Positions 1-64,000 of a DNA stretch of 64,000 nucleotides are shown one piece after another (position 1 is the stretch's first letter; each line of letters begins with the position of its first letter). The DNA is from Algoriphagus sp. CAU 1675. GTDB taxonomy: Bacteria; Bacteroidota; Bacteroidia; Cytophagales; Cyclobacteriaceae. Where the stretch lies: assembly GCF_029222925.1 (NCBI RefSeq), contig NZ_JARHUI010000002.1, positions 248,001 to 312,000 on the forward strand, in the 5' to 3' direction. The translations under genes and the position numbers were made by a program. The notes below the pieces were generated by a model that saw nothing but the letters and a program-made list of their open reading frames with translations, was not told the origin of the DNA and searched no databases.

Positions 1-377
1 TCCCATGTTTCCCCTCCATCCTTACTTCGATAAACAATTCCTTGGGGACTCTTATTATCTTCCTCCAATCGGGTACTCGTCAACCACAGCTGCTGCTCAT
101 CCAATGCAAAAAAAGCTGGTGGATTGGGAGAATAAGGCATTTCGAAAATGCCAGTGAAGTTTCTTCCCCCATCGGTAGTCTTGTAAAGAAAAGGTCCGGT
201 ACGAAACCCTACCCATTCATTGACAAATTGTGTCTTATCAGAGAAGTTAAAGAGCCAGGGAGAAATTGTCTCTTTTATCTCCCAATTTTCCAGTAGGGTA
301 GTTTCACGGGGAGGAAGTTCATCTTTTCCGCAAGCCAAACAAAAAACTAAAACAATCCAGTAAAACCGCTTAATCAT
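1..377 (-). CDS. Partial lipoprotein with Asp-box (BNR/YCF48-like) repeats, cut by left window edge
   Basis: An open frame runs from an ATG at 377 to the left edge, about 125 codons. The N-terminus is a lipoprotein signal (hydrophobic stretch, then CLAC, acylated Cys at about residue 16), so the product should be anchored in the envelope. Two Asp-box-like motifs (S/T-x-D-x-G-x-x-W/F) are visible: KTTDGGRNF near residue 75 and SKDGGETW at the edge. These repeats mark sialidase or YCF48-type beta-propellers, but catalytic residues would lie in the missing part, so no reaction can be assigned. It may belong with the glycan-related genes at the other end of the window, but that is speculation. 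Confidence 0.7.
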   Translation of the reverse strand, partial: MIKRFYWIVLVFCLACGKDELPPRETTLLENWEIKETISPWLFNFSDKTQFVNEWVGFRTGPFLYKTTDGGRNFTGIFEMPYSPNPPAFFALDEQQLWLTSTRLEEDNKSPQGIVYRSKDGGETW

Positions 378-775
378 AAGTCCAAATGATAAAGATTTAG
401 GGAAAATATAAACCAATTATTTAATAGATAAAACCCTTTTGCTCGAAACCCCAAAAATGAGATCCTCTATAAATTTTAAGGAACGCGAATGATAAAACAG
501 TTTGAAATTATTTCTTCTTGAATTTTTCTAAAAAGGAAGAAGGTCTAATTTCGGATGCAACAATTATTGACGGGGAGAGCAAAACAAAAAAGAGGTCTAA
601 AACGACCTCTTTTTTGTTTAAATCTATCTCAGTTTAATTCAAATAAAATTAGTAAAAGCTGCAATTTTCTTAAACCCCAAAAGTCAAGCTAATGATCAGA
701 AATACATCCAAATTATTCCAGACATTTGATAGTGATTTGCTTTAAAAATCCATTTTTAAATTGAACAATAGATTT
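378..775. other. Intergenic region, A/T-rich
   Basis: This 398-base gap is A/T-rich and contains no credible ORF. The only clear element is the hairpin near 600, described separately. The left part must hold the promoter of the gene starting at 377, but I see no convincing TAnnTTTG element. Confidence 0.6.
585..616 (-). terminator. Rho-independent terminator of the lipoprotein gene
   Basis: The hairpin has stem GAGGTC (592-597) and GACCTC (604-609) around a six-base loop. It is extended by A/T pairs on both sides, so T-runs follow it on either strand. It lies about 160 bases past the stop of the minus-strand lipoprotein gene ending at 776. No plus-strand gene ends here. Confidence 0.6.
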
Positions 776-1474
776 TTATTCAAACACTGCTTGAGTCGCA
801 ACATCCAACCTATTGGCAACTTGGTCGAAAATATCAGCGTTTGAAGTTTCACTTATAATTATTTTTCCATTAGTAAGTTGCGCATTATCCAACTCTTCAG
901 CTGAGACTACACTAAACCAGTCTAAAGCATCAAATTTTATTTTACCTACAATATTGGAACCCGCTGGAATACTAACCACACTTGCATTCGCCTCAAAAAC
1001 TTCACCACTATTAAATTCTAATCTTATTGGAATTGAAGTTCCCTCTGAATTGATATAAGTTCCTTCAATTACAATGGATGGATCACTATTTTCGTCCTGA
1101 ATTTCGATTCCCAAATTTACATTCGTATACTCACCGGCCGGTACATCAATATTTACGGCAGGTGTAATCATTCCCGTGGCATAATCAATTTCCGAAATTT
1201 GTTCATGGGTTATACTCACAGAACGATTTTGAGTATCTCCATCAAAAACAACCTCTCTGAACTTGATTTTGCCACTTGTAAAGACCAGAGAGTTCTCATT
1301 GTTCACTCTCGCATTTATTAGTTTTGAGTCTGAACTCGTGGTTGTTACCGCAAGAGTTATACGTGCAGTATCAGGAGACAAATCCTTTTCATCACTACAG
1401 GCAAACTGTACTAAACCGATAATAAGAGCAACAACCGCTAATTTCATGGACTTTCTCTTCTTCATTATTTTCAT
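776..1474 (-). CDS. Hypothetical lipoprotein, 232 aa
   Basis: The protein starts with a basic, hydrophobic leader ending in QFAC (Cys about 26), a lipobox, followed by acidic residues. It is therefore probably an outer-membrane or periplasmic lipoprotein. The rest is rich in beta-forming segments and Ser/Thr/Asn, with no Cys and no recognised catalytic motif, much like small extracellular beta-sandwich lipoproteins of Bacteroidota. An ATG at codon 4 or 10 could be the real start. It stands alone between long A/T-rich spacers with its own terminator near 600. I do not recognise the family. Confidence 0.75.
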   Translation of the reverse strand: MKIMKKRKSMKLAVVALIIGLVQFACSDEKDLSPDTARITLAVTTTSSDSKLINARVNNENSLVFTSGKIKFREVVFDGDTQNRSVSITHEQISEIDYATGMITPAVNIDVPAGEYTNVNLGIEIQDENSDPSIVIEGTYINSEGTSIPIRLEFNSGEVFEANASVVSIPAGSNIVGKIKFDALDWFSVVSAEELDNAQLTNGKIIISETSNADIFDQVANRLDVATQAVFE

Positions 1475-1807
1475 CGTTTCTATATAATTTTAATTATTAA
1501 AACTCACATCAACAACAGCATCAATTAAACAAGATACATCTACGAATAAATAACAAAATTGATTCCAACACAACATATAAATAGATAAAATTAATTTATA
1601 AATATTATTAAAAATCAAAGAATTTAAATTTTCATTATTGAATAGATAAAACAATTTAATATTTAATAAAAAATCATAAATCTAATGTATTTCAAAACAA
1701 AAATACTGAACCTAAAAAGCTGTAAAAACTTTAATTAATAATAGTTATAGTAGTATAAAATATTTTTTAATCCATCCTAATTGACATAAATCAAAACAAA
1801 AAAATAA
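1475..1807. other. Very A/T-rich intergenic region
   Basis: This region separates two minus-strand genes and is strikingly A/T-rich, especially 1560-1800. No coding frame of substance is seen. The right end leads into the terminator at 1808-1831. The left end should contain the promoter for the 232-aa lipoprotein, but no exact TAnnTTTG was found. Confidence 0.6.
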
Positions 1808-1831
1808 AGCCATCCTGTTTTCAGGATGGCT
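1808..1831 (-). terminator. Terminator of the FecA-like receptor gene
   Basis: A perfect 10-bp stem, AGCCATCCTG with CAGGATGGCT, encloses a four-base loop. On the minus strand it is followed by a T-rich tail (TTATTTTTTTG). It lies 21 bases past the receptor stop codon. Confidence 0.85.
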
Positions 1832-1852
1832 TTCATGGCTTGGGCTTGCAAA

Positions 1853-4279
1853 TTAGAATTTAAAGCCCAATGTCGTATAAAAGGTTCTTCCGTCTGCCGG
1901 CATCAATCCAGGCCCGGGATATCCTCCAGCTCTACGCGTGAAATACCGCTCATCAGTCAGATTATTGACACCTGCCTTGAGACTATACTTTTTCCGGAAA
2001 GTATAGCTTGCAGAAAGGTCCTGCACCTGGTAGGAAGGAATCAAACCGGCTGTAGCAGTAGCATTCGGAGCAAGGGTATTGGATGCGTCTGCAAAAGCCT
2101 CTCCGATGTCACTCAACTGCCAGGTCAAAGAGAAGTCTTTGAAACGGTAAGTAGCTCCAAATCGGTTGATCTTCTTAGGTGCATTTTCCACTTGATTCCC
2201 CTTAAGATTTCTTTCGGCCAACTGTCCATCTACCAAGCTTGTGATCACAAAATCCTGATATTTTGCATCGACAAAGGCCAAGGAAGCAAATACGTGCAAA
2301 TATCCATATCTGGAGGATTTGAAGATTGCCGTTACCGGGTCAAATTCAAAATAAGCTTCCATCCCTCGGCTGACAGATTCTCCCAAATTGGTTCGGAACT
2401 GATAGGATTGGCCCTCTGAATTCAGTTGGGTCACTGTACCGATTCGGTTGGCATAATTGAGATAGAAATAGCTCACATCAAAGTTGAACACTGTACCTAT
2501 ATTTCCCCTATAACCCAAGTCAAAATTGTAACCACGGGCATCTTCCAAGTTGGGATCAATCACGTCCGTAGTAGCAGGTGGGGTCAAATCCGAGATCAAA
2601 ACAGGACGATAAGCCTGGGAAAGGTTGGAGTAAAACTCTGTAGTGGAAGTCACATGGTATTCTGCACCCACTCCACCGAGGACAAAGGATCTTGATCTTG
2701 ATACCGGTTCCAAAATCACAGGCACTCCATCGTTTATACCAAACTGCCCTTGGTTTTCAGATTGGATACGCTCCAATCTCAATCCAGCGGTCAGGAGAAA
2801 CTTATCGGAAAACCGAAATACATTTTCCGCAAAGGCAGCAAAGTTAGTGTTTCGGAAATCCAGATCCCTAGGGAAATTCTCTTCAGCCGCCAGTTCAAAA
2901 TTCATCTCTGTTCCGGCATCCCCTACTCCTCTTTGCTTCCTGTCAATATGACCATTGAAATATCGAAGCCCTGATGCCAAGTTGTTGTTGAGTCCAAAAA
3001 GGGAATATTCAGTGGTCATTCTCAATTCAGAACCATAAGTAGTATAGAAATCCCGGTCAACCTGACGGTTACCCAGATCATCCTCCAGATTGATCGCCTT
3101 CATAAAACCCACACTGTTTCGTTCGGCAATGGTTCCAAAAACTTTCCAATTCAGTTGGCTTTTGGGAGAAAGGATGTATTGGGCCGAAAAAGAGGGAACA
3201 AACCAAGGAGTACTAAACCAGTTTCTGCTTCTGCTGCTTTGACGGGCGTCCTGATTAAATAACTCATCTGTCAAACCTCCGGGCTGCTGACTTTCTGTGG
3301 TCATATAGGTAGCCTCAAAGCCTAATTTCAGGCGGTTACTTGCCGCATAGCTAACTTCAGCATGTGCATGATCTGTATTGAAATAGCCATTTTCTCTCCA
3401 TCCTTGACCGACCCTTTTTTGGTAATAGGCAGTATAACTCCATTTACCTTCCGTACCGCCAACGTAATTGAAGGTGCTAAAAAGTCCATTGCTCCCAAAA
3501 GTATTCAAAGATTCTGCAGTAAATCGGGTGGATTGATCTGGTTTTCTGAGGACAAAATTCAGAAGTCCTCCAAATTGAGGCCCATACTGCAAAGAGGATG
3601 CTCCTCGGATAATTTCAATTTTTTCCACCACTTCCATGGGAGGGGAAAAATAAGCTTCTGGATATCCCATTGGATCTGGAGTGATATCATATCCATTCAT
3701 ACGGACATTGAATTCCCAGGAGCGGTTGGGACTCAATCCTCTAGAAGCCACACCCAATTGAATTCCGGAACCGTCATTTTCCCAAATGGAAATCCCGGGC
3801 GTACGGCCAAAAATCTGACGGCTGTTGTTCATTGCCAAATTCGCATCCAGATCTCTGATGCGGATCACTTCATTCTTTTTGCCTGCATTTATTCTAAAAT
3901 CCTCGACTTCAGGAAGTTTTTCCTGTCCTAAAATCCCTCTGCTACTCAACAATTCAAAAGAATCTATCCAAAGAGGCTCTTCCGAAAGGACAAAATCCAC
4001 CTCTTCAGTTTCGCCGGGAAGCAGAACTACAGTCCTTGTTTCTTCCTCATAACCCAACATAGTGACCTTAATCGTGTAGGTTCCACTTGGAATATCACTC
4101 ATGGAAAAATCCCCATCAAGGTTACTCTGAACTCCTCTTACAGTTCGCTCCAACAATACCGAAGCATAGGCTAAAGGGTTTTTATTTTTATCGGTAATCC
4201 TTCCCTGAAGCACACTTTTCTGAGCAAATCCCAGAAAAGAAAACAGGGAAAACAATAGGGTTAGGTAAAATGCTTTCAT
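1853..4279 (-). CDS. FecA-like TonB-dependent outer-membrane receptor, 808 aa
   Basis: The protein should bind a ferric chelate or similar ligand at the cell surface and import it using TonB energy. Residues 1-19 are a signal peptide ending FGFAQ. Residues about 22-95 form a carboxypeptidase-like regulatory domain (LQGRITDKNKNPLAYASV), common in Bacteroidota receptors. A plug domain follows (about 120-240) with the typical EKIEIIRGASSLQYGPQF segment, which resembles the FecA/COG4772 type. The remainder is a 22-strand barrel ending in an aromatic residue (TTLGFKF). No sigma/anti-sigma pair is adjacent, so FecIR-type control is not indicated. A good promoter and repeated 11-mers lie just upstream. 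The substrate cannot be fixed from sequence; Fe-citrate, another siderophore or heme are all possible. Confidence 0.9.
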   Translation of the reverse strand: MKAFYLTLLFSLFSFLGFAQKSVLQGRITDKNKNPLAYASVLLERTVRGVQSNLDGDFSMSDIPSGTYTIKVTMLGYEEETRTVVLLPGETEEVDFVLSEEPLWIDSFELLSSRGILGQEKLPEVEDFRINAGKKNEVIRIRDLDANLAMNNSRQIFGRTPGISIWENDGSGIQLGVASRGLSPNRSWEFNVRMNGYDITPDPMGYPEAYFSPPMEVVEKIEIIRGASSLQYGPQFGGLLNFVLRKPDQSTRFTAESLNTFGSNGLFSTFNYVGGTEGKWSYTAYYQKRVGQGWRENGYFNTDHAHAEVSYAASNRLKLGFEATYMTTESQQPGGLTDELFNQDARQSSRSRNWFSTPWFVPSFSAQYILSPKSQLNWKVFGTIAERNSVGFMKAINLEDDLGNRQVDRDFYTTYGSELRMTTEYSLFGLNNNLASGLRYFNGHIDRKQRGVGDAGTEMNFELAAEENFPRDLDFRNTNFAAFAENVFRFSDKFLLTAGLRLERIQSENQGQFGINDGVPVILEPVSRSRSFVLGGVGAEYHVTSTTEFYSNLSQAYRPVLISDLTPPATTDVIDPNLEDARGYNFDLGYRGNIGTVFNFDVSYFYLNYANRIGTVTQLNSEGQSYQFRTNLGESVSRGMEAYFEFDPVTAIFKSSRYGYLHVFASLAFVDAKYQDFVITSLVDGQLAERNLKGNQVENAPKKINRFGATYRFKDFSLTWQLSDIGEAFADASNTLAPNATATAGLIPSYQVQDLSASYTFRKKYSLKAGVNNLTDERYFTRRAGGYPGPGLMPADGRTFYTTLGFKF

Positions 4280-4282
4280 TGT

Positions 4283-4355
4283 GTTTATCTAGACTGTTTT
4301 TAAATAACAGCACAAACATATTATCTGAAATCATTCTAAACAAGGTTTATCTAGA
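4283..4355. repeat. Two copies of GTTTATCTAGA bracketing the receptor promoter
   Basis: The 11-mer GTTTATCTAGA occurs exactly at 4283-4293 and 4345-4355. One copy is in the leader and one is just upstream of the -33 element. Start-to-start distance is 62 bases, near six helical turns. The arrangement fits a regulator-binding pair, but no regulator is known. Confidence 0.5.
4313..4343 (-). promoter_or_regulatory. Bacteroidota-type promoter of the FecA-like receptor
   Basis: Read on the minus strand there is TTG (4343-4341), a 20-base spacer, then TATGTTTG (4320-4313). This matches the TTG-N19/20-TAnnTTTG consensus of Bacteroidota housekeeping promoters. The -7 box ends 34 bases before the ATG at 4279, leaving a leader of about 25 bases. 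Confidence 0.6.
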
Positions 4356-4974
4356 AAAAATCTAAATAAAAATAGAATAGGAAATTACCTGGGGTTAGAC
4401 CAAGTGTTGAAGGCCGCATTCAAGGGATTAATTGACAGTGGATTGGGAGGTTTTAATTATCTCGATAAGCCCAGAAAGACTTGATTATAGATGAGCTGAG
4501 TTTTTCACCCAATTACCTCCAGACAACTGACAGGCGTGGTTACGATAGGTGGGCGAAGTTGCAATTTCATCCAATTGAAGACCTTTTCTCCTTTTCAAGC
4601 CACAATTGTAATTCTTTGAAAAAAGACTCTGGAAGAGTCAAACCATCAATAGCCCTGGGGTTCAACCCTGGGTTCAAAGATTGCCTGTATTACCAGCAAG
4701 ATGAAAATAGAATGGTTGAAGGGAGTCCAAAAACACTAATCTCAAATGGCAGCAGGAAGTCAGAGATGACTCGACCCTGAGTCGAGGAAGAAAAAGAGGA
4801 TTACTGCCTGAAATGAATGAATCTTTCCGGCTGCTTTGCAAGGGAAAAGAAGTCGGATAAATCCCCTAAAAACATCTTTCTAAAAGCAAACTTCATCTAA
4901 TTAACTGATTTTCATCATGTAATCAGCAGATTTCTATGGGTATTATCGTGAATTAAAATCAAAATATCTACGAT
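4356..4974. other. Long intergenic region between divergent genes
   Basis: About 620 bases lie between the receptor promoter and the DoxX gene. A 99-codon frame at 4481-4780 has no family resemblance and reads like non-coding sequence. A small perfect hairpin, CTCGAC with GTCGAG (4770-4786), is present with no T-run. A promoter for the DoxX gene must lie near 4900-4970, but I could not place it. Confidence 0.5.
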
Positions 4975-5463
4975 ATGCCTCAATCAACCCAATTAACGTC
5001 TATGCAGACCACAGCCTTGGTCATCATGCGACTTTTGATCGGATGGCATTTTCTTTATGAAGGTGTCCTCAAATTGTATACTCCATCCTGGACCTCAAAG
5101 GGCTATTTACTGAGCGCCACTTACCTGGAATCCTTTTTCCAATCACTGGCAGGAGAATCCCTTATCTCCACAGTGGATACGCTCAACATTGTTGCCTTGC
5201 TCCTTGTAGGAGCTACCTTGATTTTAGGCTTTAAAACCCAACTGGGAAGCTTAATCGGAATCGGGCTTTTGCTGCTGTATTTTCTGGCTCATCCTCCCTT
5301 CCCTGGATATCCCCAGGGTCCGACTGAAGGCAGTTACTGGATCGTCAATAAAAACCTGATCGAAGCCGCTGCCTTGTTGGTGATCTTTCTTTTCCCCACT
5401 TCTCTCTCCTTCGGTTTGGAGCGAATATTTTCTAAAAAACAAATCCAAACCCAAGCCCACTAA
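4975..5463 (+). CDS. DoxX family membrane protein, 162 aa
   Basis: The protein has four hydrophobic segments (about 13-30, 60-82, 85-102 and 123-145) and the DoxX start pattern (VIMRLLIGWHFLYEGVLKL). Family members are small inner-membrane proteins linked to quinone or thiosulfate chemistry or oxidative stress, but most, like this one, have no proven role. Twelve bases after its stop comes a Tat-exported oxidoreductase gene, so the two are probably one operon and the membrane protein may support that enzyme. ATG 4975 is preceded by A-rich sequence, as usual in this phylum. Confidence 0.85.
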   Translation: MPQSTQLTSMQTTALVIMRLLIGWHFLYEGVLKLYTPSWTSKGYLLSATYLESFFQSLAGESLISTVDTLNIVALLLVGATLILGFKTQLGSLIGIGLLLLYFLAHPPFPGYPQGPTEGSYWIVNKNLIEAAALLVIFLFPTSLSFGLERIFSKKQIQTQAH

Positions 5464-5475
5464 ACCCAAGAAATC

Positions 5476-7095
5476 ATGGCAACAGATAAAAAATTATTCA
5501 CCGGATTTTCCAGAAGAGATTTGCTCAAAAGCCTGGCCGGGATTCCCTTGGTCGGAGTAGTGTGGGCAGCAGGACTGGATACCACCAAAAAATCCAAACT
5601 TGAAAAAGATTTTCTCCTTGAAAAATTAAATATCAAGGCGAGCCCTCCCCCAGCATCCGGTCCAATGAGCGGAGATCCCCTTCGGATTGGGCTGATTGGT
5701 TTTGGCATTAGAGGAGAGCAACTCATGCGTGCTTTGGGATTTGCTACTCAGGAATGGATGGAGTCCATGGCTCAATCCAGCTTAGAAAACCCAAATGACA
5801 AGAGACTGGAAGATTTTAAAGCCCAGGAAAATCTAAATGTAAAACTCACTGCTATTTGCGACATTTTTGATGTTAGAGCCGAAAAAGCCTTACAGTCCTT
5901 CAATTCTGAAAACAACAGCTGCAAGAGATACGAGAATTACCTTGACCTGATCCACAGTGGAGAAGTTGATGCCGTCATTATCGCCACACCGGATCATTGG
6001 CATGCACCGATGGCGCAGGCTGCCATTGAAGCAGGTGTGCATGTCTATGTGGAGAAACCCATGACCCATACGGTGGAAGAAACTTACAGACTGAGGGATG
6101 CTGTCCGGAGAAATCCCGGAGCCATATTGGCTGTAGGCCACCAGCACCGACAAACCCTAAGTTTTCTGACTGCACAAGATGCCATTGCAAAAAATACTCT
6201 TGGACATGTTTCACTGGTCACTACCAATACCAACCGAAACGATGACAATGGGGCTTGGCAGTATGAAATCCATCCCGACGCATCCCCTGAAACTATTGAC
6301 TGGAATGCATTTCTGGGCAATGCCCCTTATGTTCCTTTCAATAAAGAACATTTTTTCCGATGGAGAAAATGGTGGGCTTATGGATCAGGCCTTTCTGGGG
6401 ACTTATTGACCCATGATTATGACCGGATCAATTGTGTATTGAATATGGGGATCCCCAAATATGTGACAGCCTCTGGCGGAATTTACACCCACAGAGATGG
6501 AAGAAATGTCCCAGATGTCATGCAAGTCAACATGGACTTCCCGGATTTCAGCACAGGATCCTCCCAGGAAGAAGGCAAAGAAAAAGGCATGACTTTAGTC
6601 TACAGTGCAACCCTCGGCAACCAATTTGACCGGGGAACCGTCCTCATGGGCCATGATGCCAGTATGGAACTTGGTAATATACTGACCATCTATGCAGATC
6701 CCAGATCTACCCAATACAAAGACATGATTGCCGAAGGCCGCATTGACCCAAGTGTTCCTATTTACCAATACGATCCATCTGCTGATGGAGTGGATGCTGT
6801 CACCTCAGCCACCGCTAAGTATTTCGCCAACAAGGGATTGCTATGGACATACCGGGACGGCAAACGAGTCGATTCTACCTTTTTACATATTCGGGAATGG
6901 CTGAGCTGTATCCGGAATGGAGGTAATCCAAGCTGTGGGATCGATGAGGGATTTGAGGAAGCCATCACAGCCCATATGGCAGGACTTTCCTATAAAATCG
7001 GCAGACGAATCGAATGGGATGCAGAAAACGAACAGATCATCACCTTGCCAGGTGAAGATTTGGATGCTATTCTTTTGACTAGCCCATCGGTTTAA
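5476..7095 (+). CDS. Tat-exported Gfo/Idh/MocA family oxidoreductase, 539 aa
   Basis: This is an NAD(P)-dependent dehydrogenase-type protein, probably acting on a sugar or sugar-like alcohol in the periplasm. The N-terminus has a twin-arginine signal (FSRRDLLKSLAGIPLVG). The Rossmann segment begins at about residue 70 (RIGLIGFGIRGEQL). The family motif VEKPMTH (about 193-199) carries the usual catalytic Lys, and HWHAP precedes it. The C-terminal half is the long alpha/beta domain of the family; 539 residues is longer than the common 350-450. Tat export fits a protein that folds with its nucleotide cofactor before transport, as in glucose-fructose oxidoreductase. The gene is 12 bases after the DoxX gene and ends at a hairpin terminator. 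Confidence 0.88.
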   Translation: MATDKKLFTGFSRRDLLKSLAGIPLVGVVWAAGLDTTKKSKLEKDFLLEKLNIKASPPPASGPMSGDPLRIGLIGFGIRGEQLMRALGFATQEWMESMAQSSLENPNDKRLEDFKAQENLNVKLTAICDIFDVRAEKALQSFNSENNSCKRYENYLDLIHSGEVDAVIIATPDHWHAPMAQAAIEAGVHVYVEKPMTHTVEETYRLRDAVRRNPGAILAVGHQHRQTLSFLTAQDAIAKNTLGHVSLVTTNTNRNDDNGAWQYEIHPDASPETIDWNAFLGNAPYVPFNKEHFFRWRKWWAYGSGLSGDLLTHDYDRINCVLNMGIPKYVTASGGIYTHRDGRNVPDVMQVNMDFPDFSTGSSQEEGKEKGMTLVYSATLGNQFDRGTVLMGHDASMELGNILTIYADPRSTQYKDMIAEGRIDPSVPIYQYDPSADGVDAVTSATAKYFANKGLLWTYRDGKRVDSTFLHIREWLSCIRNGGNPSCGIDEGFEEAITAHMAGLSYKIGRRIEWDAENEQIITLPGEDLDAILLTSPSV

Positions 7096-7121
7096 AATCA
7101 ATAGATCCAAGAATTTTGCCT

Positions 7122-7161
7122 ATAAACCCGGCAAATTCCCTAATCTGTCGGGTTTATCTTT
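7122..7161 (+). terminator. Terminator after the Gfo/Idh/MocA gene
   Basis: The stem is ATAAACCCG (7122-7130) and CGGGTTTAT (7149-7157) with an 18-base loop, followed by CTTTT. It lies 27 bases past the stop codon and closes the DoxX-oxidoreductase unit. Confidence 0.65.
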
Positions 7162-7383
7162 TAAAAATTATCTTACGATATTTCTTCAGTTCAAGAAAGT
7201 CTGAAAACATGAGTAATTAACACGCAATTTTGCCAAAATTACAAGGCAACATTGACTGTCAATTAACCTGCTGTACCTCCTAGTTATTGGTTACCGAAAC
7301 TTGATTGGGACTCAGTGTGAATTAATAGCCCTCTGATAGTTTTGAGAAAAACTCTTCTCCTATGAGGCATAGAAATTATCGAT

Positions 7384-9713
<2,330 letters not shown>

Positions 9714-9736
9714 GAATAGCAAAATCCTCAGTACAA

Positions 9737-9768
9737 AAGCCAGTCTTCGAAGACTGGCTTTTTTTTAT
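9737..9768 (+). terminator. katG terminator
   Basis: A perfect 24-base palindrome with half AAGCCAGTCTTC (TTCG-like loop) is followed by a run of T. It starts 24 bases after the katG stop. Confidence 0.92.
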
Positions 9769-9838
9769 TTCTCCGTCTTCAGTTGGAGAATTTTAGGAGA
9801 AAAAACTAAATTCCATCGCATTTTAAAAACTCCCAATC

Positions 9839-10681
9839 TTGCGTTACCTAGCCCTTTTCCTTCTTTTCTTCCCCCTCATTTCTAAAGCCCAAACAGTCTG
9901 CACATTGGAAAGTCGGGAAAAACTGGAAGCAGTACTCCAGCAGCTTTCCCAGGAAGATCATTCCAAAAAAACGGTTCAGAACTTGACGCTGGAAATCGGC
10001 AAGATCTTTCTCCAAACTCCCTATGTGGAAAAAACACTGGAACTTCCCGGAGAAGAAAAACTGGTGATCAACCTGATGGGATTGGATTGCACCACTTATG
10101 TGGAATCCGTGCTGGCTTTGGCCCGAATTTCAAAAAAGAAGCTATTCAGCTTTGAGGATTTTGAACGGGAACTGGAACTGATTCGCTACCGGCAAGGCAA
10201 AAATGCAGGCTATCCATCCCGGCTTCATTATTTTTCAGACTGGATGTATCAAAACCAGAAAAAACGCATACTCAAGGATATAACCCAAGAAATCGGAGGT
10301 ATATCTTACCCCAATCATCCCAGCTTTATGTCTGAAAACCCTCAGTTTTATCCCCAGTTGGCAAATGCAGCCTATGTGGAGCAACTGAAAAAGACCGAGA
10401 AGGAAATTTCCAAGCGCGCCTACTACTTCATCCCAAAAGCAGAAATCAATGCATTGGAGTCCAAAATTGAATCCGGCGACCTCATTGCCATCACCACTTC
10501 GATCTCCAACCTGGACATGGTTCATGTGGGAATAGCGATTAAAAAAGACGGAAGGATCCACCTCATGCATGCAAGTTCGAAAAACGGAGAAGTGGAAATC
10601 TCAGCCATGCCTCTTCATGATTACCTAGCTGGAAACCGCAGTCAATCCGGGATCATGGTAAGCCGTCTTTCTGATGATTAA
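9839..10681 (+). CDS. DUF1460 family protein, NlpC/P60-like amidase, 280 aa
   Basis: The protein is probably a secreted cell-wall amidase or peptidase. A signal peptide (LALFLLFFPLISKAQ) covers residues 1-17. The catalytic Cys motif GLDCTTYVES is near residue 82, and the GDLIAITTS...LDMVHVGIA region near 220-235 supplies the His of the Cys-His pair. HASS follows near 250. This is the DUF1460 pattern related to NlpC/P60 enzymes that cut N-acetylmuramoyl-L-alanine bonds. The start is a TTG at 9839: an in-frame TAA lies only five codons upstream, at 9824, and no ATG is available before the catalytic motif. It converges on the LytTR gene. Confidence 0.82.
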   Translation: MRYLALFLLFFPLISKAQTVCTLESREKLEAVLQQLSQEDHSKKTVQNLTLEIGKIFLQTPYVEKTLELPGEEKLVINLMGLDCTTYVESVLALARISKKKLFSFEDFERELELIRYRQGKNAGYPSRLHYFSDWMYQNQKKRILKDITQEIGGISYPNHPSFMSENPQFYPQLANAAYVEQLKKTEKEISKRAYYFIPKAEINALESKIESGDLIAITTSISNLDMVHVGIAIKKDGRIHLMHASSKNGEVEISAMPLHDYLAGNRSQSGIMVSRLSDD

Positions 10682-10682
10682 A

Positions 10683-10705
10683 AAATGGAATTCTTCTTTC
10701 CATTT
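10683..10705. terminator. Bidirectional hairpin between convergent genes
   Basis: AAATGGAA (10683-10690) pairs with TTCCATTT (10698-10705) around a seven-base loop. On the minus strand six T follow. The stem overlaps the last bases of the response-regulator stop codon, so it serves mainly the minus-strand operon. Confidence 0.5.
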
Positions 10706-11477
10706 ACTGCTGAATCCACTTCATAAACGCAGGAGTCTGGCTTTGGCTGCAAACCAGAAGTTGATCCACACTTTTGAGTTTAATCGCAACTGAATTTTTG
10801 GAATAGCGCTCTGTAGCCACCACGAATTTTTTATGGACCAAATGGCTTCTGCTAATTCTAAAAAATTGCTCCTGATCCAAATCTACTTCCAACTCTTTGA
10901 GCGTAGCTTCCTGTAAGAGATGCTTTTTCCCATTTTCATCAAGAGCCCAAATCAAGGCGTTTTCAGCAAAGAAACAAACTATCTGTTCCAAGTCTAGAAA
11001 GTAACTGCCTCTTGAAGTCGGAACGGAAATCCTTTGCTTGAAAGAGACAGTAGGATTTGCCTGTTGCTGCATCAAATTTTGCAATTGTGAAAGAAGGCTA
11101 GCCTGAGCGGAATCGCTTTGGGTCAGACGCAAAAACTTGTCCCAAGCTTTCTGAAAGCGCTCGAAAGTAAAAGGCTTGAGCAGGTATTCAATCCCGTTGC
11201 CCTCAAAGGCCTGCATCCAAAACTGATTATAGGCAGTAGTGAATATCACAGGGCATGGAAGATCAATCTCCTGAAAAAGTTGAAATGCATTTCCATCCAG
11301 TAATTCTATATCGGAAATCAACAAATCCACCTTTGGGGAATCCTTGAAAAAGGCAAGCCCTGACTCTATGGAATCCAGTTCCCCAACCAATTGGACGGAA
11401 GGGCTAACCTGCTCCAAAAAACGTTTGATTTTATTTCTGGAAGGCACTTCATCCTCTAAAATCACTACTCGGATCAT
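10704..11477 (-). CDS. LytTR-family response regulator, 257 aa
   Basis: This is the DNA-binding half of a two-component system. The receiver domain (1-120) shows the acidic pocket (VVILEDE, D9), phospho-acceptor D56 in DLLISDIELL, a switch Thr (IFTTAYN) and conserved Lys (LLKPF, about 102). A LytTR domain covers about 150-250 (ISVPTSRGSYFLDLEQIVCFFAEN ... FFRISRSHLVHKK). The gene follows the sensor kinase with a 4-base ATGA overlap, so the two are translated together. The target genes cannot be read from the sequence. The convergent DUF1460 gene is only a neighbour. Confidence 0.92.
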   Translation of the reverse strand: MIRVVILEDEVPSRNKIKRFLEQVSPSVQLVGELDSIESGLAFFKDSPKVDLLISDIELLDGNAFQLFQEIDLPCPVIFTTAYNQFWMQAFEGNGIEYLLKPFTFERFQKAWDKFLRLTQSDSAQASLLSQLQNLMQQQANPTVSFKQRISVPTSRGSYFLDLEQIVCFFAENALIWALDENGKKHLLQEATLKELEVDLDQEQFFRISRSHLVHKKFVVATERYSKNSVAIKLKSVDQLLVCSQSQTPAFMKWIQQ

Positions 11478-12511
11478 TTTTCAATATTTGTAAGTAAAGG
11501 TAAGTCTACCACAAACAAATCTTCCCTTTTCTCAATCTTTATCGGGGTATCAGCCAAGAGCGCATATTGCTTCTGAAGATTTTTTAAACCAATTCCTCCA
11601 CTGTGTTTTTGGAATTTATAGGGTTTGAGTGAATTAGTGATACAGATCGAATCACCAATCTCTATCTGGATTTTCACCGGCTCTTGATCAGTTCCATGAT
11701 TGTGAAAAACCACATTTTCCAGCAATACCTGCAGAGTCATTGGGGGGATCAGACTTTCCTCTTTGGAGTGATCGAGAATCTGGAGCTCATAGCCTTTCCC
11801 AAATTTATGCAGGATCAACCGGAAGTAATTCTCAGCGAAGGCTACTTCTTCTTTCAAGGGAACCAACTTTAGTTCAGATTTCTCCAGAGCATATCTATAG
11901 AGCTCTGAAAAATCATTCAAAAAGACAGAAGCCGACTTGGGATTTTCCTCGATCAACTGATCCAGCACGTTGAGGTTGTTAAATAAAAAATGGGGATTGA
12001 GCTGTTGTTTCAGCTGCTTGATTTTGGACTCCGCCAAAGCCAATTCGTAGGAAGCCAGCACATTCTGGTGTTCCTTGAATTTTTGGAATAGCAAAAAGGC
12101 AAAGTAAAAGCCCCCATAAACTACGAAGTCAAGAATCCTTGAGAAATTGACTCGAATCAGGATTTCCCGGACAAAATTTCGATCCACCGTCCCAAAAACC
12201 GTAGAAAGCCCGAATGAAAGCAAATTGGACAGGAGAAAAAATGCCAGCATTGCCATAAAAAAACTTAAGATGGCCTTTGACTTGATCATGGGATAATGCT
12301 CCCCATGCACCCAAATAAAGACATAGCGGATCAGCACAATGGTCAACAAGACAGTTGGGATGGCTGCCAGTGCAGATTCAGGAGTGAAGGTTAGGGCATT
12401 CACCACCTGTCCGGGTGCGATACGGCTCCGGATGGAGTCCAGATAGGCAAATAGCACGGTAAAGAGAAGAAAGCCCGGGGTTACCTGCAATCGGGCCAAA
12501 AATTTATTCAT
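11474..12511 (-). CDS. LytS-like (His_kinase family) sensor kinase, about 345 aa
   Basis: The N-terminal half has four hydrophobic segments, a membrane sensor without a large external domain. A short coiled segment follows and then the His_kinase box KQQLNPHFLFNNLNVLD with the phosphorylated His. A C-terminal ATPase region carries PPMTLQVLLENVVFH (N-box) and GGIGLKNLQKQY (G-box). This is the short LytS/YehU-type kinase usual in Bacteroidota. The frame stays open upstream to 12565, but ATG 12511 (MNKFLARLQ) gives the typical N-terminus, and the extra residues look untranslated. It overlaps the response regulator by four bases. Confidence 0.9.
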   Translation of the reverse strand: MNKFLARLQVTPGFLLFTVLFAYLDSIRSRIAPGQVVNALTFTPESALAAIPTVLLTIVLIRYVFIWVHGEHYPMIKSKAILSFFMAMLAFFLLSNLLSFGLSTVFGTVDRNFVREILIRVNFSRILDFVVYGGFYFAFLLFQKFKEHQNVLASYELALAESKIKQLKQQLNPHFLFNNLNVLDQLIEENPKSASVFLNDFSELYRYALEKSELKLVPLKEEVAFAENYFRLILHKFGKGYELQILDHSKEESLIPPMTLQVLLENVVFHNHGTDQEPVKIQIEIGDSICITNSLKPYKFQKHSGGIGLKNLQKQYALLADTPIKIEKREDLFVVDLPLLTNIEK

Positions 12512-12620
12512 GAAGATGAGATGCTTTTTAATATTTCCTGATCCAAAAAACCTTGAAGGCTTCAAAATATAAATTTACCTCCATTCCAAAGCCTTCATTT
12601 TTTCAAAAACCATAAATACA

Positions 12621-12647
12621 CAAAAAAGCAGGAGGCTTCCCTCCTAC
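12621..12647 (-). terminator. Terminator of the 246-aa envelope protein gene
   Basis: AGGAGG (12630-12635) pairs with CCTCCT (12640-12645) across a CTTC loop. On the minus strand the hairpin is followed by TTTTTTGTG. It lies 18 bases past the stop. Confidence 0.75.
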
Positions 12648-12664
12648 TTCTTGTTCGTTAAATT

Positions 12665-13405
12665 TTACTGCTGAGGCCAGGAGTGAGTCACATTTCCCTG
12701 CTCGTCATAGGCCTCCAATTTGGGCTGATTGTCCTTGTCCAGATAAAACATGGCCCTTGGCATTCCCTGGTCGTCAAACAAAAACAGTCCGTTGTTTTGG
12801 CTTCGGGACTTGCCCAACATGATCCTTGGTGCACCACCGATAAGTTGCTGTTCCTTATACTCTTGGTATTTTGCTTTGAATGCCTCCGGATCATTTTTTC
12901 TCAAAACAGCCAGTTCCTCCATGATTGCTATGGTCCTTTCCTGGGATTCCTTGACAGGTCTATCGTTGAATACCAAGCTCGAACTCACAAAGCGCTGATC
13001 CCCTTTTTGGGTATCTGTAGTGAGCAGCTGCATCACCTGATCTCCGTCGTATTGGTCAAATGTCAGGGAAAGACCAGAACTGTGCCCATTTTCCTTTTTC
13101 TCTCCATCGTAGATCAAGCCCCCGCATTCCTGTCCGTCTTCATTAAAAAACAGCATCCCTGCTCTTTTCTTCCTGTCAGGATTGGTGAGTCTGCCATTGA
13201 TTTTTTCGGAACCATTCGGAAAAAGCCCGGCATTGGTCACGATGAGTTTGACGGTTCCGTCAGCCTCTACAATATTGATTCGCTGCACATCTATGGTTTC
13301 AAATTTTTGATGCCCAGAATCCCGAAAAGAAGAGAAAAAAAGAAAGCTTGAGCTGATAGCGGCGGTGATGGCAAAAGTTCTTAGAAAGATTAGTTCTTTG
13401 GTCAT
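12665..13405 (-). CDS. Unknown membrane-anchored or secreted protein, 246 aa
   Basis: I do not recognise the family. From ATG 13405 the protein begins MTKELIFLRTFAITAAISS, one hydrophobic segment acting as a signal anchor or signal peptide, followed by a soluble domain. The soluble part has repeated beta-type segments with the pattern (R)I(M)L(G)...GL(F/S)L(F)D...G, for example MLFFNEDGQECGGLIYDG and GLFLFDDQGMPRAMFYLD. The frame is open up to 13447, but that extension would overlap the promoter-like TAGTTTTG, so the later ATG is preferred. It is a single gene with its own terminator. Confidence 0.75.
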   Translation of the reverse strand: MTKELIFLRTFAITAAISSSFLFFSSFRDSGHQKFETIDVQRINIVEADGTVKLIVTNAGLFPNGSEKINGRLTNPDRKKRAGMLFFNEDGQECGGLIYDGEKKENGHSSGLSLTFDQYDGDQVMQLLTTDTQKGDQRFVSSSLVFNDRPVKESQERTIAIMEELAVLRKNDPEAFKAKYQEYKEQQLIGGAPRIMLGKSRSQNNGLFLFDDQGMPRAMFYLDKDNQPKLEAYDEQGNVTHSWPQQ

Positions 13406-13432
13406 GAGTACATTTTTTAAATGATTGATGAC

Positions 13433-13440
13433 CAAAACTA
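13433..13440 (-). promoter_or_regulatory. -7 box for the 246-aa protein gene
   Basis: The minus strand reads TAGTTTTG, an exact TAnnTTTG match, 27 bases before the ATG at 13405. No clear TTG sits at the -33 position. Confidence 0.4.
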
Positions 13441-13563
13441 CGGGCATTGCCCATGGGAGTGAAACAGATTCCTATGAGCTAAGGAATATTTCAAATGAGC
13501 CAGGAATTCGGGAAATGAAGGCATTAAAAAAGTACCTTCAATCCTAGTAAGTTATTGATCCAT

Positions 13564-14463
13564 TCAGCCCTTCCGGTATTGCGTAGGACTCAGGTTGACT
13601 TTCTTTTTGAAGAAATTATTGAAATGGGTCACCTCGGAAAACCCGAGTGAGTAGGCGATTTCTGTCACGTTCCAAGAACTGTGTTTCAACAGGACCTTGG
13701 CTTCCTGCAGGATGCGGTCTCCTATCATCTGTGAAGTCGTCTTCTGGGTCATCTCTTTGACCGCCCGGTTGAGATGATTTACGTGGACATTAAGCTGATC
13801 GGCAAACTCTGCCGGAGTCCTCAACTGGATTTTGCTGTGGTTTTCATCCACGGGAAACTGACGCTCCAGAAGTTCCAAAAATATGGAAGCTATCCTCAGG
13901 GAAGCGTTTCCCTGTCTGCTAACCTGCAATTCGGCAGGCCTCAGCTTCAGACCAAAATGCACCAATTCCATGACTAGGTTTCGGATCCTGTCAAATTTGT
14001 ACTTGTAATCCGAATTGAACTCCTTTTCAATTTTGCTAAAAATGAACTCCACTTCTTCCACTTCCTCGTCGTTCAGTTCAAAAATATGTGTACCCTGAGG
14101 CTGGAAGACCTCATACTTTTGGATATCTCCAAAGTTGACAAAGAAATGCGGATCGAAAATGCAGTAAACTCCCGATAGTTCCGCGTGTCGATGATCCCAC
14201 TTATAGGGAACCATGGGATTGGAAAAAGAAAGGGCCTGTTTCTTCACCTCATAGACCCGGTCCGCATAGTGCACCTGGCTCTGCCCTTTGGCAAGCATGA
14301 TCTTATAAAAATCCCTTCTTCTGTAGGGAATGCTTTTTAGCTTGGCATCCGGATTGGGTTCAATATGAAAAATATTGAAATGACCCATGTCCTTTTTCAG
14401 GGCTTCCGGTAGCCAATTGAATTTTCGCTTGTAAAACTCCTCTAAGCTTTCTGAATTTTCCAT
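13564..14463 (-). CDS. AraC family transcriptional regulator, about 299 aa
   Basis: The C-terminal 100 residues hold two helix-turn-helix units: the second is NVTEIAYSLGFSEVTHFNNFFKKKVNLSPTQY-like. The N-terminal half is a cupin-type sensing domain (residues about 40-130). ATG 14463 (MENSESLEEF) is chosen over the in-frame TTG at 14478. The gene begins 15 bases after the stop of the outer-membrane protein gene upstream, so both are probably one transcript. It is a clear paralog of the regulator at 25769: both share VHVN.LNRAVKE and FNNFFKK, and both carry the KMILAKGQS / KICLTTGKS sensor segment. Confidence 0.9.
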   Translation of the reverse strand: MENSESLEEFYKRKFNWLPEALKKDMGHFNIFHIEPNPDAKLKSIPYRRRDFYKIMLAKGQSQVHYADRVYEVKKQALSFSNPMVPYKWDHRHAELSGVYCIFDPHFFVNFGDIQKYEVFQPQGTHIFELNDEEVEEVEFIFSKIEKEFNSDYKYKFDRIRNLVMELVHFGLKLRPAELQVSRQGNASLRIASIFLELLERQFPVDENHSKIQLRTPAEFADQLNVHVNHLNRAVKEMTQKTTSQMIGDRILQEAKVLLKHSSWNVTEIAYSLGFSEVTHFNNFFKKKVNLSPTQYRKG

Positions 14464-14478
14464 AGGTCTTTCTTTCAA

Positions 14479-15300
14479 TTAATCTTTTCTTTCAAACTTC
14501 TTATCAATTGAATACACCAAACCTATATTCCAAACCAAATCTTCCCCGGCAACTTCAGATTTGATTTTCTGGTTGATCACAGACTGAAAGGCCAAAGGAA
14601 AATCTTTCTTCTTTAGGGTAAATGTAGAGGTCACATAAGTCCCACGGTCATTATCCACTTTCAAAAAGTAGAATTGGGGATTCATATTTATACTGAGATC
14701 CCTGAAAAGAGGAAGGTTGGTGATTGAGGTATTGACCCCCACAAAATCGGAACTTTTGGGTGAATCAGGATCAAATCCATTCCCATGAAGGTAGTATAGC
14801 CCCAGGCTTACTCTGGAAGAAAGCTTAAAGGTTGGGACAATTTCCCTTGCAATAAATCTTCTGGTCGTAAGCATGGTTTCGGTCCCATTTCCTATGATCA
14901 CATCCTTTTCAGCAAACATAAAAGCCGGGTGAATCCCGGCACTCAACGTAAATTTTTCTTTTTTGATGACTTTATACCTCCACCAAAAAACAAAGGTCCA
15001 AGGCTTGCCATCCATGGCAAAACGGAACATGGGATCAAAGGAAAGTCTCTCTCCTCCAAAACTCATGTCAAAAAAGACGGCAGGTCTACCCAAGGTAAAT
15101 GAGGGGATCAGGGAAATCCCGTTATTAGTAGCGGTGACGCTTCCTTTTAGATATCTATAAGTGGGGGCTGGGCTTTCCTGAGCCATTACATATTGATCCA
15201 AACCTAGACTTACGAAAATCAACAGGACAACACAAAGCCGAAGGTTCAATTCCCTCAATTGGGATTTTGAGGAGATAAATAGCTTGTAAATAAGTTTCAT
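14479..15300 (-). CDS. Probable outer-membrane beta-barrel protein, 273 aa
   Basis: The N-terminus is basic, then a hydrophobic signal (LCVVLLIFVSLGLDQYVMAQ) with likely cleavage near residue 41. The mature part alternates hydrophobic and polar residues and is rich in aromatic and Gly residues (PAVFFDMSFGGERLSFDPMF; NPQFYFLKVDNDRGTYVTS), as expected for a small beta-barrel. No enzyme motif is seen. The gene lies directly upstream of, and is probably co-transcribed with, the AraC regulator, which may control it. The specific function is unknown. Confidence 0.75.
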   Translation of the reverse strand: MKLIYKLFISSKSQLRELNLRLCVVLLIFVSLGLDQYVMAQESPAPTYRYLKGSVTATNNGISLIPSFTLGRPAVFFDMSFGGERLSFDPMFRFAMDGKPWTFVFWWRYKVIKKEKFTLSAGIHPAFMFAEKDVIIGNGTETMLTTRRFIAREIVPTFKLSSRVSLGLYYLHGNGFDPDSPKSSDFVGVNTSITNLPLFRDLSINMNPQFYFLKVDNDRGTYVTSTFTLKKKDFPLAFQSVINQKIKSEVAGEDLVWNIGLVYSIDKKFERKD

Positions 15301-15466
15301 AGACTTAATAGGTGATAATATTTTGCAAAAGTGAAGAAATTCATCGGAAGTTGGATGATATTTTTCAAATGGAAACTTATATTATTCAAACAACTCACTC
15401 TTCTTAGCAGCAGTTGATAGGGTTCATTATAAATTAAATTATTAATTTCAATCAATGGTTTATTTA

Positions 15467-16357
15467 ATGAAATTCTTTACTACTTCCATTCTTTTTTTAA
15501 TTGGAAATCTTCTTTTTGCCCAAGTCCAAATAGTCGCCGAACAGGATCAGGACAGAAACCTAAGCCTGATGGCTTTCAACAAGAGTGTTATCCCCTACAC
15601 CATTCAAATTGAATTTCTGAAGCTTGAAAATCTGGAGTCCCTGGAGGGAAGATTTGTTTTTGCCGTAGCGATGACGGGAAAAACAAATTTGATAAAGCTT
15701 CAGTCGATTTATACAAACGAAAAGGTCGGTTTCCAATACAATACAAAGTTGTACAAAGGGAATTATCAGGCAGGAGACCTTCCCAGCCCACCGTATTTGG
15801 TACCTGTGAAAGAAGGTAAAGTCATCAGCATGCGGCCTTTAACCGTACAATTGCCTGAAAATCCAAAAAACTCCGAAAGCCATGCCTATACCGGTGCGGG
15901 ATTTTTCTTTGAAAAACCCACTATCATCTGTGCTCCAAGGAAAGGAATCATCTCAGAAATCAAGATGGATGGAGAAAACGCTTCCTCTGGCCCTTCGGAT
16001 TTTAACTCAGAAAACTTCATAGAAATCTATCATCAAGACGGGACATTTAGCCGTTTGACGGGACTCAAGGCAAATTCAGCAAAAGTGACAGTGGGGGAAA
16101 CTGTTTTTCCAGGTCAGGAAATTGCCGAATCGTCCTCTGCGCCAAACCAAGAAACTCATCATGTCAAAATGGTTCAAAGCCGTTGGGAAATGGGAGATTT
16201 TGGAATGACATGGGTCAATTTTCCTGTAAGTGTTTTTACGGATCAGAGAGAAGTTTTAAGTTCTGAGACTATCTCAGGCATTGAATCCCTTCATCCCCGC
16301 GATATTATTTCAATGGAAATGGACAAAAAGGAACTCAAAAAGTACGCTGGTAAGTAA
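15467..16357 (+). CDS. Degenerate M23 (LytM-like) peptidase-fold protein, 296 aa
   Basis: A signal peptide covers residues 1-19 (LFLIGNLLFAQ). The C-terminal half follows the M23 beta-sheet pattern: PTIICAPRKGIISEIK, then NFIEIYHQDGTFSRLTGLK, then AKVTVGETVFPGQEIAES. In active enzymes these segments carry the zinc ligands (HxxxD, HxH). Here the first His position is not His and the central YxHL is SRLTGL, so zinc binding is unlikely. It is best read as a structural or regulatory pseudo-peptidase in the periplasm. ATG 15467 (MKFFTT) gives a cleaner signal peptide than the in-frame ATG at 15455. Confidence 0.7.
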   Translation: MKFFTTSILFLIGNLLFAQVQIVAEQDQDRNLSLMAFNKSVIPYTIQIEFLKLENLESLEGRFVFAVAMTGKTNLIKLQSIYTNEKVGFQYNTKLYKGNYQAGDLPSPPYLVPVKEGKVISMRPLTVQLPENPKNSESHAYTGAGFFFEKPTIICAPRKGIISEIKMDGENASSGPSDFNSENFIEIYHQDGTFSRLTGLKANSAKVTVGETVFPGQEIAESSSAPNQETHHVKMVQSRWEMGDFGMTWVNFPVSVFTDQREVLSSETISGIESLHPRDIISMEMDKKELKKYAGK

Positions 16358-18814
<2,457 letters not shown>

Positions 18815-18914
18815 TCAAATTAACCAGCTACATGAAGATAAGTGGCTTTTATTTGATTTCTGTAAGTAAATCCACTTCTAAATTGGTAAATTTTATTCCT
18901 AATTTGAACATACT

Positions 18915-19373
18915 ATGGCCCTATTTACACTGAATATCAACGGAAAAACCCAAGAAGTGGACGTGGATTCCAACACGCCCATCCTGTGGGTATTGAGAGA
19001 CCACCTGGATCTGGTAGGCACCAAATTCGGATGCGGGATCGCCCAATGCGGAGCTTGCACCATTCATCTGGACGGCAATGCGGTCCGATCTTGCCAATTG
19101 CCTGTTTCAGCGGTAGGCAGCTCGGTAATTACCACCATAGAAGGACTTTCCGAAAATGGGAACCACCCTGTACAGGAAGCCTGGTTGGAGCATGATGTGC
19201 CTCAGTGCGGGTATTGTCAGGCCGGTCAGATCATGACCGCAGCGGCATTTTTGAAAAACAACCCCAACCCAACTGAGGAGGAAATTGAAAATGCCATGAA
19301 TGGCAATATCTGTAGATGCGGAACCTACACCCGAATCAAAGCCGCAGTACAAACCGCTTCCCAAAAACTCTAA
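18915..19373 (+). CDS. IorA-like (2Fe-2S) subunit of a molybdenum hydroxylase, 152 aa
   Basis: This small electron-transfer subunit belongs to the xanthine dehydrogenase / isoquinoline 1-oxidoreductase family. The plant-type cluster ligands are C40, C45, C48 and C60 (GCGIAQCGAC). The second cluster ligands are C98, C101, C133 and C135 (QCGYCQAGQ, ICRCGTY). The length is normal for the family. It has no leader of its own and presumably travels with the Tat-targeted large subunit encoded 11 bases downstream. No FAD subunit gene is present, so electrons probably pass to a cytochrome rather than NAD. Confidence 0.95.
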   Translation: MALFTLNINGKTQEVDVDSNTPILWVLRDHLDLVGTKFGCGIAQCGACTIHLDGNAVRSCQLPVSAVGSSVITTIEGLSENGNHPVQEAWLEHDVPQCGYCQAGQIMTAAAFLKNNPNPTEEEIENAMNGNICRCGTYTRIKAAVQTASQKL

Positions 19374-19384
19374 ACTTTTAAAGC

Positions 19385-21646
19385 ATGACTACTGTAAACA
19401 CAAAACTGGATAGAAGATCATTTTTAAAAGTATCTGCCCTGGCAGGAGGCGGCATGATGCTCAGCTTTAGCTGGCTGGCTGGTTGCAAACCTACCCCTGA
19501 AGAGGAATTGGGATTGCCCAAAGAATGGTTTGAACTCAACAGCTATATCAAAATCGGAGAAAACGGAGCGGTAACCCTCTACTCTCCCAACCCTGAATTC
19601 GGTTCTAATGTCAAAACCTCCATGCCGATGATCTTGGCAGAGGAACTCGACACAGACTGGAAAAACGTATTTGTGGAGCAAGCAGACTTTTATCCCGAGC
19701 GTTTTGACCGACAGTTTACCGGAGGAAGCCAGGGAATACGCATGGGCTGGAGACCTATGCGAACAGCGGGTGCGACAGCAAGGGCCCTATTGGTAAACGC
19801 CGCCGCACAAACCTGGAATGTCCCCTCTACTGAAATAACTACCTCAGCCGGGATTTTGGAACATAAAGCAAGTGGCAAAAAAGCCCATTACGGAGAAATG
19901 GCCAGCTTGGCAGCTACTTTGGAAGTTCCAGAAGAAGTACAGTTAAAAGACGTCAATGATTTCAAGATCATCGGGAATTCAAAAAAGAATGTAGACGGTG
20001 AAAATATAGTAACCGGAAAGCCTCTTTTCGCTTTGGATCACAGGGTAGAAGGCATGAAATACGCTGCCATAGTCCATCCCCCTGCATTTGGGATGAGATT
20101 AAAGTCTTTTGACAAAAACTCCGTAAGTGGCATGCACGGTATATTGGATGTATTTCCGATTTCTGTTTTTAAGGACGATTACACAAGAAATAGTTTTGAT
20201 ACCACTACTTTCCCCGAAATAGTCGCCATCGTGGGCAATTCGACCTGGGAGGTCATGCAAGCCAAAAAATCTTTGAAAGTTGAATGGGAAAATGCTCCTG
20301 AAACCAGCTTTCAAATGGCAGGATGGGGAGGAAACACTTCCTCAGTCTCCATTCCGGCAGGATTGGAAAACTCCTCCGTCCACAAGGCAAGAATGGCCGA
20401 ATACAGTCAAAAACCCGGGACTATTTTACGCCGCGACGGAGATCCGGAAGGGGCTTTCAAAAAAGCAGCAAAGGTGATCGAAAGAACCTATTCTGCCCCT
20501 TTCTTAGCCCATAATACCATGGAACCCATGAATTGCTTCGCAGATGTCAAAGGTGACAAAGCAGTGATTTATGGACCTACCCAAGCTCCTGAATTTATCA
20601 TGGGCACCTTGGTTCAGGCTCTGGGAATCCCCAGAGAAAACATACAGATCAACCTGGCCCGAATGGGAGGTGGATTTGGGCGTAGAGCCTATAGCCACCA
20701 CTTGGTAGAAGCTGCCCTGATTTCCCAAAAAATTCAAGCCCCGGTATCCATGGTCTATACCCGTGAGGATGATATGTCTGCGGGGGTTTACAGACCGGCT
20801 TATTCCGCTACCTATAGAGCTGCCATGGATGAGAACAACAACCTTTTGGCCTTGCATGTGAAGGCCGGGGGAATTCCTGAAAGCCCTATCCATGCCAATA
20901 GATTCCCTGCGGGAGCCATTGATAATTACCTCGCGGAAAGCTGGGACATTCCTTCCAACATTACCATCGGAGCCTTTAGGGCCCCGAGATCCAACTTTAT
21001 CGCCGGGGCAGAGCAAAGCTTCCTGGATGAGTTGGCAGAAGCCATGGGGAAAGATCCTATAGAGTTCCGCCTGGAATTGCTTAAAAGAGCAGAAACCAAT
21101 CCAGTTGGAGAAAACAACGACTACCTTCCTCAGCGCTATGCCAGTGTTTTGGAATTAGTTCGGGAAAAATCGAATTGGAATAGCCCACAACCCAACGTCA
21201 GCCGGGGAGTATCTGCTTATTTCTGTCATAATTCCTATGTGGCTGAAGTTGTCGACACAGTAATCAAAAACAATCAACCCGTGGTGGAATCAGTCTATGC
21301 CGCTGTGGATTGCGGGATTGTGGTCAACCCGGATGCCGCCAGAAATATGGGTGAAGGGGCAATTGTGGACGGAATCGGAAATGCCTTCTTTGGAGAATTA
21401 GCCTTTGAAAACGGGACGCCTACCAAGACCAATTTCGACAAATATCGAATGATCCGACACAAGGAAGCTCCAAAGAAAATCGAAGTGCATTTTGTGGACA
21501 ACGGAGAAGAACCGACCGGATTGGGAGAGCCTCTCTTCCCTCCTGTTTTTGCCGCTTTGGCAAACTCACTGTATAAAGCTACCGGTAAGCGCTACTACGA
21601 GCAACCCTTTGCTCCACAATTGGAGATGCAAAATTTGAAGATGTAA
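19385..21646 (+). CDS. IorB-like molybdopterin-binding large subunit, Tat-type lipoprotein, 753 aa
   Basis: This is the catalytic subunit of a periplasmic molybdenum hydroxylase that oxidises an aldehyde or N-heterocycle. The leader is LDRRSFLKVSALAGGG, a Tat signal, followed by LAGC at about residues 31-34, a lipobox, so the enzyme may be lipid-anchored after Tat export. The cofactor loop ARMGGGFGRR is near residue 430, and GLGEPLFPP near 714 carries the conserved catalytic Glu. The sequence spans the two-domain IorB layout. It forms an operon with the Fe-S subunit and ends in a terminator. The real substrate cannot be stated. Confidence 0.93.
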   Translation: MTTVNTKLDRRSFLKVSALAGGGMMLSFSWLAGCKPTPEEELGLPKEWFELNSYIKIGENGAVTLYSPNPEFGSNVKTSMPMILAEELDTDWKNVFVEQADFYPERFDRQFTGGSQGIRMGWRPMRTAGATARALLVNAAAQTWNVPSTEITTSAGILEHKASGKKAHYGEMASLAATLEVPEEVQLKDVNDFKIIGNSKKNVDGENIVTGKPLFALDHRVEGMKYAAIVHPPAFGMRLKSFDKNSVSGMHGILDVFPISVFKDDYTRNSFDTTTFPEIVAIVGNSTWEVMQAKKSLKVEWENAPETSFQMAGWGGNTSSVSIPAGLENSSVHKARMAEYSQKPGTILRRDGDPEGAFKKAAKVIERTYSAPFLAHNTMEPMNCFADVKGDKAVIYGPTQAPEFIMGTLVQALGIPRENIQINLARMGGGFGRRAYSHHLVEAALISQKIQAPVSMVYTREDDMSAGVYRPAYSATYRAAMDENNNLLALHVKAGGIPESPIHANRFPAGAIDNYLAESWDIPSNITIGAFRAPRSNFIAGAEQSFLDELAEAMGKDPIEFRLELLKRAETNPVGENNDYLPQRYASVLELVREKSNWNSPQPNVSRGVSAYFCHNSYVAEVVDTVIKNNQPVVESVYAAVDCGIVVNPDAARNMGEGAIVDGIGNAFFGELAFENGTPTKTNFDKYRMIRHKEAPKKIEVHFVDNGEEPTGLGEPLFPPVFAALANSLYKATGKRYYEQPFAPQLEMQNLKM

Positions 21647-21667
21647 TTAATCACTTCCCATTTCAAT

Positions 21668-21700
21668 CGCCTGAAGAGAAATCTTCGGGCGTTTTTTTTT
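21668..21700 (+). terminator. Terminator after iorB-like gene, copy 1 of a repeated element
   Basis: Stem CGCCTGAAGA and TCTTCGGGCG with a GAAA loop, then nine T. One T:G wobble is in the stem. The same 32-base element (ATTTCAATCGCCTGA...) recurs after the rhamnosidase gene at 34302, with changed bases that still pair. Confidence 0.92.
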
Positions 21701-21794
21701 ACAATCCTTTAAAAAAAGCTAACCTAGATAATTATATTGTTTCAATTTGAAAAAATATAAATTTATCAATTTAAAACTCTAAACCTGTAGACCT

Positions 21795-23399
21795 ATGTCC
21801 AATTTGTTTCAAGCCAAAAGACTTTGGAGTTTTATAAGGTTGTTAACTTTCTCAAGTCTCATTTTTTTTATTCACCAAGTTTCCTCCCAAACCACCTCAC
21901 CTTCGGCCAAACCCCGAATCATCATCACCGCCGACCCGGAACTAGACGACAACAACTCCCTAATCCGCTTGATTCTGTACAGCTCGGATATGCAGATCGA
22001 AGGACTGATCTATGCCAGTAGTCAGTTCCATTGGAAAGGGGACGGAAAAGGCACCAAGTGGTTTGTACCTGGCAGAGAATACGACCGATTTGGCATGAAT
22101 GAATGTCCCTGTACTTCCTGGAGATGGGCCGAAGGCGAACGCTTTATCCATGACATCGTGGTAGCTTACGAAAAATCCTACCCCAATCTCAAAACCCATA
22201 ATCCTGGCTACCCAAGTCCCGAATACTTGAAATCGGTGATTCGATATGGAAACATTGATTTTGACGGGGATTTCAGTAAAGATACACCCGGATCGGACCT
22301 TATCCGAAGGAAAATCTTAGACGATCATCCAGGCAAACTTTTCATCACTGCTTGGGGAGGTGCCAGCACCATTGCCAGAGCTCTATACACTATCCAAAGA
22401 GACTTTGAGTTGACTGAGGATTGGAAAAAAATCCAGGCCAAGATCAACCGAAAGGTGGTCCTTTTGCCATCTGGAGACCAAGACGACACCTTTGCAAGTT
22501 ATATCCGTCCCAACTGGCCCGACATCGAATACCGGCAATTCAGGCAAGTCCCCAGCTATGGGTATGGTGCCCAAATCCGTGCCTCAGCTGAAAACGCTCC
22601 ATACCTAACCTCAACATGGATGAAAACGAATATCTCTGACCAAGGTCCCTTGGGTGAACTGTATCGGGTTTGGGGTGACGGAAAACAAATGGTTGAAGGT
22701 GATAAAGTGGATTATTTTGGCATCGCAGGAAAAACGAATGAGGAGCTAAAGGCAATGGGCTATTTAGTCTGGTTACCCGTACAGGAAAAAGGTTCTTGGC
22801 TGGGAGAAGGAGATAATCACACGGTCATGAATATGTTGGGAAATGGACTCCGCGCATATGAAAAAGGAACTTACGGTGGCTGGGGAGGAAGAACAATTTT
22901 GACTGCTCAGCCAACTGCTGTCTCGGGAATGAGTTCATCGGGTTCGGCGGATGACATGGCTGCCCTTCTGTCCAATCAAAACCGAGCGCAGACGGATTTG
23001 GAACCCTTCCCTAACTATTTTCCAGAAGCCCAAAAGGATTTTGCAGCCCGAATGAAATGGGCGGTCACACCCAATTTTAAAGATGCCAACCATGCCCCCA
23101 GCCTGAGAATTGAAGGTCCACTGATTTTGATGGGTTCCCCTGGGCAAAAAACGAAAGTGCATGCCTCGGTGAGTGATCCGGATGGAGATGAAGTATCCAT
23201 ACGATGGTTTCAGACTCCGGTAAGTGGCTTTGAAGCAAAAGCGGAAATTTCCAGACCTGAAGGAAAATCTATAGAGCTGATTTTACCCAAAGATACAAAA
23301 CCGGGTCAGGAAATCCATTTAATTGTAGCAGCAACGGATTCTGGAAGTCCAGCCTTGACCAGCTATCAACGGGTGATTATTCGAGTTAAAGGACTATAA
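21795..23399 (+). CDS. DUF1593 (nucleoside hydrolase-like) secreted protein, 534 aa
   Basis: A signal peptide ends near residue 31 (HQVSSQT). The first block RIIITADPELDDNNSLIRL resembles the calcium-binding DxDxxxDD start of nucleoside hydrolases and defines the DUF1593 domain (about 40-320). A C-terminal beta-sandwich follows (about 440-534: ASVSDPDGDEVSIRWFQ), similar to cadherin/PKD-like modules found in this family. Relatives are often annotated as cellulose-binding or polysaccharide-linked, without a proven reaction. Its neighbours, an esterase and a rhamnosidase 10 kb away, suggest plant- or algal-glycan use. It converges on the esterase gene across a long palindromic terminator. Confidence 0.82.
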   Translation: MSNLFQAKRLWSFIRLLTFSSLIFFIHQVSSQTTSPSAKPRIIITADPELDDNNSLIRLILYSSDMQIEGLIYASSQFHWKGDGKGTKWFVPGREYDRFGMNECPCTSWRWAEGERFIHDIVVAYEKSYPNLKTHNPGYPSPEYLKSVIRYGNIDFDGDFSKDTPGSDLIRRKILDDHPGKLFITAWGGASTIARALYTIQRDFELTEDWKKIQAKINRKVVLLPSGDQDDTFASYIRPNWPDIEYRQFRQVPSYGYGAQIRASAENAPYLTSTWMKTNISDQGPLGELYRVWGDGKQMVEGDKVDYFGIAGKTNEELKAMGYLVWLPVQEKGSWLGEGDNHTVMNMLGNGLRAYEKGTYGGWGGRTILTAQPTAVSGMSSSGSADDMAALLSNQNRAQTDLEPFPNYFPEAQKDFAARMKWAVTPNFKDANHAPSLRIEGPLILMGSPGQKTKVHASVSDPDGDEVSIRWFQTPVSGFEAKAEISRPEGKSIELILPKDTKPGQEIHLIVAATDSGSPALTSYQRVIIRVKGL

Positions 23400-23440
23400 T
23401 CCAAGAGACTGAAAATAGACCAATCATGCATTTTTTTTTG

Positions 23441-23482
23441 CAAAAAGAAGGCCTTTCCAAATTTGGAAAGGCCTTCTTTTTG
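23441..23482. terminator. Bidirectional terminator between DUF1593 and esterase genes
   Basis: A perfect 42-base palindrome; the half-site is CAAAAAGAAGGCCTTTCCAAA. The A/T ends give T-runs on both strands. It sits in the 95-base gap between two convergent genes. Confidence 0.92.
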
Positions 23483-23494
23483 AATTCAGCGATT

Positions 23495-24685
<1,191 letters not shown>

Positions 24686-24702
24686 TTATTTTACACCAAA
24701 CA

Positions 24703-24726
24703 AAATTGATCAGTCATGATCAATTT
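24703..24726. promoter_or_regulatory. Inverted repeat, candidate operator, in esterase/AraC divergent region
   Basis: AAATTGATCA (24703-24712), a four-base GTCA spacer, then TGATCAATTT (24717-24726): a perfect 10-bp inverted repeat, 26 bases before the esterase ATG. It has no T-run, so it is a better operator than terminator. Confidence 0.6.
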
Positions 24727-24804
24727 CTCTTACCTCAATTACTTGAATAATTACCATTATTCCTGATCTGGGAAAGGTTTGAAATTTCTTCTTTTTCAAA
24801 GACT

Positions 24805-24812
24805 TATATTTG
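24805..24812 (+). promoter_or_regulatory. -7 box of the AraC regulator gene
   Basis: TATATTTG is an exact TAnnTTTG match, 29 bases before ATG 24842. The nearest upstream TTG (24779-24781) is 23 bases away, slightly long for a -33 element. Confidence 0.45.
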
Positions 24813-24834
24813 ATCATTGTCTAAACAAGATCAA
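24810..24834. promoter_or_regulatory. Second TTGATC inverted repeat over the AraC gene start site
   Basis: TTGATC (24810-24815) and GATCAA (24829-24834) bracket an inner TTGT / ACAA pair. The half-site TTGATC is the same as in the repeat at 24703. It covers the expected transcription start and could mediate autoregulation. Confidence 0.5.
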
Positions 24835-24841
24835 GTAATAC

Positions 24842-25729
24842 ATGGCTTCTCAAGCAAACACAATCGCTCAATTTAATGCCTACGTTGGCCAGGAAACCCT
24901 GCACCCCTTGATCAGTGTGGTGGATTTCTCTAAGCTAAAACCCTTCAAATTCAGAAGAGGACAATTGGGCGTTTATGCGATTTTTCTGAAAGAAGTCAAA
25001 TGCGGAGATATCATTTACGGCTGCCACCATTACGACTATGAGGAAGGATCACTACTTTTTGTATCTCCAGATCAAGTGTATGGAATAGAAAGTGACGATG
25101 CACAGCAGGCAAAAGGTAAAGCCATTATTTTTCATCCAGATCTTCTATTGGGGACTGCTCTTGGGAGAAATATGGATTCTTACACCTTTTTCTCTTATGA
25201 GGTAAATGAGGCATTACACCTTTCTGAACGAGAAAGGGCTACTGTCAACGATTGCTTTGAAAAAATCAAACATGAATTAGAACAGACCATCGATAAGCAC
25301 AGTAAAACCTTAATCACCTCCAATCTGGAGCTTTTGCTTCAATACAGCATGCGTTTCTATGACCGACAATTTATCACCCGGCATCATGTAAATACGGATG
25401 TTTTGGCAAGGTTTGAACAAGTCTTATCCAACTACTTTCAATCTGAAAAGCCTCTGGAAATCGGTTTGCCGTCAGTGGCTTTTTGCGCGGCACAGATCAA
25501 TCTTTCTCCAAATTATTTGGGGGACTTGATCAAAAAAGAAACCGGGAAATCAGCCCAGGAACATATACAATCCAAACTGATCGAATATGCCAAGCGAAAA
25601 ATCCAAGATTCAAGCAAAAACATTTCGGAAGTAGCCTATGAGTTGGGGTTCAAATATCCACAACACTTCACCCGAATGTTCAAGCGGGCTACCGGCTATA
25701 CTCCACAGGAGTTTAAATTGTTGAATTAA
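24842..25729 (+). CDS. AraC family transcriptional regulator, 295 aa
   Basis: The C-terminal HTH domain (about 195-293) contains INLSPNYLGDLIKKETGK and ISEVAYELGFKYPQHFTRMFKRATG-type helices, the AraC signature. The N-terminal cupin-like sensor (about 30-110) begins FKFRRGQLGVYAIF. It stands divergent from the esterase gene, with TTGATC palindromes between. It is followed 39 bases later by a second AraC-type gene of a different subfamily. The inducer is unknown. Confidence 0.93.
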   Translation: MASQANTIAQFNAYVGQETLHPLISVVDFSKLKPFKFRRGQLGVYAIFLKEVKCGDIIYGCHHYDYEEGSLLFVSPDQVYGIESDDAQQAKGKAIIFHPDLLLGTALGRNMDSYTFFSYEVNEALHLSERERATVNDCFEKIKHELEQTIDKHSKTLITSNLELLLQYSMRFYDRQFITRHHVNTDVLARFEQVLSNYFQSEKPLEIGLPSVAFCAAQINLSPNYLGDLIKKETGKSAQEHIQSKLIEYAKRKIQDSSKNISEVAYELGFKYPQHFTRMFKRATGYTPQEFKLLN

Positions 25730-25768
25730 TTTCTACACTAGTTACATTTGAATTTCTTAACTTAAAGC

Positions 25769-26638
25769 ATGACTCAAGTAGCAGAACGCTCCCTCTCTGA
25801 ATTTAATACTTCACTCAAATTAAAAGGCTTTAATGCCTTCCAGATTGAGAGTGATGAAAATGCTACCCGAGTCTATAGCCGGAAAGACTTTTTTAAAATA
25901 TGCCTGACCACAGGGAAAAGCATCATCAATTATTCTGATAAAAGCTATAAGGAAGAAGGCACCATTCTTTTCTTTGGCAACCCTCATATCCCCTATTCCT
26001 GGGAAACCCTCTCGAGTACCTATATCGGATATACCTGCCTTTTTTCAGAGGAGTTTTTGGGTCAAAGTGAACGGAAAGAAAGCTTGTTACAATCACCTTT
26101 ATTCAAAATAGACGGGACACCGATTTTAAGAATAACCGAAGACAAGCGCCTTTATTTGAATAGTATATTCGAAAAAATGATCGAAGAGCAAGAGTCAGAC
26201 TATGCTTTCAAAGATGATTTGATTCGAAATTACATCCATCTGATTTTTCATGAAGCGCTGAAAATGAAGCCTTCAGAGAATTTTGTACAGCATAAAAGTG
26301 GATCATCTCGTCTAACTGCTGTTTTTCTGGAACTCCTGGAAAGGCAATTTCCAATTGAAACACCTGAGTCTCCACTCGAACTAAAGACTCCACAAGACTA
26401 TGCCCAAGTTTTGGCTGTCCATGTCAATTCGCTAAATCGAGCAGTAAAGGAAGTTACAGGGAAACCCACTTCTGCTCACATCGCCGAAAGAATCATAATT
26501 GAAGCCAAAGCTTTGCTACAGCACACCAACTGGAATATCAGTGAAATTGCTTATGCCTTAGGCTTTGAATACCCGACTTATTTCAACAATTTTTTTAAAA
26601 AGCATACCGGTACTAATCCTAAATCTCTGAGGGAATAG
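25769..26638 (+). CDS. AraC family transcriptional regulator, 289 aa, paralog of the 13564 gene
   Basis: The HTH region (about 190-288) reads NISEIAYALGFEYPTYFNNFFKK, and the sensor half has KICLTTGKSIINYSDKSY. These match the regulator at 13564-14463 block for block, so the two are paralogs. Downstream genes (acetyltransferase, cupins, alcohol dehydrogenase) are the likely targets. It uses TAG as its stop codon. Confidence 0.93.
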   Translation: MTQVAERSLSEFNTSLKLKGFNAFQIESDENATRVYSRKDFFKICLTTGKSIINYSDKSYKEEGTILFFGNPHIPYSWETLSSTYIGYTCLFSEEFLGQSERKESLLQSPLFKIDGTPILRITEDKRLYLNSIFEKMIEEQESDYAFKDDLIRNYIHLIFHEALKMKPSENFVQHKSGSSRLTAVFLELLERQFPIETPESPLELKTPQDYAQVLAVHVNSLNRAVKEVTGKPTSAHIAERIIIEAKALLQHTNWNISEIAYALGFEYPTYFNNFFKKHTGTNPKSLRE

Positions 26639-26744
26639 GCTATCTCTTAGCGTGTGATAGGAACTAGTTTAGAAAAGTATTTTCATGTTTGAAAATCTTA
26701 ATTCCTCATTTGATTAGTATTAACTAGAGATTGTTTAAGGTTGG

Positions 26745-26752
26745 TACTTTTG
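26745..26752 (+). promoter_or_regulatory. -7 box upstream of the acetyltransferase gene
   Basis: TACTTTTG matches TAnnTTTG and ends 24 bases before ATG 26777. No TTG is at the right -33 distance. Confidence 0.4.
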
Positions 26753-26776
26753 TGAAAGATTTAAAACCCAATTGGA

Positions 26777-27370
26777 ATGAAAAATCCTTCCAGTAAAATA
26801 AGCTTAGCGGAAATCCATCAACGGTTAATTTCTGGGGACGTGGTCCCAATTACAGATCCCGTTTTCCAGGTAATTAACGAGGAATGCGCCAAAACCTTAA
26901 AGTTGATAGCTCAAATAAATGCTACAGGTGATATCGGCTTGGCACATGAGCTTTTATCCAAAATCACAGGCCAGGACTTGGACCCTACGGTCACTCTTTT
27001 TCCTCCCTTTATGACCAACTTCGGAAAATTCACCAAAATCGGGAAGCATGTATTTATCAATCATGGCTGTTCCTTTTTGGATCTGGGAGGAATCACGATA
27101 GAAGACCATGTATTGATTGGTCCGCAGGTGAAACTGGTTACCGAAAATCACCCCTTGAATCCAGAAAATAGAAGAGGAATGCTGGCAAAACCCATCGTCA
27201 TTCAAAAAAATGCATGGATCGGAGCTGGAGTCACCATCCTTCCCGGAGTAACCATAGGTGAAAATGCCGTGGTAGCAGCCGGAGCAGTCGTTTCCAAGGA
27301 TGTGCCATCCAATACCATGGTGGCAGGGATTCCTGCCAAGATTATTAAATCAATTGAAATAAACTCTTGA
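26777..27370 (+). CDS. Maltose/galactoside O-acetyltransferase-like hexapeptide protein, 197 aa
   Basis: This left-handed beta-helix acetyltransferase uses acetyl-CoA to acetylate a sugar or similar hydroxyl compound. Hexapeptide repeats run from about 85 to 190 (FTKIGKHVFINHGCSFLDLGGITIEDHVLIGPQV ... GAGVTILPGVTIGENAVVAAGAVV, shown in part). The catalytic His of the NodL/Maa group corresponds to that in VTENHPLNP (about 120). The N-terminal helical region is typical of Maa. It is cytoplasmic. It begins the gene run downstream of the AraC regulators. Confidence 0.88.
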   Translation: MKNPSSKISLAEIHQRLISGDVVPITDPVFQVINEECAKTLKLIAQINATGDIGLAHELLSKITGQDLDPTVTLFPPFMTNFGKFTKIGKHVFINHGCSFLDLGGITIEDHVLIGPQVKLVTENHPLNPENRRGMLAKPIVIQKNAWIGAGVTILPGVTIGENAVVAAGAVVSKDVPSNTMVAGIPAKIIKSIEINS

Positions 27371-27428
27371 TCAACTAGTCAAATAAATTAGAAATAGGAA
27401 TCTATTATTAACACTAATCCCTAAATCC

Positions 27429-27911
27429 ATGAAAGTGACCAAAATCTTATGTAGTGTACTTCTAACCATTCTTTTCTTCCAAAGCCAATGGATTTTGGCA
27501 CAGGAAGTATCTCAAAAAGAGGCGATTGAAGCCATTTTTCCTCAAGGACAAAAGGGCTCTGAAAATTTCTTTACGGGCAACGCTTACAACTATGGACTTG
27601 TCGCCAGCGACACTTCTTTAACCACCTTAGTTGGTAATGTTTTCTTTGAACCAGGAGCGAGAAGTAACTGGCACACCCATCCTGCGGGTCAGATTCTCAT
27701 CATTACCTCAGGCAATGGATATCATCAAATCGAAGGACAGCCCAAGCAAGAGCTTAAAAAAGGAGATGTGGTGACTTGCCCTCCCAATACCCGGCATTGG
27801 CATGGTGCCAGTCCGGATACGGGCATGCAACAGCTGTATATCATTCCCAACACAGAGAAAGGAATTGTGGTCTGGATGGAGGCTGTCACCGATAAAGACT
27901 ATTTGAAATAG
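27429..27911 (+). CDS. Secreted cupin, Mn-cupin hydroxynitrile-lyase-like fold, 160 aa
   Basis: A single cupin domain behind a signal peptide (CSVLLTILFFQSQWILAQE). Metal ligands are visible in NWHTHPAGQILII (two His and Gln) and TRHWHGASP (His). The ending VVWMEAVTDKDY is characteristic of the group that includes the bacterial GtHNL-type hydroxynitrile lyases and carboxymuconolactone-decarboxylase-linked cupins. It is a paralog of the cytosolic cupin at 29620. The reaction is unproven. It ends with TAG. Confidence 0.85.
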   Translation: MKVTKILCSVLLTILFFQSQWILAQEVSQKEAIEAIFPQGQKGSENFFTGNAYNYGLVASDTSLTTLVGNVFFEPGARSNWHTHPAGQILIITSGNGYHQIEGQPKQELKKGDVVTCPPNTRHWHGASPDTGMQQLYIIPNTEKGIVVWMEAVTDKDYLK

Positions 27912-27953
27912 AGTCTCAAGCCTAAAATACTATTAAACCAACTAACTCAATCC

Positions 27954-28076
27954 ATGAAGCCTTAGAACCCAAGGAGAAAATTTCTCCAACAATCAGCCTT
28001 GGCCAGTGCAACCCTAGCTCTGACCAATCCCCTTGATTTGATTTCTAAACCAACTAAAGACCAAACTAATATTCCA
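27954..28076 (+). other. Relic Tat leader of the alcohol dehydrogenase, broken by an in-frame TAG
   Basis: From ATG 27954, in frame with the dehydrogenase, the codons read MKP, then TAG (27963-27965), then NPRRKFLQQSALASATLAL, then TNPLDLISK and on to the next ATG at 28077. RRKFLQQSALASATLAL is a textbook twin-arginine signal: RR, a basic n-region and a hydrophobic core. One changed base in codon 4 would explain the stop. As it stands, translation from 27954 ends after three residues. A restart at a TTG (27999) is conceivable because AAGGAG lies at 27971-27976, but that would lack the arginines. Confidence 0.7.
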
Positions 28077-29141
28077 ATGAACCAAGCAATTAAAACCAGA
28101 GGCTATGCCGCAACCGATGAATCCGGAAAACTTAGCCCATTCGAATTTGAGAGAAGACCTATGGGGGATGATGATGTCTTGATCGACATCAAATTTGCCA
28201 GCATTTGCCATTCGGATATTCATCAGGAAAAAGGACACTGGGGCAAGCAAATTTACTCTCAGGTTCCTGGACATGAAATTGTCGGTGTTGTTGCGGCAGT
28301 GGGAAAAAACGTGACCAAGTTCAAAGTCGGAGACCGGGCAGGAGTAGGCTGTATGGTGGACAGCTGCATGGAATGTGAAAGCTGTACCCACGGAGAGGAG
28401 CAATTCTGCGAAAGAGGCCAAACTTTATTCACTTATGGATTCCCTACTAAGGAGGAACCAACTGGTATTACCCAGGGAGGATATTCCGACAAAATCGTGG
28501 TAAGAGACCATTTTGCGGTCCACATCCCTGAAGACATCAGTTTTGAAGAGGCGGCCCCATTGCTATGTGCAGGAATCACCACCTATTCTCCCCTGATGAA
28601 GGCAAACTTCAAGGCTGGCGATAAAATTGGTGTGGCAGGTATTGGTGGATTAGGCCATTTGGCTTTGAAAATTGCCGTTTCTAAAGGTGCTGAAGTTTAT
28701 GCGTTTACCACTACCGCCGACAAAGTAGATGACATCAAATCCTGGGGTGCTAAGGAAGTAATTGTAGTGGACGAAACTTTCCAGTCCATGCAGGCTTTCA
28801 ACAAGAAACTGGACTACATGATTTGTACCATCCCCTATGAATTCAATGTGACTCCCTACATCATGTGTGTGAAGCCTTATGGCTCTTTTACCCTAGTCGG
28901 TATGCCAATTAATTCTGAAATCACCATCAACAACCTGATGCTTTCCTTTGCTCGGGTTAATTTCAATGCGTCTCTGATCGGAGGGATTCCAGAAACCCAG
29001 GAGGTAATCGATTACTGTGCTAAGAATGACATTCGCCCCAATATTGAAATCATCTCAGCAGAGCAAATCAACGAAGCTTGGGAAAAAGTAGTCAACAAAG
29101 AGGCTCGATATCGATATGTAATCGACGCTGCTACCTTTTAA
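28077..29141 (+). CDS. Zinc-dependent alcohol dehydrogenase, YahK/CAD-like, about 354 aa
   Basis: An NADP(H)-dependent medium-chain dehydrogenase reducing aldehydes. Catalytic zinc ligands are in ASICHSDIH (Cys) and VPGHEIVG (His-Glu). The structural zinc has four Cys in DSCMECESCTHGEEQFCE. The Rossmann glycines are GVAGIGGLGHLAL. The order and length match the YahK/AdhC group. ATG 28077 (MNQAIKTRGYAA) is the family-like start. Upstream in frame lies a Tat leader cut by a stop, so this protein is probably cytosolic now, while its ancestor was exported. Confidence 0.92.
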   Translation: MNQAIKTRGYAATDESGKLSPFEFERRPMGDDDVLIDIKFASICHSDIHQEKGHWGKQIYSQVPGHEIVGVVAAVGKNVTKFKVGDRAGVGCMVDSCMECESCTHGEEQFCERGQTLFTYGFPTKEEPTGITQGGYSDKIVVRDHFAVHIPEDISFEEAAPLLCAGITTYSPLMKANFKAGDKIGVAGIGGLGHLALKIAVSKGAEVYAFTTTADKVDDIKSWGAKEVIVVDETFQSMQAFNKKLDYMICTIPYEFNVTPYIMCVKPYGSFTLVGMPINSEITINNLMLSFARVNFNASLIGGIPETQEVIDYCAKNDIRPNIEIISAEQINEAWEKVVNKEARYRYVIDAATF

Positions 29142-29150
29142 ACGCAGAAA

Positions 29151-29615
29151 ATGAAAATACTTCTGTCATTCTGTTTGTTCCTTGGTTTCCTAATTTCCGA
29201 TGCAAACCGACAGAATACAGGAGTATTTTTTCCTAACTTAAATTCCATGGAAAATAATTTCAGGATTAGCATAAAGATTGGTAATCAGGAATTTGCTGCA
29301 ACGCTTTATTCTAATCCGACTTCAGAAAGCTTAATTACGCAGATGCCTTTTCAGGTGGAATTGGAGGACTATGCAGGTATGGAAAAAATCTTCTAGCCTC
29401 CCGCTTCACTTTCAAAAATTGGAGCTCCTGACAGTGCAAAACCTTCAGCAGGCGATATCATGTACTATGCTCCATGGGGCGATGTTGCAATATTTTATGA
29501 AGACTTCAGGAACTCTCCGGGATTAATTCCCATGGGAAAAATTGAAAATGTCGTGGCTTTTGCAAATGCGGTAAACAAGGGTACAACAGCCACTTTCACA
29601 CACCATAAAAACTAA
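29151..29615 (+). pseudogene. Cyclophilin-like fold protein gene split by an in-frame TAG
   Basis: Codons 1-81 encode a signal peptide and the first half of a cyclophilin-like domain (FRISIKIGNQEFAATLYSN ... ELEDYAGMEKIF). TAG follows at 29394-29396. With no frame change the reading continues PPASLSKIGAPDSAKPSAG, then DIMYYAPWGDVAIFYEDF and GLIPMGKIENV, the expected second half of this family, up to TAA at 29613-29615. Only one codon is wrong: in relatives this site is usually an ordinary residue. It is either a recent pseudogene, a read-through gene, or a sequencing error. The truncated product lacks half the fold. Confidence 0.85.
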
Positions 29616-29619
29616 AACA

Positions 29620-30018
29620 TTGGAAATTAAAAAGAACGGAACTCACGGATTCTACAAAGGCCCCGAAGATTGGTTTACAGGACAGGTTCGAATACAGCCT
29701 CTATTTTCCAAACAGCCCAAAACACTGGCTGCAGGGGCTTTGGTCACTTTTGAGGCAGGCGCAAGAACTGCCTGGCATACCCATCCTGCCGGACAAACCT
29801 TGATTGTCCAGTCGGGCTTGGGTTTGGTACAAAAAGAAGGGGGCCCAATCGTAGAAATCGGTCCGGGAGATGTAGTCTATTTTGAGCCGGAAGAAAAACA
29901 TTGGCATGGCGCATCCCCAAAGTCTCCCATGAGTCACATTGCCATTCAGGAGGAAGTAGACGGAAAGGTGGTTACCTGGATGGAGAAAGTTACCGACGAG
30001 GATTACGAAAGAAAATAA
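29620..30018 (+). CDS. Cytosolic Mn-cupin, GtHNL-like, 132 aa
   Basis: A single-domain cupin with ligands in AWHTHPAGQTLIV and KHWHGASP, and the family ending WMEKVTDEDY. The whole layout, starting MEIKKNG and GPEDWFTGQVRI, strongly recalls the manganese cupins of the Granulicella hydroxynitrile lyase type (from memory, not searched). The start is TTG 29620, four bases after the stop of the interrupted cyclophilin-like gene; no ATG is available, so coupling to that gene is likely. It has no leader, unlike its paralog at 27429. Confidence 0.85.
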   Translation: MEIKKNGTHGFYKGPEDWFTGQVRIQPLFSKQPKTLAAGALVTFEAGARTAWHTHPAGQTLIVQSGLGLVQKEGGPIVEIGPGDVVYFEPEEKHWHGASPKSPMSHIAIQEEVDGKVVTWMEKVTDEDYERK

Positions 30019-30159
30019 GCCTTTTGAAATTTGAAATTGGCGCCCAATGAATGCATAGGATTGAGCTCTCCCTAAAGTGCAGGATAGTTTACTTGTTCAA
30101 ATCCCATTACTTTTCAAAATTTCCAAATTCAATCTTTTCCTACCCTTTAACCTCTGAAA

Positions 30160-31833
30160 ATGCCACCAATCTTCCATTCTCGAAGAAGTTTTCTAACTAA
30201 AATTTCTGTGGCTACAGCAATTGCTACCATTCCTCTATCTGGTTGGACCTATTCAAAAAGAGAGGAAGAATACATCACTTCCGATACGCTTTATGGAAAA
30301 ATCAGAGGTCAGCGAGTGGAAGGGGTAAATATCTTCAAAGGAGTTCCCTATGGGGGAAAGATTTCCGGTACCAACCGATTTAAAAAAGCGGGACCGCCTG
30401 AATCCTGGACTGGAGTTCGGGACACCTTGGAATTGGGAGCACCTGCCATTCAAAATCCAAGAAGAGGAGAACCTGAACCATCCGAAGATTGTCTCTTCCT
30501 CAATGTTTGGACCCCAGCCAATGACGGCAAGAAAAGAGCGGTCATGTTTTACAGTCATGGTGGCGGGTATGTGAATGGTTCTGGAGGATCAGGTGGACAG
30601 GATGGAGCCAATCTAGCCCGAAACTTCGATGTGGTGGTCGTTCAGACCAATCACCGATTGGGATTACTAGGATTCCTTTACCTAGATGAAATCGCCGGAG
30701 AGGAATATCAGGGTTCCGGGAACCGGGGAGTTCAGGACATCGCTTTGGGCTTGAAGTGGGTTCATGAAAACATTGCCAACTTCGGAGGTGATCCGGACAA
30801 TGTGATGATTTTTGGAGAATCTGGAGGAGGTGGAAAAACGGCCTGTCTCTACGCTATGCCTGAAGCAGCTCCCTATTTCAACAAAACCTCTATTGAAAGT
30901 GGCCCGGGAGTTCGAATGCTCAGTAAAGAGCAGGCCAAAAAAACTACGGATGCAGTATTGAAGGCCTTGAATATTGCTCCTGAAAACTGGAAAGAACTCT
31001 TGGAGGTCCCGGCGAGCAAACTATTTGAAATTCAGAACAGCATACCGAATGTACCTCCCTTTCAACCTCAGTTTTTGGGAAATCCTCAGGACAATCCCAT
31101 TTGGGGATTTGGACCCGTAATCGACGGGAAGGTCTTGCCTCATCATCCATTTGATCCGAAAGCTGTAGAGATTTCCAAAAACAAGCCGCTTCTGGTAGGC
31201 TGGAATGAGGACGAGTACAATTTCTTCGCCTGGCAGCGACGAGATACAGCTCCTTATTCCATGAACTTTGAACAAATCACGGAGCGACTCGCCGAGTCTT
31301 TTGGGGAAGATGCCACCAAACTGGTAGAAACCTATCGAAAGGTAAATCCTCAAGCTTCAGCCCCGGATATTTTTGTAGCCATTTCTTCCATCAATATGAT
31401 GGGCTTGGGGTCCATTGAAATTGCTGAAAAGAAAGCGATCCAAGGAGGCGCGCCGGTGTATCTCTACAATTTTGGCTACAAATCCGACATGAAAATTCCG
31501 GGAACGGACTATGAAATGGGAACTCCTCATGCCATGGATATTTCCTTCAAATTCAACAATGAAGTGCCTCCGAAAGAAGGAGAAGCACCGAGAATGGGTT
31601 TTGGGGGTAGCAAACCGGACCGATTCCATGCCTCGCACAATTTTGCTGAGCTTTGGACAAATTTTGCCAAGACAGGAATCCCATCCGCCAAAGATGCTCC
31701 AGCCTGGCCTGCCTACAACCTAGAGACGAGACCCACCCTACGAATTGACGTAAAATGCGAAGTGATCGAAGACCGATTTCATGAAGAACTCCAAACCTGG
31801 AGAGAAATCGGAAAACTTGTGAGCACAAATTGA
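30160..31833 (+). CDS. Type-B carboxylesterase with Tat-type leader, 557 aa
   Basis: This serine esterase starts with HSRRSFLTKISVATAIATIP, a twin-arginine-like signal, so it should be exported. The nucleophile is S221 in FGESGGGGKT. The oxyanion segment is YSHGGGYVNGSG. A Glu around 330-345 and a His near 460-475 complete the usual Ser-Glu-His triad, and GTPHAMDISF (about 450) is the family His region. It probably de-esterifies acylated sugars or other small esters. The rhamnosidase gene follows 39 bases downstream, suggesting co-transcription and joint work on decorated rhamnosides. Confidence 0.9.
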   Translation: MPPIFHSRRSFLTKISVATAIATIPLSGWTYSKREEEYITSDTLYGKIRGQRVEGVNIFKGVPYGGKISGTNRFKKAGPPESWTGVRDTLELGAPAIQNPRRGEPEPSEDCLFLNVWTPANDGKKRAVMFYSHGGGYVNGSGGSGGQDGANLARNFDVVVVQTNHRLGLLGFLYLDEIAGEEYQGSGNRGVQDIALGLKWVHENIANFGGDPDNVMIFGESGGGGKTACLYAMPEAAPYFNKTSIESGPGVRMLSKEQAKKTTDAVLKALNIAPENWKELLEVPASKLFEIQNSIPNVPPFQPQFLGNPQDNPIWGFGPVIDGKVLPHHPFDPKAVEISKNKPLLVGWNEDEYNFFAWQRRDTAPYSMNFEQITERLAESFGEDATKLVETYRKVNPQASAPDIFVAISSINMMGLGSIEIAEKKAIQGGAPVYLYNFGYKSDMKIPGTDYEMGTPHAMDISFKFNNEVPPKEGEAPRMGFGGSKPDRFHASHNFAELWTNFAKTGIPSAKDAPAWPAYNLETRPTLRIDVKCEVIEDRFHEELQTWREIGKLVSTN

Positions 31834-31896
31834 TAACCAATCTGAAAAAATCTTAAACAAGAAAATCTAGATATGGAAATGATAACCTACAACGCT

Positions 31897-34272
31897 ATGA
31901 AAAGGCTTTTAAAAGAATTTCCTCTATTCCTCTTTCTATTTCTTGCCTCTATTTCATCTTATTCACAGCAGATTAGCACTGATTTCTTAACCAAAAACTG
32001 GAACGCAAGATGGATTACTGCTGCAGAAAGCAATCCTACGGATTACGGAGTGTATGTTTTCCGAAAGAATTTTGACCTCGCTACCAAACCCGATAAATAC
32101 ATCATTCACGTCTCTGCTGACAATAAGTATAGGCTGTTTGTAAATGGAGAATTTATCGGTGTTGGTCCGGCTCGAAATGATATCGAGCACTGGTTTTTTG
32201 ACACGTATGATATCGCGAAATATTTAAAATCAGGAAAGAATACCATTGCGGCAAAAGTATGGAATGAAGGCCCAAGAAAAGCCGAAGCCCAGATTTCCTT
32301 GCGAACCGGCTTTATTCTCGATGGTGAAGGGGAAGCATCCGCAATTGCAACGGGCGATACCTGGAAGGCCCTAAAGGACGAATCTTATTCTCCAATCCAA
32401 GTGCGAGTTTATGGGTATTATGCCGCTGGTCCAGGGGAAAATATTGAAATGGGAAAGTACCTCAAAGATTGGCAATCCCCAGATTTGGATGATCAAAATT
32501 GGCCAGCTGCCCAGGCCTCCACTCCGGGAGTTCCTAAAACTAAAGTGGGTGCCTTTGGAGCACCGATGGGCTGGATGTTGATTCCTTCAGGAATCCCTCC
32601 TTTCGAATTTTCTCCTGAAAAAACCCCTATGATCCGAAAAGCAGAGGGACTTTCTGTCAACGCTCAATCTTTTGGTGAATCCCCTATTCAAGTTCCAGCC
32701 AATTCCAAAGTGAGCTTGCTCTTGGATCAACAGTACCTTACCAATGCTTACCCTACTTTCAAATTTGGACAGGGGAAAAATGCGACGGTGAAAATCACCT
32801 ATGCTGAAGCCCTTTATGGTGAAGAACGATCCAAAGGAAACAGAAACGAAATTGAAGGGAAAAGCATAGTGGGAAGATATGACCAAATCCTGACTGATGG
32901 CAGTGCCAATCAGGAATTCACTTCACTGAACTACAGAACCTACCGTTACATTCAGATGGATATCGAAACCAAGGAAGAACCACTGGTTTTGAAAGGCATG
33001 GAGGCCATGTTTACAGGGTTCCCATTTGAGCTGAAAGCAGAATTCGGTTCGGACGATCCTGAGCATCAGAAAATTTTGGAAATAGGTTGGAGAACTGCCC
33101 GACTTTGTGCGGTGGATTCCTATATGGACTGCCCATATTATGAACAGCTACAATACATCGGAGACGGAAGAATTCAGGCCATCATCTCCTATTTCAACAC
33201 CGGAGATGACCGATTGGCAAAAAATTCACTCAACCAGATCTCTTATTCCCAACAGCCAGAAGGGGTAACCTTTAGCCGATACCCTTCTGCTAGCCCACAG
33301 TACATCCCTCCATTTTCGATGTGGTACGTAGGCATGCTTCATGACTACCTGATGTATGGATCTGATCTTGAGTTCTTAAAGACTAAGCTCAACTCCTCCA
33401 GATCAGTCATCCAATATTTCCAGAGTGTTCAGGGTGAGGATGGCTCTTTAGGAACATTACCTTTCTGGGCATTTGTGGACTGGGCGGTTGGTACCGAATG
33501 GAAGCAAGGAATTCCACCAATCGGTCAAGATGGAAACTCAGCCATCTTAGACCTGCAAATGGTCCTAGCGCTACAATATGCAGCTGATTTGGAAATGCAT
33601 TTGGGAATCAAAGAACTGGGTGAAACCTATCTCAAAGAGGCAGATAGATTAAAAGCTACCATCCGCAAAAAATACTGGGATGCTTCCAAAGGTCTCTTTG
33701 CAGACCGATCCGAAAAAGATGTGTTTTCTCAACATGCCAATGCCTTGGCAATTCTTTCCGGCTTAGTGTCTGGAGACGAAGCCAAATCTATTGGGGAGAA
33801 AATCCATGCGATGGAAAACGGAATGGTTGAAGCCACCATTTACTTCAAGTATTACATCCATCAGGCCTTGGTTCAGGTAGGTAAAGGAGATGAATATCTT
33901 TCTTTCTTGGATGTTTGGAGAAAAGCAATCGATTTGGGCTTGACCACTTGGGCGGAAACTTCAGGTTTGGACAAAACCCGTTCAGACAGTCATGCTTGGG
34001 GATCCAGTCCAAATATTGAATTTTACAGAACCATCTTGGGTATCGACAGTGATGGCCCGGGATTCAGCAAGGTCATTATCAAACCACATCTTGGAGAGTT
34101 CAAAAAGCTCTCTGGCAAAATGCCGCATTCTAAAGGAGAAATATCGGTTTCTTACGATTTAACCAGTCAGCCGGTTGCAAAAATTAGTTTGCCTGATGGC
34201 ATCAGTGGAATCTTGATTTTCAATGGAAAAAGGCATCCATTGAAAGGGGGGATGAATACCTTACCCCTTTGA
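31897..34272 (+). CDS. Alpha-L-rhamnosidase-like glycoside hydrolase (GH78), about 791 aa
   Basis: A secreted enzyme (signal peptide FLFLFLASISSYSQQ) that should hydrolyse terminal alpha-L-rhamnose. N-terminal beta-sandwich domains (about 30-380; YIIHVSADNKYRLFVNG is the carbohydrate-binding-like part) precede an (alpha/alpha)6 barrel. The barrel starts with MDCPYYEQLQYIGDGR, the GH78 catalytic-Glu region, and TWAETSGLDKTRSDSHAWG lies near the end. ATG 31897 (MKRLLKEFP) is preferred to 31873 for a standard leader. It ends in copy 2 of the repeated terminator. Confidence 0.87.
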   Translation: MKRLLKEFPLFLFLFLASISSYSQQISTDFLTKNWNARWITAAESNPTDYGVYVFRKNFDLATKPDKYIIHVSADNKYRLFVNGEFIGVGPARNDIEHWFFDTYDIAKYLKSGKNTIAAKVWNEGPRKAEAQISLRTGFILDGEGEASAIATGDTWKALKDESYSPIQVRVYGYYAAGPGENIEMGKYLKDWQSPDLDDQNWPAAQASTPGVPKTKVGAFGAPMGWMLIPSGIPPFEFSPEKTPMIRKAEGLSVNAQSFGESPIQVPANSKVSLLLDQQYLTNAYPTFKFGQGKNATVKITYAEALYGEERSKGNRNEIEGKSIVGRYDQILTDGSANQEFTSLNYRTYRYIQMDIETKEEPLVLKGMEAMFTGFPFELKAEFGSDDPEHQKILEIGWRTARLCAVDSYMDCPYYEQLQYIGDGRIQAIISYFNTGDDRLAKNSLNQISYSQQPEGVTFSRYPSASPQYIPPFSMWYVGMLHDYLMYGSDLEFLKTKLNSSRSVIQYFQSVQGEDGSLGTLPFWAFVDWAVGTEWKQGIPPIGQDGNSAILDLQMVLALQYAADLEMHLGIKELGETYLKEADRLKATIRKKYWDASKGLFADRSEKDVFSQHANALAILSGLVSGDEAKSIGEKIHAMENGMVEATIYFKYYIHQALVQVGKGDEYLSFLDVWRKAIDLGLTTWAETSGLDKTRSDSHAWGSSPNIEFYRTILGIDSDGPGFSKVIIKPHLGEFKKLSGKMPHSKGEISVSYDLTSQPVAKISLPDGISGILIFNGKRHPLKGGMNTLPL

Positions 34273-34301
34273 AAGAAAATAAAAACAGCCTATTTCAATC
34301 G

Positions 34302-34330
34302 CCTGAGGAGAAATCTTCAGGCGATTTTTT
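34302..34330 (+). terminator. Terminator after the rhamnosidase gene, copy 2 of a repeated element
   Basis: Stem CGCCTGAGGA and TCTTCAGGCG with GAAA loop, then ATTTTTT. It differs from the copy at 21668 at two stem positions, each keeping a pair (T:G to T:A, A:T to G:T). Confidence 0.88.
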
Positions 34331-34744
34331 CTCAGTCCCCCTGATTAAAACCGGCAATTATGATTACTAATAATAAAACTATAATTTGACTTGGATGAAT
34401 GGATTTATGGCTTCAGTGAGAATAGACGCTTTGATACAGGTGGCCTAAGAATTTATGGTTTAAAAAACAAAGAGTTCAGCCCAAACCAAAAAGTTAATTC
34501 CTACCAAAAAACGAAACTTAATTTTAACATCAGGCCTTTGCAAAACTTTATTTTAAACAATCATTACTTAAAACAAAATATTCCATACAAAACAAATACT
34601 AAGCAAAACCCGTTTTTTGAAGAAATGTGTCTTTCCAAAAATCAACCATTACTGATAACCTGAAAAATAAACTTTGATCTAGGGCAAATTTGTCAGTTTA
34701 AAATCTTACTCATATTATTATTTTAACCCTTTATTCAACCAATT
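34331..34744. other. A/T-rich intergenic region
   Basis: About 410 bases without a supported gene. A 90-codon frame at 34391-34663 is rich in Asn and Lys and resembles no family, so I treat it as non-coding. The promoter of the heme-protein pair should lie near 34680-34740. Confidence 0.5.
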
Positions 34745-35140
34745 ATGAAAAAACTATTATTTCTCCCTGTTGCGGGAATGATTGGCCTGTTATTCTTTCA
34801 GGCTACTCAAAAGCCTGAAGTGGAAACTTATCCCGAGTTACATTCCCTAGCTCCGGATATGCCCGCCAATGTAAAGGCTGTTGTGGATCAGAAATGTTAT
34901 GGTTGCCATAATGCAGAGTCCAAAAACGAAAAAGGAAAAGCCAAACTGGATTGGGATGCTTTTGAATCATCAAAAAAATCAAAGCAGCTGGCTGCAAAAG
35001 GCAAAATCAGGGAAGTCCTGGAAAAAGGAGAAATGCCTCCTAAAAAATTCCTGGAAAACAAACCTGAAGGCAAGCTTTCAGAGGAAGAACTTTCGACCCT
35101 CCTGGAGTGGAGTGGCGGTAAAAAGAAATCTACGGATTGA
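34745..35140 (+). CDS. Small secreted c-type heme protein (CxxCH), 131 aa
   Basis: A signal peptide (LPVAGMIGLLFFQA) is followed by one heme site, KCYGCHNAES, near residue 56. A distal Met is plausible in KGEMPPKKFL (about 97), as in cytochrome-c-like domains; the MPP.KF ending matches Haem_bd-type proteins. The C-terminus is Lys-rich. It probably transfers electrons or binds heme in the periplasm. Its stop overlaps the start of the next gene (TGATG), so the two are co-translated. Confidence 0.82.
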   Translation: MKKLLFLPVAGMIGLLFFQATQKPEVETYPELHSLAPDMPANVKAVVDQKCYGCHNAESKNEKGKAKLDWDAFESSKKSKQLAAKGKIREVLEKGEMPPKKFLENKPEGKLSEEELSTLLEWSGGKKKSTD

Positions 35141-35610
35141 TGAAGCGATGGCATTACCTATTGGGGATTCCTGTTGTTTTGATTCTTGTCTTACAATTGG
35201 TGCCCAATGAACTCCCAACTGTGGAAAACAACAACCCCGGAGATTTGATTGGAAGCGGGATTGTCTCTGACGAGGTCGCTAATTTGCTAAAAACCGCCTG
35301 TTACGACTGCCACAGCAATGAACCTTCTTATCCCTGGTATGCCCATGTGGCCCCTTCTTCCTGGTTAGTAGCCAAGGATGTGAGAGAAGCCCGGCAAGAA
35401 CTTAATTTTTCCAATTGGGAAGATTATGACATGTTGGACCAACTGGGAAAGTTGGACGACATTTATTCAGAAGTTGAGGAAGGGAAAATGCCTTTGGGGA
35501 TCTATACCATCATGCATCCCTCTGCCAAACTGAGTGAGGAACAAAAGCAGGCCATAGTATCTTGGGCAGAAGAAGCAATGGATATCATTGCAGAGTCGGA
35601 AGACGAATAA
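35140..35610 (+). CDS. Haem_bd domain protein, 156 aa
   Basis: A single N-terminal membrane segment (YLLGIPVVLILVLQL) is followed by the Haem_bd signature ACYDCHSNEPSYPWYAHVAP and SWLVAKDVREARQELNFSNW. The end contains EVEEGKMPLGIYTIMHPSAKLS, with a likely Met heme ligand. ATG 35140 is used; it overlaps the previous stop codon by one base. Together the two proteins look like a periplasmic electron carrier pair, with unknown partners. Confidence 0.87.
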   Translation: MKRWHYLLGIPVVLILVLQLVPNELPTVENNNPGDLIGSGIVSDEVANLLKTACYDCHSNEPSYPWYAHVAPSSWLVAKDVREARQELNFSNWEDYDMLDQLGKLDDIYSEVEEGKMPLGIYTIMHPSAKLSEEQKQAIVSWAEEAMDIIAESEDE

Positions 35611-35632
35611 TGATGCATCCTAATTATTTAAG

Positions 35633-35663
35633 AAAGTGCAGCCGAAACGCTTGCACTTTTTTT
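35633..35663 (+). terminator. Terminator of the heme-protein operon
   Basis: AAAGTGCA (35633-35640) pairs with TGCACTTT (35652-35659), then more T. It lies 23 bases past the stop. Confidence 0.85.
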
Positions 35664-35780
35664 ATGGGCAATTTGAATTAGATCAATCACATTTTAAAAG
35701 TTCAGATTTACCTATTGTCCTCCCAGCTTTTGCATTTCCCCTCCTATTTCCCTAGCTTTTTCCAACCAAACAATAACCCT

Positions 35781-36656
35781 ATGAAAATCTATCTAAGCCT
35801 ATTGATCCTATTTGTTTTCAGTTTTCACCCACAGGCATTTTCCCAGGAAAAACCCCTTAGAATCATGATGATCGGAGCCCACCCGGATGATTGTGATATC
35901 AAATCCGGAGGTACTGCAGCTCTTTTCGCAGCCATGGGACATGAAGTCAAATTTCTATCTGTCACCAACGGGGATGCAGGCCATATGGAAATGGGTGGAG
36001 GAATGCTCGCAAAAAGAAGATATCAGGAGACTCAAGAGGTAGCTAAAAGATTGGGAATCACATACGATGTTCTTGACAACCACGATGGAGAACTTACCCC
36101 AACCTTGGAAATTCGATTGGACATCATCCGCAAAATCAGGGAATGGGGAGCAGATGTAGTGATTTCCCACCGATCTAATGATTACCATCCCGACCATCGC
36201 TATACTGGGATTTTGGTTCAAGATGCAGCCTTTATGGTAGGAGTTCCCAATATTGCCGCTGACACTCCTCCCCTTCGCAAAAACCCGGTATTTCTGTATT
36301 ACCAGGATCATTTTCAAAAACCCAACCCCTTCGAAGCTGATATCGCCATTGACATCACTCCAGTCATTGACCAAAAGATCTATGCGCTGGATGCCCATGT
36401 ATCCCAGTTTTACGAGTGGTTGCCCTGGATTGGAAATGACCCTGATGAAATCCCCGAAGGAAAGGAAGAGCGCTTAGCTTGGCTAAAATCAAAGCGGGCC
36501 ACAGCTCCAAATGCCGTTGTAAGAAAAGGTCTTGAGGAATGGTATGGAAAGGAAAAAGCTGCCCAGATACAATTTGCCGAAGCATTCGAAATCTGCGAGT
36601 ACGGAACCCAACCCAACAAGGAGGAACTCAAACGCCTCTTTCCCATGCTGAAATAA
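35781..36656 (+). CDS. PIG-L family deacetylase, secreted, 291 aa
   Basis: A zinc-dependent N-deacetylase fold. A signal peptide (SLLILFVFSFHPQAFSQ) precedes the metal motif GAHPDDCDIKSGG (about 33-45: His, Asp, Asp) and SHRSNDYHPDHRYTG (about 135-148) with the third zinc-ligand His. The substrate is an N-acetylated sugar or related amide, unknown here. ATG 35781 is chosen; upstream in-frame codons lack a leader. It stands alone, followed by a short spacer before the GNAT gene. Confidence 0.9.
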   Translation: MKIYLSLLILFVFSFHPQAFSQEKPLRIMMIGAHPDDCDIKSGGTAALFAAMGHEVKFLSVTNGDAGHMEMGGGMLAKRRYQETQEVAKRLGITYDVLDNHDGELTPTLEIRLDIIRKIREWGADVVISHRSNDYHPDHRYTGILVQDAAFMVGVPNIAADTPPLRKNPVFLYYQDHFQKPNPFEADIAIDITPVIDQKIYALDAHVSQFYEWLPWIGNDPDEIPEGKEERLAWLKSKRATAPNAVVRKGLEEWYGKEKAAQIQFAEAFEICEYGTQPNKEELKRLFPMLK

Positions 36657-36747
36657 GGTCTTTCTGCACCATCGAAATCAACATACAAGCTCCATATCCG
36701 GAGCCTGTATCGGTTTAGGGAAACAGGCGAAGTCTCTCTTTTTCCTC

Positions 36748-36755
36748 TACATTTG
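36748..36755 (+). promoter_or_regulatory. -7 box of the GNAT gene
   Basis: TACATTTG matches TAnnTTTG and ends 19 bases before ATG 36775; the -33 element is not clear. Confidence 0.35.
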
Positions 36756-36774
36756 CCCGAAATGCCTTAAAAAA

Positions 36775-37467
36775 ATGAATTCCCCTCTAGACAATCCCAT
36801 TTGGAATGCCCTGAATACTTCAGAAATCGACAAAAACATTGGTACTGATAAAATCGCTTTTTTTGATCCTGAAATAGCCCCCTTTATAGGCTTAGCCAAA
36901 TGGGATGAGGCACATCAGCAACACTTGTTGGAATGCGGCCCGGAGAATCGGAATTGGTTTCTTTTGATAGCAGAGCGGGTTGATTTTTTGGACAAGTTTG
37001 AAATTGGATTTACTACTCCGACTTTTCAGCTGACCTGTCAACCTTCCGATTTCAAACAGGTCAAGAGTGAGGAAATTGAAATTCAGGCTCTGAACCCCTC
37101 CCATGTGGATGAAATGATTGAGTTGACGGCATTAACAAAACCCGGTCCCTTTACCAAACGGACGATTGAGTTTGGCAACTACCACGGGATATTTGAAGGA
37201 GGCAAACTGGTTGCTATGGGAGGGGAAAGAATGCATTTGGATGAATTTACCGAAGTGAGTGCCATCTGCACCCATCCGGATTATCTAGGAAAAGGATACG
37301 GAGCCCACATAGTCAGCCATCTGACGGAATCCATTCTTCAGAAAGGAAAAATTCCTTTTTTACATGCAAGGCAAACCAACCTCCGGGCCATCAATGTCTA
37401 CAAGCGGATTGGCTATGAGATCAGGTCCGAGATTATCTTTTATATGTTCAGGAAAAAAACAGATTAG
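36775..37467 (+). CDS. GNAT family N-acetyltransferase, 230 aa
   Basis: An acetyl-CoA-dependent transferase, cytoplasmic. The GNAT core is at the C-terminus: VSAICTHPDYLGKGYGAHIV (about 160-180) contains the Q/R-x-x-G-x-G/A-like acetyl-CoA loop, followed by FLHARQTNLRAINVYKRIGYE, the usual strand-helix end. The N-terminal half is unusual and does not match a named subfamily. The acceptor is unknown. It converges on the sugar-porter gene with only eight bases between the stops. Confidence 0.87.
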   Translation: MNSPLDNPIWNALNTSEIDKNIGTDKIAFFDPEIAPFIGLAKWDEAHQQHLLECGPENRNWFLLIAERVDFLDKFEIGFTTPTFQLTCQPSDFKQVKSEEIEIQALNPSHVDEMIELTALTKPGPFTKRTIEFGNYHGIFEGGKLVAMGGERMHLDEFTEVSAICTHPDYLGKGYGAHIVSHLTESILQKGKIPFLHARQTNLRAINVYKRIGYEIRSEIIFYMFRKKTD

Positions 37468-37475
37468 AAAGGCTT

Positions 37476-38879
37476 CTATCCTATCAACTCCTTTTCCAGT
37501 TGCTCCAGGGATTTTCCTTTGGTTTCGGGCAACAGGAAATACAGAACCACAAATCCAAAGGCACAAATCCCACCATACAGCCAAAAATTATTGGCCCATC
37601 CCAAATTTTCCTGAATTGCGGGAAAGAAATAAGTCAGGGTAAAATTACCCAACCAATGAGCAAGAGCTCCAATAGATATGGCTGCTCCTCGGATCCGGGT
37701 CGGAAAAATCTCTGCCAATACCACCCACAGCAGGGGAGCCAAGGTAAAGGAATAAAACATCACATTGCTCAAAACCAAGCCCACAACCAGATTACCGCCC
37801 TGCTCAATATAAAAAGTATAGCCAATCAATCCATACAGTACAGCCATCGCCGAGGTCCCGACAAGCAAAAGCTTTTTTCTACCAAATCTGTCCACTGTAA
37901 ATAGAGTGATAAAGACCGAAAGAACCATCACACCTCCGATCACCACGATATTGAGCATCATCTGCTTGAGATTGTAGCCTGCAGCTTGGAAAATATCCGC
38001 CGCGTAATAAATCACCACGTTGATCCCGCTCCACTGCTGAAGAAAGGCCAGAAAAATCCCGATTCCCAAAAGTTTCAATACATTCTTATGCAGGAGATCC
38101 TTGAAATCCACACGGGCAAGATCCTTTTCCTTCAACGTGGTTTTTATCTCAGAAATCGTATCCTTCGCATAGTTCTGCCCACCTATTTTTTCCAAAATCC
38201 TACTGGCCCGGTCTTCCTCCTTGTTTTTGATCAACCAAGGAACGGATTCCGGCACAAAAAACATCAGCAGGAAAAACAAAAGAGCAGGAATCACTTCTGC
38301 TCCAAACATCCATCTCCAGCCCGACTGTCCACTCCAACTGGAAGCAATCATTTCAAAACTTGCATCTTCAGCCAACTGGGTATCCAGCAGCGAAATCTGC
38401 CAATTGGCCAACTGAGCCAACAATACCCCAATCATGATCAAAAGCTGATTGATGGTCACCATCCTGCCTCTTTTCTCAGGAGGCGAAAGCTCTGCTATGT
38501 ACAGGGGAGATAAATTCAGCGCTATTCCCATGGCTACTCCTCCTACAATTCTATAAAAATTGAACCACCAAAAAGTGTCCGACAAAGCCGTACCTACTGC
38601 AGAAAGTGAAAACAGAAACCCAGAAAAGATCAAAAGCCTCTTTCGGCCCAACTTATCCGAAATCAAAATACAAAGAGTCGCCCCGATCATACAGCCTACC
38701 AAAGCCGAACTCGTGCCCCAACCTTGGTCTGAAACAGAAGTAATATTGAAAAAGGGCTCATAAAAAGGCTTGGCACCACCGATCACCACCCAATCATATC
38801 CAAACAAAAAGCCACCTAACGCGGCTGTTAAACTGATCAACCAAATATAGGATTGGTTATAGCTGTAGTTTTGAGTCAT
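37476..38879 (-). CDS. MFS sugar porter (XylE/GalP-like), 467 aa
   Basis: A 12-helix proton-linked sugar transporter. Signature motifs are present: GGFLFGYDWVVIGGA in helix 1, RIVGGVAMGIALNLSPLYIAE in helix 4, LLFFLLMFFVPESVPWL in the central region, and LPETKGKSLEQLE at the end. A typical loop, SDKLGRKRLL, follows helix 2. The sugar is unknown; xylose, glucose or galactose fit the family. It is a single gene, transcribed toward the GNAT gene. Confidence 0.93.
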   Translation of the reverse strand: MTQNYSYNQSYIWLISLTAALGGFLFGYDWVVIGGAKPFYEPFFNITSVSDQGWGTSSALVGCMIGATLCILISDKLGRKRLLIFSGFLFSLSAVGTALSDTFWWFNFYRIVGGVAMGIALNLSPLYIAELSPPEKRGRMVTINQLLIMIGVLLAQLANWQISLLDTQLAEDASFEMIASSWSGQSGWRWMFGAEVIPALLFFLLMFFVPESVPWLIKNKEEDRASRILEKIGGQNYAKDTISEIKTTLKEKDLARVDFKDLLHKNVLKLLGIGIFLAFLQQWSGINVVIYYAADIFQAAGYNLKQMMLNIVVIGGVMVLSVFITLFTVDRFGRKKLLLVGTSAMAVLYGLIGYTFYIEQGGNLVVGLVLSNVMFYSFTLAPLLWVVLAEIFPTRIRGAAISIGALAHWLGNFTLTYFFPAIQENLGWANNFWLYGGICAFGFVVLYFLLPETKGKSLEQLEKELIG

Positions 38880-38992
38880 GGGATAGGATTTTGGGCTTTA
38901 TTATTTTCAAGCCAGAAAATAAAAGAAATATCCAATCCATCAATCCTGCTCCTACCCTAAACTCTGTTTTTTACCAGAAAGACCTTCAAAAA

Positions 38993-39025
38993 CAAAACTC
39001 CGGCAATCAGTTTACCGGAGTTTTG
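38993..39025 (-). terminator. Terminator of the carbonic anhydrase gene
   Basis: CAAAACTCCGG (38993-39003) pairs perfectly with CCGGAGTTTTG (39015-39025), followed on the minus strand by TTTTTGAAGG. It lies 29 bases past the stop. Confidence 0.88.
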
Positions 39026-39054
39026 AGCTTGTGGAAAACAGGCAATTCTAATGC

Positions 39055-39693
39055 TTAGATTTTCAACCTATACACCTCTTCCAAACTGGAATTGGATGCT
39101 ATATTCACCTCTAGGTCCTTGATCACACCGGAGCCGACTCCGTATACCCATCCATGAATAGAAAGTGTCTTTGCTGATTTCCAGGCATTTTGCACGATGG
39201 AAGTTTTGGCTAGATCATACACCTGCTCAATTACATTCAGCTCCACAAATCGGTCAAATCGTTGCTTCTCATCCTGAATGGAATCAAGTTCCCTATGATG
39301 AAAACGGTACACATCCTTGATGTGTCTGATCCAGTTGTCGATAAGGCCAAAGGTATTCGAACTCATAGCGGCATTGACCCCTCCGCAACCGTAGTGTCCA
39401 CAAACGATGATGTGCTTTACCTCCAAAACATTGACAGCGTAATCCAGCACGCTGAGCATATTCATATCCGAATGCACCACCATATTGGCAATGTTTCGGT
39501 GTACGAATACTTCTCCCGGTTGGGCACCGATGATTTCATTGGCCGGCACCCTACTGTCCGCACAGCCAATCCAAAGTAAAGGAGGCTGCTGTCCATTTGC
39601 CAATTTTTCAAAATAGGTGGAGTCAGCATTCAATTTGGTAGACACCCATTCCTTATTATTCTGAAGTAATTGATTGTAATAATTCTGATTCAT
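39055..39693 (-). CDS. can: Beta-carbonic anhydrase, 212 aa
   Basis: Interconverts CO2 and bicarbonate. Zinc ligands are C44 (WIGCADSRVP), H100 and C103 (VCGHYGCGGV), with the D46-R48 dyad. Long blocks match E. coli Can (FVHRNIANMVVHSDMN; TIHGWVYGV). The length and the lack of a leader fit a cytosolic enzyme. It begins 14 bases after the stop of a SulP transporter gene, so both are one operon for bicarbonate uptake or CO2 handling. Confidence 0.96.
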   Translation of the reverse strand: MNQNYYNQLLQNNKEWVSTKLNADSTYFEKLANGQQPPLLWIGCADSRVPANEIIGAQPGEVFVHRNIANMVVHSDMNMLSVLDYAVNVLEVKHIIVCGHYGCGGVNAAMSSNTFGLIDNWIRHIKDVYRFHHRELDSIQDEKQRFDRFVELNVIEQVYDLAKTSIVQNAWKSAKTLSIHGWVYGVGSGVIKDLEVNIASNSSLEEVYRLKI

Positions 39694-39707
39694 GTTTTAT
39701 GAAATAT

Positions 39708-41303
39708 TTAATGTGAGTTTAGGGGTTCGGTCAGGCCAAAAAATGCACTGAAACTATTGAGGTTTTCCACTACTCCCTTGTTGGAAATCAGTTTGATCCG
39801 GATATTTCTTTCTTTCGCTTTGGAGGAAAAATCCTCCAGAATCTCTATCACATCGTAATTCATGCGTATGGTTTTTCGCACATCCAGTTCGAGATGGGTT
39901 CCTTCCGGAATCCGGCTTAATTCCTTAAGGATGGCCCCTTTATTCAGGAATGACAATTCCTCAGCAAGAGTCATGGTCATATGACTCCCTTTGTCAGCGT
40001 CTTTCTCAATGTGGAGAAAATGGGAATTCCTGTAGTTCTCTATGAGGATAAACATCATAGCTACGAGCATTCCAAGACCTATTCCGACCAGGATATCGGT
40101 AAAAACCACCCCTATCACCGTCACGATAAAAGGAATAAACTGGGATTTACCTAATCGAAACATAGTTTTGAAAAGGGCTGGTTTGGCGAGTTTGTATCCT
40201 ACCACCAACAAAATCGCAGCAAGCACCGCTAAAGGAATTTTATTCAACAAAGTGGGGATCAAAATCACGGCAATCAGCAAAAAGAACCCATGTAAAATGG
40301 CAGACAATTTGGTTTTCCCTCCAGATTGGACATTAGCAGAGGAGCGGACAATGACCTGAGTTACTGGAAGTCCTCCTATCAATCCTGAGAGCACATTTCC
40401 CACTCCCTGGGCAAAAAGTTCACGGTTGGTTGGTGTCACCCTTTTTTCGGGGTCCAACTTATCTGCTGCCTCCACCGAAAGCAGGGTTTCCAAACTTGCC
40501 ACCACGGCAAGGGTAAATGCCACCGTCCAAACATTGATGTCGGTGATGGCCTCAAAATTCGGCATTGAAAACTGTCCTATGAACATGCTCACATTCTCCG
40601 GAATGGGAACATTAACAAGTTTGGAAGAATCGATGAACAAGAAAGAGCTTTCCGGAATTAGGCTCTGGAAGAGCAATCCAAAGATCACAACTGCCAAAGG
40701 CCCAGGAAACAATTGGAACACCTTACTTTTTTTAGTAAGTACCTTGTCCCAAAGAATCAAAATCGCAAGTGAGATTAGGGACAGGAAAATGGCTCCGGGA
40801 GTAAGGGATTCCATCATGGCAGTCAATGCCGATAAGGTATTTTCTCCATCTGGCTGAAGAAAATTAAGGTCTCCCTCATAATCCGAATCATGACCCAAAG
40901 CATGTGGAATCTGCTTCAGGACAATGATGATCCCAATCGCTGCCAACATTCCCTTAATCACGGCACTGGGGAAATAATATCCGATGACCCCGGCTTTTAA
41001 TACAGCAAAGAGCAACTGGATTATCCCCGCAATAACAACAGCTAGCAGGAAGTTTTCGAAGGTACCCAATGTACCGATAGCTGTCAGAACAATGACAGCC
41101 AAACCAGCGGCCGGACCACTGACGCCCAAGGAGGATCCACTGAGATACCCTACCACTATACCGCCGACAATTCCAGCAATCAGCCCTGAAAACAAAGGAG
41201 CCCCACTGGCAAGTGCAATACCCAAACAAAGGGGTAAAGCCACAAAAAACACTACAATAGATGCCGACAAATCTTTGCCAGCATGTTTGAATAAGGATTT
41301 CAT
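39708..41303 (-). CDS. SulP family anion transporter, about 531 aa
   Basis: A multi-pass membrane transporter (about 10-12 helices) with a C-terminal STAS domain (about 435-525: EGTHLELDVRKTIRMNYDVIE). The core SulP signatures are GAPLFSGLIAGIVGGIVVGY and GLIGGLPVTQVIVRSSAN. Family members carry sulfate, bicarbonate or other anions. Pairing with a carbonic anhydrase points to bicarbonate or a BicA-like role, an inference. ATG 41303 (MKSLFKHAG) is used because the upstream extension, MCLENRLNYS, is not typical. Confidence 0.93.
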   Translation of the reverse strand: MKSLFKHAGKDLSASIVVFFVALPLCLGIALASGAPLFSGLIAGIVGGIVVGYLSGSSLGVSGPAAGLAVIVLTAIGTLGTFENFLLAVVIAGIIQLLFAVLKAGVIGYYFPSAVIKGMLAAIGIIIVLKQIPHALGHDSDYEGDLNFLQPDGENTLSALTAMMESLTPGAIFLSLISLAILILWDKVLTKKSKVFQLFPGPLAVVIFGLLFQSLIPESSFLFIDSSKLVNVPIPENVSMFIGQFSMPNFEAITDINVWTVAFTLAVVASLETLLSVEAADKLDPEKRVTPTNRELFAQGVGNVLSGLIGGLPVTQVIVRSSANVQSGGKTKLSAILHGFFLLIAVILIPTLLNKIPLAVLAAILLVVGYKLAKPALFKTMFRLGKSQFIPFIVTVIGVVFTDILVGIGLGMLVAMMFILIENYRNSHFLHIEKDADKGSHMTMTLAEELSFLNKGAILKELSRIPEGTHLELDVRKTIRMNYDVIEILEDFSSKAKERNIRIKLISNKGVVENLNSFSAFFGLTEPLNSH

Positions 41304-41519
41304 AGATAATGGTTTAGAGTAATTGAGCCTATTTTCCAGACACATCCATCAATGGACAGAAATAGTCCTATATGGCTACCTAATGAAGCAGCTTACCTTC
41401 ATCACAAACCAAACAATCACACAGGACTAGTTCCAATCCGAATCGGAGAGGATTGTGCATTCGATTTTCTGGGAAATCAGACTTGAGAAATAAATCCAGG
41501 CAAACCCCGGATCTGAAAA
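41304..41519. other. Spacer between SulP and small lipoprotein genes
   Basis: No gene, terminator or promoter was identified in this 216-base spacer. It should contain the promoter of the SulP-carbonic anhydrase operon. Confidence 0.4.
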
Positions 41520-41816
41520 TCAAAGAAAAAAGGAAAGGGAATTAGGAGGCGGTACGTGAATTTCCTGGGTGTATGTAGAAAAAAGTTCAGCATCCCTTCC
41601 AAAGTATTTGCTCTCTTGGGATTCAATCCCCAAAGGCTGAAAAAAACTAAAGGAAAGGACATAATAACTCTTATTAGAAGAATGATCCTCAAGAATTTCC
41701 TGCAAAGGATTGGTCTCCACCAATTCTTCTGCATTCAATTGGATCAGCCCGTAATACGTACAGGAGACCAAATTGACTGCCATAAGAAAACTTAATAAGA
41801 TCAGAATCCTCCTCAT
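41520..41816 (-). CDS. Small predicted lipoprotein, 98 aa
   Basis: The N-terminus MRRILILLSFLMAVNLVSCTYYG is a convincing lipoprotein signal (Cys about 19). The remainder is short and polar with no known motif. I cannot assign a function. It is isolated between two longer genes, with no tight neighbour. Reading frames on the opposite strand here are artefacts. Confidence 0.6.
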   Translation of the reverse strand: MRRILILLSFLMAVNLVSCTYYGLIQLNAEELVETNPLQEILEDHSSNKSYYVLSFSFFQPLGIESQESKYFGRDAELFSTYTQEIHVPPPNSLSFFL

Positions 41817-41981
41817 GTAGCTATTCGCTTCAAATCAATGATTTAGGGTAAATCCGGAGATGAACAGTTCCATATTTCTACCGGATCAGGATTCAAATAA
41901 AAAGAAAAAATTTAAATCATAAAAAATTTTTATAAAACCAATTCCCTGAAAAAACATAGCCAACTGCCTTCGAAAGGCCAT

Positions 41982-42740
41982 TTACCCTTTCCTAAAAAGG
42001 GCATAAACATAGGGCCTTTCCTCCCCATTGGGCATGGTATAGGTATAGTTGAAACTATCCAGCAATTCAAAATCCTCTCCCAGTCTTTCCTCAAACATTT
42101 CCCTGCTATACCTAACTACCGGAAGACCGGAGCATTTATCTGCACCCTCCAGGTTGAATTGGGCCAGCATTACAAAACCACCGGGTTTCACCTTGTTCTT
42201 CAGCAAATCAAAGTATACAGATTGCTCATTTGGATCCGTAAAAAAATGAAGAACAGCACGGTCTATCCACAAATCCACGGGTTCGATATGAAGCAAGGAC
42301 TCAGGCCGGGTCAAATCATCCACAATGAACTCAACCATCTTTTCTCCAACTCTAGCTTTAAGTCGCTGCAAAGCCACTTCACTCAGATCAGTAGCAATCA
42401 GCTTGGAATAGCCCCTCTGAAGCAAGGCATCTATGAGATTGGTACTCCCTGAACCCACATTCAAAATCCTGCTCCCAAACCCGAGGTTACTTTTCGAAAC
42501 GAGACCCAAAGTCGGGCTGAGATCAGTCTCATACCAACCCAATTGCTCATCCGGACTATTTCTATAAGCCTGGTTCCAATGTGCTTTCAAATCCATTGGT
42601 ACAGAATTCTCTATAGGCTTGGAGCAACAACTTTTCCCCTTGTCACTGATATCGCAAAATTCCTGATTCATGGGTGAGATTTGGTTTAAACACAGGTTTG
42701 AGTTAGAGAAGCGTCCCAAATAGGGACAGCCTTTTGCCAT
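41982..42740 (-). CDS. Class I SAM-dependent methyltransferase with Cys-rich N-terminus, up to 252 aa
   Basis: The SAM fold covers about 48-250: SRILNVGSGSTNLIDALL is motif I, ATDLSEVALQRLKAR is motif II, and VDLWIDRAVLHFFTD is motif IV/post I. This is the layout of the TehB / thiopurine-methyltransferase-like group. The first 47 residues carry five Cys (CPYLG, NLCL, EFC, SCCS). Alternative ATG codons at 42671 (MNQEFCDIS) or later (MDLKAHWNQAY) would drop some or all of them. The substrate is unknown; the start is uncertain. Confidence 0.8.
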   Translation of the reverse strand: MAKGCPYLGRFSNSNLCLNQISPMNQEFCDISDKGKSCCSKPIENSVPMDLKAHWNQAYRNSPDEQLGWYETDLSPTLGLVSKSNLGFGSRILNVGSGSTNLIDALLQRGYSKLIATDLSEVALQRLKARVGEKMVEFIVDDLTRPESLLHIEPVDLWIDRAVLHFFTDPNEQSVYFDLLKNKVKPGGFVMLAQFNLEGADKCSGLPVVRYSREMFEERLGEDFELLDSFNYTYTMPNGEERPYVYALFRKG

Positions 42741-42778
42741 AAAGCAATTGAAAGAGGAATAAGGTTCAATAAATGGAG

Positions 42779-43351
42779 CTAAGCCTCAAAAAAATAAACC
42801 ACCAACATGCGGGCAGTTTCATCTCCTATATTAAAGGGATTGTGCTCCAATCTTCCATCAAAAAGCATAGAATCCCCTGCTTCCAAAACAAGCTCCTGAT
42901 CTCTAAATATATATTTTACCCGACCGGAAATCATGTATTTGTACTCGTAGGCCTCGGTTTGAACGAAATCACGGGAGGATCCCGGCTGAATCTCCAACAA
43001 CACAATATCGATGGTGCTTTCCTTCACCTTTTTGGTAAAAATCCGAAAATACTCATACCCACTCGCAGTTTCCTTTTCAAAATGCTCATAATCTGCTTTT
43101 CGCTGTACCACAATGGAAGCTTCCTTGGAGTGTAGGCTGAGTTCATTGAAAAACTCATCCAGATCCACTTCCAATGCCTTAATCAGTTGAATCAATACCA
43201 ATAAGGATGGAATAGTCCGACCATTTTCAATCTGAGAGATCAAACCCTTGGTCACTCCTGCCCGATCTGCCACCTCCTGAAGGGTCAAACCTTTTTCCTT
43301 TCTGATACTTTTAATTTTATTACTGATCTGTACGATCACCTCATGTTCCAT
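42779..43351 (-). CDS. XRE-type regulator with C-terminal cupin, 190 aa
   Basis: A helix-turn-helix domain (about 8-62: EKGLTLQEVADRAGVTKGLISQIENG) is joined to a cupin_2 domain (about 115-188: IQPGSSRDFVQTEAYEYKYMIS and AGDSMLFDGRLEHNPFNIG). Such proteins sense small metabolites and repress or activate nearby genes. It lies 173 bases downstream of the phosphonate operon and is transcribed in the same direction, so it is the likely local regulator. Confidence 0.93.
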   Translation of the reverse strand: MEHEVIVQISNKIKSIRKEKGLTLQEVADRAGVTKGLISQIENGRTIPSLLVLIQLIKALEVDLDEFFNELSLHSKEASIVVQRKADYEHFEKETASGYEYFRIFTKKVKESTIDIVLLEIQPGSSRDFVQTEAYEYKYMISGRVKYIFRDQELVLEAGDSMLFDGRLEHNPFNIGDETARMLVVYFFEA

Positions 43352-43435
43352 GAATCAGCTTTGCTATATTTTTTGGAAACTACAAAAAAGATGGGGTTTG
43401 AACAGGGGATTGAAAATTAAAAGTTGGGACGTCGA

Positions 43436-43454
43436 GAGTTATAGGTTGTAGGTT
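43436..43454. repeat. GTTGTAGGTT-type intergenic repeat, copy A
   Basis: GAGTTATAGGTTGTAGGTT matches 18 of 19 bases with 47619-47637. It lies in the spacer between the XRE and FAD oxidoreductase genes. These tracts recur only between genes in this window. Confidence 0.6.
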
Positions 43455-43524
43455 TTAGGCTGTTAATGTCTAAAGAAGAGACCCAGAAAAAGCCCTGTTT
43501 TTAGGAAAGTTTAAAAAACGAAAC

Positions 43525-44661
43525 CTAAACTTTTTCCAATTGATCAACTACTTCCTCTCCCAAGCCAAATGAAAGGGTCATTCCAGCTCCTCCCAAACCA
43601 TTGACAATGGTCACATACTCATCCAATTGATGAACAAATTCAGTTGCACCATTCGTCATTTTAGGATATATACCGTTCCAAGTGGAATCAATCTTCCAAT
43701 CCCTGAATTGCGCGAATTTTTTCAAGTATTCAAGAATCAATTCATTGACATGGCTTTGATCAAAAGGAGAAAGATTCAAACCGTATTCATGACTGTCCCC
43801 AACCGTCAATTCCCCAAGACCGTTTTGGGACACCATCACATGGACCCCCATTTCTACCAATTCAGGAAACTCTTTCTTATAGTGTTCCTTTAAAATTTGA
43901 AGTGAGGGAGCGACTTCAAAACCTTTGTAATGGGTAAAGCTCAGCCCTGCACATAGCGGAGGCCCAATCCTCCAAGCCTCCGGTTGCCTCACCAAACGTA
44001 TCATTTGCAATTTGCATTTTGTAATTGGGGAAGCTTCAAACAATTCCGGATAGAGGGTTTCAAAATCTGCTCCTGAAGCCACAAAAATCCGATCGGCTGA
44101 CCAACTCTTCATTCCGGAGTAAACCTTATTTCCCTCAATTCGGGAAATTGCCCTATTCCAAATAAATTCTACACCTTCGAGATCTTCCAGATAGCTGGCA
44201 GTTTTATAAATGGCCTCCCGTGGATCCACGATCACTTCATCAGCTGACCAAACTCCTCCTTTTAGTCCTTCCAAAACCGCCGCAGGGCTTTTTTCCCCAA
44301 CCTCTTCCGCATCCAGCCATTGGGCTGATTTGATCCCGGTCATGGCCCCTACATATTCTTTGGCAACTTGCCTTTCAAGATCAGAGTAAACCAAATGAAG
44401 GGAACCGGTCTGTTCGGCGAAAAACCCAGCCTTTTGACTGAGTTCCAGCCAAATTTCACGGGATCGCATAGCCCTCATAAAAGTCGGACCCTGTGCCTGG
44501 CCTATGGGCCAAACCATCCCGAAGTTCCGCACCGAAGCTCCCTGAGCCTGGGGGTGCCTCTCTATCACTGTGACTTGCCAGCCTTTAGCCTGCAAGGCCC
44601 GGGTAAGCGCCAAGCCAACTATACCGGCACCGATGACGATTGCTTTCTGAGATGTATTCAT
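43525..44661 (-). CDS. TIGR03364-like FAD-dependent oxidoreductase, phosphonate-linked, 378 aa
   Basis: A DAO/GlyO-type flavoenzyme. The dinucleotide motif VIGAGIVGLALTRALQAKG begins at residue 9; ERHPQAQGASVRNFGMVWPIGQ and TIVNGLGGAGMTLSFGLGE (about 355) are family marks. TIGR03364 proteins sit in phosphonate-degradation clusters and relatives are reported to oxidise 2-aminoethylphosphonate or N-methyl derivatives to phosphonoacetaldehyde (from memory). Here it is one base downstream of the DUF5690 transporter gene and after a phosphonatase-like gene, with no PhnW nearby. It could thus make the substrate for the hydrolase. Confidence 0.88.
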   Translation of the reverse strand: MNTSQKAIVIGAGIVGLALTRALQAKGWQVTVIERHPQAQGASVRNFGMVWPIGQAQGPTFMRAMRSREIWLELSQKAGFFAEQTGSLHLVYSDLERQVAKEYVGAMTGIKSAQWLDAEEVGEKSPAAVLEGLKGGVWSADEVIVDPREAIYKTASYLEDLEGVEFIWNRAISRIEGNKVYSGMKSWSADRIFVASGADFETLYPELFEASPITKCKLQMIRLVRQPEAWRIGPPLCAGLSFTHYKGFEVAPSLQILKEHYKKEFPELVEMGVHVMVSQNGLGELTVGDSHEYGLNLSPFDQSHVNELILEYLKKFAQFRDWKIDSTWNGIYPKMTNGATEFVHQLDEYVTIVNGLGGAGMTLSFGLGEEVVDQLEKV

Positions 44662-44662
44662 A

Positions 44663-45979
44663 TCAATTGATCAGGGAAAGGGAGACAGGGGCTTCCTTCT
44701 CCCGTTTTTTTAGTTTGCGTTGAAAGTAGAAAAGGGAAACCCCCATCAAAAGGGAGGATATACTTAGAAAAACCAGGATGCTACTGAGATAAAAGTTGAG
44801 CCAACTGAGGTTTTGAGTACCTCCAACCTGTTTAAAAACCAATACTAGACTGGAGCCTAAGTATCCAAAACTGTCGACCAAATACATGAGAAAACCTACA
44901 TTTCCAGCATATTTAAAAGTGGCGATCAGTCGGTCGAAGAGAAGTGAATTGAAGGGAATATAGGCCATGTAAATACCCGTTCCGGTCAATACCATCCAAT
45001 AAAAAGGAGATAGTATTCCTGCTTGCAATCCCAAAGTTGAAAGGATGGTAATGGCAAAGCCCCCAAGAATTATCCAATGATTCAGAAAGAGGACCCGTTG
45101 ATTGTCTCTCACCAAAACCAGGAGAGACATCAGCCCGAGCAGGATAAGCGTGATAGGCACCTCTGTCTTAGTCAGGAGTTCTGGCGCTACTTCCATTTGC
45201 AACCCACTCCAAATTTCAACAACAAAATTATCCCTCAAATCCCGAAGTCCCGTCAGCATCATATATACCAAAATCAAAAGCATGATTCCTATTCGAAACT
45301 CCCTAAAAAAGACTTTTCTGGAAGCTGAGTCCATAGAAGACCGGGGAGACCTCATCCTTTGATCCTCTAATGAAGGAGACGGGATATGATCCAATAAAAC
45401 TACCGCAACCAGTAACAGAGGAAAAAAAACTGCACCTGTCAAGAAAGGCATCCAATATTCTGTCACTCCCCAGTCCAACAAAAGATAACGTCCTATAGAC
45501 TTGACAAAACCTGATGAAAAAACAAAGCTGGCAGCCAACATGCTTCCCATCATTTCTGTAAATCTCCTCCCCTCCATATAATGAAAAACTATTCCCCAAA
45601 TTAATCCCAGTGGAAAGCCATTGAGGACAAAAAACAAAATCCCCGCAGGACCGGGAACCAAGGCAAAACCCAACAATGCCATCCAGGATAATGTAATCAG
45701 CGTCAGGATCAAACGGGCTCTTCCCCTATCTCCGAGTTCGGAAATCATTTTGATCCCATAAAACTTGGAGGCCATATACCCAAGGGTCTGTGCAAGAATC
45801 AGCCAGATTTTCAGGTTCAATCCCAAAAACTCCTCTCCCTCAAAAGCTGCTACGGCAAAAGGCTTTCGAAAAGCATACATACTGGAATACACCAAGAAAC
45901 CCATTAAAGCTGCAAACACACTCATTTGGAAGGAATTAGCCTCCTGAAGCTTTTTGGAAAGGAGTGCACTTCGAAGCAT
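44663..45979 (-). CDS. DUF5690 family MFS-like transporter, about 438 aa
   Basis: A membrane protein with about 12 hydrophobic segments. It begins MLRSALLSKKLQEANSFQMS; SMYAFRKPFAVAAFEG is a strong family feature, resembling the antiporters UhpT/GlpT (YxxRK). ATG 45979 is one base past the stop of the phosphonatase-like gene, and its own stop is one base before the FAD gene. The UhpT-like character and position suggest import of a phosphonate such as 2-aminoethylphosphonate. No DUF5690 transport function is proven, to my knowledge. Confidence 0.85.
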   Translation of the reverse strand: MLRSALLSKKLQEANSFQMSVFAALMGFLVYSSMYAFRKPFAVAAFEGEEFLGLNLKIWLILAQTLGYMASKFYGIKMISELGDRGRARLILTLITLSWMALLGFALVPGPAGILFFVLNGFPLGLIWGIVFHYMEGRRFTEMMGSMLAASFVFSSGFVKSIGRYLLLDWGVTEYWMPFLTGAVFFPLLLVAVVLLDHIPSPSLEDQRMRSPRSSMDSASRKVFFREFRIGIMLLILVYMMLTGLRDLRDNFVVEIWSGLQMEVAPELLTKTEVPITLILLGLMSLLVLVRDNQRVLFLNHWIILGGFAITILSTLGLQAGILSPFYWMVLTGTGIYMAYIPFNSLLFDRLIATFKYAGNVGFLMYLVDSFGYLGSSLVLVFKQVGGTQNLSWLNFYLSSILVFLSISSLLMGVSLFYFQRKLKKREKEAPVSLSLIN

Positions 45980-45980
45980 T

Positions 45981-46691
45981 TCAGGAAAGTGATTTTTCGT
46001 ATGCTTCAACCAATCCAATCAATTCACTCAGGGAGGCTATCAGATGAGTAGGATGATGGGGAAGCAATTCCTCGGCGGAATACGCCCCTGAAGTCACGCC
46101 TATACTCATCAGGCAACCTGAATTGTGACCTTCATTGATATCTACCTCTGTATCACCGATTTTGATCACCGATTTGGGATTTTCTATTCCCAGCTCCTGC
46201 ATGATCTTTTGGATCATAAAGGGATAAGGTCTTCCCATTTCCACTTCATCACTCGCTGCCGAAGCATCTATATACTTTCCCTGGGTCCATCCCACTCTTT
46301 GGAGGATGATATCTGTGATATCCCTGCTAAAACCAGTATCCAAGGCCACCTTGATCCCCATTGCATGCAAGACTTCAAAGACCTTCTCCGCATCCGCAAC
46401 AGGACGGATGGAAGGGTCAGTGGCATAATGCTCCAGCATTCCCTTGACAAAATCCTCATGGATTTCACCAATCAGATCTTCAGTGATTTTTTCCGCATTT
46501 GGCTCATGGATTTCCAGCAATTCACGAATAGCTTGGGGCTTGGAATAGCCCATTTTTTCATTGGCTTCCTGCAAGGAGACTCCTGGGTACCCTCTTTTAT
46601 TAAGGGCGGCCTGGAAAGCTTTGGCTACATTGTTTTCATCATAAATAGTGGTACCGGCCATATCAAAGACCGCCAACTTAATCTGAGGCAT
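45981..46691 (-). CDS. Phosphonatase-like HAD hydrolase (PhnX/TIGR03351 type), 236 aa
   Basis: Splits the C-P bond of phosphonoacetaldehyde to acetaldehyde and phosphate if it works like PhnX. Nucleophile D10 sits in VFDMAGTT, two residues from the position in PhnX (D12). K51 (MGYSKPQAIREL) matches the Schiff-base Lys of phosphonatase. Motif III is KIGDTEVDINEG. The length is shorter than classic PhnX. It is the first gene of the tight three-gene minus-strand operon and is divergent from a PhnZ-like gene. Confidence 0.85.
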   Translation of the reverse strand: MPQIKLAVFDMAGTTIYDENNVAKAFQAALNKRGYPGVSLQEANEKMGYSKPQAIRELLEIHEPNAEKITEDLIGEIHEDFVKGMLEHYATDPSIRPVADAEKVFEVLHAMGIKVALDTGFSRDITDIILQRVGWTQGKYIDASAASDEVEMGRPYPFMIQKIMQELGIENPKSVIKIGDTEVDINEGHNSGCLMSIGVTSGAYSAEELLPHHPTHLIASLSELIGLVEAYEKSLS

Positions 46692-47003
46692 GGAAATCTA
46701 ATTTTACTGTAAAGGCTTTAGGGTTCCGGGGGAGAAGCCATTCAAAACCCTCCCCCTACTCTTGCAAAACCAACTCAATATTTGTTTAGCAAAATTAAAC
46801 TTTCAGAAATTTTTGGTCTTTCCAAAATCCATTATCATTTCATTAAGGTATTGTTTCGACTCAATTCCCTTATTCTTAAAAAACAACCTAAATTGACATA
46901 AAATTGAAAATACATTGGTAACTAAAGCTTCATCTAAAATTCATATTGAAAAATTCCTTTGAATTTATTTAATGATGAATTTAGTATTTATAAACAAATA
47001 GCT
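46692..47003. other. Divergent phosphonate-locus promoter region
   Basis: About 310 bases between divergent phn-type genes. CAAAATTA at 46790-46797 gives TAATTTTG on the minus strand, an exact -7 box, but the nearest TTG (46823-46825 as CAA) is 25 bases away. No terminator or gene is seen. Confidence 0.4.
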
Positions 47004-47582
47004 ATGGAACCCCATCTACTTACTACTTCGGAAAAACTGGACTTACTTTTTGGATTTTATACACGATTTGGCTCAGAGGATTACATTGGAGAGCCTGTCT
47101 CCCAGATTGAGCATATGTGTCAGTCTGCCCAACTAGCAGAGAAAGCAGGGTTTGAGGAAGAAGTGATTTTAGCCGCCTTTTTCCATGACCTTGGGCATTT
47201 GTTAAGCCACTTGGAAACTGCAGAGTCCATGGGAGGATTTGGGGCAAAAAGACATGAACAAATCGGTGCGCAGTTTTTAAGGATGTTGGGTTTTCCCGAG
47301 AAAATAGCTCAGTTGGTTGAAAACCACGTTCAGGCGAAACGCTACCTCACCTGCCGAAACCCGGATTATTTCGCCCTGCTTTCTGAAGCGAGCAAGAATA
47401 CCTTGGAGTACCAAGGTGGCCCCATGAACGAGCAAGAAGCAATTGCATTTGAAAAAGATCCTTTGTTCGAGGCCTCGCTCCAAATGAGAAAATGGGATGA
47501 GGAAGCAAAGCTGGAAGACATCCCACTACCCGAACTGAAAAAATACAGAGACATGGCTGAATTGGTTTTGGAAAGGAATTGA
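47004..47582 (+). CDS. PhnZ-like HD mixed-valence di-iron oxygenase, 192 aa
   Basis: PhnZ cleaves (R)-2-amino-1-hydroxyethylphosphonate to glycine and phosphate using O2. All PhnZ metal and control residues have counterparts at near-constant offset: Y27 and E30 (DYIGEPVSQIEHM), H37, H61, D62 and H65 (FFHDLGHLL), H84, H108 and D165. Spacing to PhnZ Y24, E27, H34, H58, D59, H62, H80, H104, D161 (from memory) is +3 then +4. ATG 47004 is preferred to the upstream TTG. It is transcribed away from the phosphonatase operon. A PhnY dioxygenase, needed for its substrate, is not in the window. Confidence 0.88.
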   Translation: MEPHLLTTSEKLDLLFGFYTRFGSEDYIGEPVSQIEHMCQSAQLAEKAGFEEEVILAAFFHDLGHLLSHLETAESMGGFGAKRHEQIGAQFLRMLGFPEKIAQLVENHVQAKRYLTCRNPDYFALLSEASKNTLEYQGGPMNEQEAIAFEKDPLFEASLQMRKWDEEAKLEDIPLPELKKYRDMAELVLERN

Positions 47583-47713
47583 AGGGTTGTGGATTGTCAG
47601 TTGCAGGTTAAAAGTGGTGAGTTATAAGTTGTAGGTTGTGAGTTGTTTGTTACAGTCGAATTTCAGGAGACGCAGGACAACAGGACAACAAGGAAAACCT
47701 GAAAATCACAACC
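47583..47713. repeat. Intergenic repeat tract (GTTGTAGGTT family), copy B
   Basis: This spacer holds TTGTCAGTTGCAGGTTA (47594-47610), GAGTTATAAGTTGTAGGTT (47619-47637) and CAGGACAACAAGGAA (47681-47695). The first and third recur exactly on the far side of the 925-codon gene; the second recurs at 43436. No ORF. Confidence 0.7.
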
Positions 47714-50491
47714 TTACAACTCCATTTCCATCACCTGATAAAAGACCTCCCCATCCACGGATACTCCTTCCACTTTAAGGCGAATAGCCCGAACTCCATA
47801 AGGGATTTTGATCGTGCTTTTGTAAAGACCTTCAGTAGTTTTCGCATTGGGCTCCCAATAGAGGGTTGGCTTTTTCCTCAAATACCGGTCAGCCGGGGGA
47901 TTTTTAGGAAATTCGGGAAATTCGGTAAAGCCCGAAACAGGGAATAGCTGAAAACCTGATGAGTTGAATTTTCGGTCACTCTCAGGCCCGGTACGGAATC
48001 CTTTTTTGGTCTCTATCATGATCACCCCGGCATAGCCTGCCATTCCGAATATGGATTTATCTATGTTATCCGAATACACTTTGATGGATTCAAGCTGGGA
48101 AGGTTCATACTGAATTAAAATTTCTTCAAACTCACGCTCTGTTAAATAAGGAAGAGATTGGCCATTAATGATCAGCAAGGGCATTCCAGTTTTTTCTCCG
48201 AAATTATAGTTGCCAAACTGACCTCCTCTAAATCGGAGTTTTCCCCATATGTCAATAAAGGTAAGCTTCTCCAAGTCCTCCGGTCCAATCTCCTGGGTAG
48301 GCTCCCCGTATCCATAATTGCGGTCGGCCATGGTTTCCCTGGTTTTCTCCTCCTCTTTGACAAATTCCTCCAAAAGGATAAAGTCCCCAGACAGGTCCAA
48401 ACTATGATCCTCCACAGGAATAGGTTCAATTTTATAGGAATACTTAGGCAAGTCATTTGGGAGTACCGGACTGTCCCGGAAAAAAAGCTCCACTGATCCG
48501 TAGGGATTCATTTTCTCGTCCAGGGCTGCGATTGCAATCTGGGCCGTATCAGCATAATACAAGCCGGAAGCCCAAAAAATTCCGGTAGAGTCGGTCAGCA
48601 CCCGACCATAGTCTTCCAGATCCCCCCGCACTATGGTAATGGGATTGACCGGAGGACGGCGTTTGTTGTCCGGAATGAACTTCCCGCTTAGGGATATGCC
48701 ATATTCTATTGGGAAAGTAAGTTCGCTCCGGAAGGTTTCCGCCAAGCCCCGGTCCAACCAGTTCATGGCCTGCTCCAGACGAATCCCCTGATCCATGTCT
48801 ACCACTGCATCCACGTCGGTAAGGGACAGGACAAAGTCCCCGTCTATTGGATTATCGAATTGATCTCTGAATTCAAGATTCAGGTCCATGACCCGGTAGG
48901 TCAGAGAATCGGTAATGCTGAATTCAGGATCTACTAGAATCTCCCCGAAGTAGGATTCCTGTTCTTTAGTTTCCACCTCGGGTCTAAAACCCGGTTTTAG
49001 GACTGGGAAAGGAAGTACAAACTGATCCCCTTCCGAAAAATTCCTGTTCCAATGGGTATAGGCCCTCAGGACATAATCTCCGGGAAGCAGATCCTGGGAA
49101 AGCTCCAGGCCTCCGTTGATTTTACCCTGCTCAACCGAGAAGGTGGCAGACTGGATGATTTCAGAATCTTTGTCCACTAAATCCACATAGACTACCCGAC
49201 TCAGGGTGTCCCCTAAAGAAGGCTCCTGATACAGCATTTTCCCTCCTAGCCAGACCGTTTCTCCCGGATAGAAATACTCCTTGTTTGAAGTCAGCCAGAC
49301 CTTTTCCCGAAGCCGGTTTAGGCGGGCAGCCGGACTGCTGACTACTTCAGCCACGGTTTCAGAGATTTCGAATTTCTTATCCGGCACAAAATCCAGTGGT
49401 AGAATACGGGCGAGACGCTGCCTTCCCAGATAACCTGACAACAATAATTGGGTAGGATTGACAGGTATTCCCTTTCTGTCCACATCGTAGTACCCCTCCG
49501 GAGCCTGGATCCAGCTGATGGCATGGGAAACGTTGATGTAGTAGTCATTTCTCCAAGGTTTGTCCAAATGATGGACTTCCATTCTGCCGGGTAGAAAAAT
49601 GCGGTAATTCCCATTGCCCAAAGGTCTTTTCAAGATCGAGTCCACTGCCACAGGTTTAAGGGATTTATTGATTTCCACGGTAAAATCATTGGTTCTTTTC
49701 CGGTCTTCTTTATCCGGAAGAACATAATAAACCGCCAATTCCAGGGAATCCATAGTATTGAGCAGGGTGGACATATTCAAATTGCGGACAGAGCTTCGAT
49801 AAACCCCCTCCCTACCGCTTTCCCACCGGGCTCCGGTAAGGGAGTCTATCGGATCCATTTCTCTGTAAAACACCTGCCCATAAAAGCGGGAGGCATTCCG
49901 AAGCATCCTGAAATCCTGAAGGTAAAAGACAATCTCATACCCCAGAGCCCGGTTGCTGATCTTCAGGGGTTCCTGAGCGGAAGCTTTGAGGTAGTTAGGA
50001 CCTTTTTCTACCTTGACTTTTTCAAAATCCACTACCCAGGGATTGTGGATTTCAATCTGGGATCTATAGGGATCATCCGGAAGGGCTAAAAACACTTCCT
50101 CAAACCTGCGAAAGTCCCGTTCCCAGGACTTGTCCCGCTTGGATTTGAGCTCCACCTCCGAAAGGCTGGATTCATTGAATGCCAGTTCAAATTCAACACG
50201 GACTTCGTTTTTTCCCTGAAAAGAAACTACTTGGACTCCGGTCACATAGCCTACAAAGGAGGCAACTACCTCAATTTCCGAAGGAAAATCTCCCGTCAGT
50301 TTAAATTCCCCGTTTTCATCACTGGCAGCCCCATAGGTGGTATTGTTGACAAAGACATTGGCAAAGGGAAGGGGAAGTCCGGTTCCTTTCTCCCGAACTA
50401 CACCGGTGACCGTCTGGGCCAATGTAGCCTCAACCGAAAAGAACAGCAGTATCAAAAAAAAGTGTCTCATAAAAAATTGATTTCTATCCAT
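47714..50491 (-). CDS. Carboxypeptidase-like plus plug-like receptor protein, 925 aa, no barrel
   Basis: A large secreted protein (signal ending ATLAQ) with a carboxypeptidase-regulatory domain at about 28-105 (VTGVVREKGTGLPLPFANVF). A long middle part has macroglobulin-like beta domains (about 400-650; VWLTSNKEYFYPGETVWLGGKM is MG2-like). A TonB-plug-like segment near 770-850 follows (LIINGQSLPYLTEREFEEIL; QYEPSQLESIKVYSDN). No porin barrel follows, so it is probably not a transporter itself. Related proteins are annotated carboxypeptidase-like regulatory domain proteins. ATG 50470 (MRHFFLILLFF) is an alternative start. Confidence 0.82.
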   Translation of the reverse strand: MDRNQFFMRHFFLILLFFSVEATLAQTVTGVVREKGTGLPLPFANVFVNNTTYGAASDENGEFKLTGDFPSEIEVVASFVGYVTGVQVVSFQGKNEVRVEFELAFNESSLSEVELKSKRDKSWERDFRRFEEVFLALPDDPYRSQIEIHNPWVVDFEKVKVEKGPNYLKASAQEPLKISNRALGYEIVFYLQDFRMLRNASRFYGQVFYREMDPIDSLTGARWESGREGVYRSSVRNLNMSTLLNTMDSLELAVYYVLPDKEDRKRTNDFTVEINKSLKPVAVDSILKRPLGNGNYRIFLPGRMEVHHLDKPWRNDYYINVSHAISWIQAPEGYYDVDRKGIPVNPTQLLLSGYLGRQRLARILPLDFVPDKKFEISETVAEVVSSPAARLNRLREKVWLTSNKEYFYPGETVWLGGKMLYQEPSLGDTLSRVVYVDLVDKDSEIIQSATFSVEQGKINGGLELSQDLLPGDYVLRAYTHWNRNFSEGDQFVLPFPVLKPGFRPEVETKEQESYFGEILVDPEFSITDSLTYRVMDLNLEFRDQFDNPIDGDFVLSLTDVDAVVDMDQGIRLEQAMNWLDRGLAETFRSELTFPIEYGISLSGKFIPDNKRRPPVNPITIVRGDLEDYGRVLTDSTGIFWASGLYYADTAQIAIAALDEKMNPYGSVELFFRDSPVLPNDLPKYSYKIEPIPVEDHSLDLSGDFILLEEFVKEEEKTRETMADRNYGYGEPTQEIGPEDLEKLTFIDIWGKLRFRGGQFGNYNFGEKTGMPLLIINGQSLPYLTEREFEEILIQYEPSQLESIKVYSDNIDKSIFGMAGYAGVIMIETKKGFRTGPESDRKFNSSGFQLFPVSGFTEFPEFPKNPPADRYLRKKPTLYWEPNAKTTEGLYKSTIKIPYGVRAIRLKVEGVSVDGEVFYQVMEMEL

Positions 50492-51222
50492 TTAAGGATA
50501 CGGATTTTTTAATTCATATTCAAACTAGATTTTCTTGAAGAGGTTGTCAGTTGCAGGTTATTGAGTTGAAGCCTATCGGTTATCGTCACTGCAAGGAGGC
50601 CATAAGCCGACGTGGCAGTCTCATAAATAAGTTGGAGGGTATGGATTTTTAGTAGTGCCAATTGCTAACTACAGACTCCATTCTACATAAAAGAAAAGCC
50701 CCGTAGGGGCGCAAGATGGTAGCCATGGGTGTAGCGCTAGTGGAACCCATGGTATAAAAATCAAAAGGCCACATCCTCCGGTGCAGGATCGTATTGAGAA
50801 CAGATCAACAAAATACCGGAGGACGGGGACGGGTGGGGAGATTGCAGCATGAAATGGAATTGCAAATTCCAAGAATTCCAGGAAAAGAGTCCCGCTTCCC
50901 GAGAAGCAGGACAACAAGGAAGAAGCCCCATGGCGATAGACGGAATCGCAAATCACTGGAATCCAAGGACTAGCCAACTTCCGTAAAGCCTTCATTTACC
51001 CCTGAGTCCGCCCCATTTTAAAGCACTTCAGCCAGAGCTACAGATGGATGGACTGGGCAGCGAGTTGCTAATCGCTGATTTGTACCTTTCAACCGACAAC
51101 AATCGACTACTTTCGGATACAAGTGATTGTTTCCCGACTACTGAATTCCCATTCTCTCAACTTTGACTCATCGATTTCCTCTGGCGAAACGAAATCTTTT
51201 TTCTCACTTAAATCACAATCTT
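50492..51222. repeat. Intergenic cluster of dispersed repeats and REP-like hairpins
   Basis: A 731-base gene-free region. It holds TTGTCAGTTGCAGGTTA (50544-50560, same as 47594), a REP-like element (CACTGCAAGGAGGCCATAAG-type, 50587-50620), the hairpin GCCCC-GTA-GGGGC (50698-50710), the hairpin CCATGGGT / ACCCATGG (50723-50752) and CAGGACAACAAGGAA (50907-50921). Several are of types common between Bacteroidota genes. A 108-codon frame across it is spurious. Confidence 0.7.
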
Positions 51223-51573
51223 ATGAATGCGCTAAGAAACAGAGTTCAACTCATCGGCCACCTAGGTGGCAAAGTGGAAGTAAAAACCCTTGACTCCGGC
51301 AAAAAAGTCGGCAAAGTCAGCCTCGCAACCCACGAAACCTACAAAAACCAAAAAGGTGAAAAAGTAACAGAAACCACCTGGCACAATCTTGTAATATGGG
51401 GCAAACAGGTTGAAATCCTGGAAAAATATACTGACAAAGGTTCCGAAATTGCAGTGGAAGGCAAATTGACCAATAGAGATTATACCGATAAGGAAGGAAT
51501 CAAGCGTAATATTACAGAAGTCGTGGTCAGCGACCTGTTGCTTATGGGAAATAAAACTGACCAGAATGCCTGA
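51223..51573 (+). CDS. ssb: Single-stranded DNA-binding protein, 116 aa
   Basis: A single OB-fold protein that coats single-stranded DNA in replication and repair. It begins MNALRNRVQLIGHLGGKVEV and contains WHNLVIWGKQVEILEKYTDKG, the usual SSB core, then LTNRDYTDKEGIKRNITEVVV. It lacks the long acidic tail of the E. coli protein and may be a second, short SSB paralog (common in Bacteroidota). ATG 51223 is used since the upstream frame to 51163 has no homology. It converges on the phosphatase operon. Confidence 0.9.
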   Translation: MNALRNRVQLIGHLGGKVEVKTLDSGKKVGKVSLATHETYKNQKGEKVTETTWHNLVIWGKQVEILEKYTDKGSEIAVEGKLTNRDYTDKEGIKRNITEVVVSDLLLMGNKTDQNA

Positions 51574-51592
51574 TCCGAGATTTATCAAAACA

Positions 51593-51625
51593 AAGAGGGA
51601 GGTCATTTTTGTAGGCCTCCCTCTT
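51593..51625. terminator. Bidirectional terminator between ssb and phosphoesterase genes
   Basis: AAGAGGGAGG (51593-51602) pairs with CCTCCCTCTT (51616-51625); A/T-rich ends give T tracts on both strands. It stands 20 bases after the ssb stop and 30 bases before the minus-strand gene end. Confidence 0.85.
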
Positions 51626-51654
51626 AATTTTTACTCTCTAACAAATCAACCTGA

Positions 51655-53337
51655 TCATTTCTTATTTATTCTAAATTCATCCAAAACCTCTCCCCCTAAA
51701 CCAAATACCTGAAGTTGAATGGCGTCTTCTTTCAGGTTCATGATTCCATAATGGTGTTTTTTCACCAAAAGATCCATTTCAGGGTAAGCCGAACTCATCC
51801 CTTCTTTTTCTAAGCCTCCACCAGCTCCCCCCACTATCAGAAAATGAACCCTGTTACCTGAGAATTCCCCGGTCCAACGTTCATAGTCATGGGTATGCCC
51901 GGCTTGTACAATATCAATCAAACCCTTGTGAAAGTAGGGTTCCAGTAGTTCGCGAATGGACTCTTCTCCATGGTAATCCGGCCAACCTTGTGAATAAGGA
52001 GGCTGATGAAGTACGACCATCTTCCAAGGACTGGAAGCCCACTTTTCTGAATTCAACTGTTTATCCATCCATTCCCTTTGCTCACTACCTTCAGGAAGAG
52101 AAACAGGAAAAAACGTATTCGGATCCAAAGTCATGACTGCTAGTGGTCCAAAAAACTGCAGCCCATAGGTTTTCTGTTTCTCCTTAAAAAGATAAGCGTG
52201 CATTGGTTTGGGCTTTAGATCCTCATAAAACCCATCGTAGTCATGATTGCCCGGGACCAAAAGCTGCAGTGTTTTCATTTCGCCCAGTACCTGTAAAAGT
52301 CTAGGGTACGCCAATTCCTCCGAACCATTATTGACCAGGTCCCCTGCCCCTACACTTAAATCCACTTGATGCTTTTCGATCTCTTCGGATATTTTTCGGA
52401 AAGTTTCCCAACCTCCCTGAGAGTCTCCCCAAATAGCAATTTTTACTGAATCCTTGGCGACTGGAAGTTCAAATTCGAAGCTGCCTTGATGGGATTTTCC
52501 CTGAAACAGTTCAAAACTAAGGGAAGACTCCTTACTCAAATCATAATTAAAAATTCCGTCCTGAGACTGAACCTTTACCTCCTTTCCACCCTGAAAAACA
52601 AGCCTCGCCTCGCCTCCTTGTTCACTGACCCAACGGAGAAAAGGAATGCCATCAGTACCAAGCAAAAGCAAGGGGCTGGTAAATACGATGGGATAGGATT
52701 TTAGAATTTCTCCTCGTTCTTCGAAGGACAATTTCTCCAATTGATCCTTCAGAGACTCGTCCTCCAAAAGATCCAGTTTGCGCCGGGTAAGAACAGAATC
52801 TCTTCTTACCTGAAGAGAATTCTTCCACTTCCAATAATTTTCCTCTTTCATCCAGTGGATTTTCCTCAATCCACCCGCCATCGCATTGTTGACTACCCGT
52901 AGTATTAAACTTCTTTTGCCAGCTCCCTTGACCTCAAATAGTTCTCTTTCCGGGGATCTTTTTACTCTTTCGCCATCCAACCAGACCTGCACCCCATCAT
53001 CCGCGTCAACAATTAAAACCCCCTGATCCAAAAATCCTTCCCAGTGATACCACATAGAATGATTGGGAAGACTAAGCCGATGTGGAAGCAAAATATGCTC
53101 ACCAGTATCCATCACACCCGGAAATTCCCTTTCAATCCCGGGGATAGAATCCGAGCCTAAATACCTCCAACCGGAATCCAAAAGGAAAAGATTTTCTCCA
53201 GAAAATCCATCATCCAGATATTCCCCAATCTGAAAACCATCCGAAAAAAATACCTCTCCGAAAGTCGGAGAGGTAGATTTTGGCTGACAGGCCTGAATCA
53301 ACAACAGCGCACAACAGCCTATCCAAAATGTTCTCAT
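51655..53337 (-). CDS. Metallophosphoesterase, lipoprotein, 560 aa
   Basis: A calcineurin-like phosphatase placed outside the cytoplasm (MRTFWIGCCALLLIQAC lipobox, Cys about 17). An N-terminal beta-rich domain (about 25-290) carries a carbohydrate-binding-like region. The catalytic domain shows the five blocks WGDSQG, GAGDLVNNG, VPGNHDYDG, LHQPPYSQGW and GHTHDYERW, so the two-metal site is complete. It overlaps the upstream phosphatase gene by four bases. With the SusCD pair ahead of it, it likely removes phosphate from an imported or surface-bound ester. Confidence 0.92.
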   Translation of the reverse strand: MRTFWIGCCALLLIQACQPKSTSPTFGEVFFSDGFQIGEYLDDGFSGENLFLLDSGWRYLGSDSIPGIEREFPGVMDTGEHILLPHRLSLPNHSMWYHWEGFLDQGVLIVDADDGVQVWLDGERVKRSPERELFEVKGAGKRSLILRVVNNAMAGGLRKIHWMKEENYWKWKNSLQVRRDSVLTRRKLDLLEDESLKDQLEKLSFEERGEILKSYPIVFTSPLLLLGTDGIPFLRWVSEQGGEARLVFQGGKEVKVQSQDGIFNYDLSKESSLSFELFQGKSHQGSFEFELPVAKDSVKIAIWGDSQGGWETFRKISEEIEKHQVDLSVGAGDLVNNGSEELAYPRLLQVLGEMKTLQLLVPGNHDYDGFYEDLKPKPMHAYLFKEKQKTYGLQFFGPLAVMTLDPNTFFPVSLPEGSEQREWMDKQLNSEKWASSPWKMVVLHQPPYSQGWPDYHGEESIRELLEPYFHKGLIDIVQAGHTHDYERWTGEFSGNRVHFLIVGGAGGGLEKEGMSSAYPEMDLLVKKHHYGIMNLKEDAIQLQVFGLGGEVLDEFRINKK

Positions 53338-54425
53338 TGAATCATTTCTTCAATTACGGCTCCTGCTTTTTCATCCGGATACTCCAAACCCAGCAAAGTA
53401 AAAATGGTTCGTGCGATTCGGGCTGAATACCACTGCCCCTCTACCTTCATTTCACCACCTGCGGGCGTATCCGGTCCGATCGCTGCCATCCAGATTTGTC
53501 CAGCCACAGGAATGGAAGCTCCATGGCTTCTCCAGCTCGTCTTGCTGGTTCCACGACCATGGTCTGTAGTGATGATCATGGTAGTTTTATCCTTGTATTG
53601 TGGATCTGACTGGATCATTTCCCAAATTTCCCGAATGTAGTCATCAGTCTGACGAGCTGACCAGAGGTATTCGTCGTAATGATTGCCATGGGCCCAATCG
53701 TCGGTTTCTCCATAGGCAATGTAAAGCACCTTAGGTTTGTGCTTCTTGATGGCTTCCAATGCGTAATGATGGGTAAAGGGATCCAAACGAACTCCGCCCC
53801 AAGGCCCGCGGATTTCATCCTGCATTCGATTGATCAATAGCTCTCTATCCGTCAGGTTATTTCCTTCTGCCTTGTCAAAACCGGCATTTACCGGAACCCC
53901 GCTACGCTCTTCATTTACGATGTAAGGAAACACATCCCAGCTTCCAAAGGCCATTACCTTCCCCTGGTACTCAGGTCTCTGATTGAGGTATTCCAAAAAA
54001 GTCACGTTTGGATTGTTGATTTTTGAATTGGAATTGATTCGCTCATCATCCGCAAATCCACTCAACACCTCATTGTAGCCTGGGTAGGAAAACCACATGG
54101 AATTGCTGTTGTTGACAAAATTTCCATACGCCCGGTTTCCATAGATTTGCCCTTCTTTCGCAAGAGTGTTCCAGAAGAAGGGAAGCAATTTTTCCCTTCG
54201 GATTTGGGAGTTTTCATCCCAAAAATCCTCCAGCAAAGAGCCGGCTGTTTTGATCATACCGGTATCATCCACCAACAGCGAGTCGGCTCCCTTGAAGACT
54301 TCCTGCCAGCGCATCCCATCCAAGGTGATCAGGACGATGTTTTCTGTTTTATAATTCGTTTGGGAAAATGCCTGAGCAGCTCCCAGAAACAGAGCCAAGG
54401 TCAGTAGCAAATTGCGTTTAATCAT
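53334..54425 (-). CDS. Alkaline-phosphatase-superfamily hydrolase, secreted, 363 aa
   Basis: A phosphodiesterase/phosphomonoesterase-type enzyme with a signal peptide (LALFLGAAQAFSQ). Metal-site elements are visible: VLITLDGMRWQEVF (first Asp), MWFSYPGYNEVLSG (nucleophile region), DDWAHGNHYDEYLW (Asp, His) and ITTDHGRGTS...HGA (Asp-His, His). This is the NPP/iPGM-like layout. It lies 79 bases after susD and overlaps the metallophosphoesterase by ATGA. The pair could act in series on diesters and then monoesters. Confidence 0.88.
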   Translation of the reverse strand: MIKRNLLLTLALFLGAAQAFSQTNYKTENIVLITLDGMRWQEVFKGADSLLVDDTGMIKTAGSLLEDFWDENSQIRREKLLPFFWNTLAKEGQIYGNRAYGNFVNNSNSMWFSYPGYNEVLSGFADDERINSNSKINNPNVTFLEYLNQRPEYQGKVMAFGSWDVFPYIVNEERSGVPVNAGFDKAEGNNLTDRELLINRMQDEIRGPWGGVRLDPFTHHYALEAIKKHKPKVLYIAYGETDDWAHGNHYDEYLWSARQTDDYIREIWEMIQSDPQYKDKTTMIITTDHGRGTSKTSWRSHGASIPVAGQIWMAAIGPDTPAGGEMKVEGQWYSARIARTIFTLLGLEYPDEKAGAVIEEMIQ

Positions 54426-54504
54426 GGTAAAAGTTTTTTTAGAAAAGAATCCTGTACCAGTTTCCCGGTACAGGATAGATTGATTTAAGATAATGGTTTT
54501 TTGA

Positions 54505-56055
54505 TTAATCTACATCCCACCATACACGGGTTGTCAGGTTGTCTGCACCCTGACGGGCAATGGCAGCCTTATAATTCTCTCCATTCAGAGACTGAACAGA
54601 AGATGGATACATATAGCGAACGGGGACCGTGTTGATATAAGCCGCAGGACCAGGTAGGATTTTCGGATAGTCAGTTCTTCTCCAGTCATACCAGCCTTCC
54701 AGACCATTAAAGAAAAGAGCCAACCACTTTTGAGTGCCTATTTTAGCAAGTTTTTCAGTTGCTGTCCCGGTATAGGCCACATCTGCCTGGGCAAAATAGG
54801 ATTCATCAACCACCAATTTTTCAGAAATCTGGCTTAAGCCAATCGCCTCATAGCGTTCTTTGTAATAGTCAATGGAAGCCTGGATTCCGTTTCTGTAGTA
54901 TTCTTCTGCAGAACCTGTGGAAATATAACCTCTTTCCCTAGCCTCTGCCAATACAAACTGCAGCTCGGCATAGCTCATCAAAATCGCTTGGTATCCTGTT
55001 GGGTTAGCCAATGAAGTACAGGCAGAACAAGACCAAAGAAGACCGACTCTGGAAATAAAATTCGAACCTCCTTTAGCAGGATCTCCTGCAGGAGAATACT
55101 GCAAAGCCTCCTCATCAGCCAGTCCATTGGGCACTCCTTGGTAATCATCAACTTCACCGATAATACCGGCTCCGGAATCATTGGTCGGCTGGGCATAAGC
55201 AAACAGGCGAGGATCATTCAAATCCTTCAATACACCTTCCATTTTTTCGCTCAGTCTATATTCATCAAATGAACCTGAACGCGTGGTGTAAAGTGGATGC
55301 TGATTGGGTACATCCTGTAGATACTGCAATGCAGCCTGCTCCTCATTGGAGATGAAGATGGGAGTTTGTGCCGGGTTATTCAAAATTGCCTGCATGGCAG
55401 CCGATGGGTCCTGACGATCCGAAAGTCTCATCAAGATTCTCAAGCGAAGTGAGTTGGCAAACTTCTTCCATCTCAAAACATCACCTTCAAACAAAATATC
55501 TCCTTCTACTGATTCGTAGGAAGAACCCAACAAATCATTTGCCTCCTGCAGTTCTGCCAGGATACCGCTGTAGATTTCTTCCTGGGTATCAAACTTTGGA
55601 TAGTTGATGGCTTCTTTGGCTTGGGTTGCTTCAGAATAAGGCAACTCCCCGTAAGCATCTGTCATAAATGCGAACATATGGGCTCTCATCACCTTTGCGA
55701 TTCCTACATAGTTATTTTGTCCGGCCTCAGATGAAATCCGGATCACATTGTTGAGGTCACGAAGCGAATTATAGAAGTTATTATAAGGATTGCCTGCAGG
55801 CCCCCAATTGTATCGGTCTTCATTGGTAAACTGGATTTTTGCGGTTTGTTGCACGACCACATTTCCGATTCCCCAAGCTGCCCCTGCAATCTCATTGGTG
55901 GTGTTTCGAATTATAGTTGGCAATAAAAGGCTGGAAGAAACTGTCTCCGGGCTGTTTGGATTAACATTGATAGTTTCAAAATCCTTGTCGCAGGAACTTA
56001 GTCCCATTACGAGGGCAAAACCTAATCCCGCGATGTATTTAGTATTGAATTGCAT
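54505..56055 (-). CDS. SusD/RagB-family nutrient-binding lipoprotein, 516 aa
   Basis: An outer-surface lipoprotein (FALVMGLSSC, Cys about 22) that captures ligand and closes the SusC barrel like a lid. TPR-like helices and the family features NVNPNSPETVS at the start and YAELQFVLAEARERGYIS near residue 360 are visible (SusD_2-like). It is 35 bases downstream of susC and starts a segment ending with two phosphatase genes. The bound compound is probably phosphorylated, by context only. Confidence 0.93.
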   Translation of the reverse strand: MQFNTKYIAGLGFALVMGLSSCDKDFETINVNPNSPETVSSSLLLPTIIRNTTNEIAGAAWGIGNVVVQQTAKIQFTNEDRYNWGPAGNPYNNFYNSLRDLNNVIRISSEAGQNNYVGIAKVMRAHMFAFMTDAYGELPYSEATQAKEAINYPKFDTQEEIYSGILAELQEANDLLGSSYESVEGDILFEGDVLRWKKFANSLRLRILMRLSDRQDPSAAMQAILNNPAQTPIFISNEEQAALQYLQDVPNQHPLYTTRSGSFDEYRLSEKMEGVLKDLNDPRLFAYAQPTNDSGAGIIGEVDDYQGVPNGLADEEALQYSPAGDPAKGGSNFISRVGLLWSCSACTSLANPTGYQAILMSYAELQFVLAEARERGYISTGSAEEYYRNGIQASIDYYKERYEAIGLSQISEKLVVDESYFAQADVAYTGTATEKLAKIGTQKWLALFFNGLEGWYDWRRTDYPKILPGPAAYINTVPVRYMYPSSVQSLNGENYKAAIARQGADNLTTRVWWDVD

Positions 56056-56090
56056 GATTTCTGTGTGTTTAATTTTTCAGGTTCCGAGAA

Positions 56091-59000
56091 TTAAAACTTG
56101 ACGTTCAGGTTGAATCCAACACTTCTGGTAGAAGGGAAAGCCATGTTTTCAATACCCGGCTGAAGGGTTCCTCCAGACATGGAAAGTGTTTCAGGGTCGA
56201 AGTGAGGGTTTTCAGTCCAAAGAGCCAGATTACGGGCAACAAGGGAAATTTTCACATCTTGTACTGGCAATTTGCCTAATACAGATCTTGGCACGGTGTA
56301 TCCAATAGTCACTTCACGAAGTTTCAGGAAGGTAGCGTCATATTTGGCCGCTTCCACGTTGTTTCGCTCGTAATAACGGTTGTGCCAGTTTCTTGAAGAG
56401 ATCTTGATGGTGTTCGGAGTGTATGAACCGTCTGCATTTTTGATCACACCCGGGCTGACAATTCCGTTTCCGTCAACAGATAGATCATAACCATTTTCAC
56501 GTCCGTACAAAGTCTCCTCCAACTGACCGGAAGTACTTCCGATGGTTTTGGTTCGGGAAACTACAATCCCACCGTATCTGAAATCAAACAAGAAGCCCAG
56601 GGAAAGTCCTTTGTAGCTGAAGTTATTTTGCAAGCCCAGCATCCAATCCGGGTTGTAATTCCCCTGAAGTTTCAAGGTAGGATCAGTAATTGGTGTACCT
56701 GATGTGGTATGGACGATCTGTCCGTAGTAAGGAGAAGCTGGATCTTCTACTCTCAAGAAACCAGAGCCGTAAATATTACCCATTCTTTCACCGATTCGGG
56801 CCTGGATATTGGCACCGTTTCTTCCGGTCAAGGTATACGTATCCAAACCTTCAGTCAACTCCAACACCTTACCTCTGGTTCGGGTAAAATTGGCAGTGAA
56901 ATTCCAGTTCAATCCATCTTGAGAAACAACGGGAGCTCCATTGAGAACTATTTCAATCCCTTTGTTCTGGATCTCTCCGGCATTGATGATTCTGGAAGCA
57001 TAACCGGTCGCAATATCCAATTCAATTGGGATGATCTGGTTTCTTGTTCTGTTGTCAAAATAGGTGAAGTCCAGTCCCAGTCTTCCGCTTAGAAAACGGA
57101 TATCCAAACCTGTTTCGAAGGCTGCAGTTCTTTCCGGTTTCAAGTCTGCATTGGAAAGTCTGGAAGATTCGGATTTGGCCTGGATAGAACCCCAAGCTGT
57201 CTGTGAATTGTAGACATTGCTCAGGCTGTATGGATCTGTATCATTCCCCACTTCTGCATAAGCCACTCTGCCTTTCAGGAAAGAAATGGTTTCCGGAAAG
57301 GTAATCATGTCTGAAATCACGGCGCTGAAAGTAGCGGAAGGATAGAAATAGCTGTTGTTTCCTACTGGAAGTGTACTGGACCAGTCATTTCTTCCGGTGA
57401 CATCCAGGAAAAGGATATTCTTGTATCCGATTTGACCGAATCCATATAGTGAGTTGATTCTCTTTTCAGAATTGTACTGGCTCACCTGAAGGTTCACCGC
57501 AGTATTGGTAAAGTTGTAGATTCCCGGAATCAACAACTGAGGAGCCACGGTCTGCAAGTAGCGGTTTTCCTGACGCATTTGGTTACCACCCACGGCAACA
57601 CTGTATGACCAAACCGGCTTGGTATGCTCAGAATAGGTTAAAAGGAAATCAGAGTTTTGCTCCGTAAAGTAAACATTATCTTCTCTGTAGTTTCCTTTAG
57701 GGAATCGCTGCGTACTGAAAGCACGCTTTCTGTCTCTCAGTTCATTGTAGGTATCCAAACCGGTACGCACCATCAAGTTCAGCTTGTCTGTGAACTTGTA
57801 GTTCAGGGAAACATTCCCAAAAATTCTATCCTTTGACTGCCCGTTGGTATTTTCATACACGTTGAAATAGGGGTTGTCGTGGTAGTTGTAATTGTAGTTG
57901 AACTGCTGCACGCCTTCCCTACCCTTCATCCAATAATTTCTCAGATTGGAAGTATTGATCTGACGACCATACCAGATCCAGAGGTACATCAGGTTTTCTG
58001 TACCATAACTGATATTTGGACGGTTTCCGCTATTGCTTCTTTGGAAATTAACTGCTGAATTTACTGTCAACTTATCCGTTACATTGATTCCACCGTTCAT
58101 TGCGATGGTATTTCTTTTCAGGTCTGTATTTGGTACAATTCCCTTCTGATCCAGATTGGTCCAGGAAAGTCTGATGTTTGCATTTTCGCTGGACCCCGCC
58201 AAAGCAACGTTATTGGAAAGCGTTACTCCCGTTTCGAAGAAGTTGTTGATGTTGTCGGGTTGTGAAGCCCAGGGAGTTGGAGTGATGGTACTTCCAGCTG
58301 GAGCATTTAAGTCTCCGCCTCTGTAACCTGCCACTGATCTTGGAGAATCAAATTGAGGAAGCAGCAATCCGGCATCCAATTCAGGACCCCAGCTTTCATC
58401 CACCCCATCAGCGATACCGGCACCCGCACCGTTCACAAATTCAAATTGTCCATTATTACCCTGTCCATATTTATTCTGCCATTGAGGCAAAACCAAAGGA
58501 TTGTCAAAGGTGGTATTGGAGTTGATGGTCACTCCCAGTCCTTTCTTTCCTTTTCCTGATTTGGTAGTGATCAAAATAGCTCCGTTGGCTGCTCTTGAGC
58601 CATACAAGGCTGCGGCAGCCGGGCCTTTAAGGACTGTCATCGAGGCAATGTCATCCGGGTTGATTTCACCGGCAGCATTTCCGTAATCCACTTCCTGATT
58701 TCCAGAACCGGTAGATCCTACCACATTATTGGAAATAGGCACACCATCCACCACAAATAGCGGTTGGTTGGCGTTGATATTGAGAGAAGATTCCCCTCTA
58801 ATTGTCACTCGGGTGGAGCCCCCTATTCCAGAGGTTCCACTGGTAATCTGCACCCCTGCCACACGGCCGCTCAAGGAGTTGATGACATTGGTTTCCCTGG
58901 CTTCTGTAAACCGGTCTCCACTTACTGCTTGCACAGAATAACCCAAGGCTTTGGTTTCCCGCTCAACTCCCAATGCCGTTACCACTACTTCATTAAGGGC

Positions 59001-59306
59001 TACACCCTCGTTCAAGGTCACGTGGATCACTGAGGAATTCCCTACGATTCTCTCGACAGTTTCGAATCCCACAAATGAAAAAACAAGCGTTTCCGAAGGA
59101 GATGCCTGAATAAAATACGAACCGTCACCATTCGTAACGGTGCCTCTGGTAGTTCCTTTTACCATCACCGTAGCTCCTGGAAGGGGCTCGTTGGATGAGT
59201 CACTTACTTTTCCTTCCACCCTCATTTGTTGGGCCTGGGAGAAGTTGAGGATGAAGAGCATGCATGCCACTATCATTCCTTGCCAAATGCTTTTTTTAGC
59301 AGTCAT
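56091..59306 (-). CDS. SusC/RagA-family TonB-linked outer-membrane transporter, about 1071 aa
   Basis: The barrel half of a SusCD nutrient importer. A signal peptide (LFILNFSQA) leads to a carboxypeptidase-like domain (about 29-100: VEGKVSDSSNEPLPGATV) and the plug (about 115-230), with IASMTVLKGPAAAALYGSRAA, the SusC mark. The long barrel ends in NVKF. ATG 59306 (MTAKKSIWQ) is chosen; the frame extends to 59357 but that adds a charged leader. First gene of a four-gene operon with susD, a phosphatase and a metallophosphoesterase. No regulator or anti-sigma gene lies beside it. Confidence 0.95.
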   Translation of the reverse strand: MTAKKSIWQGMIVACMLFILNFSQAQQMRVEGKVSDSSNEPLPGATVMVKGTTRGTVTNGDGSYFIQASPSETLVFSFVGFETVERIVGNSSVIHVTLNEGVALNEVVVTALGVERETKALGYSVQAVSGDRFTEARETNVINSLSGRVAGVQITSGTSGIGGSTRVTIRGESSLNINANQPLFVVDGVPISNNVVGSTGSGNQEVDYGNAAGEINPDDIASMTVLKGPAAAALYGSRAANGAILITTKSGKGKKGLGVTINSNTTFDNPLVLPQWQNKYGQGNNGQFEFVNGAGAGIADGVDESWGPELDAGLLLPQFDSPRSVAGYRGGDLNAPAGSTITPTPWASQPDNINNFFETGVTLSNNVALAGSSENANIRLSWTNLDQKGIVPNTDLKRNTIAMNGGINVTDKLTVNSAVNFQRSNSGNRPNISYGTENLMYLWIWYGRQINTSNLRNYWMKGREGVQQFNYNYNYHDNPYFNVYENTNGQSKDRIFGNVSLNYKFTDKLNLMVRTGLDTYNELRDRKRAFSTQRFPKGNYREDNVYFTEQNSDFLLTYSEHTKPVWSYSVAVGGNQMRQENRYLQTVAPQLLIPGIYNFTNTAVNLQVSQYNSEKRINSLYGFGQIGYKNILFLDVTGRNDWSSTLPVGNNSYFYPSATFSAVISDMITFPETISFLKGRVAYAEVGNDTDPYSLSNVYNSQTAWGSIQAKSESSRLSNADLKPERTAAFETGLDIRFLSGRLGLDFTYFDNRTRNQIIPIELDIATGYASRIINAGEIQNKGIEIVLNGAPVVSQDGLNWNFTANFTRTRGKVLELTEGLDTYTLTGRNGANIQARIGERMGNIYGSGFLRVEDPASPYYGQIVHTTSGTPITDPTLKLQGNYNPDWMLGLQNNFSYKGLSLGFLFDFRYGGIVVSRTKTIGSTSGQLEETLYGRENGYDLSVDGNGIVSPGVIKNADGSYTPNTIKISSRNWHNRYYERNNVEAAKYDATFLKLREVTIGYTVPRSVLGKLPVQDVKISLVARNLALWTENPHFDPETLSMSGGTLQPGIENMAFPSTRSVGFNLNVKF

Positions 59307-59354
59307 TGTAAGTAAATGTTTTGAATACGTGATTTTTTTGGTTAAAAATTTTAC

Positions 59355-59362
59355 CAAAGCTA
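59355..59362 (-). promoter_or_regulatory. -7 box upstream of susC
   Basis: The minus strand reads TAGCTTTG, an exact TAnnTTTG match, ending 48 bases before ATG 59306. No TTG is at the expected -33 distance. Confidence 0.35.
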
Positions 59363-59745
59363 TACCCGCATTATTCGCTGGGAGTTAAATCACCTTTATC
59401 AAAAAATGAATTATCCAAATGTTAAAACTCTAAATTCAGGCTATAAAAGGCAATAATTGAAAAAAGAGCATATTAAGTGCACTTAACAGGAAGAGGGATA
59501 TTTCCTGATTTTTATCTTTTTATTATCAAGAAATATATAGAAACATTAAACAAATTACCTTTTAGATAAAATACTTGGCGAACTCGGAGCCATTAAAAGA
59601 ATCTACCCCTGTCCAAAATTGAATTTTGGGTGTCCGATAGTAGGACAATTACACAGAAATCAGAATTATAAAATATTGATTATCAAATAGTTTTTTAATA
59701 AGGCACTGAACTTGTGTTTTATTTTATAACCAAATAAAACATCCC
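59363..59745. other. Intergenic region upstream of susC with a 14-base palindrome
   Basis: About 380 gene-free bases between the divergent susC operon and the small membrane protein gene. The clearest element is TTAAGTGCACTTAA at 59473-59486, a perfect palindrome, about 167 bases before the susC start. It has no T-run and could be an operator. The rest is A/T-rich. Confidence 0.5.
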
Positions 59746-59937
59746 ATGTTGACCTTTCTTGCTTGGCTGATTCTGTTAATCTTATGTTGGCCAATTGCTA
59801 TTTTGGCACTCATTCTCTACCCCATCGTTTGGTTGCTGTTGCTTCCATTCAGGTTGCTGGGGTTTGCGATAGACCTTTCTTTTGACCTAATCCGGAATAT
59901 TTTCAGTCTTCCTTTTAGGATTCTATCGGGAAGATAA
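59746..59937 (+). CDS. Small hydrophobic membrane protein, 63 aa
   Basis: Nearly all residues 5-45 are hydrophobic (two likely helices), then a short amphipathic stretch ends in SGR. Short proteins of this kind are found conserved in Bacteroidota but have no assigned job. The A-rich sequence before the ATG is a normal leader for this phylum. It is followed by a hairpin and stands alone. Confidence 0.6.
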   Translation: MLTFLAWLILLILCWPIAILALILYPIVWLLLLPFRLLGFAIDLSFDLIRNIFSLPFRILSGR

Positions 59938-59956
59938 GCCGGAAGAAAAATAAAAA

Positions 59957-59979
59957 AAGCCCGGGTTCAATCCGGGCTT
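59957..59979. terminator. Terminator between the small gene and sulfatase 1
   Basis: AAGCCCGG (59957-59964) pairs with CCGGGCTT (59972-59979). On the minus strand it is followed by TTTTTATTTT, so it mainly ends the sulfatase transcript; the plus-strand tail is weaker. Confidence 0.85.
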
Positions 59980-59983
59980 CAAT

Positions 59984-61672
59984 TTATTGACTTTCTACTT
60001 TTTTCCTTCTCTCCTTGATTTCATCCACTCGCTCCTTGGAAACACCAAAGACTTTTCCTGCCGAGGCATCCTCAAGCAGCATATCTATATACCTCTGACT
60101 AAGCTGGGAATTGTCCTTGTATTTCTCCCTCAGTTTATCCAGTCGCTCATGCAGGTCTTTTCTGATTTCGGAATAAGCAGGATCGTCATAGACATTTTTC
60201 AGTTCCATTGGATCATTTTTCCTGTCAATCAATTCCCATTGATCTTCTACATAATAATAGTGGATCAACTTGTAGTCCTTGGTCACAATGGCATAATGGC
60301 GATTGACCATATGCTCAGCGGGATATTCATAGTAATGGTAATACACCTCATCCCGGGTCCATTTATCCTCATTTCCTGTCAACAAAGGGATCATGCTTTC
60401 ACCCTGCATATCGCTAGGTGCTTCCACTCCTGCCGCTTCTAAAAAAGTCTGGGCAAAATCAAGGTTTTGAACCATCTCATCCGAACGGGTTCCTGCTTTG
60501 GTTTTTCCCGGCCAAGCCACCAAAAGCGGAGTCTTGAAAGACTGATCGTATACAAATCGCTTGTCAAACCAACCATGCTCTCCAAGATAGAAGCCCTGAT
60601 CAGAAGTATAAACGATTATGGTATTTTCCATCAGGTTATTGGCTTCCAAATAATCCAGCAACCTACCTACGTTTTCATCTACAGCCTGGATAGTACCCAG
60701 ATAATCCTGCATGTAGCGCTGGTATTTCCACTTCATAATTTCCTCCTCAGTCATGCTGGGATATGCCTTTTTGAATTCCTCGTTGATCTTGGAATAGGCA
60801 TTTAAGAAATGTTCCCGCTGTGAAGGAGTCAGGCGCTTCATTTCATTCTCATAGCGAATCTTGTCGTATCCAATTTCAGCGATACCCAATTCATCCATTA
60901 CCTCAGGAAACACTTTATTGTCCCCAGCCCAACTCATGTGCTTCAGAATACTCATTTCGGCCTCGGCTACAGGGGAAGTTCTTCCTGAATAATCATCAAA
61001 AAGGGTTGCAGGCTCAGGAAAACTCCTATTGGTAAAATCTTCCAGATGACGCTCAGCCATCAACCAGGACCTATGAGGAGCTTTATGCAAATACATCAGC
61101 ATAAAAGGCTGGTCAGCTTTGCGCTCATTGCTCAGCCAATCCAAAGTCATGTCTGTAATAATATCTGTGACATATCCTTCCACCCGGATATTCCCTTCAT
61201 TCTTGGTGATAAAGTCGGGATTGTAATAGGCCCCTTGTCCAGGTAAAATCTTGAACTGGTCAAAGCCCTTTGGATTGTTCCCAAAATGCAATTTCCCGAA
61301 CATGGCAGTCTGATATCCTGCCTGCTGAAGGATCTGGGGAAAGGTAATATTGGTCGTATCAAAAGGAAAATGGTTGTCAATTTTCCCGTTGAGATGGGAA
61401 TGCTTTCCGGTCAGAATAGTCGCTCTGGATGGGGCACAAATGGAATTGGTCACACTTGCATTAGTAAATAGAATTCCCATATCGGCAATCCTATCGATAT
61501 TTGGGGTCTCAATCAGACTGTTATCATAAGCTGATATTGCCTGGTAAGCGTGATCATCAGACATGATGAAGATGATATTGGGTCTGTCCGAAACCTTTTT
61601 TTCTTCCTGGGAACAGGAAAAAAGAAGCGAAGTTGCCAAGACTCCCAAGATAAATACAGTAATTTTCCTCAT
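59984..61672 (-). CDS. Cys-type (FGly) sulfatase, about 562 aa
   Basis: A secreted sulfatase lipoprotein (FILGVLATSLLFSC) that removes sulfate esters from glycans. The activation motif NSICAPSRATILTG contains the Cys changed to formylglycine. The metal-binding Asp pair is in IIFIMSDDHAY; DQGFYLGEHGWFDK and HYYEYPAEHM are further family blocks. This resembles N-acetylglucosamine-6-sulfatase-like S1 members, though the subfamily is unproven. ATG 61672 is chosen; the frame runs to 61771 but that is the divergent promoter region. It is divergent from a second sulfatase. Confidence 0.92.
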   Translation of the reverse strand: MRKITVFILGVLATSLLFSCSQEEKKVSDRPNIIFIMSDDHAYQAISAYDNSLIETPNIDRIADMGILFTNASVTNSICAPSRATILTGKHSHLNGKIDNHFPFDTTNITFPQILQQAGYQTAMFGKLHFGNNPKGFDQFKILPGQGAYYNPDFITKNEGNIRVEGYVTDIITDMTLDWLSNERKADQPFMLMYLHKAPHRSWLMAERHLEDFTNRSFPEPATLFDDYSGRTSPVAEAEMSILKHMSWAGDNKVFPEVMDELGIAEIGYDKIRYENEMKRLTPSQREHFLNAYSKINEEFKKAYPSMTEEEIMKWKYQRYMQDYLGTIQAVDENVGRLLDYLEANNLMENTIIVYTSDQGFYLGEHGWFDKRFVYDQSFKTPLLVAWPGKTKAGTRSDEMVQNLDFAQTFLEAAGVEAPSDMQGESMIPLLTGNEDKWTRDEVYYHYYEYPAEHMVNRHYAIVTKDYKLIHYYYVEDQWELIDRKNDPMELKNVYDDPAYSEIRKDLHERLDKLREKYKDNSQLSQRYIDMLLEDASAGKVFGVSKERVDEIKERRKKVESQ

Positions 61673-61710
61673 TGGATCTAGGGTAGAAGGGATTAGGGTT
61701 TGAAAGAGTC

Positions 61711-61718
61711 CAAACCTA
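61711..61718 (-). promoter_or_regulatory. -7 box of sulfatase 1 gene
   Basis: The minus strand reads TAGGTTTG, an exact TAnnTTTG, 38 bases before ATG 61672. The -33 side is weak. Confidence 0.35.
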
Positions 61719-61821
61719 AGCAAAAAATAAATCCTTCCGAAGTTTTTATGAAAAACGGATGGAAAAATCAAAATTTTACCAAATATTATTTTTATTAAAT
61801 CCGAAATACCAGCATTTTAAC

Positions 61822-63282
61822 ATGAAGCTCCTAAACTTTCTATTTGTTCTCGCTTTTCTTTTGGGTTCCTGTACAGAACCCAAAAAATCACCTCCCAATG
61901 TGCTATTCCTTTTTGCCGATGATCAACGGGCTGACGCCTTGGGCATATATGGAAACACCTATATCGAAACGCCAAATATTGACCAATTGGCAAGAGAAGG
62001 GAGTCGCTTCACCAATGCTTATGTCATGGGAGGCCATCATGGGGCAATCTGTGCTCCCAGTCGGGCCATGCTCTTGAGCGGAAAAAGCCTGTTTCATGTT
62101 TATGACCGACTAAAAGGAGTCAATACCATGCCCATGGACTTCGAAAAGGCAGGATATTCCACCTTTGGAACAGGAAAATGGCATAATGAAAAGGAGGCTT
62201 TTGAGGCAAATTTCCAACAGGCAAAAAATGTCTATTTAGGCGGAATGGCCAATCACTACAGCATCGCTTTGAGAGATAAGGGTCCCGATGGAAAGTTGGG
62301 AGAAGCAGTCCAAACAGGATTTTCTACCGAGATATTCGCTCAGTCTGCGGTTGATTTTATTCAGGACCATGTAGCTTCGGGCAATCCCAATCCCTTCTTT
62401 TGCTACGTAGCCTTTACGGTTCCTCACGACCCCTATTCCCCAGCTCCGGATTTTATCAATCACTACCCGGATGGCACAATCCCCCTGCCCGGAAATTACA
62501 TGCCTTTTCATCCATTCCAGTTTGACCAATTGACTGTAAGAGATGAAAACCTGACCGGGTGGCCAAGGAAGCCCGAAGTGATCCAAATGATACTTTCTGA
62601 CTATTATGGATTGATCACTCACTTGGACCAACAAATTGGAAGGATCATTTCCACCCTCAAAGAGCAGGGGCTTTATGAAAACACCATCATCGTCTATGCA
62701 GCCGACAACGGCTTGGCAGCCGGAAGCCACGGTCTTTTAGGCAAGCAAAATCTTTACGAGCACAGCACGAAAGTCCCTTTGATTCTAAAAGGCCCTGGAA
62801 TACCGGAGAACTCAGAATTCGATGCACTCTCCTATCTCTATGACCTCTATCCTACCCTTTCTGAACTGGCCGGACTGCCCAAACCTGAAAATATCGATGG
62901 ACATAGCCTTGTACCTGTACTGAACAAAACCCAAGAGGAAATCCGGTCTTCCCTGTTTACAGCCTACCGAAATACCGTCCGAGCAGTTCGCACCAAGGAA
63001 TGGAAACTGATCCGGTACCCGGAGAGAGATTATACCCAGCTTTTCAATTTGGAAAAAGACCCCTTGGAACTAAACAATCTGGCAGAGCAAACCCAATATT
63101 CTTCCCAAATAAGCGAGCTGACCAAACTCTTGGAAGAATGGCAAAATCAAACCGATGATACCGTAGCCTGGACTGCCAATGTCATTAAACCTATGGAATA
63201 TGATCCTGATACTCTGGTCAGAAAACCAGATCAATGGCAGCCAACCTATACTTTGGAGCGGTACTTTTCAAAACAGCCTTAA
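61822..63282 (+). CDS. Cys-type (FGly) sulfatase, iduronate-2-sulfatase-like, about 486 aa
   Basis: A second sulfatase lipoprotein (FVLAFLLGSC). The FGly motif is GAICAPSRAMLLSG. The metal site begins LFLFADDQRADALGIYGN. VAFTVPHDPYSPA and ADNGLAAGSHGLLGKQNL are conserved blocks; the pattern is nearer arylsulfatase A/iduronate-2-sulfatase than sulfatase 1, so the two likely cut different sites. ATG 61822 is used as the lipoprotein start. It is 11 bases upstream of a sialidase gene, hence co-transcribed. Confidence 0.92.
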   Translation: MKLLNFLFVLAFLLGSCTEPKKSPPNVLFLFADDQRADALGIYGNTYIETPNIDQLAREGSRFTNAYVMGGHHGAICAPSRAMLLSGKSLFHVYDRLKGVNTMPMDFEKAGYSTFGTGKWHNEKEAFEANFQQAKNVYLGGMANHYSIALRDKGPDGKLGEAVQTGFSTEIFAQSAVDFIQDHVASGNPNPFFCYVAFTVPHDPYSPAPDFINHYPDGTIPLPGNYMPFHPFQFDQLTVRDENLTGWPRKPEVIQMILSDYYGLITHLDQQIGRIISTLKEQGLYENTIIVYAADNGLAAGSHGLLGKQNLYEHSTKVPLILKGPGIPENSEFDALSYLYDLYPTLSELAGLPKPENIDGHSLVPVLNKTQEEIRSSLFTAYRNTVRAVRTKEWKLIRYPERDYTQLFNLEKDPLELNNLAEQTQYSSQISELTKLLEEWQNQTDDTVAWTANVIKPMEYDPDTLVRKPDQWQPTYTLERYFSKQP

Positions 63283-63293
63283 ACCCTAAAAAA

Positions 63294-64000
63294 ATGAAGA
63301 AATTTAGTACAGTATTCCTTTTTAGCTTTTTGAGTTTTTTCGCCTTTGCACAGGAATCCTTGGTATTCAAAGGAGGAACTGAGGGACATGCGATTTATCG
63401 TATTCCGGCAATTATTTCTCTTCCCTCAGGAGAACTTTTGGCTTTTGCTGAAGGCCGGGTGAACGGAAGCGATGACTTTGGAGATGTGAACCTGGTCATG
63501 AAAAAAAGCGAGGATCAAGGTCTTACTTGGTCACCTCTCCAAACCCTGATTGACTATGATACATTGCAGGCAGGAAACCCGGCTCCTGTTGTGGACCTCC
63601 ATGATCCCAACTACCCTAATGGAGTGGTTTATCTTTTTTACAATACCGGCAACAATCATGAATACGACATCAGAATGAACCGGGGTGTAAGAGAAGTTTG
63701 GATGCTCAAGTCCTTCGATTTGGGAAAATCCTGGGAAGCCCCCGTGAATATTACTAAACAGGTCCACCTTCCAAATAATCCTGAATTCAACCCTTCCTAT
63801 ACAAACCCGCAAGACTGGAGACACTATGCCAATACCCCGGGACATGCGTTCCAGTTTCAAGGTGGAAAGTTTAAGGGTAGAATCTATGTTGCCGCAAACC
63901 ATTCATCCGGAAACCCTCAGGATCAATTCGCGGAATATCAGGCCCATGGATTTTATAGTGACGATCATGGAAAAACCTTTCACCTTTCTGAATCCATAGA
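63294..64000 (+). CDS. Exo-alpha-sialidase-like (GH33) protein, cut by right window edge
   Basis: The frame starts at ATG 63294 and is open to the edge, about 235 codons. A signal peptide (LFSFLSFFAFAQE) precedes the sialidase fold. HAIYRIPAIISLPSGELLAF contains the RIP motif with its catalytic Arg. Asp-boxes SEDQGLTW, SFDLGKSW and SDDHGKTF are visible. The catalytic Asp in DDFGD is plausible. It should release terminal sialic acid, working with the adjacent sulfatase on mucin-like or sulfated glycans. The C-terminal half is missing. Confidence 0.88.
   Translation, partial: MKKFSTVFLFSFLSFFAFAQESLVFKGGTEGHAIYRIPAIISLPSGELLAFAEGRVNGSDDFGDVNLVMKKSEDQGLTWSPLQTLIDYDTLQAGNPAPVVDLHDPNYPNGVVYLFYNTGNNHEYDIRMNRGVREVWMLKSFDLGKSWEAPVNITKQVHLPNNPEFNPSYTNPQDWRHYANTPGHAFQFQGGKFKGRIYVAANHSSGNPQDQFAEYQAHGFYSDDHGKTFHLSESI

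Follow-up and report, generated by a model that had tools for sequence, protein, structure and literature searches.

A compact group of genes in the genome of Algoriphagus sp. CAU 1675 (assembly GCF_029222925.1) probably encodes the uptake and degradation of aminoalkylphosphonates; its gene content predicts import by a DUF5690 protein, a FAD oxidase acting in place of PhnW, and cleavage by a HAD and an HD protein. The window that we analyzed is the whole stretch of 64,000 nt, positions 248,001–312,000 of contig NZ_JARHUI010000002.1, and all coordinates are window positions.

Organization of the Locus

42779..43351, minus strand: XRE-cupin transcription regulator (HTH_3 and Cupin_2)
43525..44661, minus strand: FAD-dependent aminophosphonate oxidase, PbfD family (TIGR03364 over cut-off)
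44663..45979, minus strand: DUF5690 membrane protein, predicted OPA-like MFS phosphonate importer (PF18943, AF2 MFS fold, motif, linkage)
45981..46691, minus strand: PhnX-like HAD hydrolase, predicted phosphonoacetaldehyde hydrolase (TIGR03351 under cut-off, PhnX residues in register)
46692..46958, strand not applicable: divergent promoter region (sequence; no operator found)
47004..47582, plus strand: PhnZ-type HD diiron oxygenase, divergent from the HAD gene (TIGR03276; phmmer to PhnZ)
51655..53337, minus strand: metallophosphoesterase, lipoprotein by eye, looser associate (PF00149; homolog adjoins the HD gene in relatives)
53334..54425, minus strand: alkaline-phosphatase-superfamily phosphodiesterase-like protein, signal peptide by eye, looser associate (PF01663, AF2, Foldseek, association counts)
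54505..56055, minus strand: SusD-like protein, looser associate (homolog in locus L013 is PF12771; 76% identity)
56091..59357, minus strand: SusC/RagA TonB-linked outer-membrane protein, looser associate (TIGR04056, 637.5 over 368.25)

As an earlier note on this DNA had stated, the phosphonatase-type HAD gene, DUF5690, and the FAD gene cluster in that order with a stop-to-start gap of one base at both junctions (from the ORF coordinates), and the XRE-cupin gene comes next. All four genes are on the minus strand. The picture in that note was incomplete: missing from it were the PhnZ-type HD gene inside its own range and the SusC-SusD-phosphoesterase row, which lies about 4 kb from the core locus. 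We used the ATG at 45979 as the start of DUF5690 and the ATG at 47004 as that of the HD gene (the TTG starts given by the ORF tool are 46018 and 46959). In the divergent region, pattern counts for an operator or promoter were no better than in shuffles, and the repeats look like AT-rich chance. A sugar-porter MFS gene is also present in the window at 37476–38879, 3.9 kb from the locus.

Distribution and Linkage of DUF5690

The DUF5690 protein matches PF18943 with 519.4 bits over a gathering cut-off of 25 and no other Pfam family at E values up to 0.01; PHROGs gave a single match (E value 0.066), and a literature search found no paper on DUF5690, the part of the locus that is new. We determined co-occurrence in 291 genomes of the order Cytophagales. 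DUF5690 is encoded in 72 of these, and TIGR03364, the family of the FAD oxidase, is found in 59 of the 72 compared with 20 of the 219 genomes without DUF5690; at the genus level, it is found in 23 of 31 genera with DUF5690 and 7 of 84 without. Among the 12 genomes of the window's genus, three encode all of DUF5690, TIGR03364, and Phn-HD, and none of these families is found in the remaining nine. Removal of 7 short fragments from 87 rows left 80 DUF5690 matches in the order, 53 of which have a TIGR03364 gene within 20 kb. Because of these co-occurrence and linkage counts, the grouping of the genes exceeds chance. DUF5690 is not obligatory for TIGR03364 loci because it is missing from 20 of the 79 TIGR03364 genomes; when 16 of these 20 loci were inspected, no DUF5690-like substitute was recognized, with some multi-helix reading frames having no assignment. 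TIGR03364 is in turn missing from 13 of the 72 DUF5690 genomes. One TIGR03364 locus without DUF5690 (L175) has a sugar-porter MFS gene 3 kb from the FAD gene.

We also compared the 80 nearest named DUF5690 loci and found that 69 lie near phosphonate genes, the sets being PbfD/PhnX-like/PhnZ, PhnW/PhnX/PbfA, or C-P lyase. Relatives of the HAD, FAD, HD, PhnW, or PbfA protein are encoded in 56 loci. The HAD label was assigned by BLAST similarity, and a few of the proteins that bear it may be general HADs; another listed enzyme is also present in 55 of these loci, and one (L140) is counted by HAD alone. PhnW over the cut-off occurs near DUF5690 in L033, L124, L125, and L141, PhnX in L141 and L143, and PbfA in L141. 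In addition to the 56, C-P lyase genes adjoin DUF5690 in all 13 Dyella/Rhodanobacter loci: PhnF, PhnL, PhnM, PhnN, PhnI, and PhnJ are over their cut-offs in the Rhodanobacter locus L114, and the other 12 carry relatives of the L114 C-P lyase genes. None of these 13 genomes has PhnD over the cut-off; nine have no match at an E value of 0.001, and four have weaker matches of up to 205 bits. An XRE-cupin relative is present in 40 of the 80 loci. In three loci (L086, L113, and L153), none of the tested phosphonate enzymes is encoded nearby, and the genome lacks TIGR03364.

Enzymes of the Locus

The FAD protein matches TIGR03364 with 438.8 bits over the curated cut-off of 285.1. A PbfD carries the TIGR03364 annotation, and PbfD2 from M. 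fucicola, an organism apparently without PhnW, is described as oxidizing AEP with an efficiency only 4-fold lower than that for N-methyl-AEP (PMC10590968). Across the order, PhnW is over the cut-off in only 2 of the 291 genomes. The proposal of the earlier note that the FAD enzyme makes phosphonoacetaldehyde is backed by these comparisons, and the prediction that it does so in place of PhnW is supported; a FAD oxidase in this role is already known, having been published in 2023 as PbfD. The same note had reported no PhnW in the window and had named a phnW elsewhere as evidence against its reading; a search across the genome gave a best match of only 43.8 bits, the cut-off being 400.8, and PhnW over the cut-off is therefore absent genome-wide. 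PbfA over the cut-off is likewise missing from the genome, PhnD has no match, and we rejected a C-P lyase here for lack of any PhnJ (PF06007) match.

The best profile for the HAD protein is TIGR03351 (202.1 bits, just under the cut-off of 218.9), and TIGR01422 also scores under its cut-off (127.3 bits against 220). Because it is under both curated cut-offs, we call it PhnX-like by resemblance only. A profile of 29 relatives matches solved PhnX at 171 bits, with D10, K51, R154, D180, and D184 in register and MGYSK51 aligned to MGLLK; D10, R154, and D184 are invariant among the relatives, and K51 and D180 are conserved in 90% or more. K51 is presumably the Schiff-base lysine of the PhnX cap domain, and we take the other residues to have the usual HAD catalytic roles.

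The HD protein narrowly passes TIGR03276 (Phn-HD; 215.4 over 214.6 bits), scores below the cut-offs for both TmpB and GmPhnZ, and matches PhnZ with 164 bits and TmpB with 129 bits in phmmer. No PhnY* partner is encoded in the locus. The genome has a single PhyH protein, encoded some 302 kb from the locus, and its score of 55.5 bits is far below the methylphosphonate hydroxylase cut-off of 500; we therefore rejected the two-step PhnY*/PhnZ pathway as the main route. The lack of PhnY* beside the PhnZ-type gene suggests use of hydroxylated AEP itself as a nutrient. Among the 79 TIGR03364 genomes, PbfA is found in 5 of 57 with the HD protein and 12 of 22 without it, a hint that HD and PbfA both serve (R)-1-hydroxy-AEP; this pattern may represent a single event because 11 of the 12 PbfA-positive genomes without HD belong to one genus.

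Of the 291 genomes, 49 encode relatives of the phosphodiesterase at 53334..54425 (PF01663, 26.5 over 23 bits), and 38 of the 49 also have TIGR03364. When the 52 matches were compared by position with a set of DUF5690 and TIGR03364 genes, 22 had one of these genes within 25 kb. The predicted structure of the phosphodiesterase (AF2, Foldseek) indicates only the alkaline-phosphatase superfamily, with sulfatases, LtaS-like enzymes, and nucleotide phosphodiesterases matching equally well. It is also present in five of the nine genomes of the window's genus that lack DUF5690 and TIGR03364; we therefore rejected it as a specific partner and treat the SusCD and phosphoesterase genes as looser associates.

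Fold and Motif of DUF5690

The AF2 model of DUF5690 has an MFS fold (pLDDT 89). Its best VIA match is SLC37A4 (Z 33.0, ahead of NorA by only 1.5 Z units), and Foldseek placed sialin and NorA first and G6PT third, but the rank of a family in that list is not a test. R39, K40, K73, and R247 (numbering of A2) are invariant in all 55 aligned DUF5690 proteins. With hhalign, R39-K40 falls on the RK of all three OPA proteins compared (GlpT, UhpT, and UhpC), and none of the alignments to seven other MFS proteins reached these residues. K73 aligns with K80 of GlpT and K82 of UhpC, although UhpT has I76 at this position, and R247 lies in model helix 219–252, no alignment extending to GlpT R269. We take the OPA sites, as represented in GlpT, to be the TM1 Arg-Lys pair (R45), the TM2 Lys (K80), and the TM7 Arg (R269). 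The hhalign probabilities were 0.4–3.5%, the scores for the OPA proteins (18.8–26.9) overlap those for other MFS proteins (11.5–22.0), and no PDB chain was found by sequence at E values up to 10; OPA homology by sequence is not significant.

Proposed Pathway and Alternative Explanations

Linkage to several C-P cleaving pathways strongly supports import of the substrate by DUF5690, as the earlier note had suggested, and the OPA-type motif lends this weaker support. Because it recurs beside different phosphonate-degrading pathways, DUF5690 very probably represents a new phosphonate importer family; most likely it is a diverged OPA-like carrier. We infer the substrates, the direction of transport, the antiport, and the regulation as follows. 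DUF5690 would act as an inner-membrane MFS carrier for AEP, N-methyl-AEP, and probably (R)-1-hydroxy-AEP, its invariant arginines and lysines would bind the phosphonate group, and it may exchange phosphonate for phosphate. The PbfD-type oxidase would convert AEP or N-methyl-AEP to phosphonoacetaldehyde, the job of the absent PhnW, and the PhnX-like HAD would split this into acetaldehyde and phosphate. The HD oxygenase would convert (R)-1-hydroxy-AEP to glycine and phosphate, and the XRE-cupin protein probably senses the substrate.

A carrier of organophosphates, such as phosphocholine, phosphoethanolamine, or glycerol phosphate released by neighboring phosphodiesterases, would also be found beside phosphonate genes if both served headgroup scavenging. 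OPA carriers classically transport organophosphates, phosphodiesterase genes are common near DUF5690, and in L109 a phospholipase C gene (TIGR03396, 802 bits) and DUF5690 are divergently oriented, with phospholipase C relatives in 8 of the 80 loci. We nevertheless consider this unlikely: no phospholipase C relative was found in the fetched flanks of the other 72 loci, the enzymes that recur most beside DUF5690 act on C-P compounds, and its neighbors in the 13 Dyella/Rhodanobacter loci are C-P lyase genes.

Export of excess phosphate, of products, or of an antimetabolite phosphonate is less probable still, although a phosphate surplus arises when phosphonate is the nitrogen or carbon source and OPA carriers are able to move phosphate. 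In nine of the 13 genomes with C-P lyase genes, PhnD is without a match, and the missing function there is therefore an importer; AepP, too, is described as an importer (PMC8316502). We give the least chance of all to a UhpC-like membrane sensor of phosphonates or sugar phosphates, which would account for the RK motif common to UhpC and DUF5690, for the regulators nearby (XRE-cupin, PhnF, and PhnR-like), and for the response-regulator gene adjoining DUF5690 in L113; among the regulators recognized beside DUF5690, the commonest are soluble one-component proteins, the XRE-cupin relative being found in half of the named loci.

Returning to DUF5690 as an importer, we tentatively raise a broader possibility, namely that it represents a general, pathway-independent family of phosphonate importers. 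In Bacteroidota, it might form the inner-membrane step of a "phosphonate utilization locus" in which phosphonolipids or phosphonate-decorated glycans would be the source of AEP, harvested by SusC/SusD and surface phosphodiesterases; DUF5690 would import it, and the N-methylated, plain, and hydroxylated forms would be split by PbfD, the PhnX-like protein, and stand-alone PhnZ. Phosphonate importers already known include PhnCDE, AepXVW, and AepP (PMC8316502, PMC10574752). If DUF5690 imports, a count restricted to these would overlook one route in Bacteroidota and in some of the Gammaproteobacteria, and a Pfam family without an assigned function would acquire a role that can be tested directly. 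The Dyella/Rhodanobacter C-P lyase genes, in genomes without over-cut-off PhnD, offer a clean genetic test.

Comparison with Known Systems

The locus resembles the PbfD system (Zangelmi et al. 2023, PMC10590968) in the pairing of a TIGR03364 FAD oxidase with a neighboring phosphonatase-type HAD gene and in the lack of phnW, as for M. fucicola PbfD2. Relative to that system as published, it adds the PhnZ-type HD protein, the XRE-cupin protein, and DUF5690; in the main text of that paper, a word search finds "transporter" once, in a reference title. The HD protein resembles components of the oxidative PhnY*/PhnZ and TmpA/TmpB pathways and is nearest PhnZ among solved structures, but its gene stands without a PhnY* partner. 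Like the PhnCDE ABC importer of C-P lyase operons, DUF5690 is encoded beside phnF, phnI, phnJ, phnL, phnM, and phnN in L114, although it is an MFS carrier made of one protein and PhnCDE is an ABC system. A further parallel is AepP from Pseudomonas putida BIRD-1, a GlpT-related MFS carrier and proven AEP permease whose gene adjoins phosphonate catabolic genes and which, as described, has phosphate-binding residues in common with GlpT, a likeness to DUF5690 (Murphy et al. 2021, PMC8316502). By that published description, AepP is 27.75% identical to GlpT, whereas DUF5690 matches only PF18943 in Pfam, and unlike AepP, DUF5690 also accompanies C-P lyase genes.

Gene layout and enzymes of the locus

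The region 42779-47582 is a real phosphonate locus, in which genes for a phosphonatase-like HAD hydrolase, DUF5690 and an FAD oxidoreductase stand in a row, with a single base separating the stop codon from the next start codon at each of the HAD/DUF5690 and DUF5690/FAD junctions. The XRE-cupin regulator gene starts 173 bases past the FAD gene, and a Phn-HD gene is divergent from the row. The four other genes had been correctly listed for this range in the earlier note, which left the Phn-HD gene unnamed.

Genes of the phosphonate locus and of the SusCD group in the window
46691-45981, minus strand: phosphonatase-like HAD hydrolase (best family TIGR03351, 202.1 bits, below the cut-off of 218.9)
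45979 (ATG) to 44663, minus strand: DUF5690, second in the row after HAD
44661-43525, minus strand: FAD oxidoreductase (TIGR03364, 438.8 bits, above the cut-off of 285.1)
43351-42779, minus strand: XRE-cupin regulator
46959-47582, plus strand: Phn-HD protein (TIGR03276, 215.4 bits, above the cut-off of 214.6)
59357-51655, minus strand: SusC, SusD, phosphodiesterase-like protein and metallophosphoesterase, in this order, further along

Two divergent arylsulfatase-like genes, each below curated cut-offs, lie at 59984-63282. The protein encoded at 19385-21646 (plus strand) matches at 46% a protein near DUF5690 in L064 (L numbers denote loci from other genomes) and has relatives in L068 and L069; a link to the phosphonate locus, about 21 kb off, is doubtful.

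The earlier proposal that the FAD enzyme stands in for PhnW agrees with its TIGR03364 membership and with the published behavior of PbfD2, which oxidizes N-methyl-AEP and AEP (2-aminoethylphosphonate) and can replace PhnW in an organism apparently devoid of it (PMC10590968). The proposal is correct but already published, because PbfD, with one member annotated as TIGR03364, was defined by Zangelmi et al. 2023 (PMC10590968); the enzyme half of the locus is known. A phnW elsewhere in the genome, a check that the earlier note had named, was not found, the best match of 43.8 bits being far below the cut-off of 400.8, and searches of the same genome for PbfA, PhnJ and PhnD found none of these. PhnW exceeds its cut-off in 2 of the 291 genomes of the order, and TIGR03364 in 78 (79 with a strong match).

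The HAD protein retains the nucleophile, the Schiff-base lysine and the motif residues of PhnX, all in register with solved PhnX. PhnZ is the nearest solved relative of the HD protein (164 bits vs. 129 for TmpB), which would act on (R)-1-hydroxy-AEP as PhnZ does (PMC10574752). The sole PhyH match reported for the genome lies ~302 kb from the locus and is not PhnY* by score; an HD protein without a PhnY* partner is in keeping with hydroxy-AEP being used directly as it comes from the environment. PbfA, an enzyme for that same compound, is commoner among TIGR03364 genomes without HD (12 of 22) than among those with it (5 of 57), a pattern seen mostly in one genus. Given the predicted FAD, HAD and HD activities, the locus would serve the use of AEP, N-methyl-AEP and hydroxy-AEP.

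Distribution of DUF5690 in the order

DUF5690 is the new part of the locus; searches of openly licensed PMC papers for "DUF5690" and "PF18943" found no paper. Of the 291 genomes, 72 have DUF5690, 79 have TIGR03364 and 58 have Phn-HD, the last almost nested within TIGR03364 genomes (57 of 58). DUF5690 and TIGR03364 occur together in 59 genomes, DUF5690 only in 13 and TIGR03364 only in 20, and 199 genomes have neither (Fisher odds ratio 45). Since these genomes are akin to each other, the count was redone by genus (both 23, DUF5690 only 8, TIGR03364 only 7, neither 77, n = 115; odds ratio 32). Within the genus of the window, the same 3 of 12 genomes carry DUF5690, TIGR03364 and Phn-HD, and the other 9 carry none of the three. 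Fifty-three of 80 position-compared DUF5690 matches lie within 20 kb of TIGR03364. DUF5690 also scores over its cut-off in Caulobacter vibrioides, a control genome of the profile search.

No DUF5690-like substitute was recognized in 16 inspected loci from the 20 TIGR03364 genomes that lack DUF5690. In one such locus, L175, the FAD gene has a sugar-porter MFS gene 3 kb away, and L169, L170 and L176 carry further multi-helix ORFs. A sugar-porter MFS gene also lies in the window at 37476-38879 (minus strand), 3.9 kb from the XRE-cupin regulator; this placement is probably due to chance, although the protein may be a carrier.

Phosphonate pathways beside DUF5690

A scan of species genomes gave at least 591 DUF5690 relatives, of which the best 80 were kept; these loci are therefore the nearest relatives and no random draw. 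The closest among the matches listed are from Cyclobacteriaceae, including Algoriphagus. A HAD, FAD, HD, PhnW or PbfA relative occurs in the fetched flanks of 56 of these best 80 of at least 591 loci (L140 through HAD alone), with tblastn tallies of 46 for HAD, 45 for FAD, 39 for HD, 40 for XRE-cupin, 40 for SusC, 4 for PhnW and 3 for PbfA. Curated models place PhnW (L033, L124, L125, L141), PhnX (L141, L143) and PbfA (L141, L039) over their cut-offs, and in L033, from the order set, phnW, HAD and DUF5690 are consecutive. A PHP-domain (HisJ-like) gene, not seen in the locus of the window, recurs beside DUF5690 in L015 (8874-9731), L016, L019, L038 and 11 of the best 80 of at least 591 loci, often between DUF5690 and the FAD gene.

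The best 80 of at least 591 loci include 13 from Dyella and Rhodanobacter, and in each of these C-P lyase genes adjoin DUF5690. One of the 13, L114, has PhnN, PhnF, PhnL and PhnM over NCBIfam cut-offs and Pfam matches to PhnI (531 bits) and PhnJ (490 bits). TIGR03364 was not found in these 13 genomes. PhnD stays below its cut-off in all of them: in 9 nothing matches at E 0.001, and the PhnD-like matches in the other 4 reach at most 205 bits. The nine Dyella/Rhodanobacter DUF5690 sequences included in the tree form one clade (support 100/100). Its neighbors are mostly Chitinophagaceae sequences, a placement with lower support (91/92) in a tree rooted at the midpoint for display only. A Stenotrophomonas locus, L148, has HAD, DUF5690 and FAD together with PhnM. 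For the 11 loci remaining of the best 80 of at least 591, TIGR03364 is elsewhere in 8 genomes, once below the cut-off, leaving L086, L113 and L153 without it, the last with a PhnR-like regulator (203 bits, below 296.75). The element shared by PbfD/PhnX-like, PhnW/PhnX/PbfA and C-P lyase loci is thus DUF5690, as would be expected of an importer for the class of substrate that these pathways have in common.

In relatives, genes for SusCD and phosphoesterases often lie near phosphonate genes, and in L013, from another genome of the genus, homologs of the four SusC-to-metallophosphoesterase genes directly adjoin the HD gene. Harvest of phosphonolipids by these proteins is conjecture, because within this genus the phosphodiesterase is found in the absence of phosphonate genes as well. 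The sole paper found by a search for SusC, SusD and aminoethylphosphonate merely cites an AEP paper. L163, from a genome without DUF5690, has a GDPD-type glycerophosphodiesterase gene (3799-4716) between SusD and the HAD-FAD-HD row, a placement that suggests a link to lipid headgroups. L109, a Dyella locus with C-P lyase genes, encodes a phosphocholine-specific phospholipase C (7647-9812; TIGR03396, 802 bits) divergent from DUF5690, and relatives lie near phosphonate genes in L020, L082, L083 and L089.

DUF5690 as a probable transporter

An AF2 model of DUF5690 (55 sequences, pLDDT 89) has the MFS fold. A second-look structure comparison puts the glucose-6-phosphate transporter SLC37A4 first (Z 33.0, rmsd 3.2, 362 residues), and its lead over NorA (31.5) is narrow, so that the family is not decided by the fold alone. 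R39-K40 (TM1), K73 (TM2) and R247 (TM7), numbered as in sequence A2, are kept in 55 of 55 sequences. By hhalign, R39-K40 aligns to the RK of GlpT, UhpT and UhpC, members of the organophosphate-antiporter (OPA) family of MFS, and K73 falls on GlpT K80 and UhpC K82 but on UhpT I76; with seven other MFS proteins the alignment reached R39 in none. Since the hhalign probabilities are low (0.4 to 3.5%) and the scores of the OPA members (18.8-26.9) fall partly within the range of the seven non-OPA proteins (11.5-22.0), the argument rests on the motif, not on the score.

Import of the substrate by DUF5690, as the earlier note had it, gains good support from context, namely linkage to several predicted phosphonate pathways, and a new transporter family is likewise well supported by context. 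That it exchanges phosphate is a guess. We regard DUF5690 as an importer of phosphonates that resembles the OPA family, because of its OPA-type motif and the precedent of AepP of P. putida, a GlpT-related AEP permease that has phosphate-binding residues in common with GlpT and is required for growth on AEP as nitrogen source (PMC8316502).
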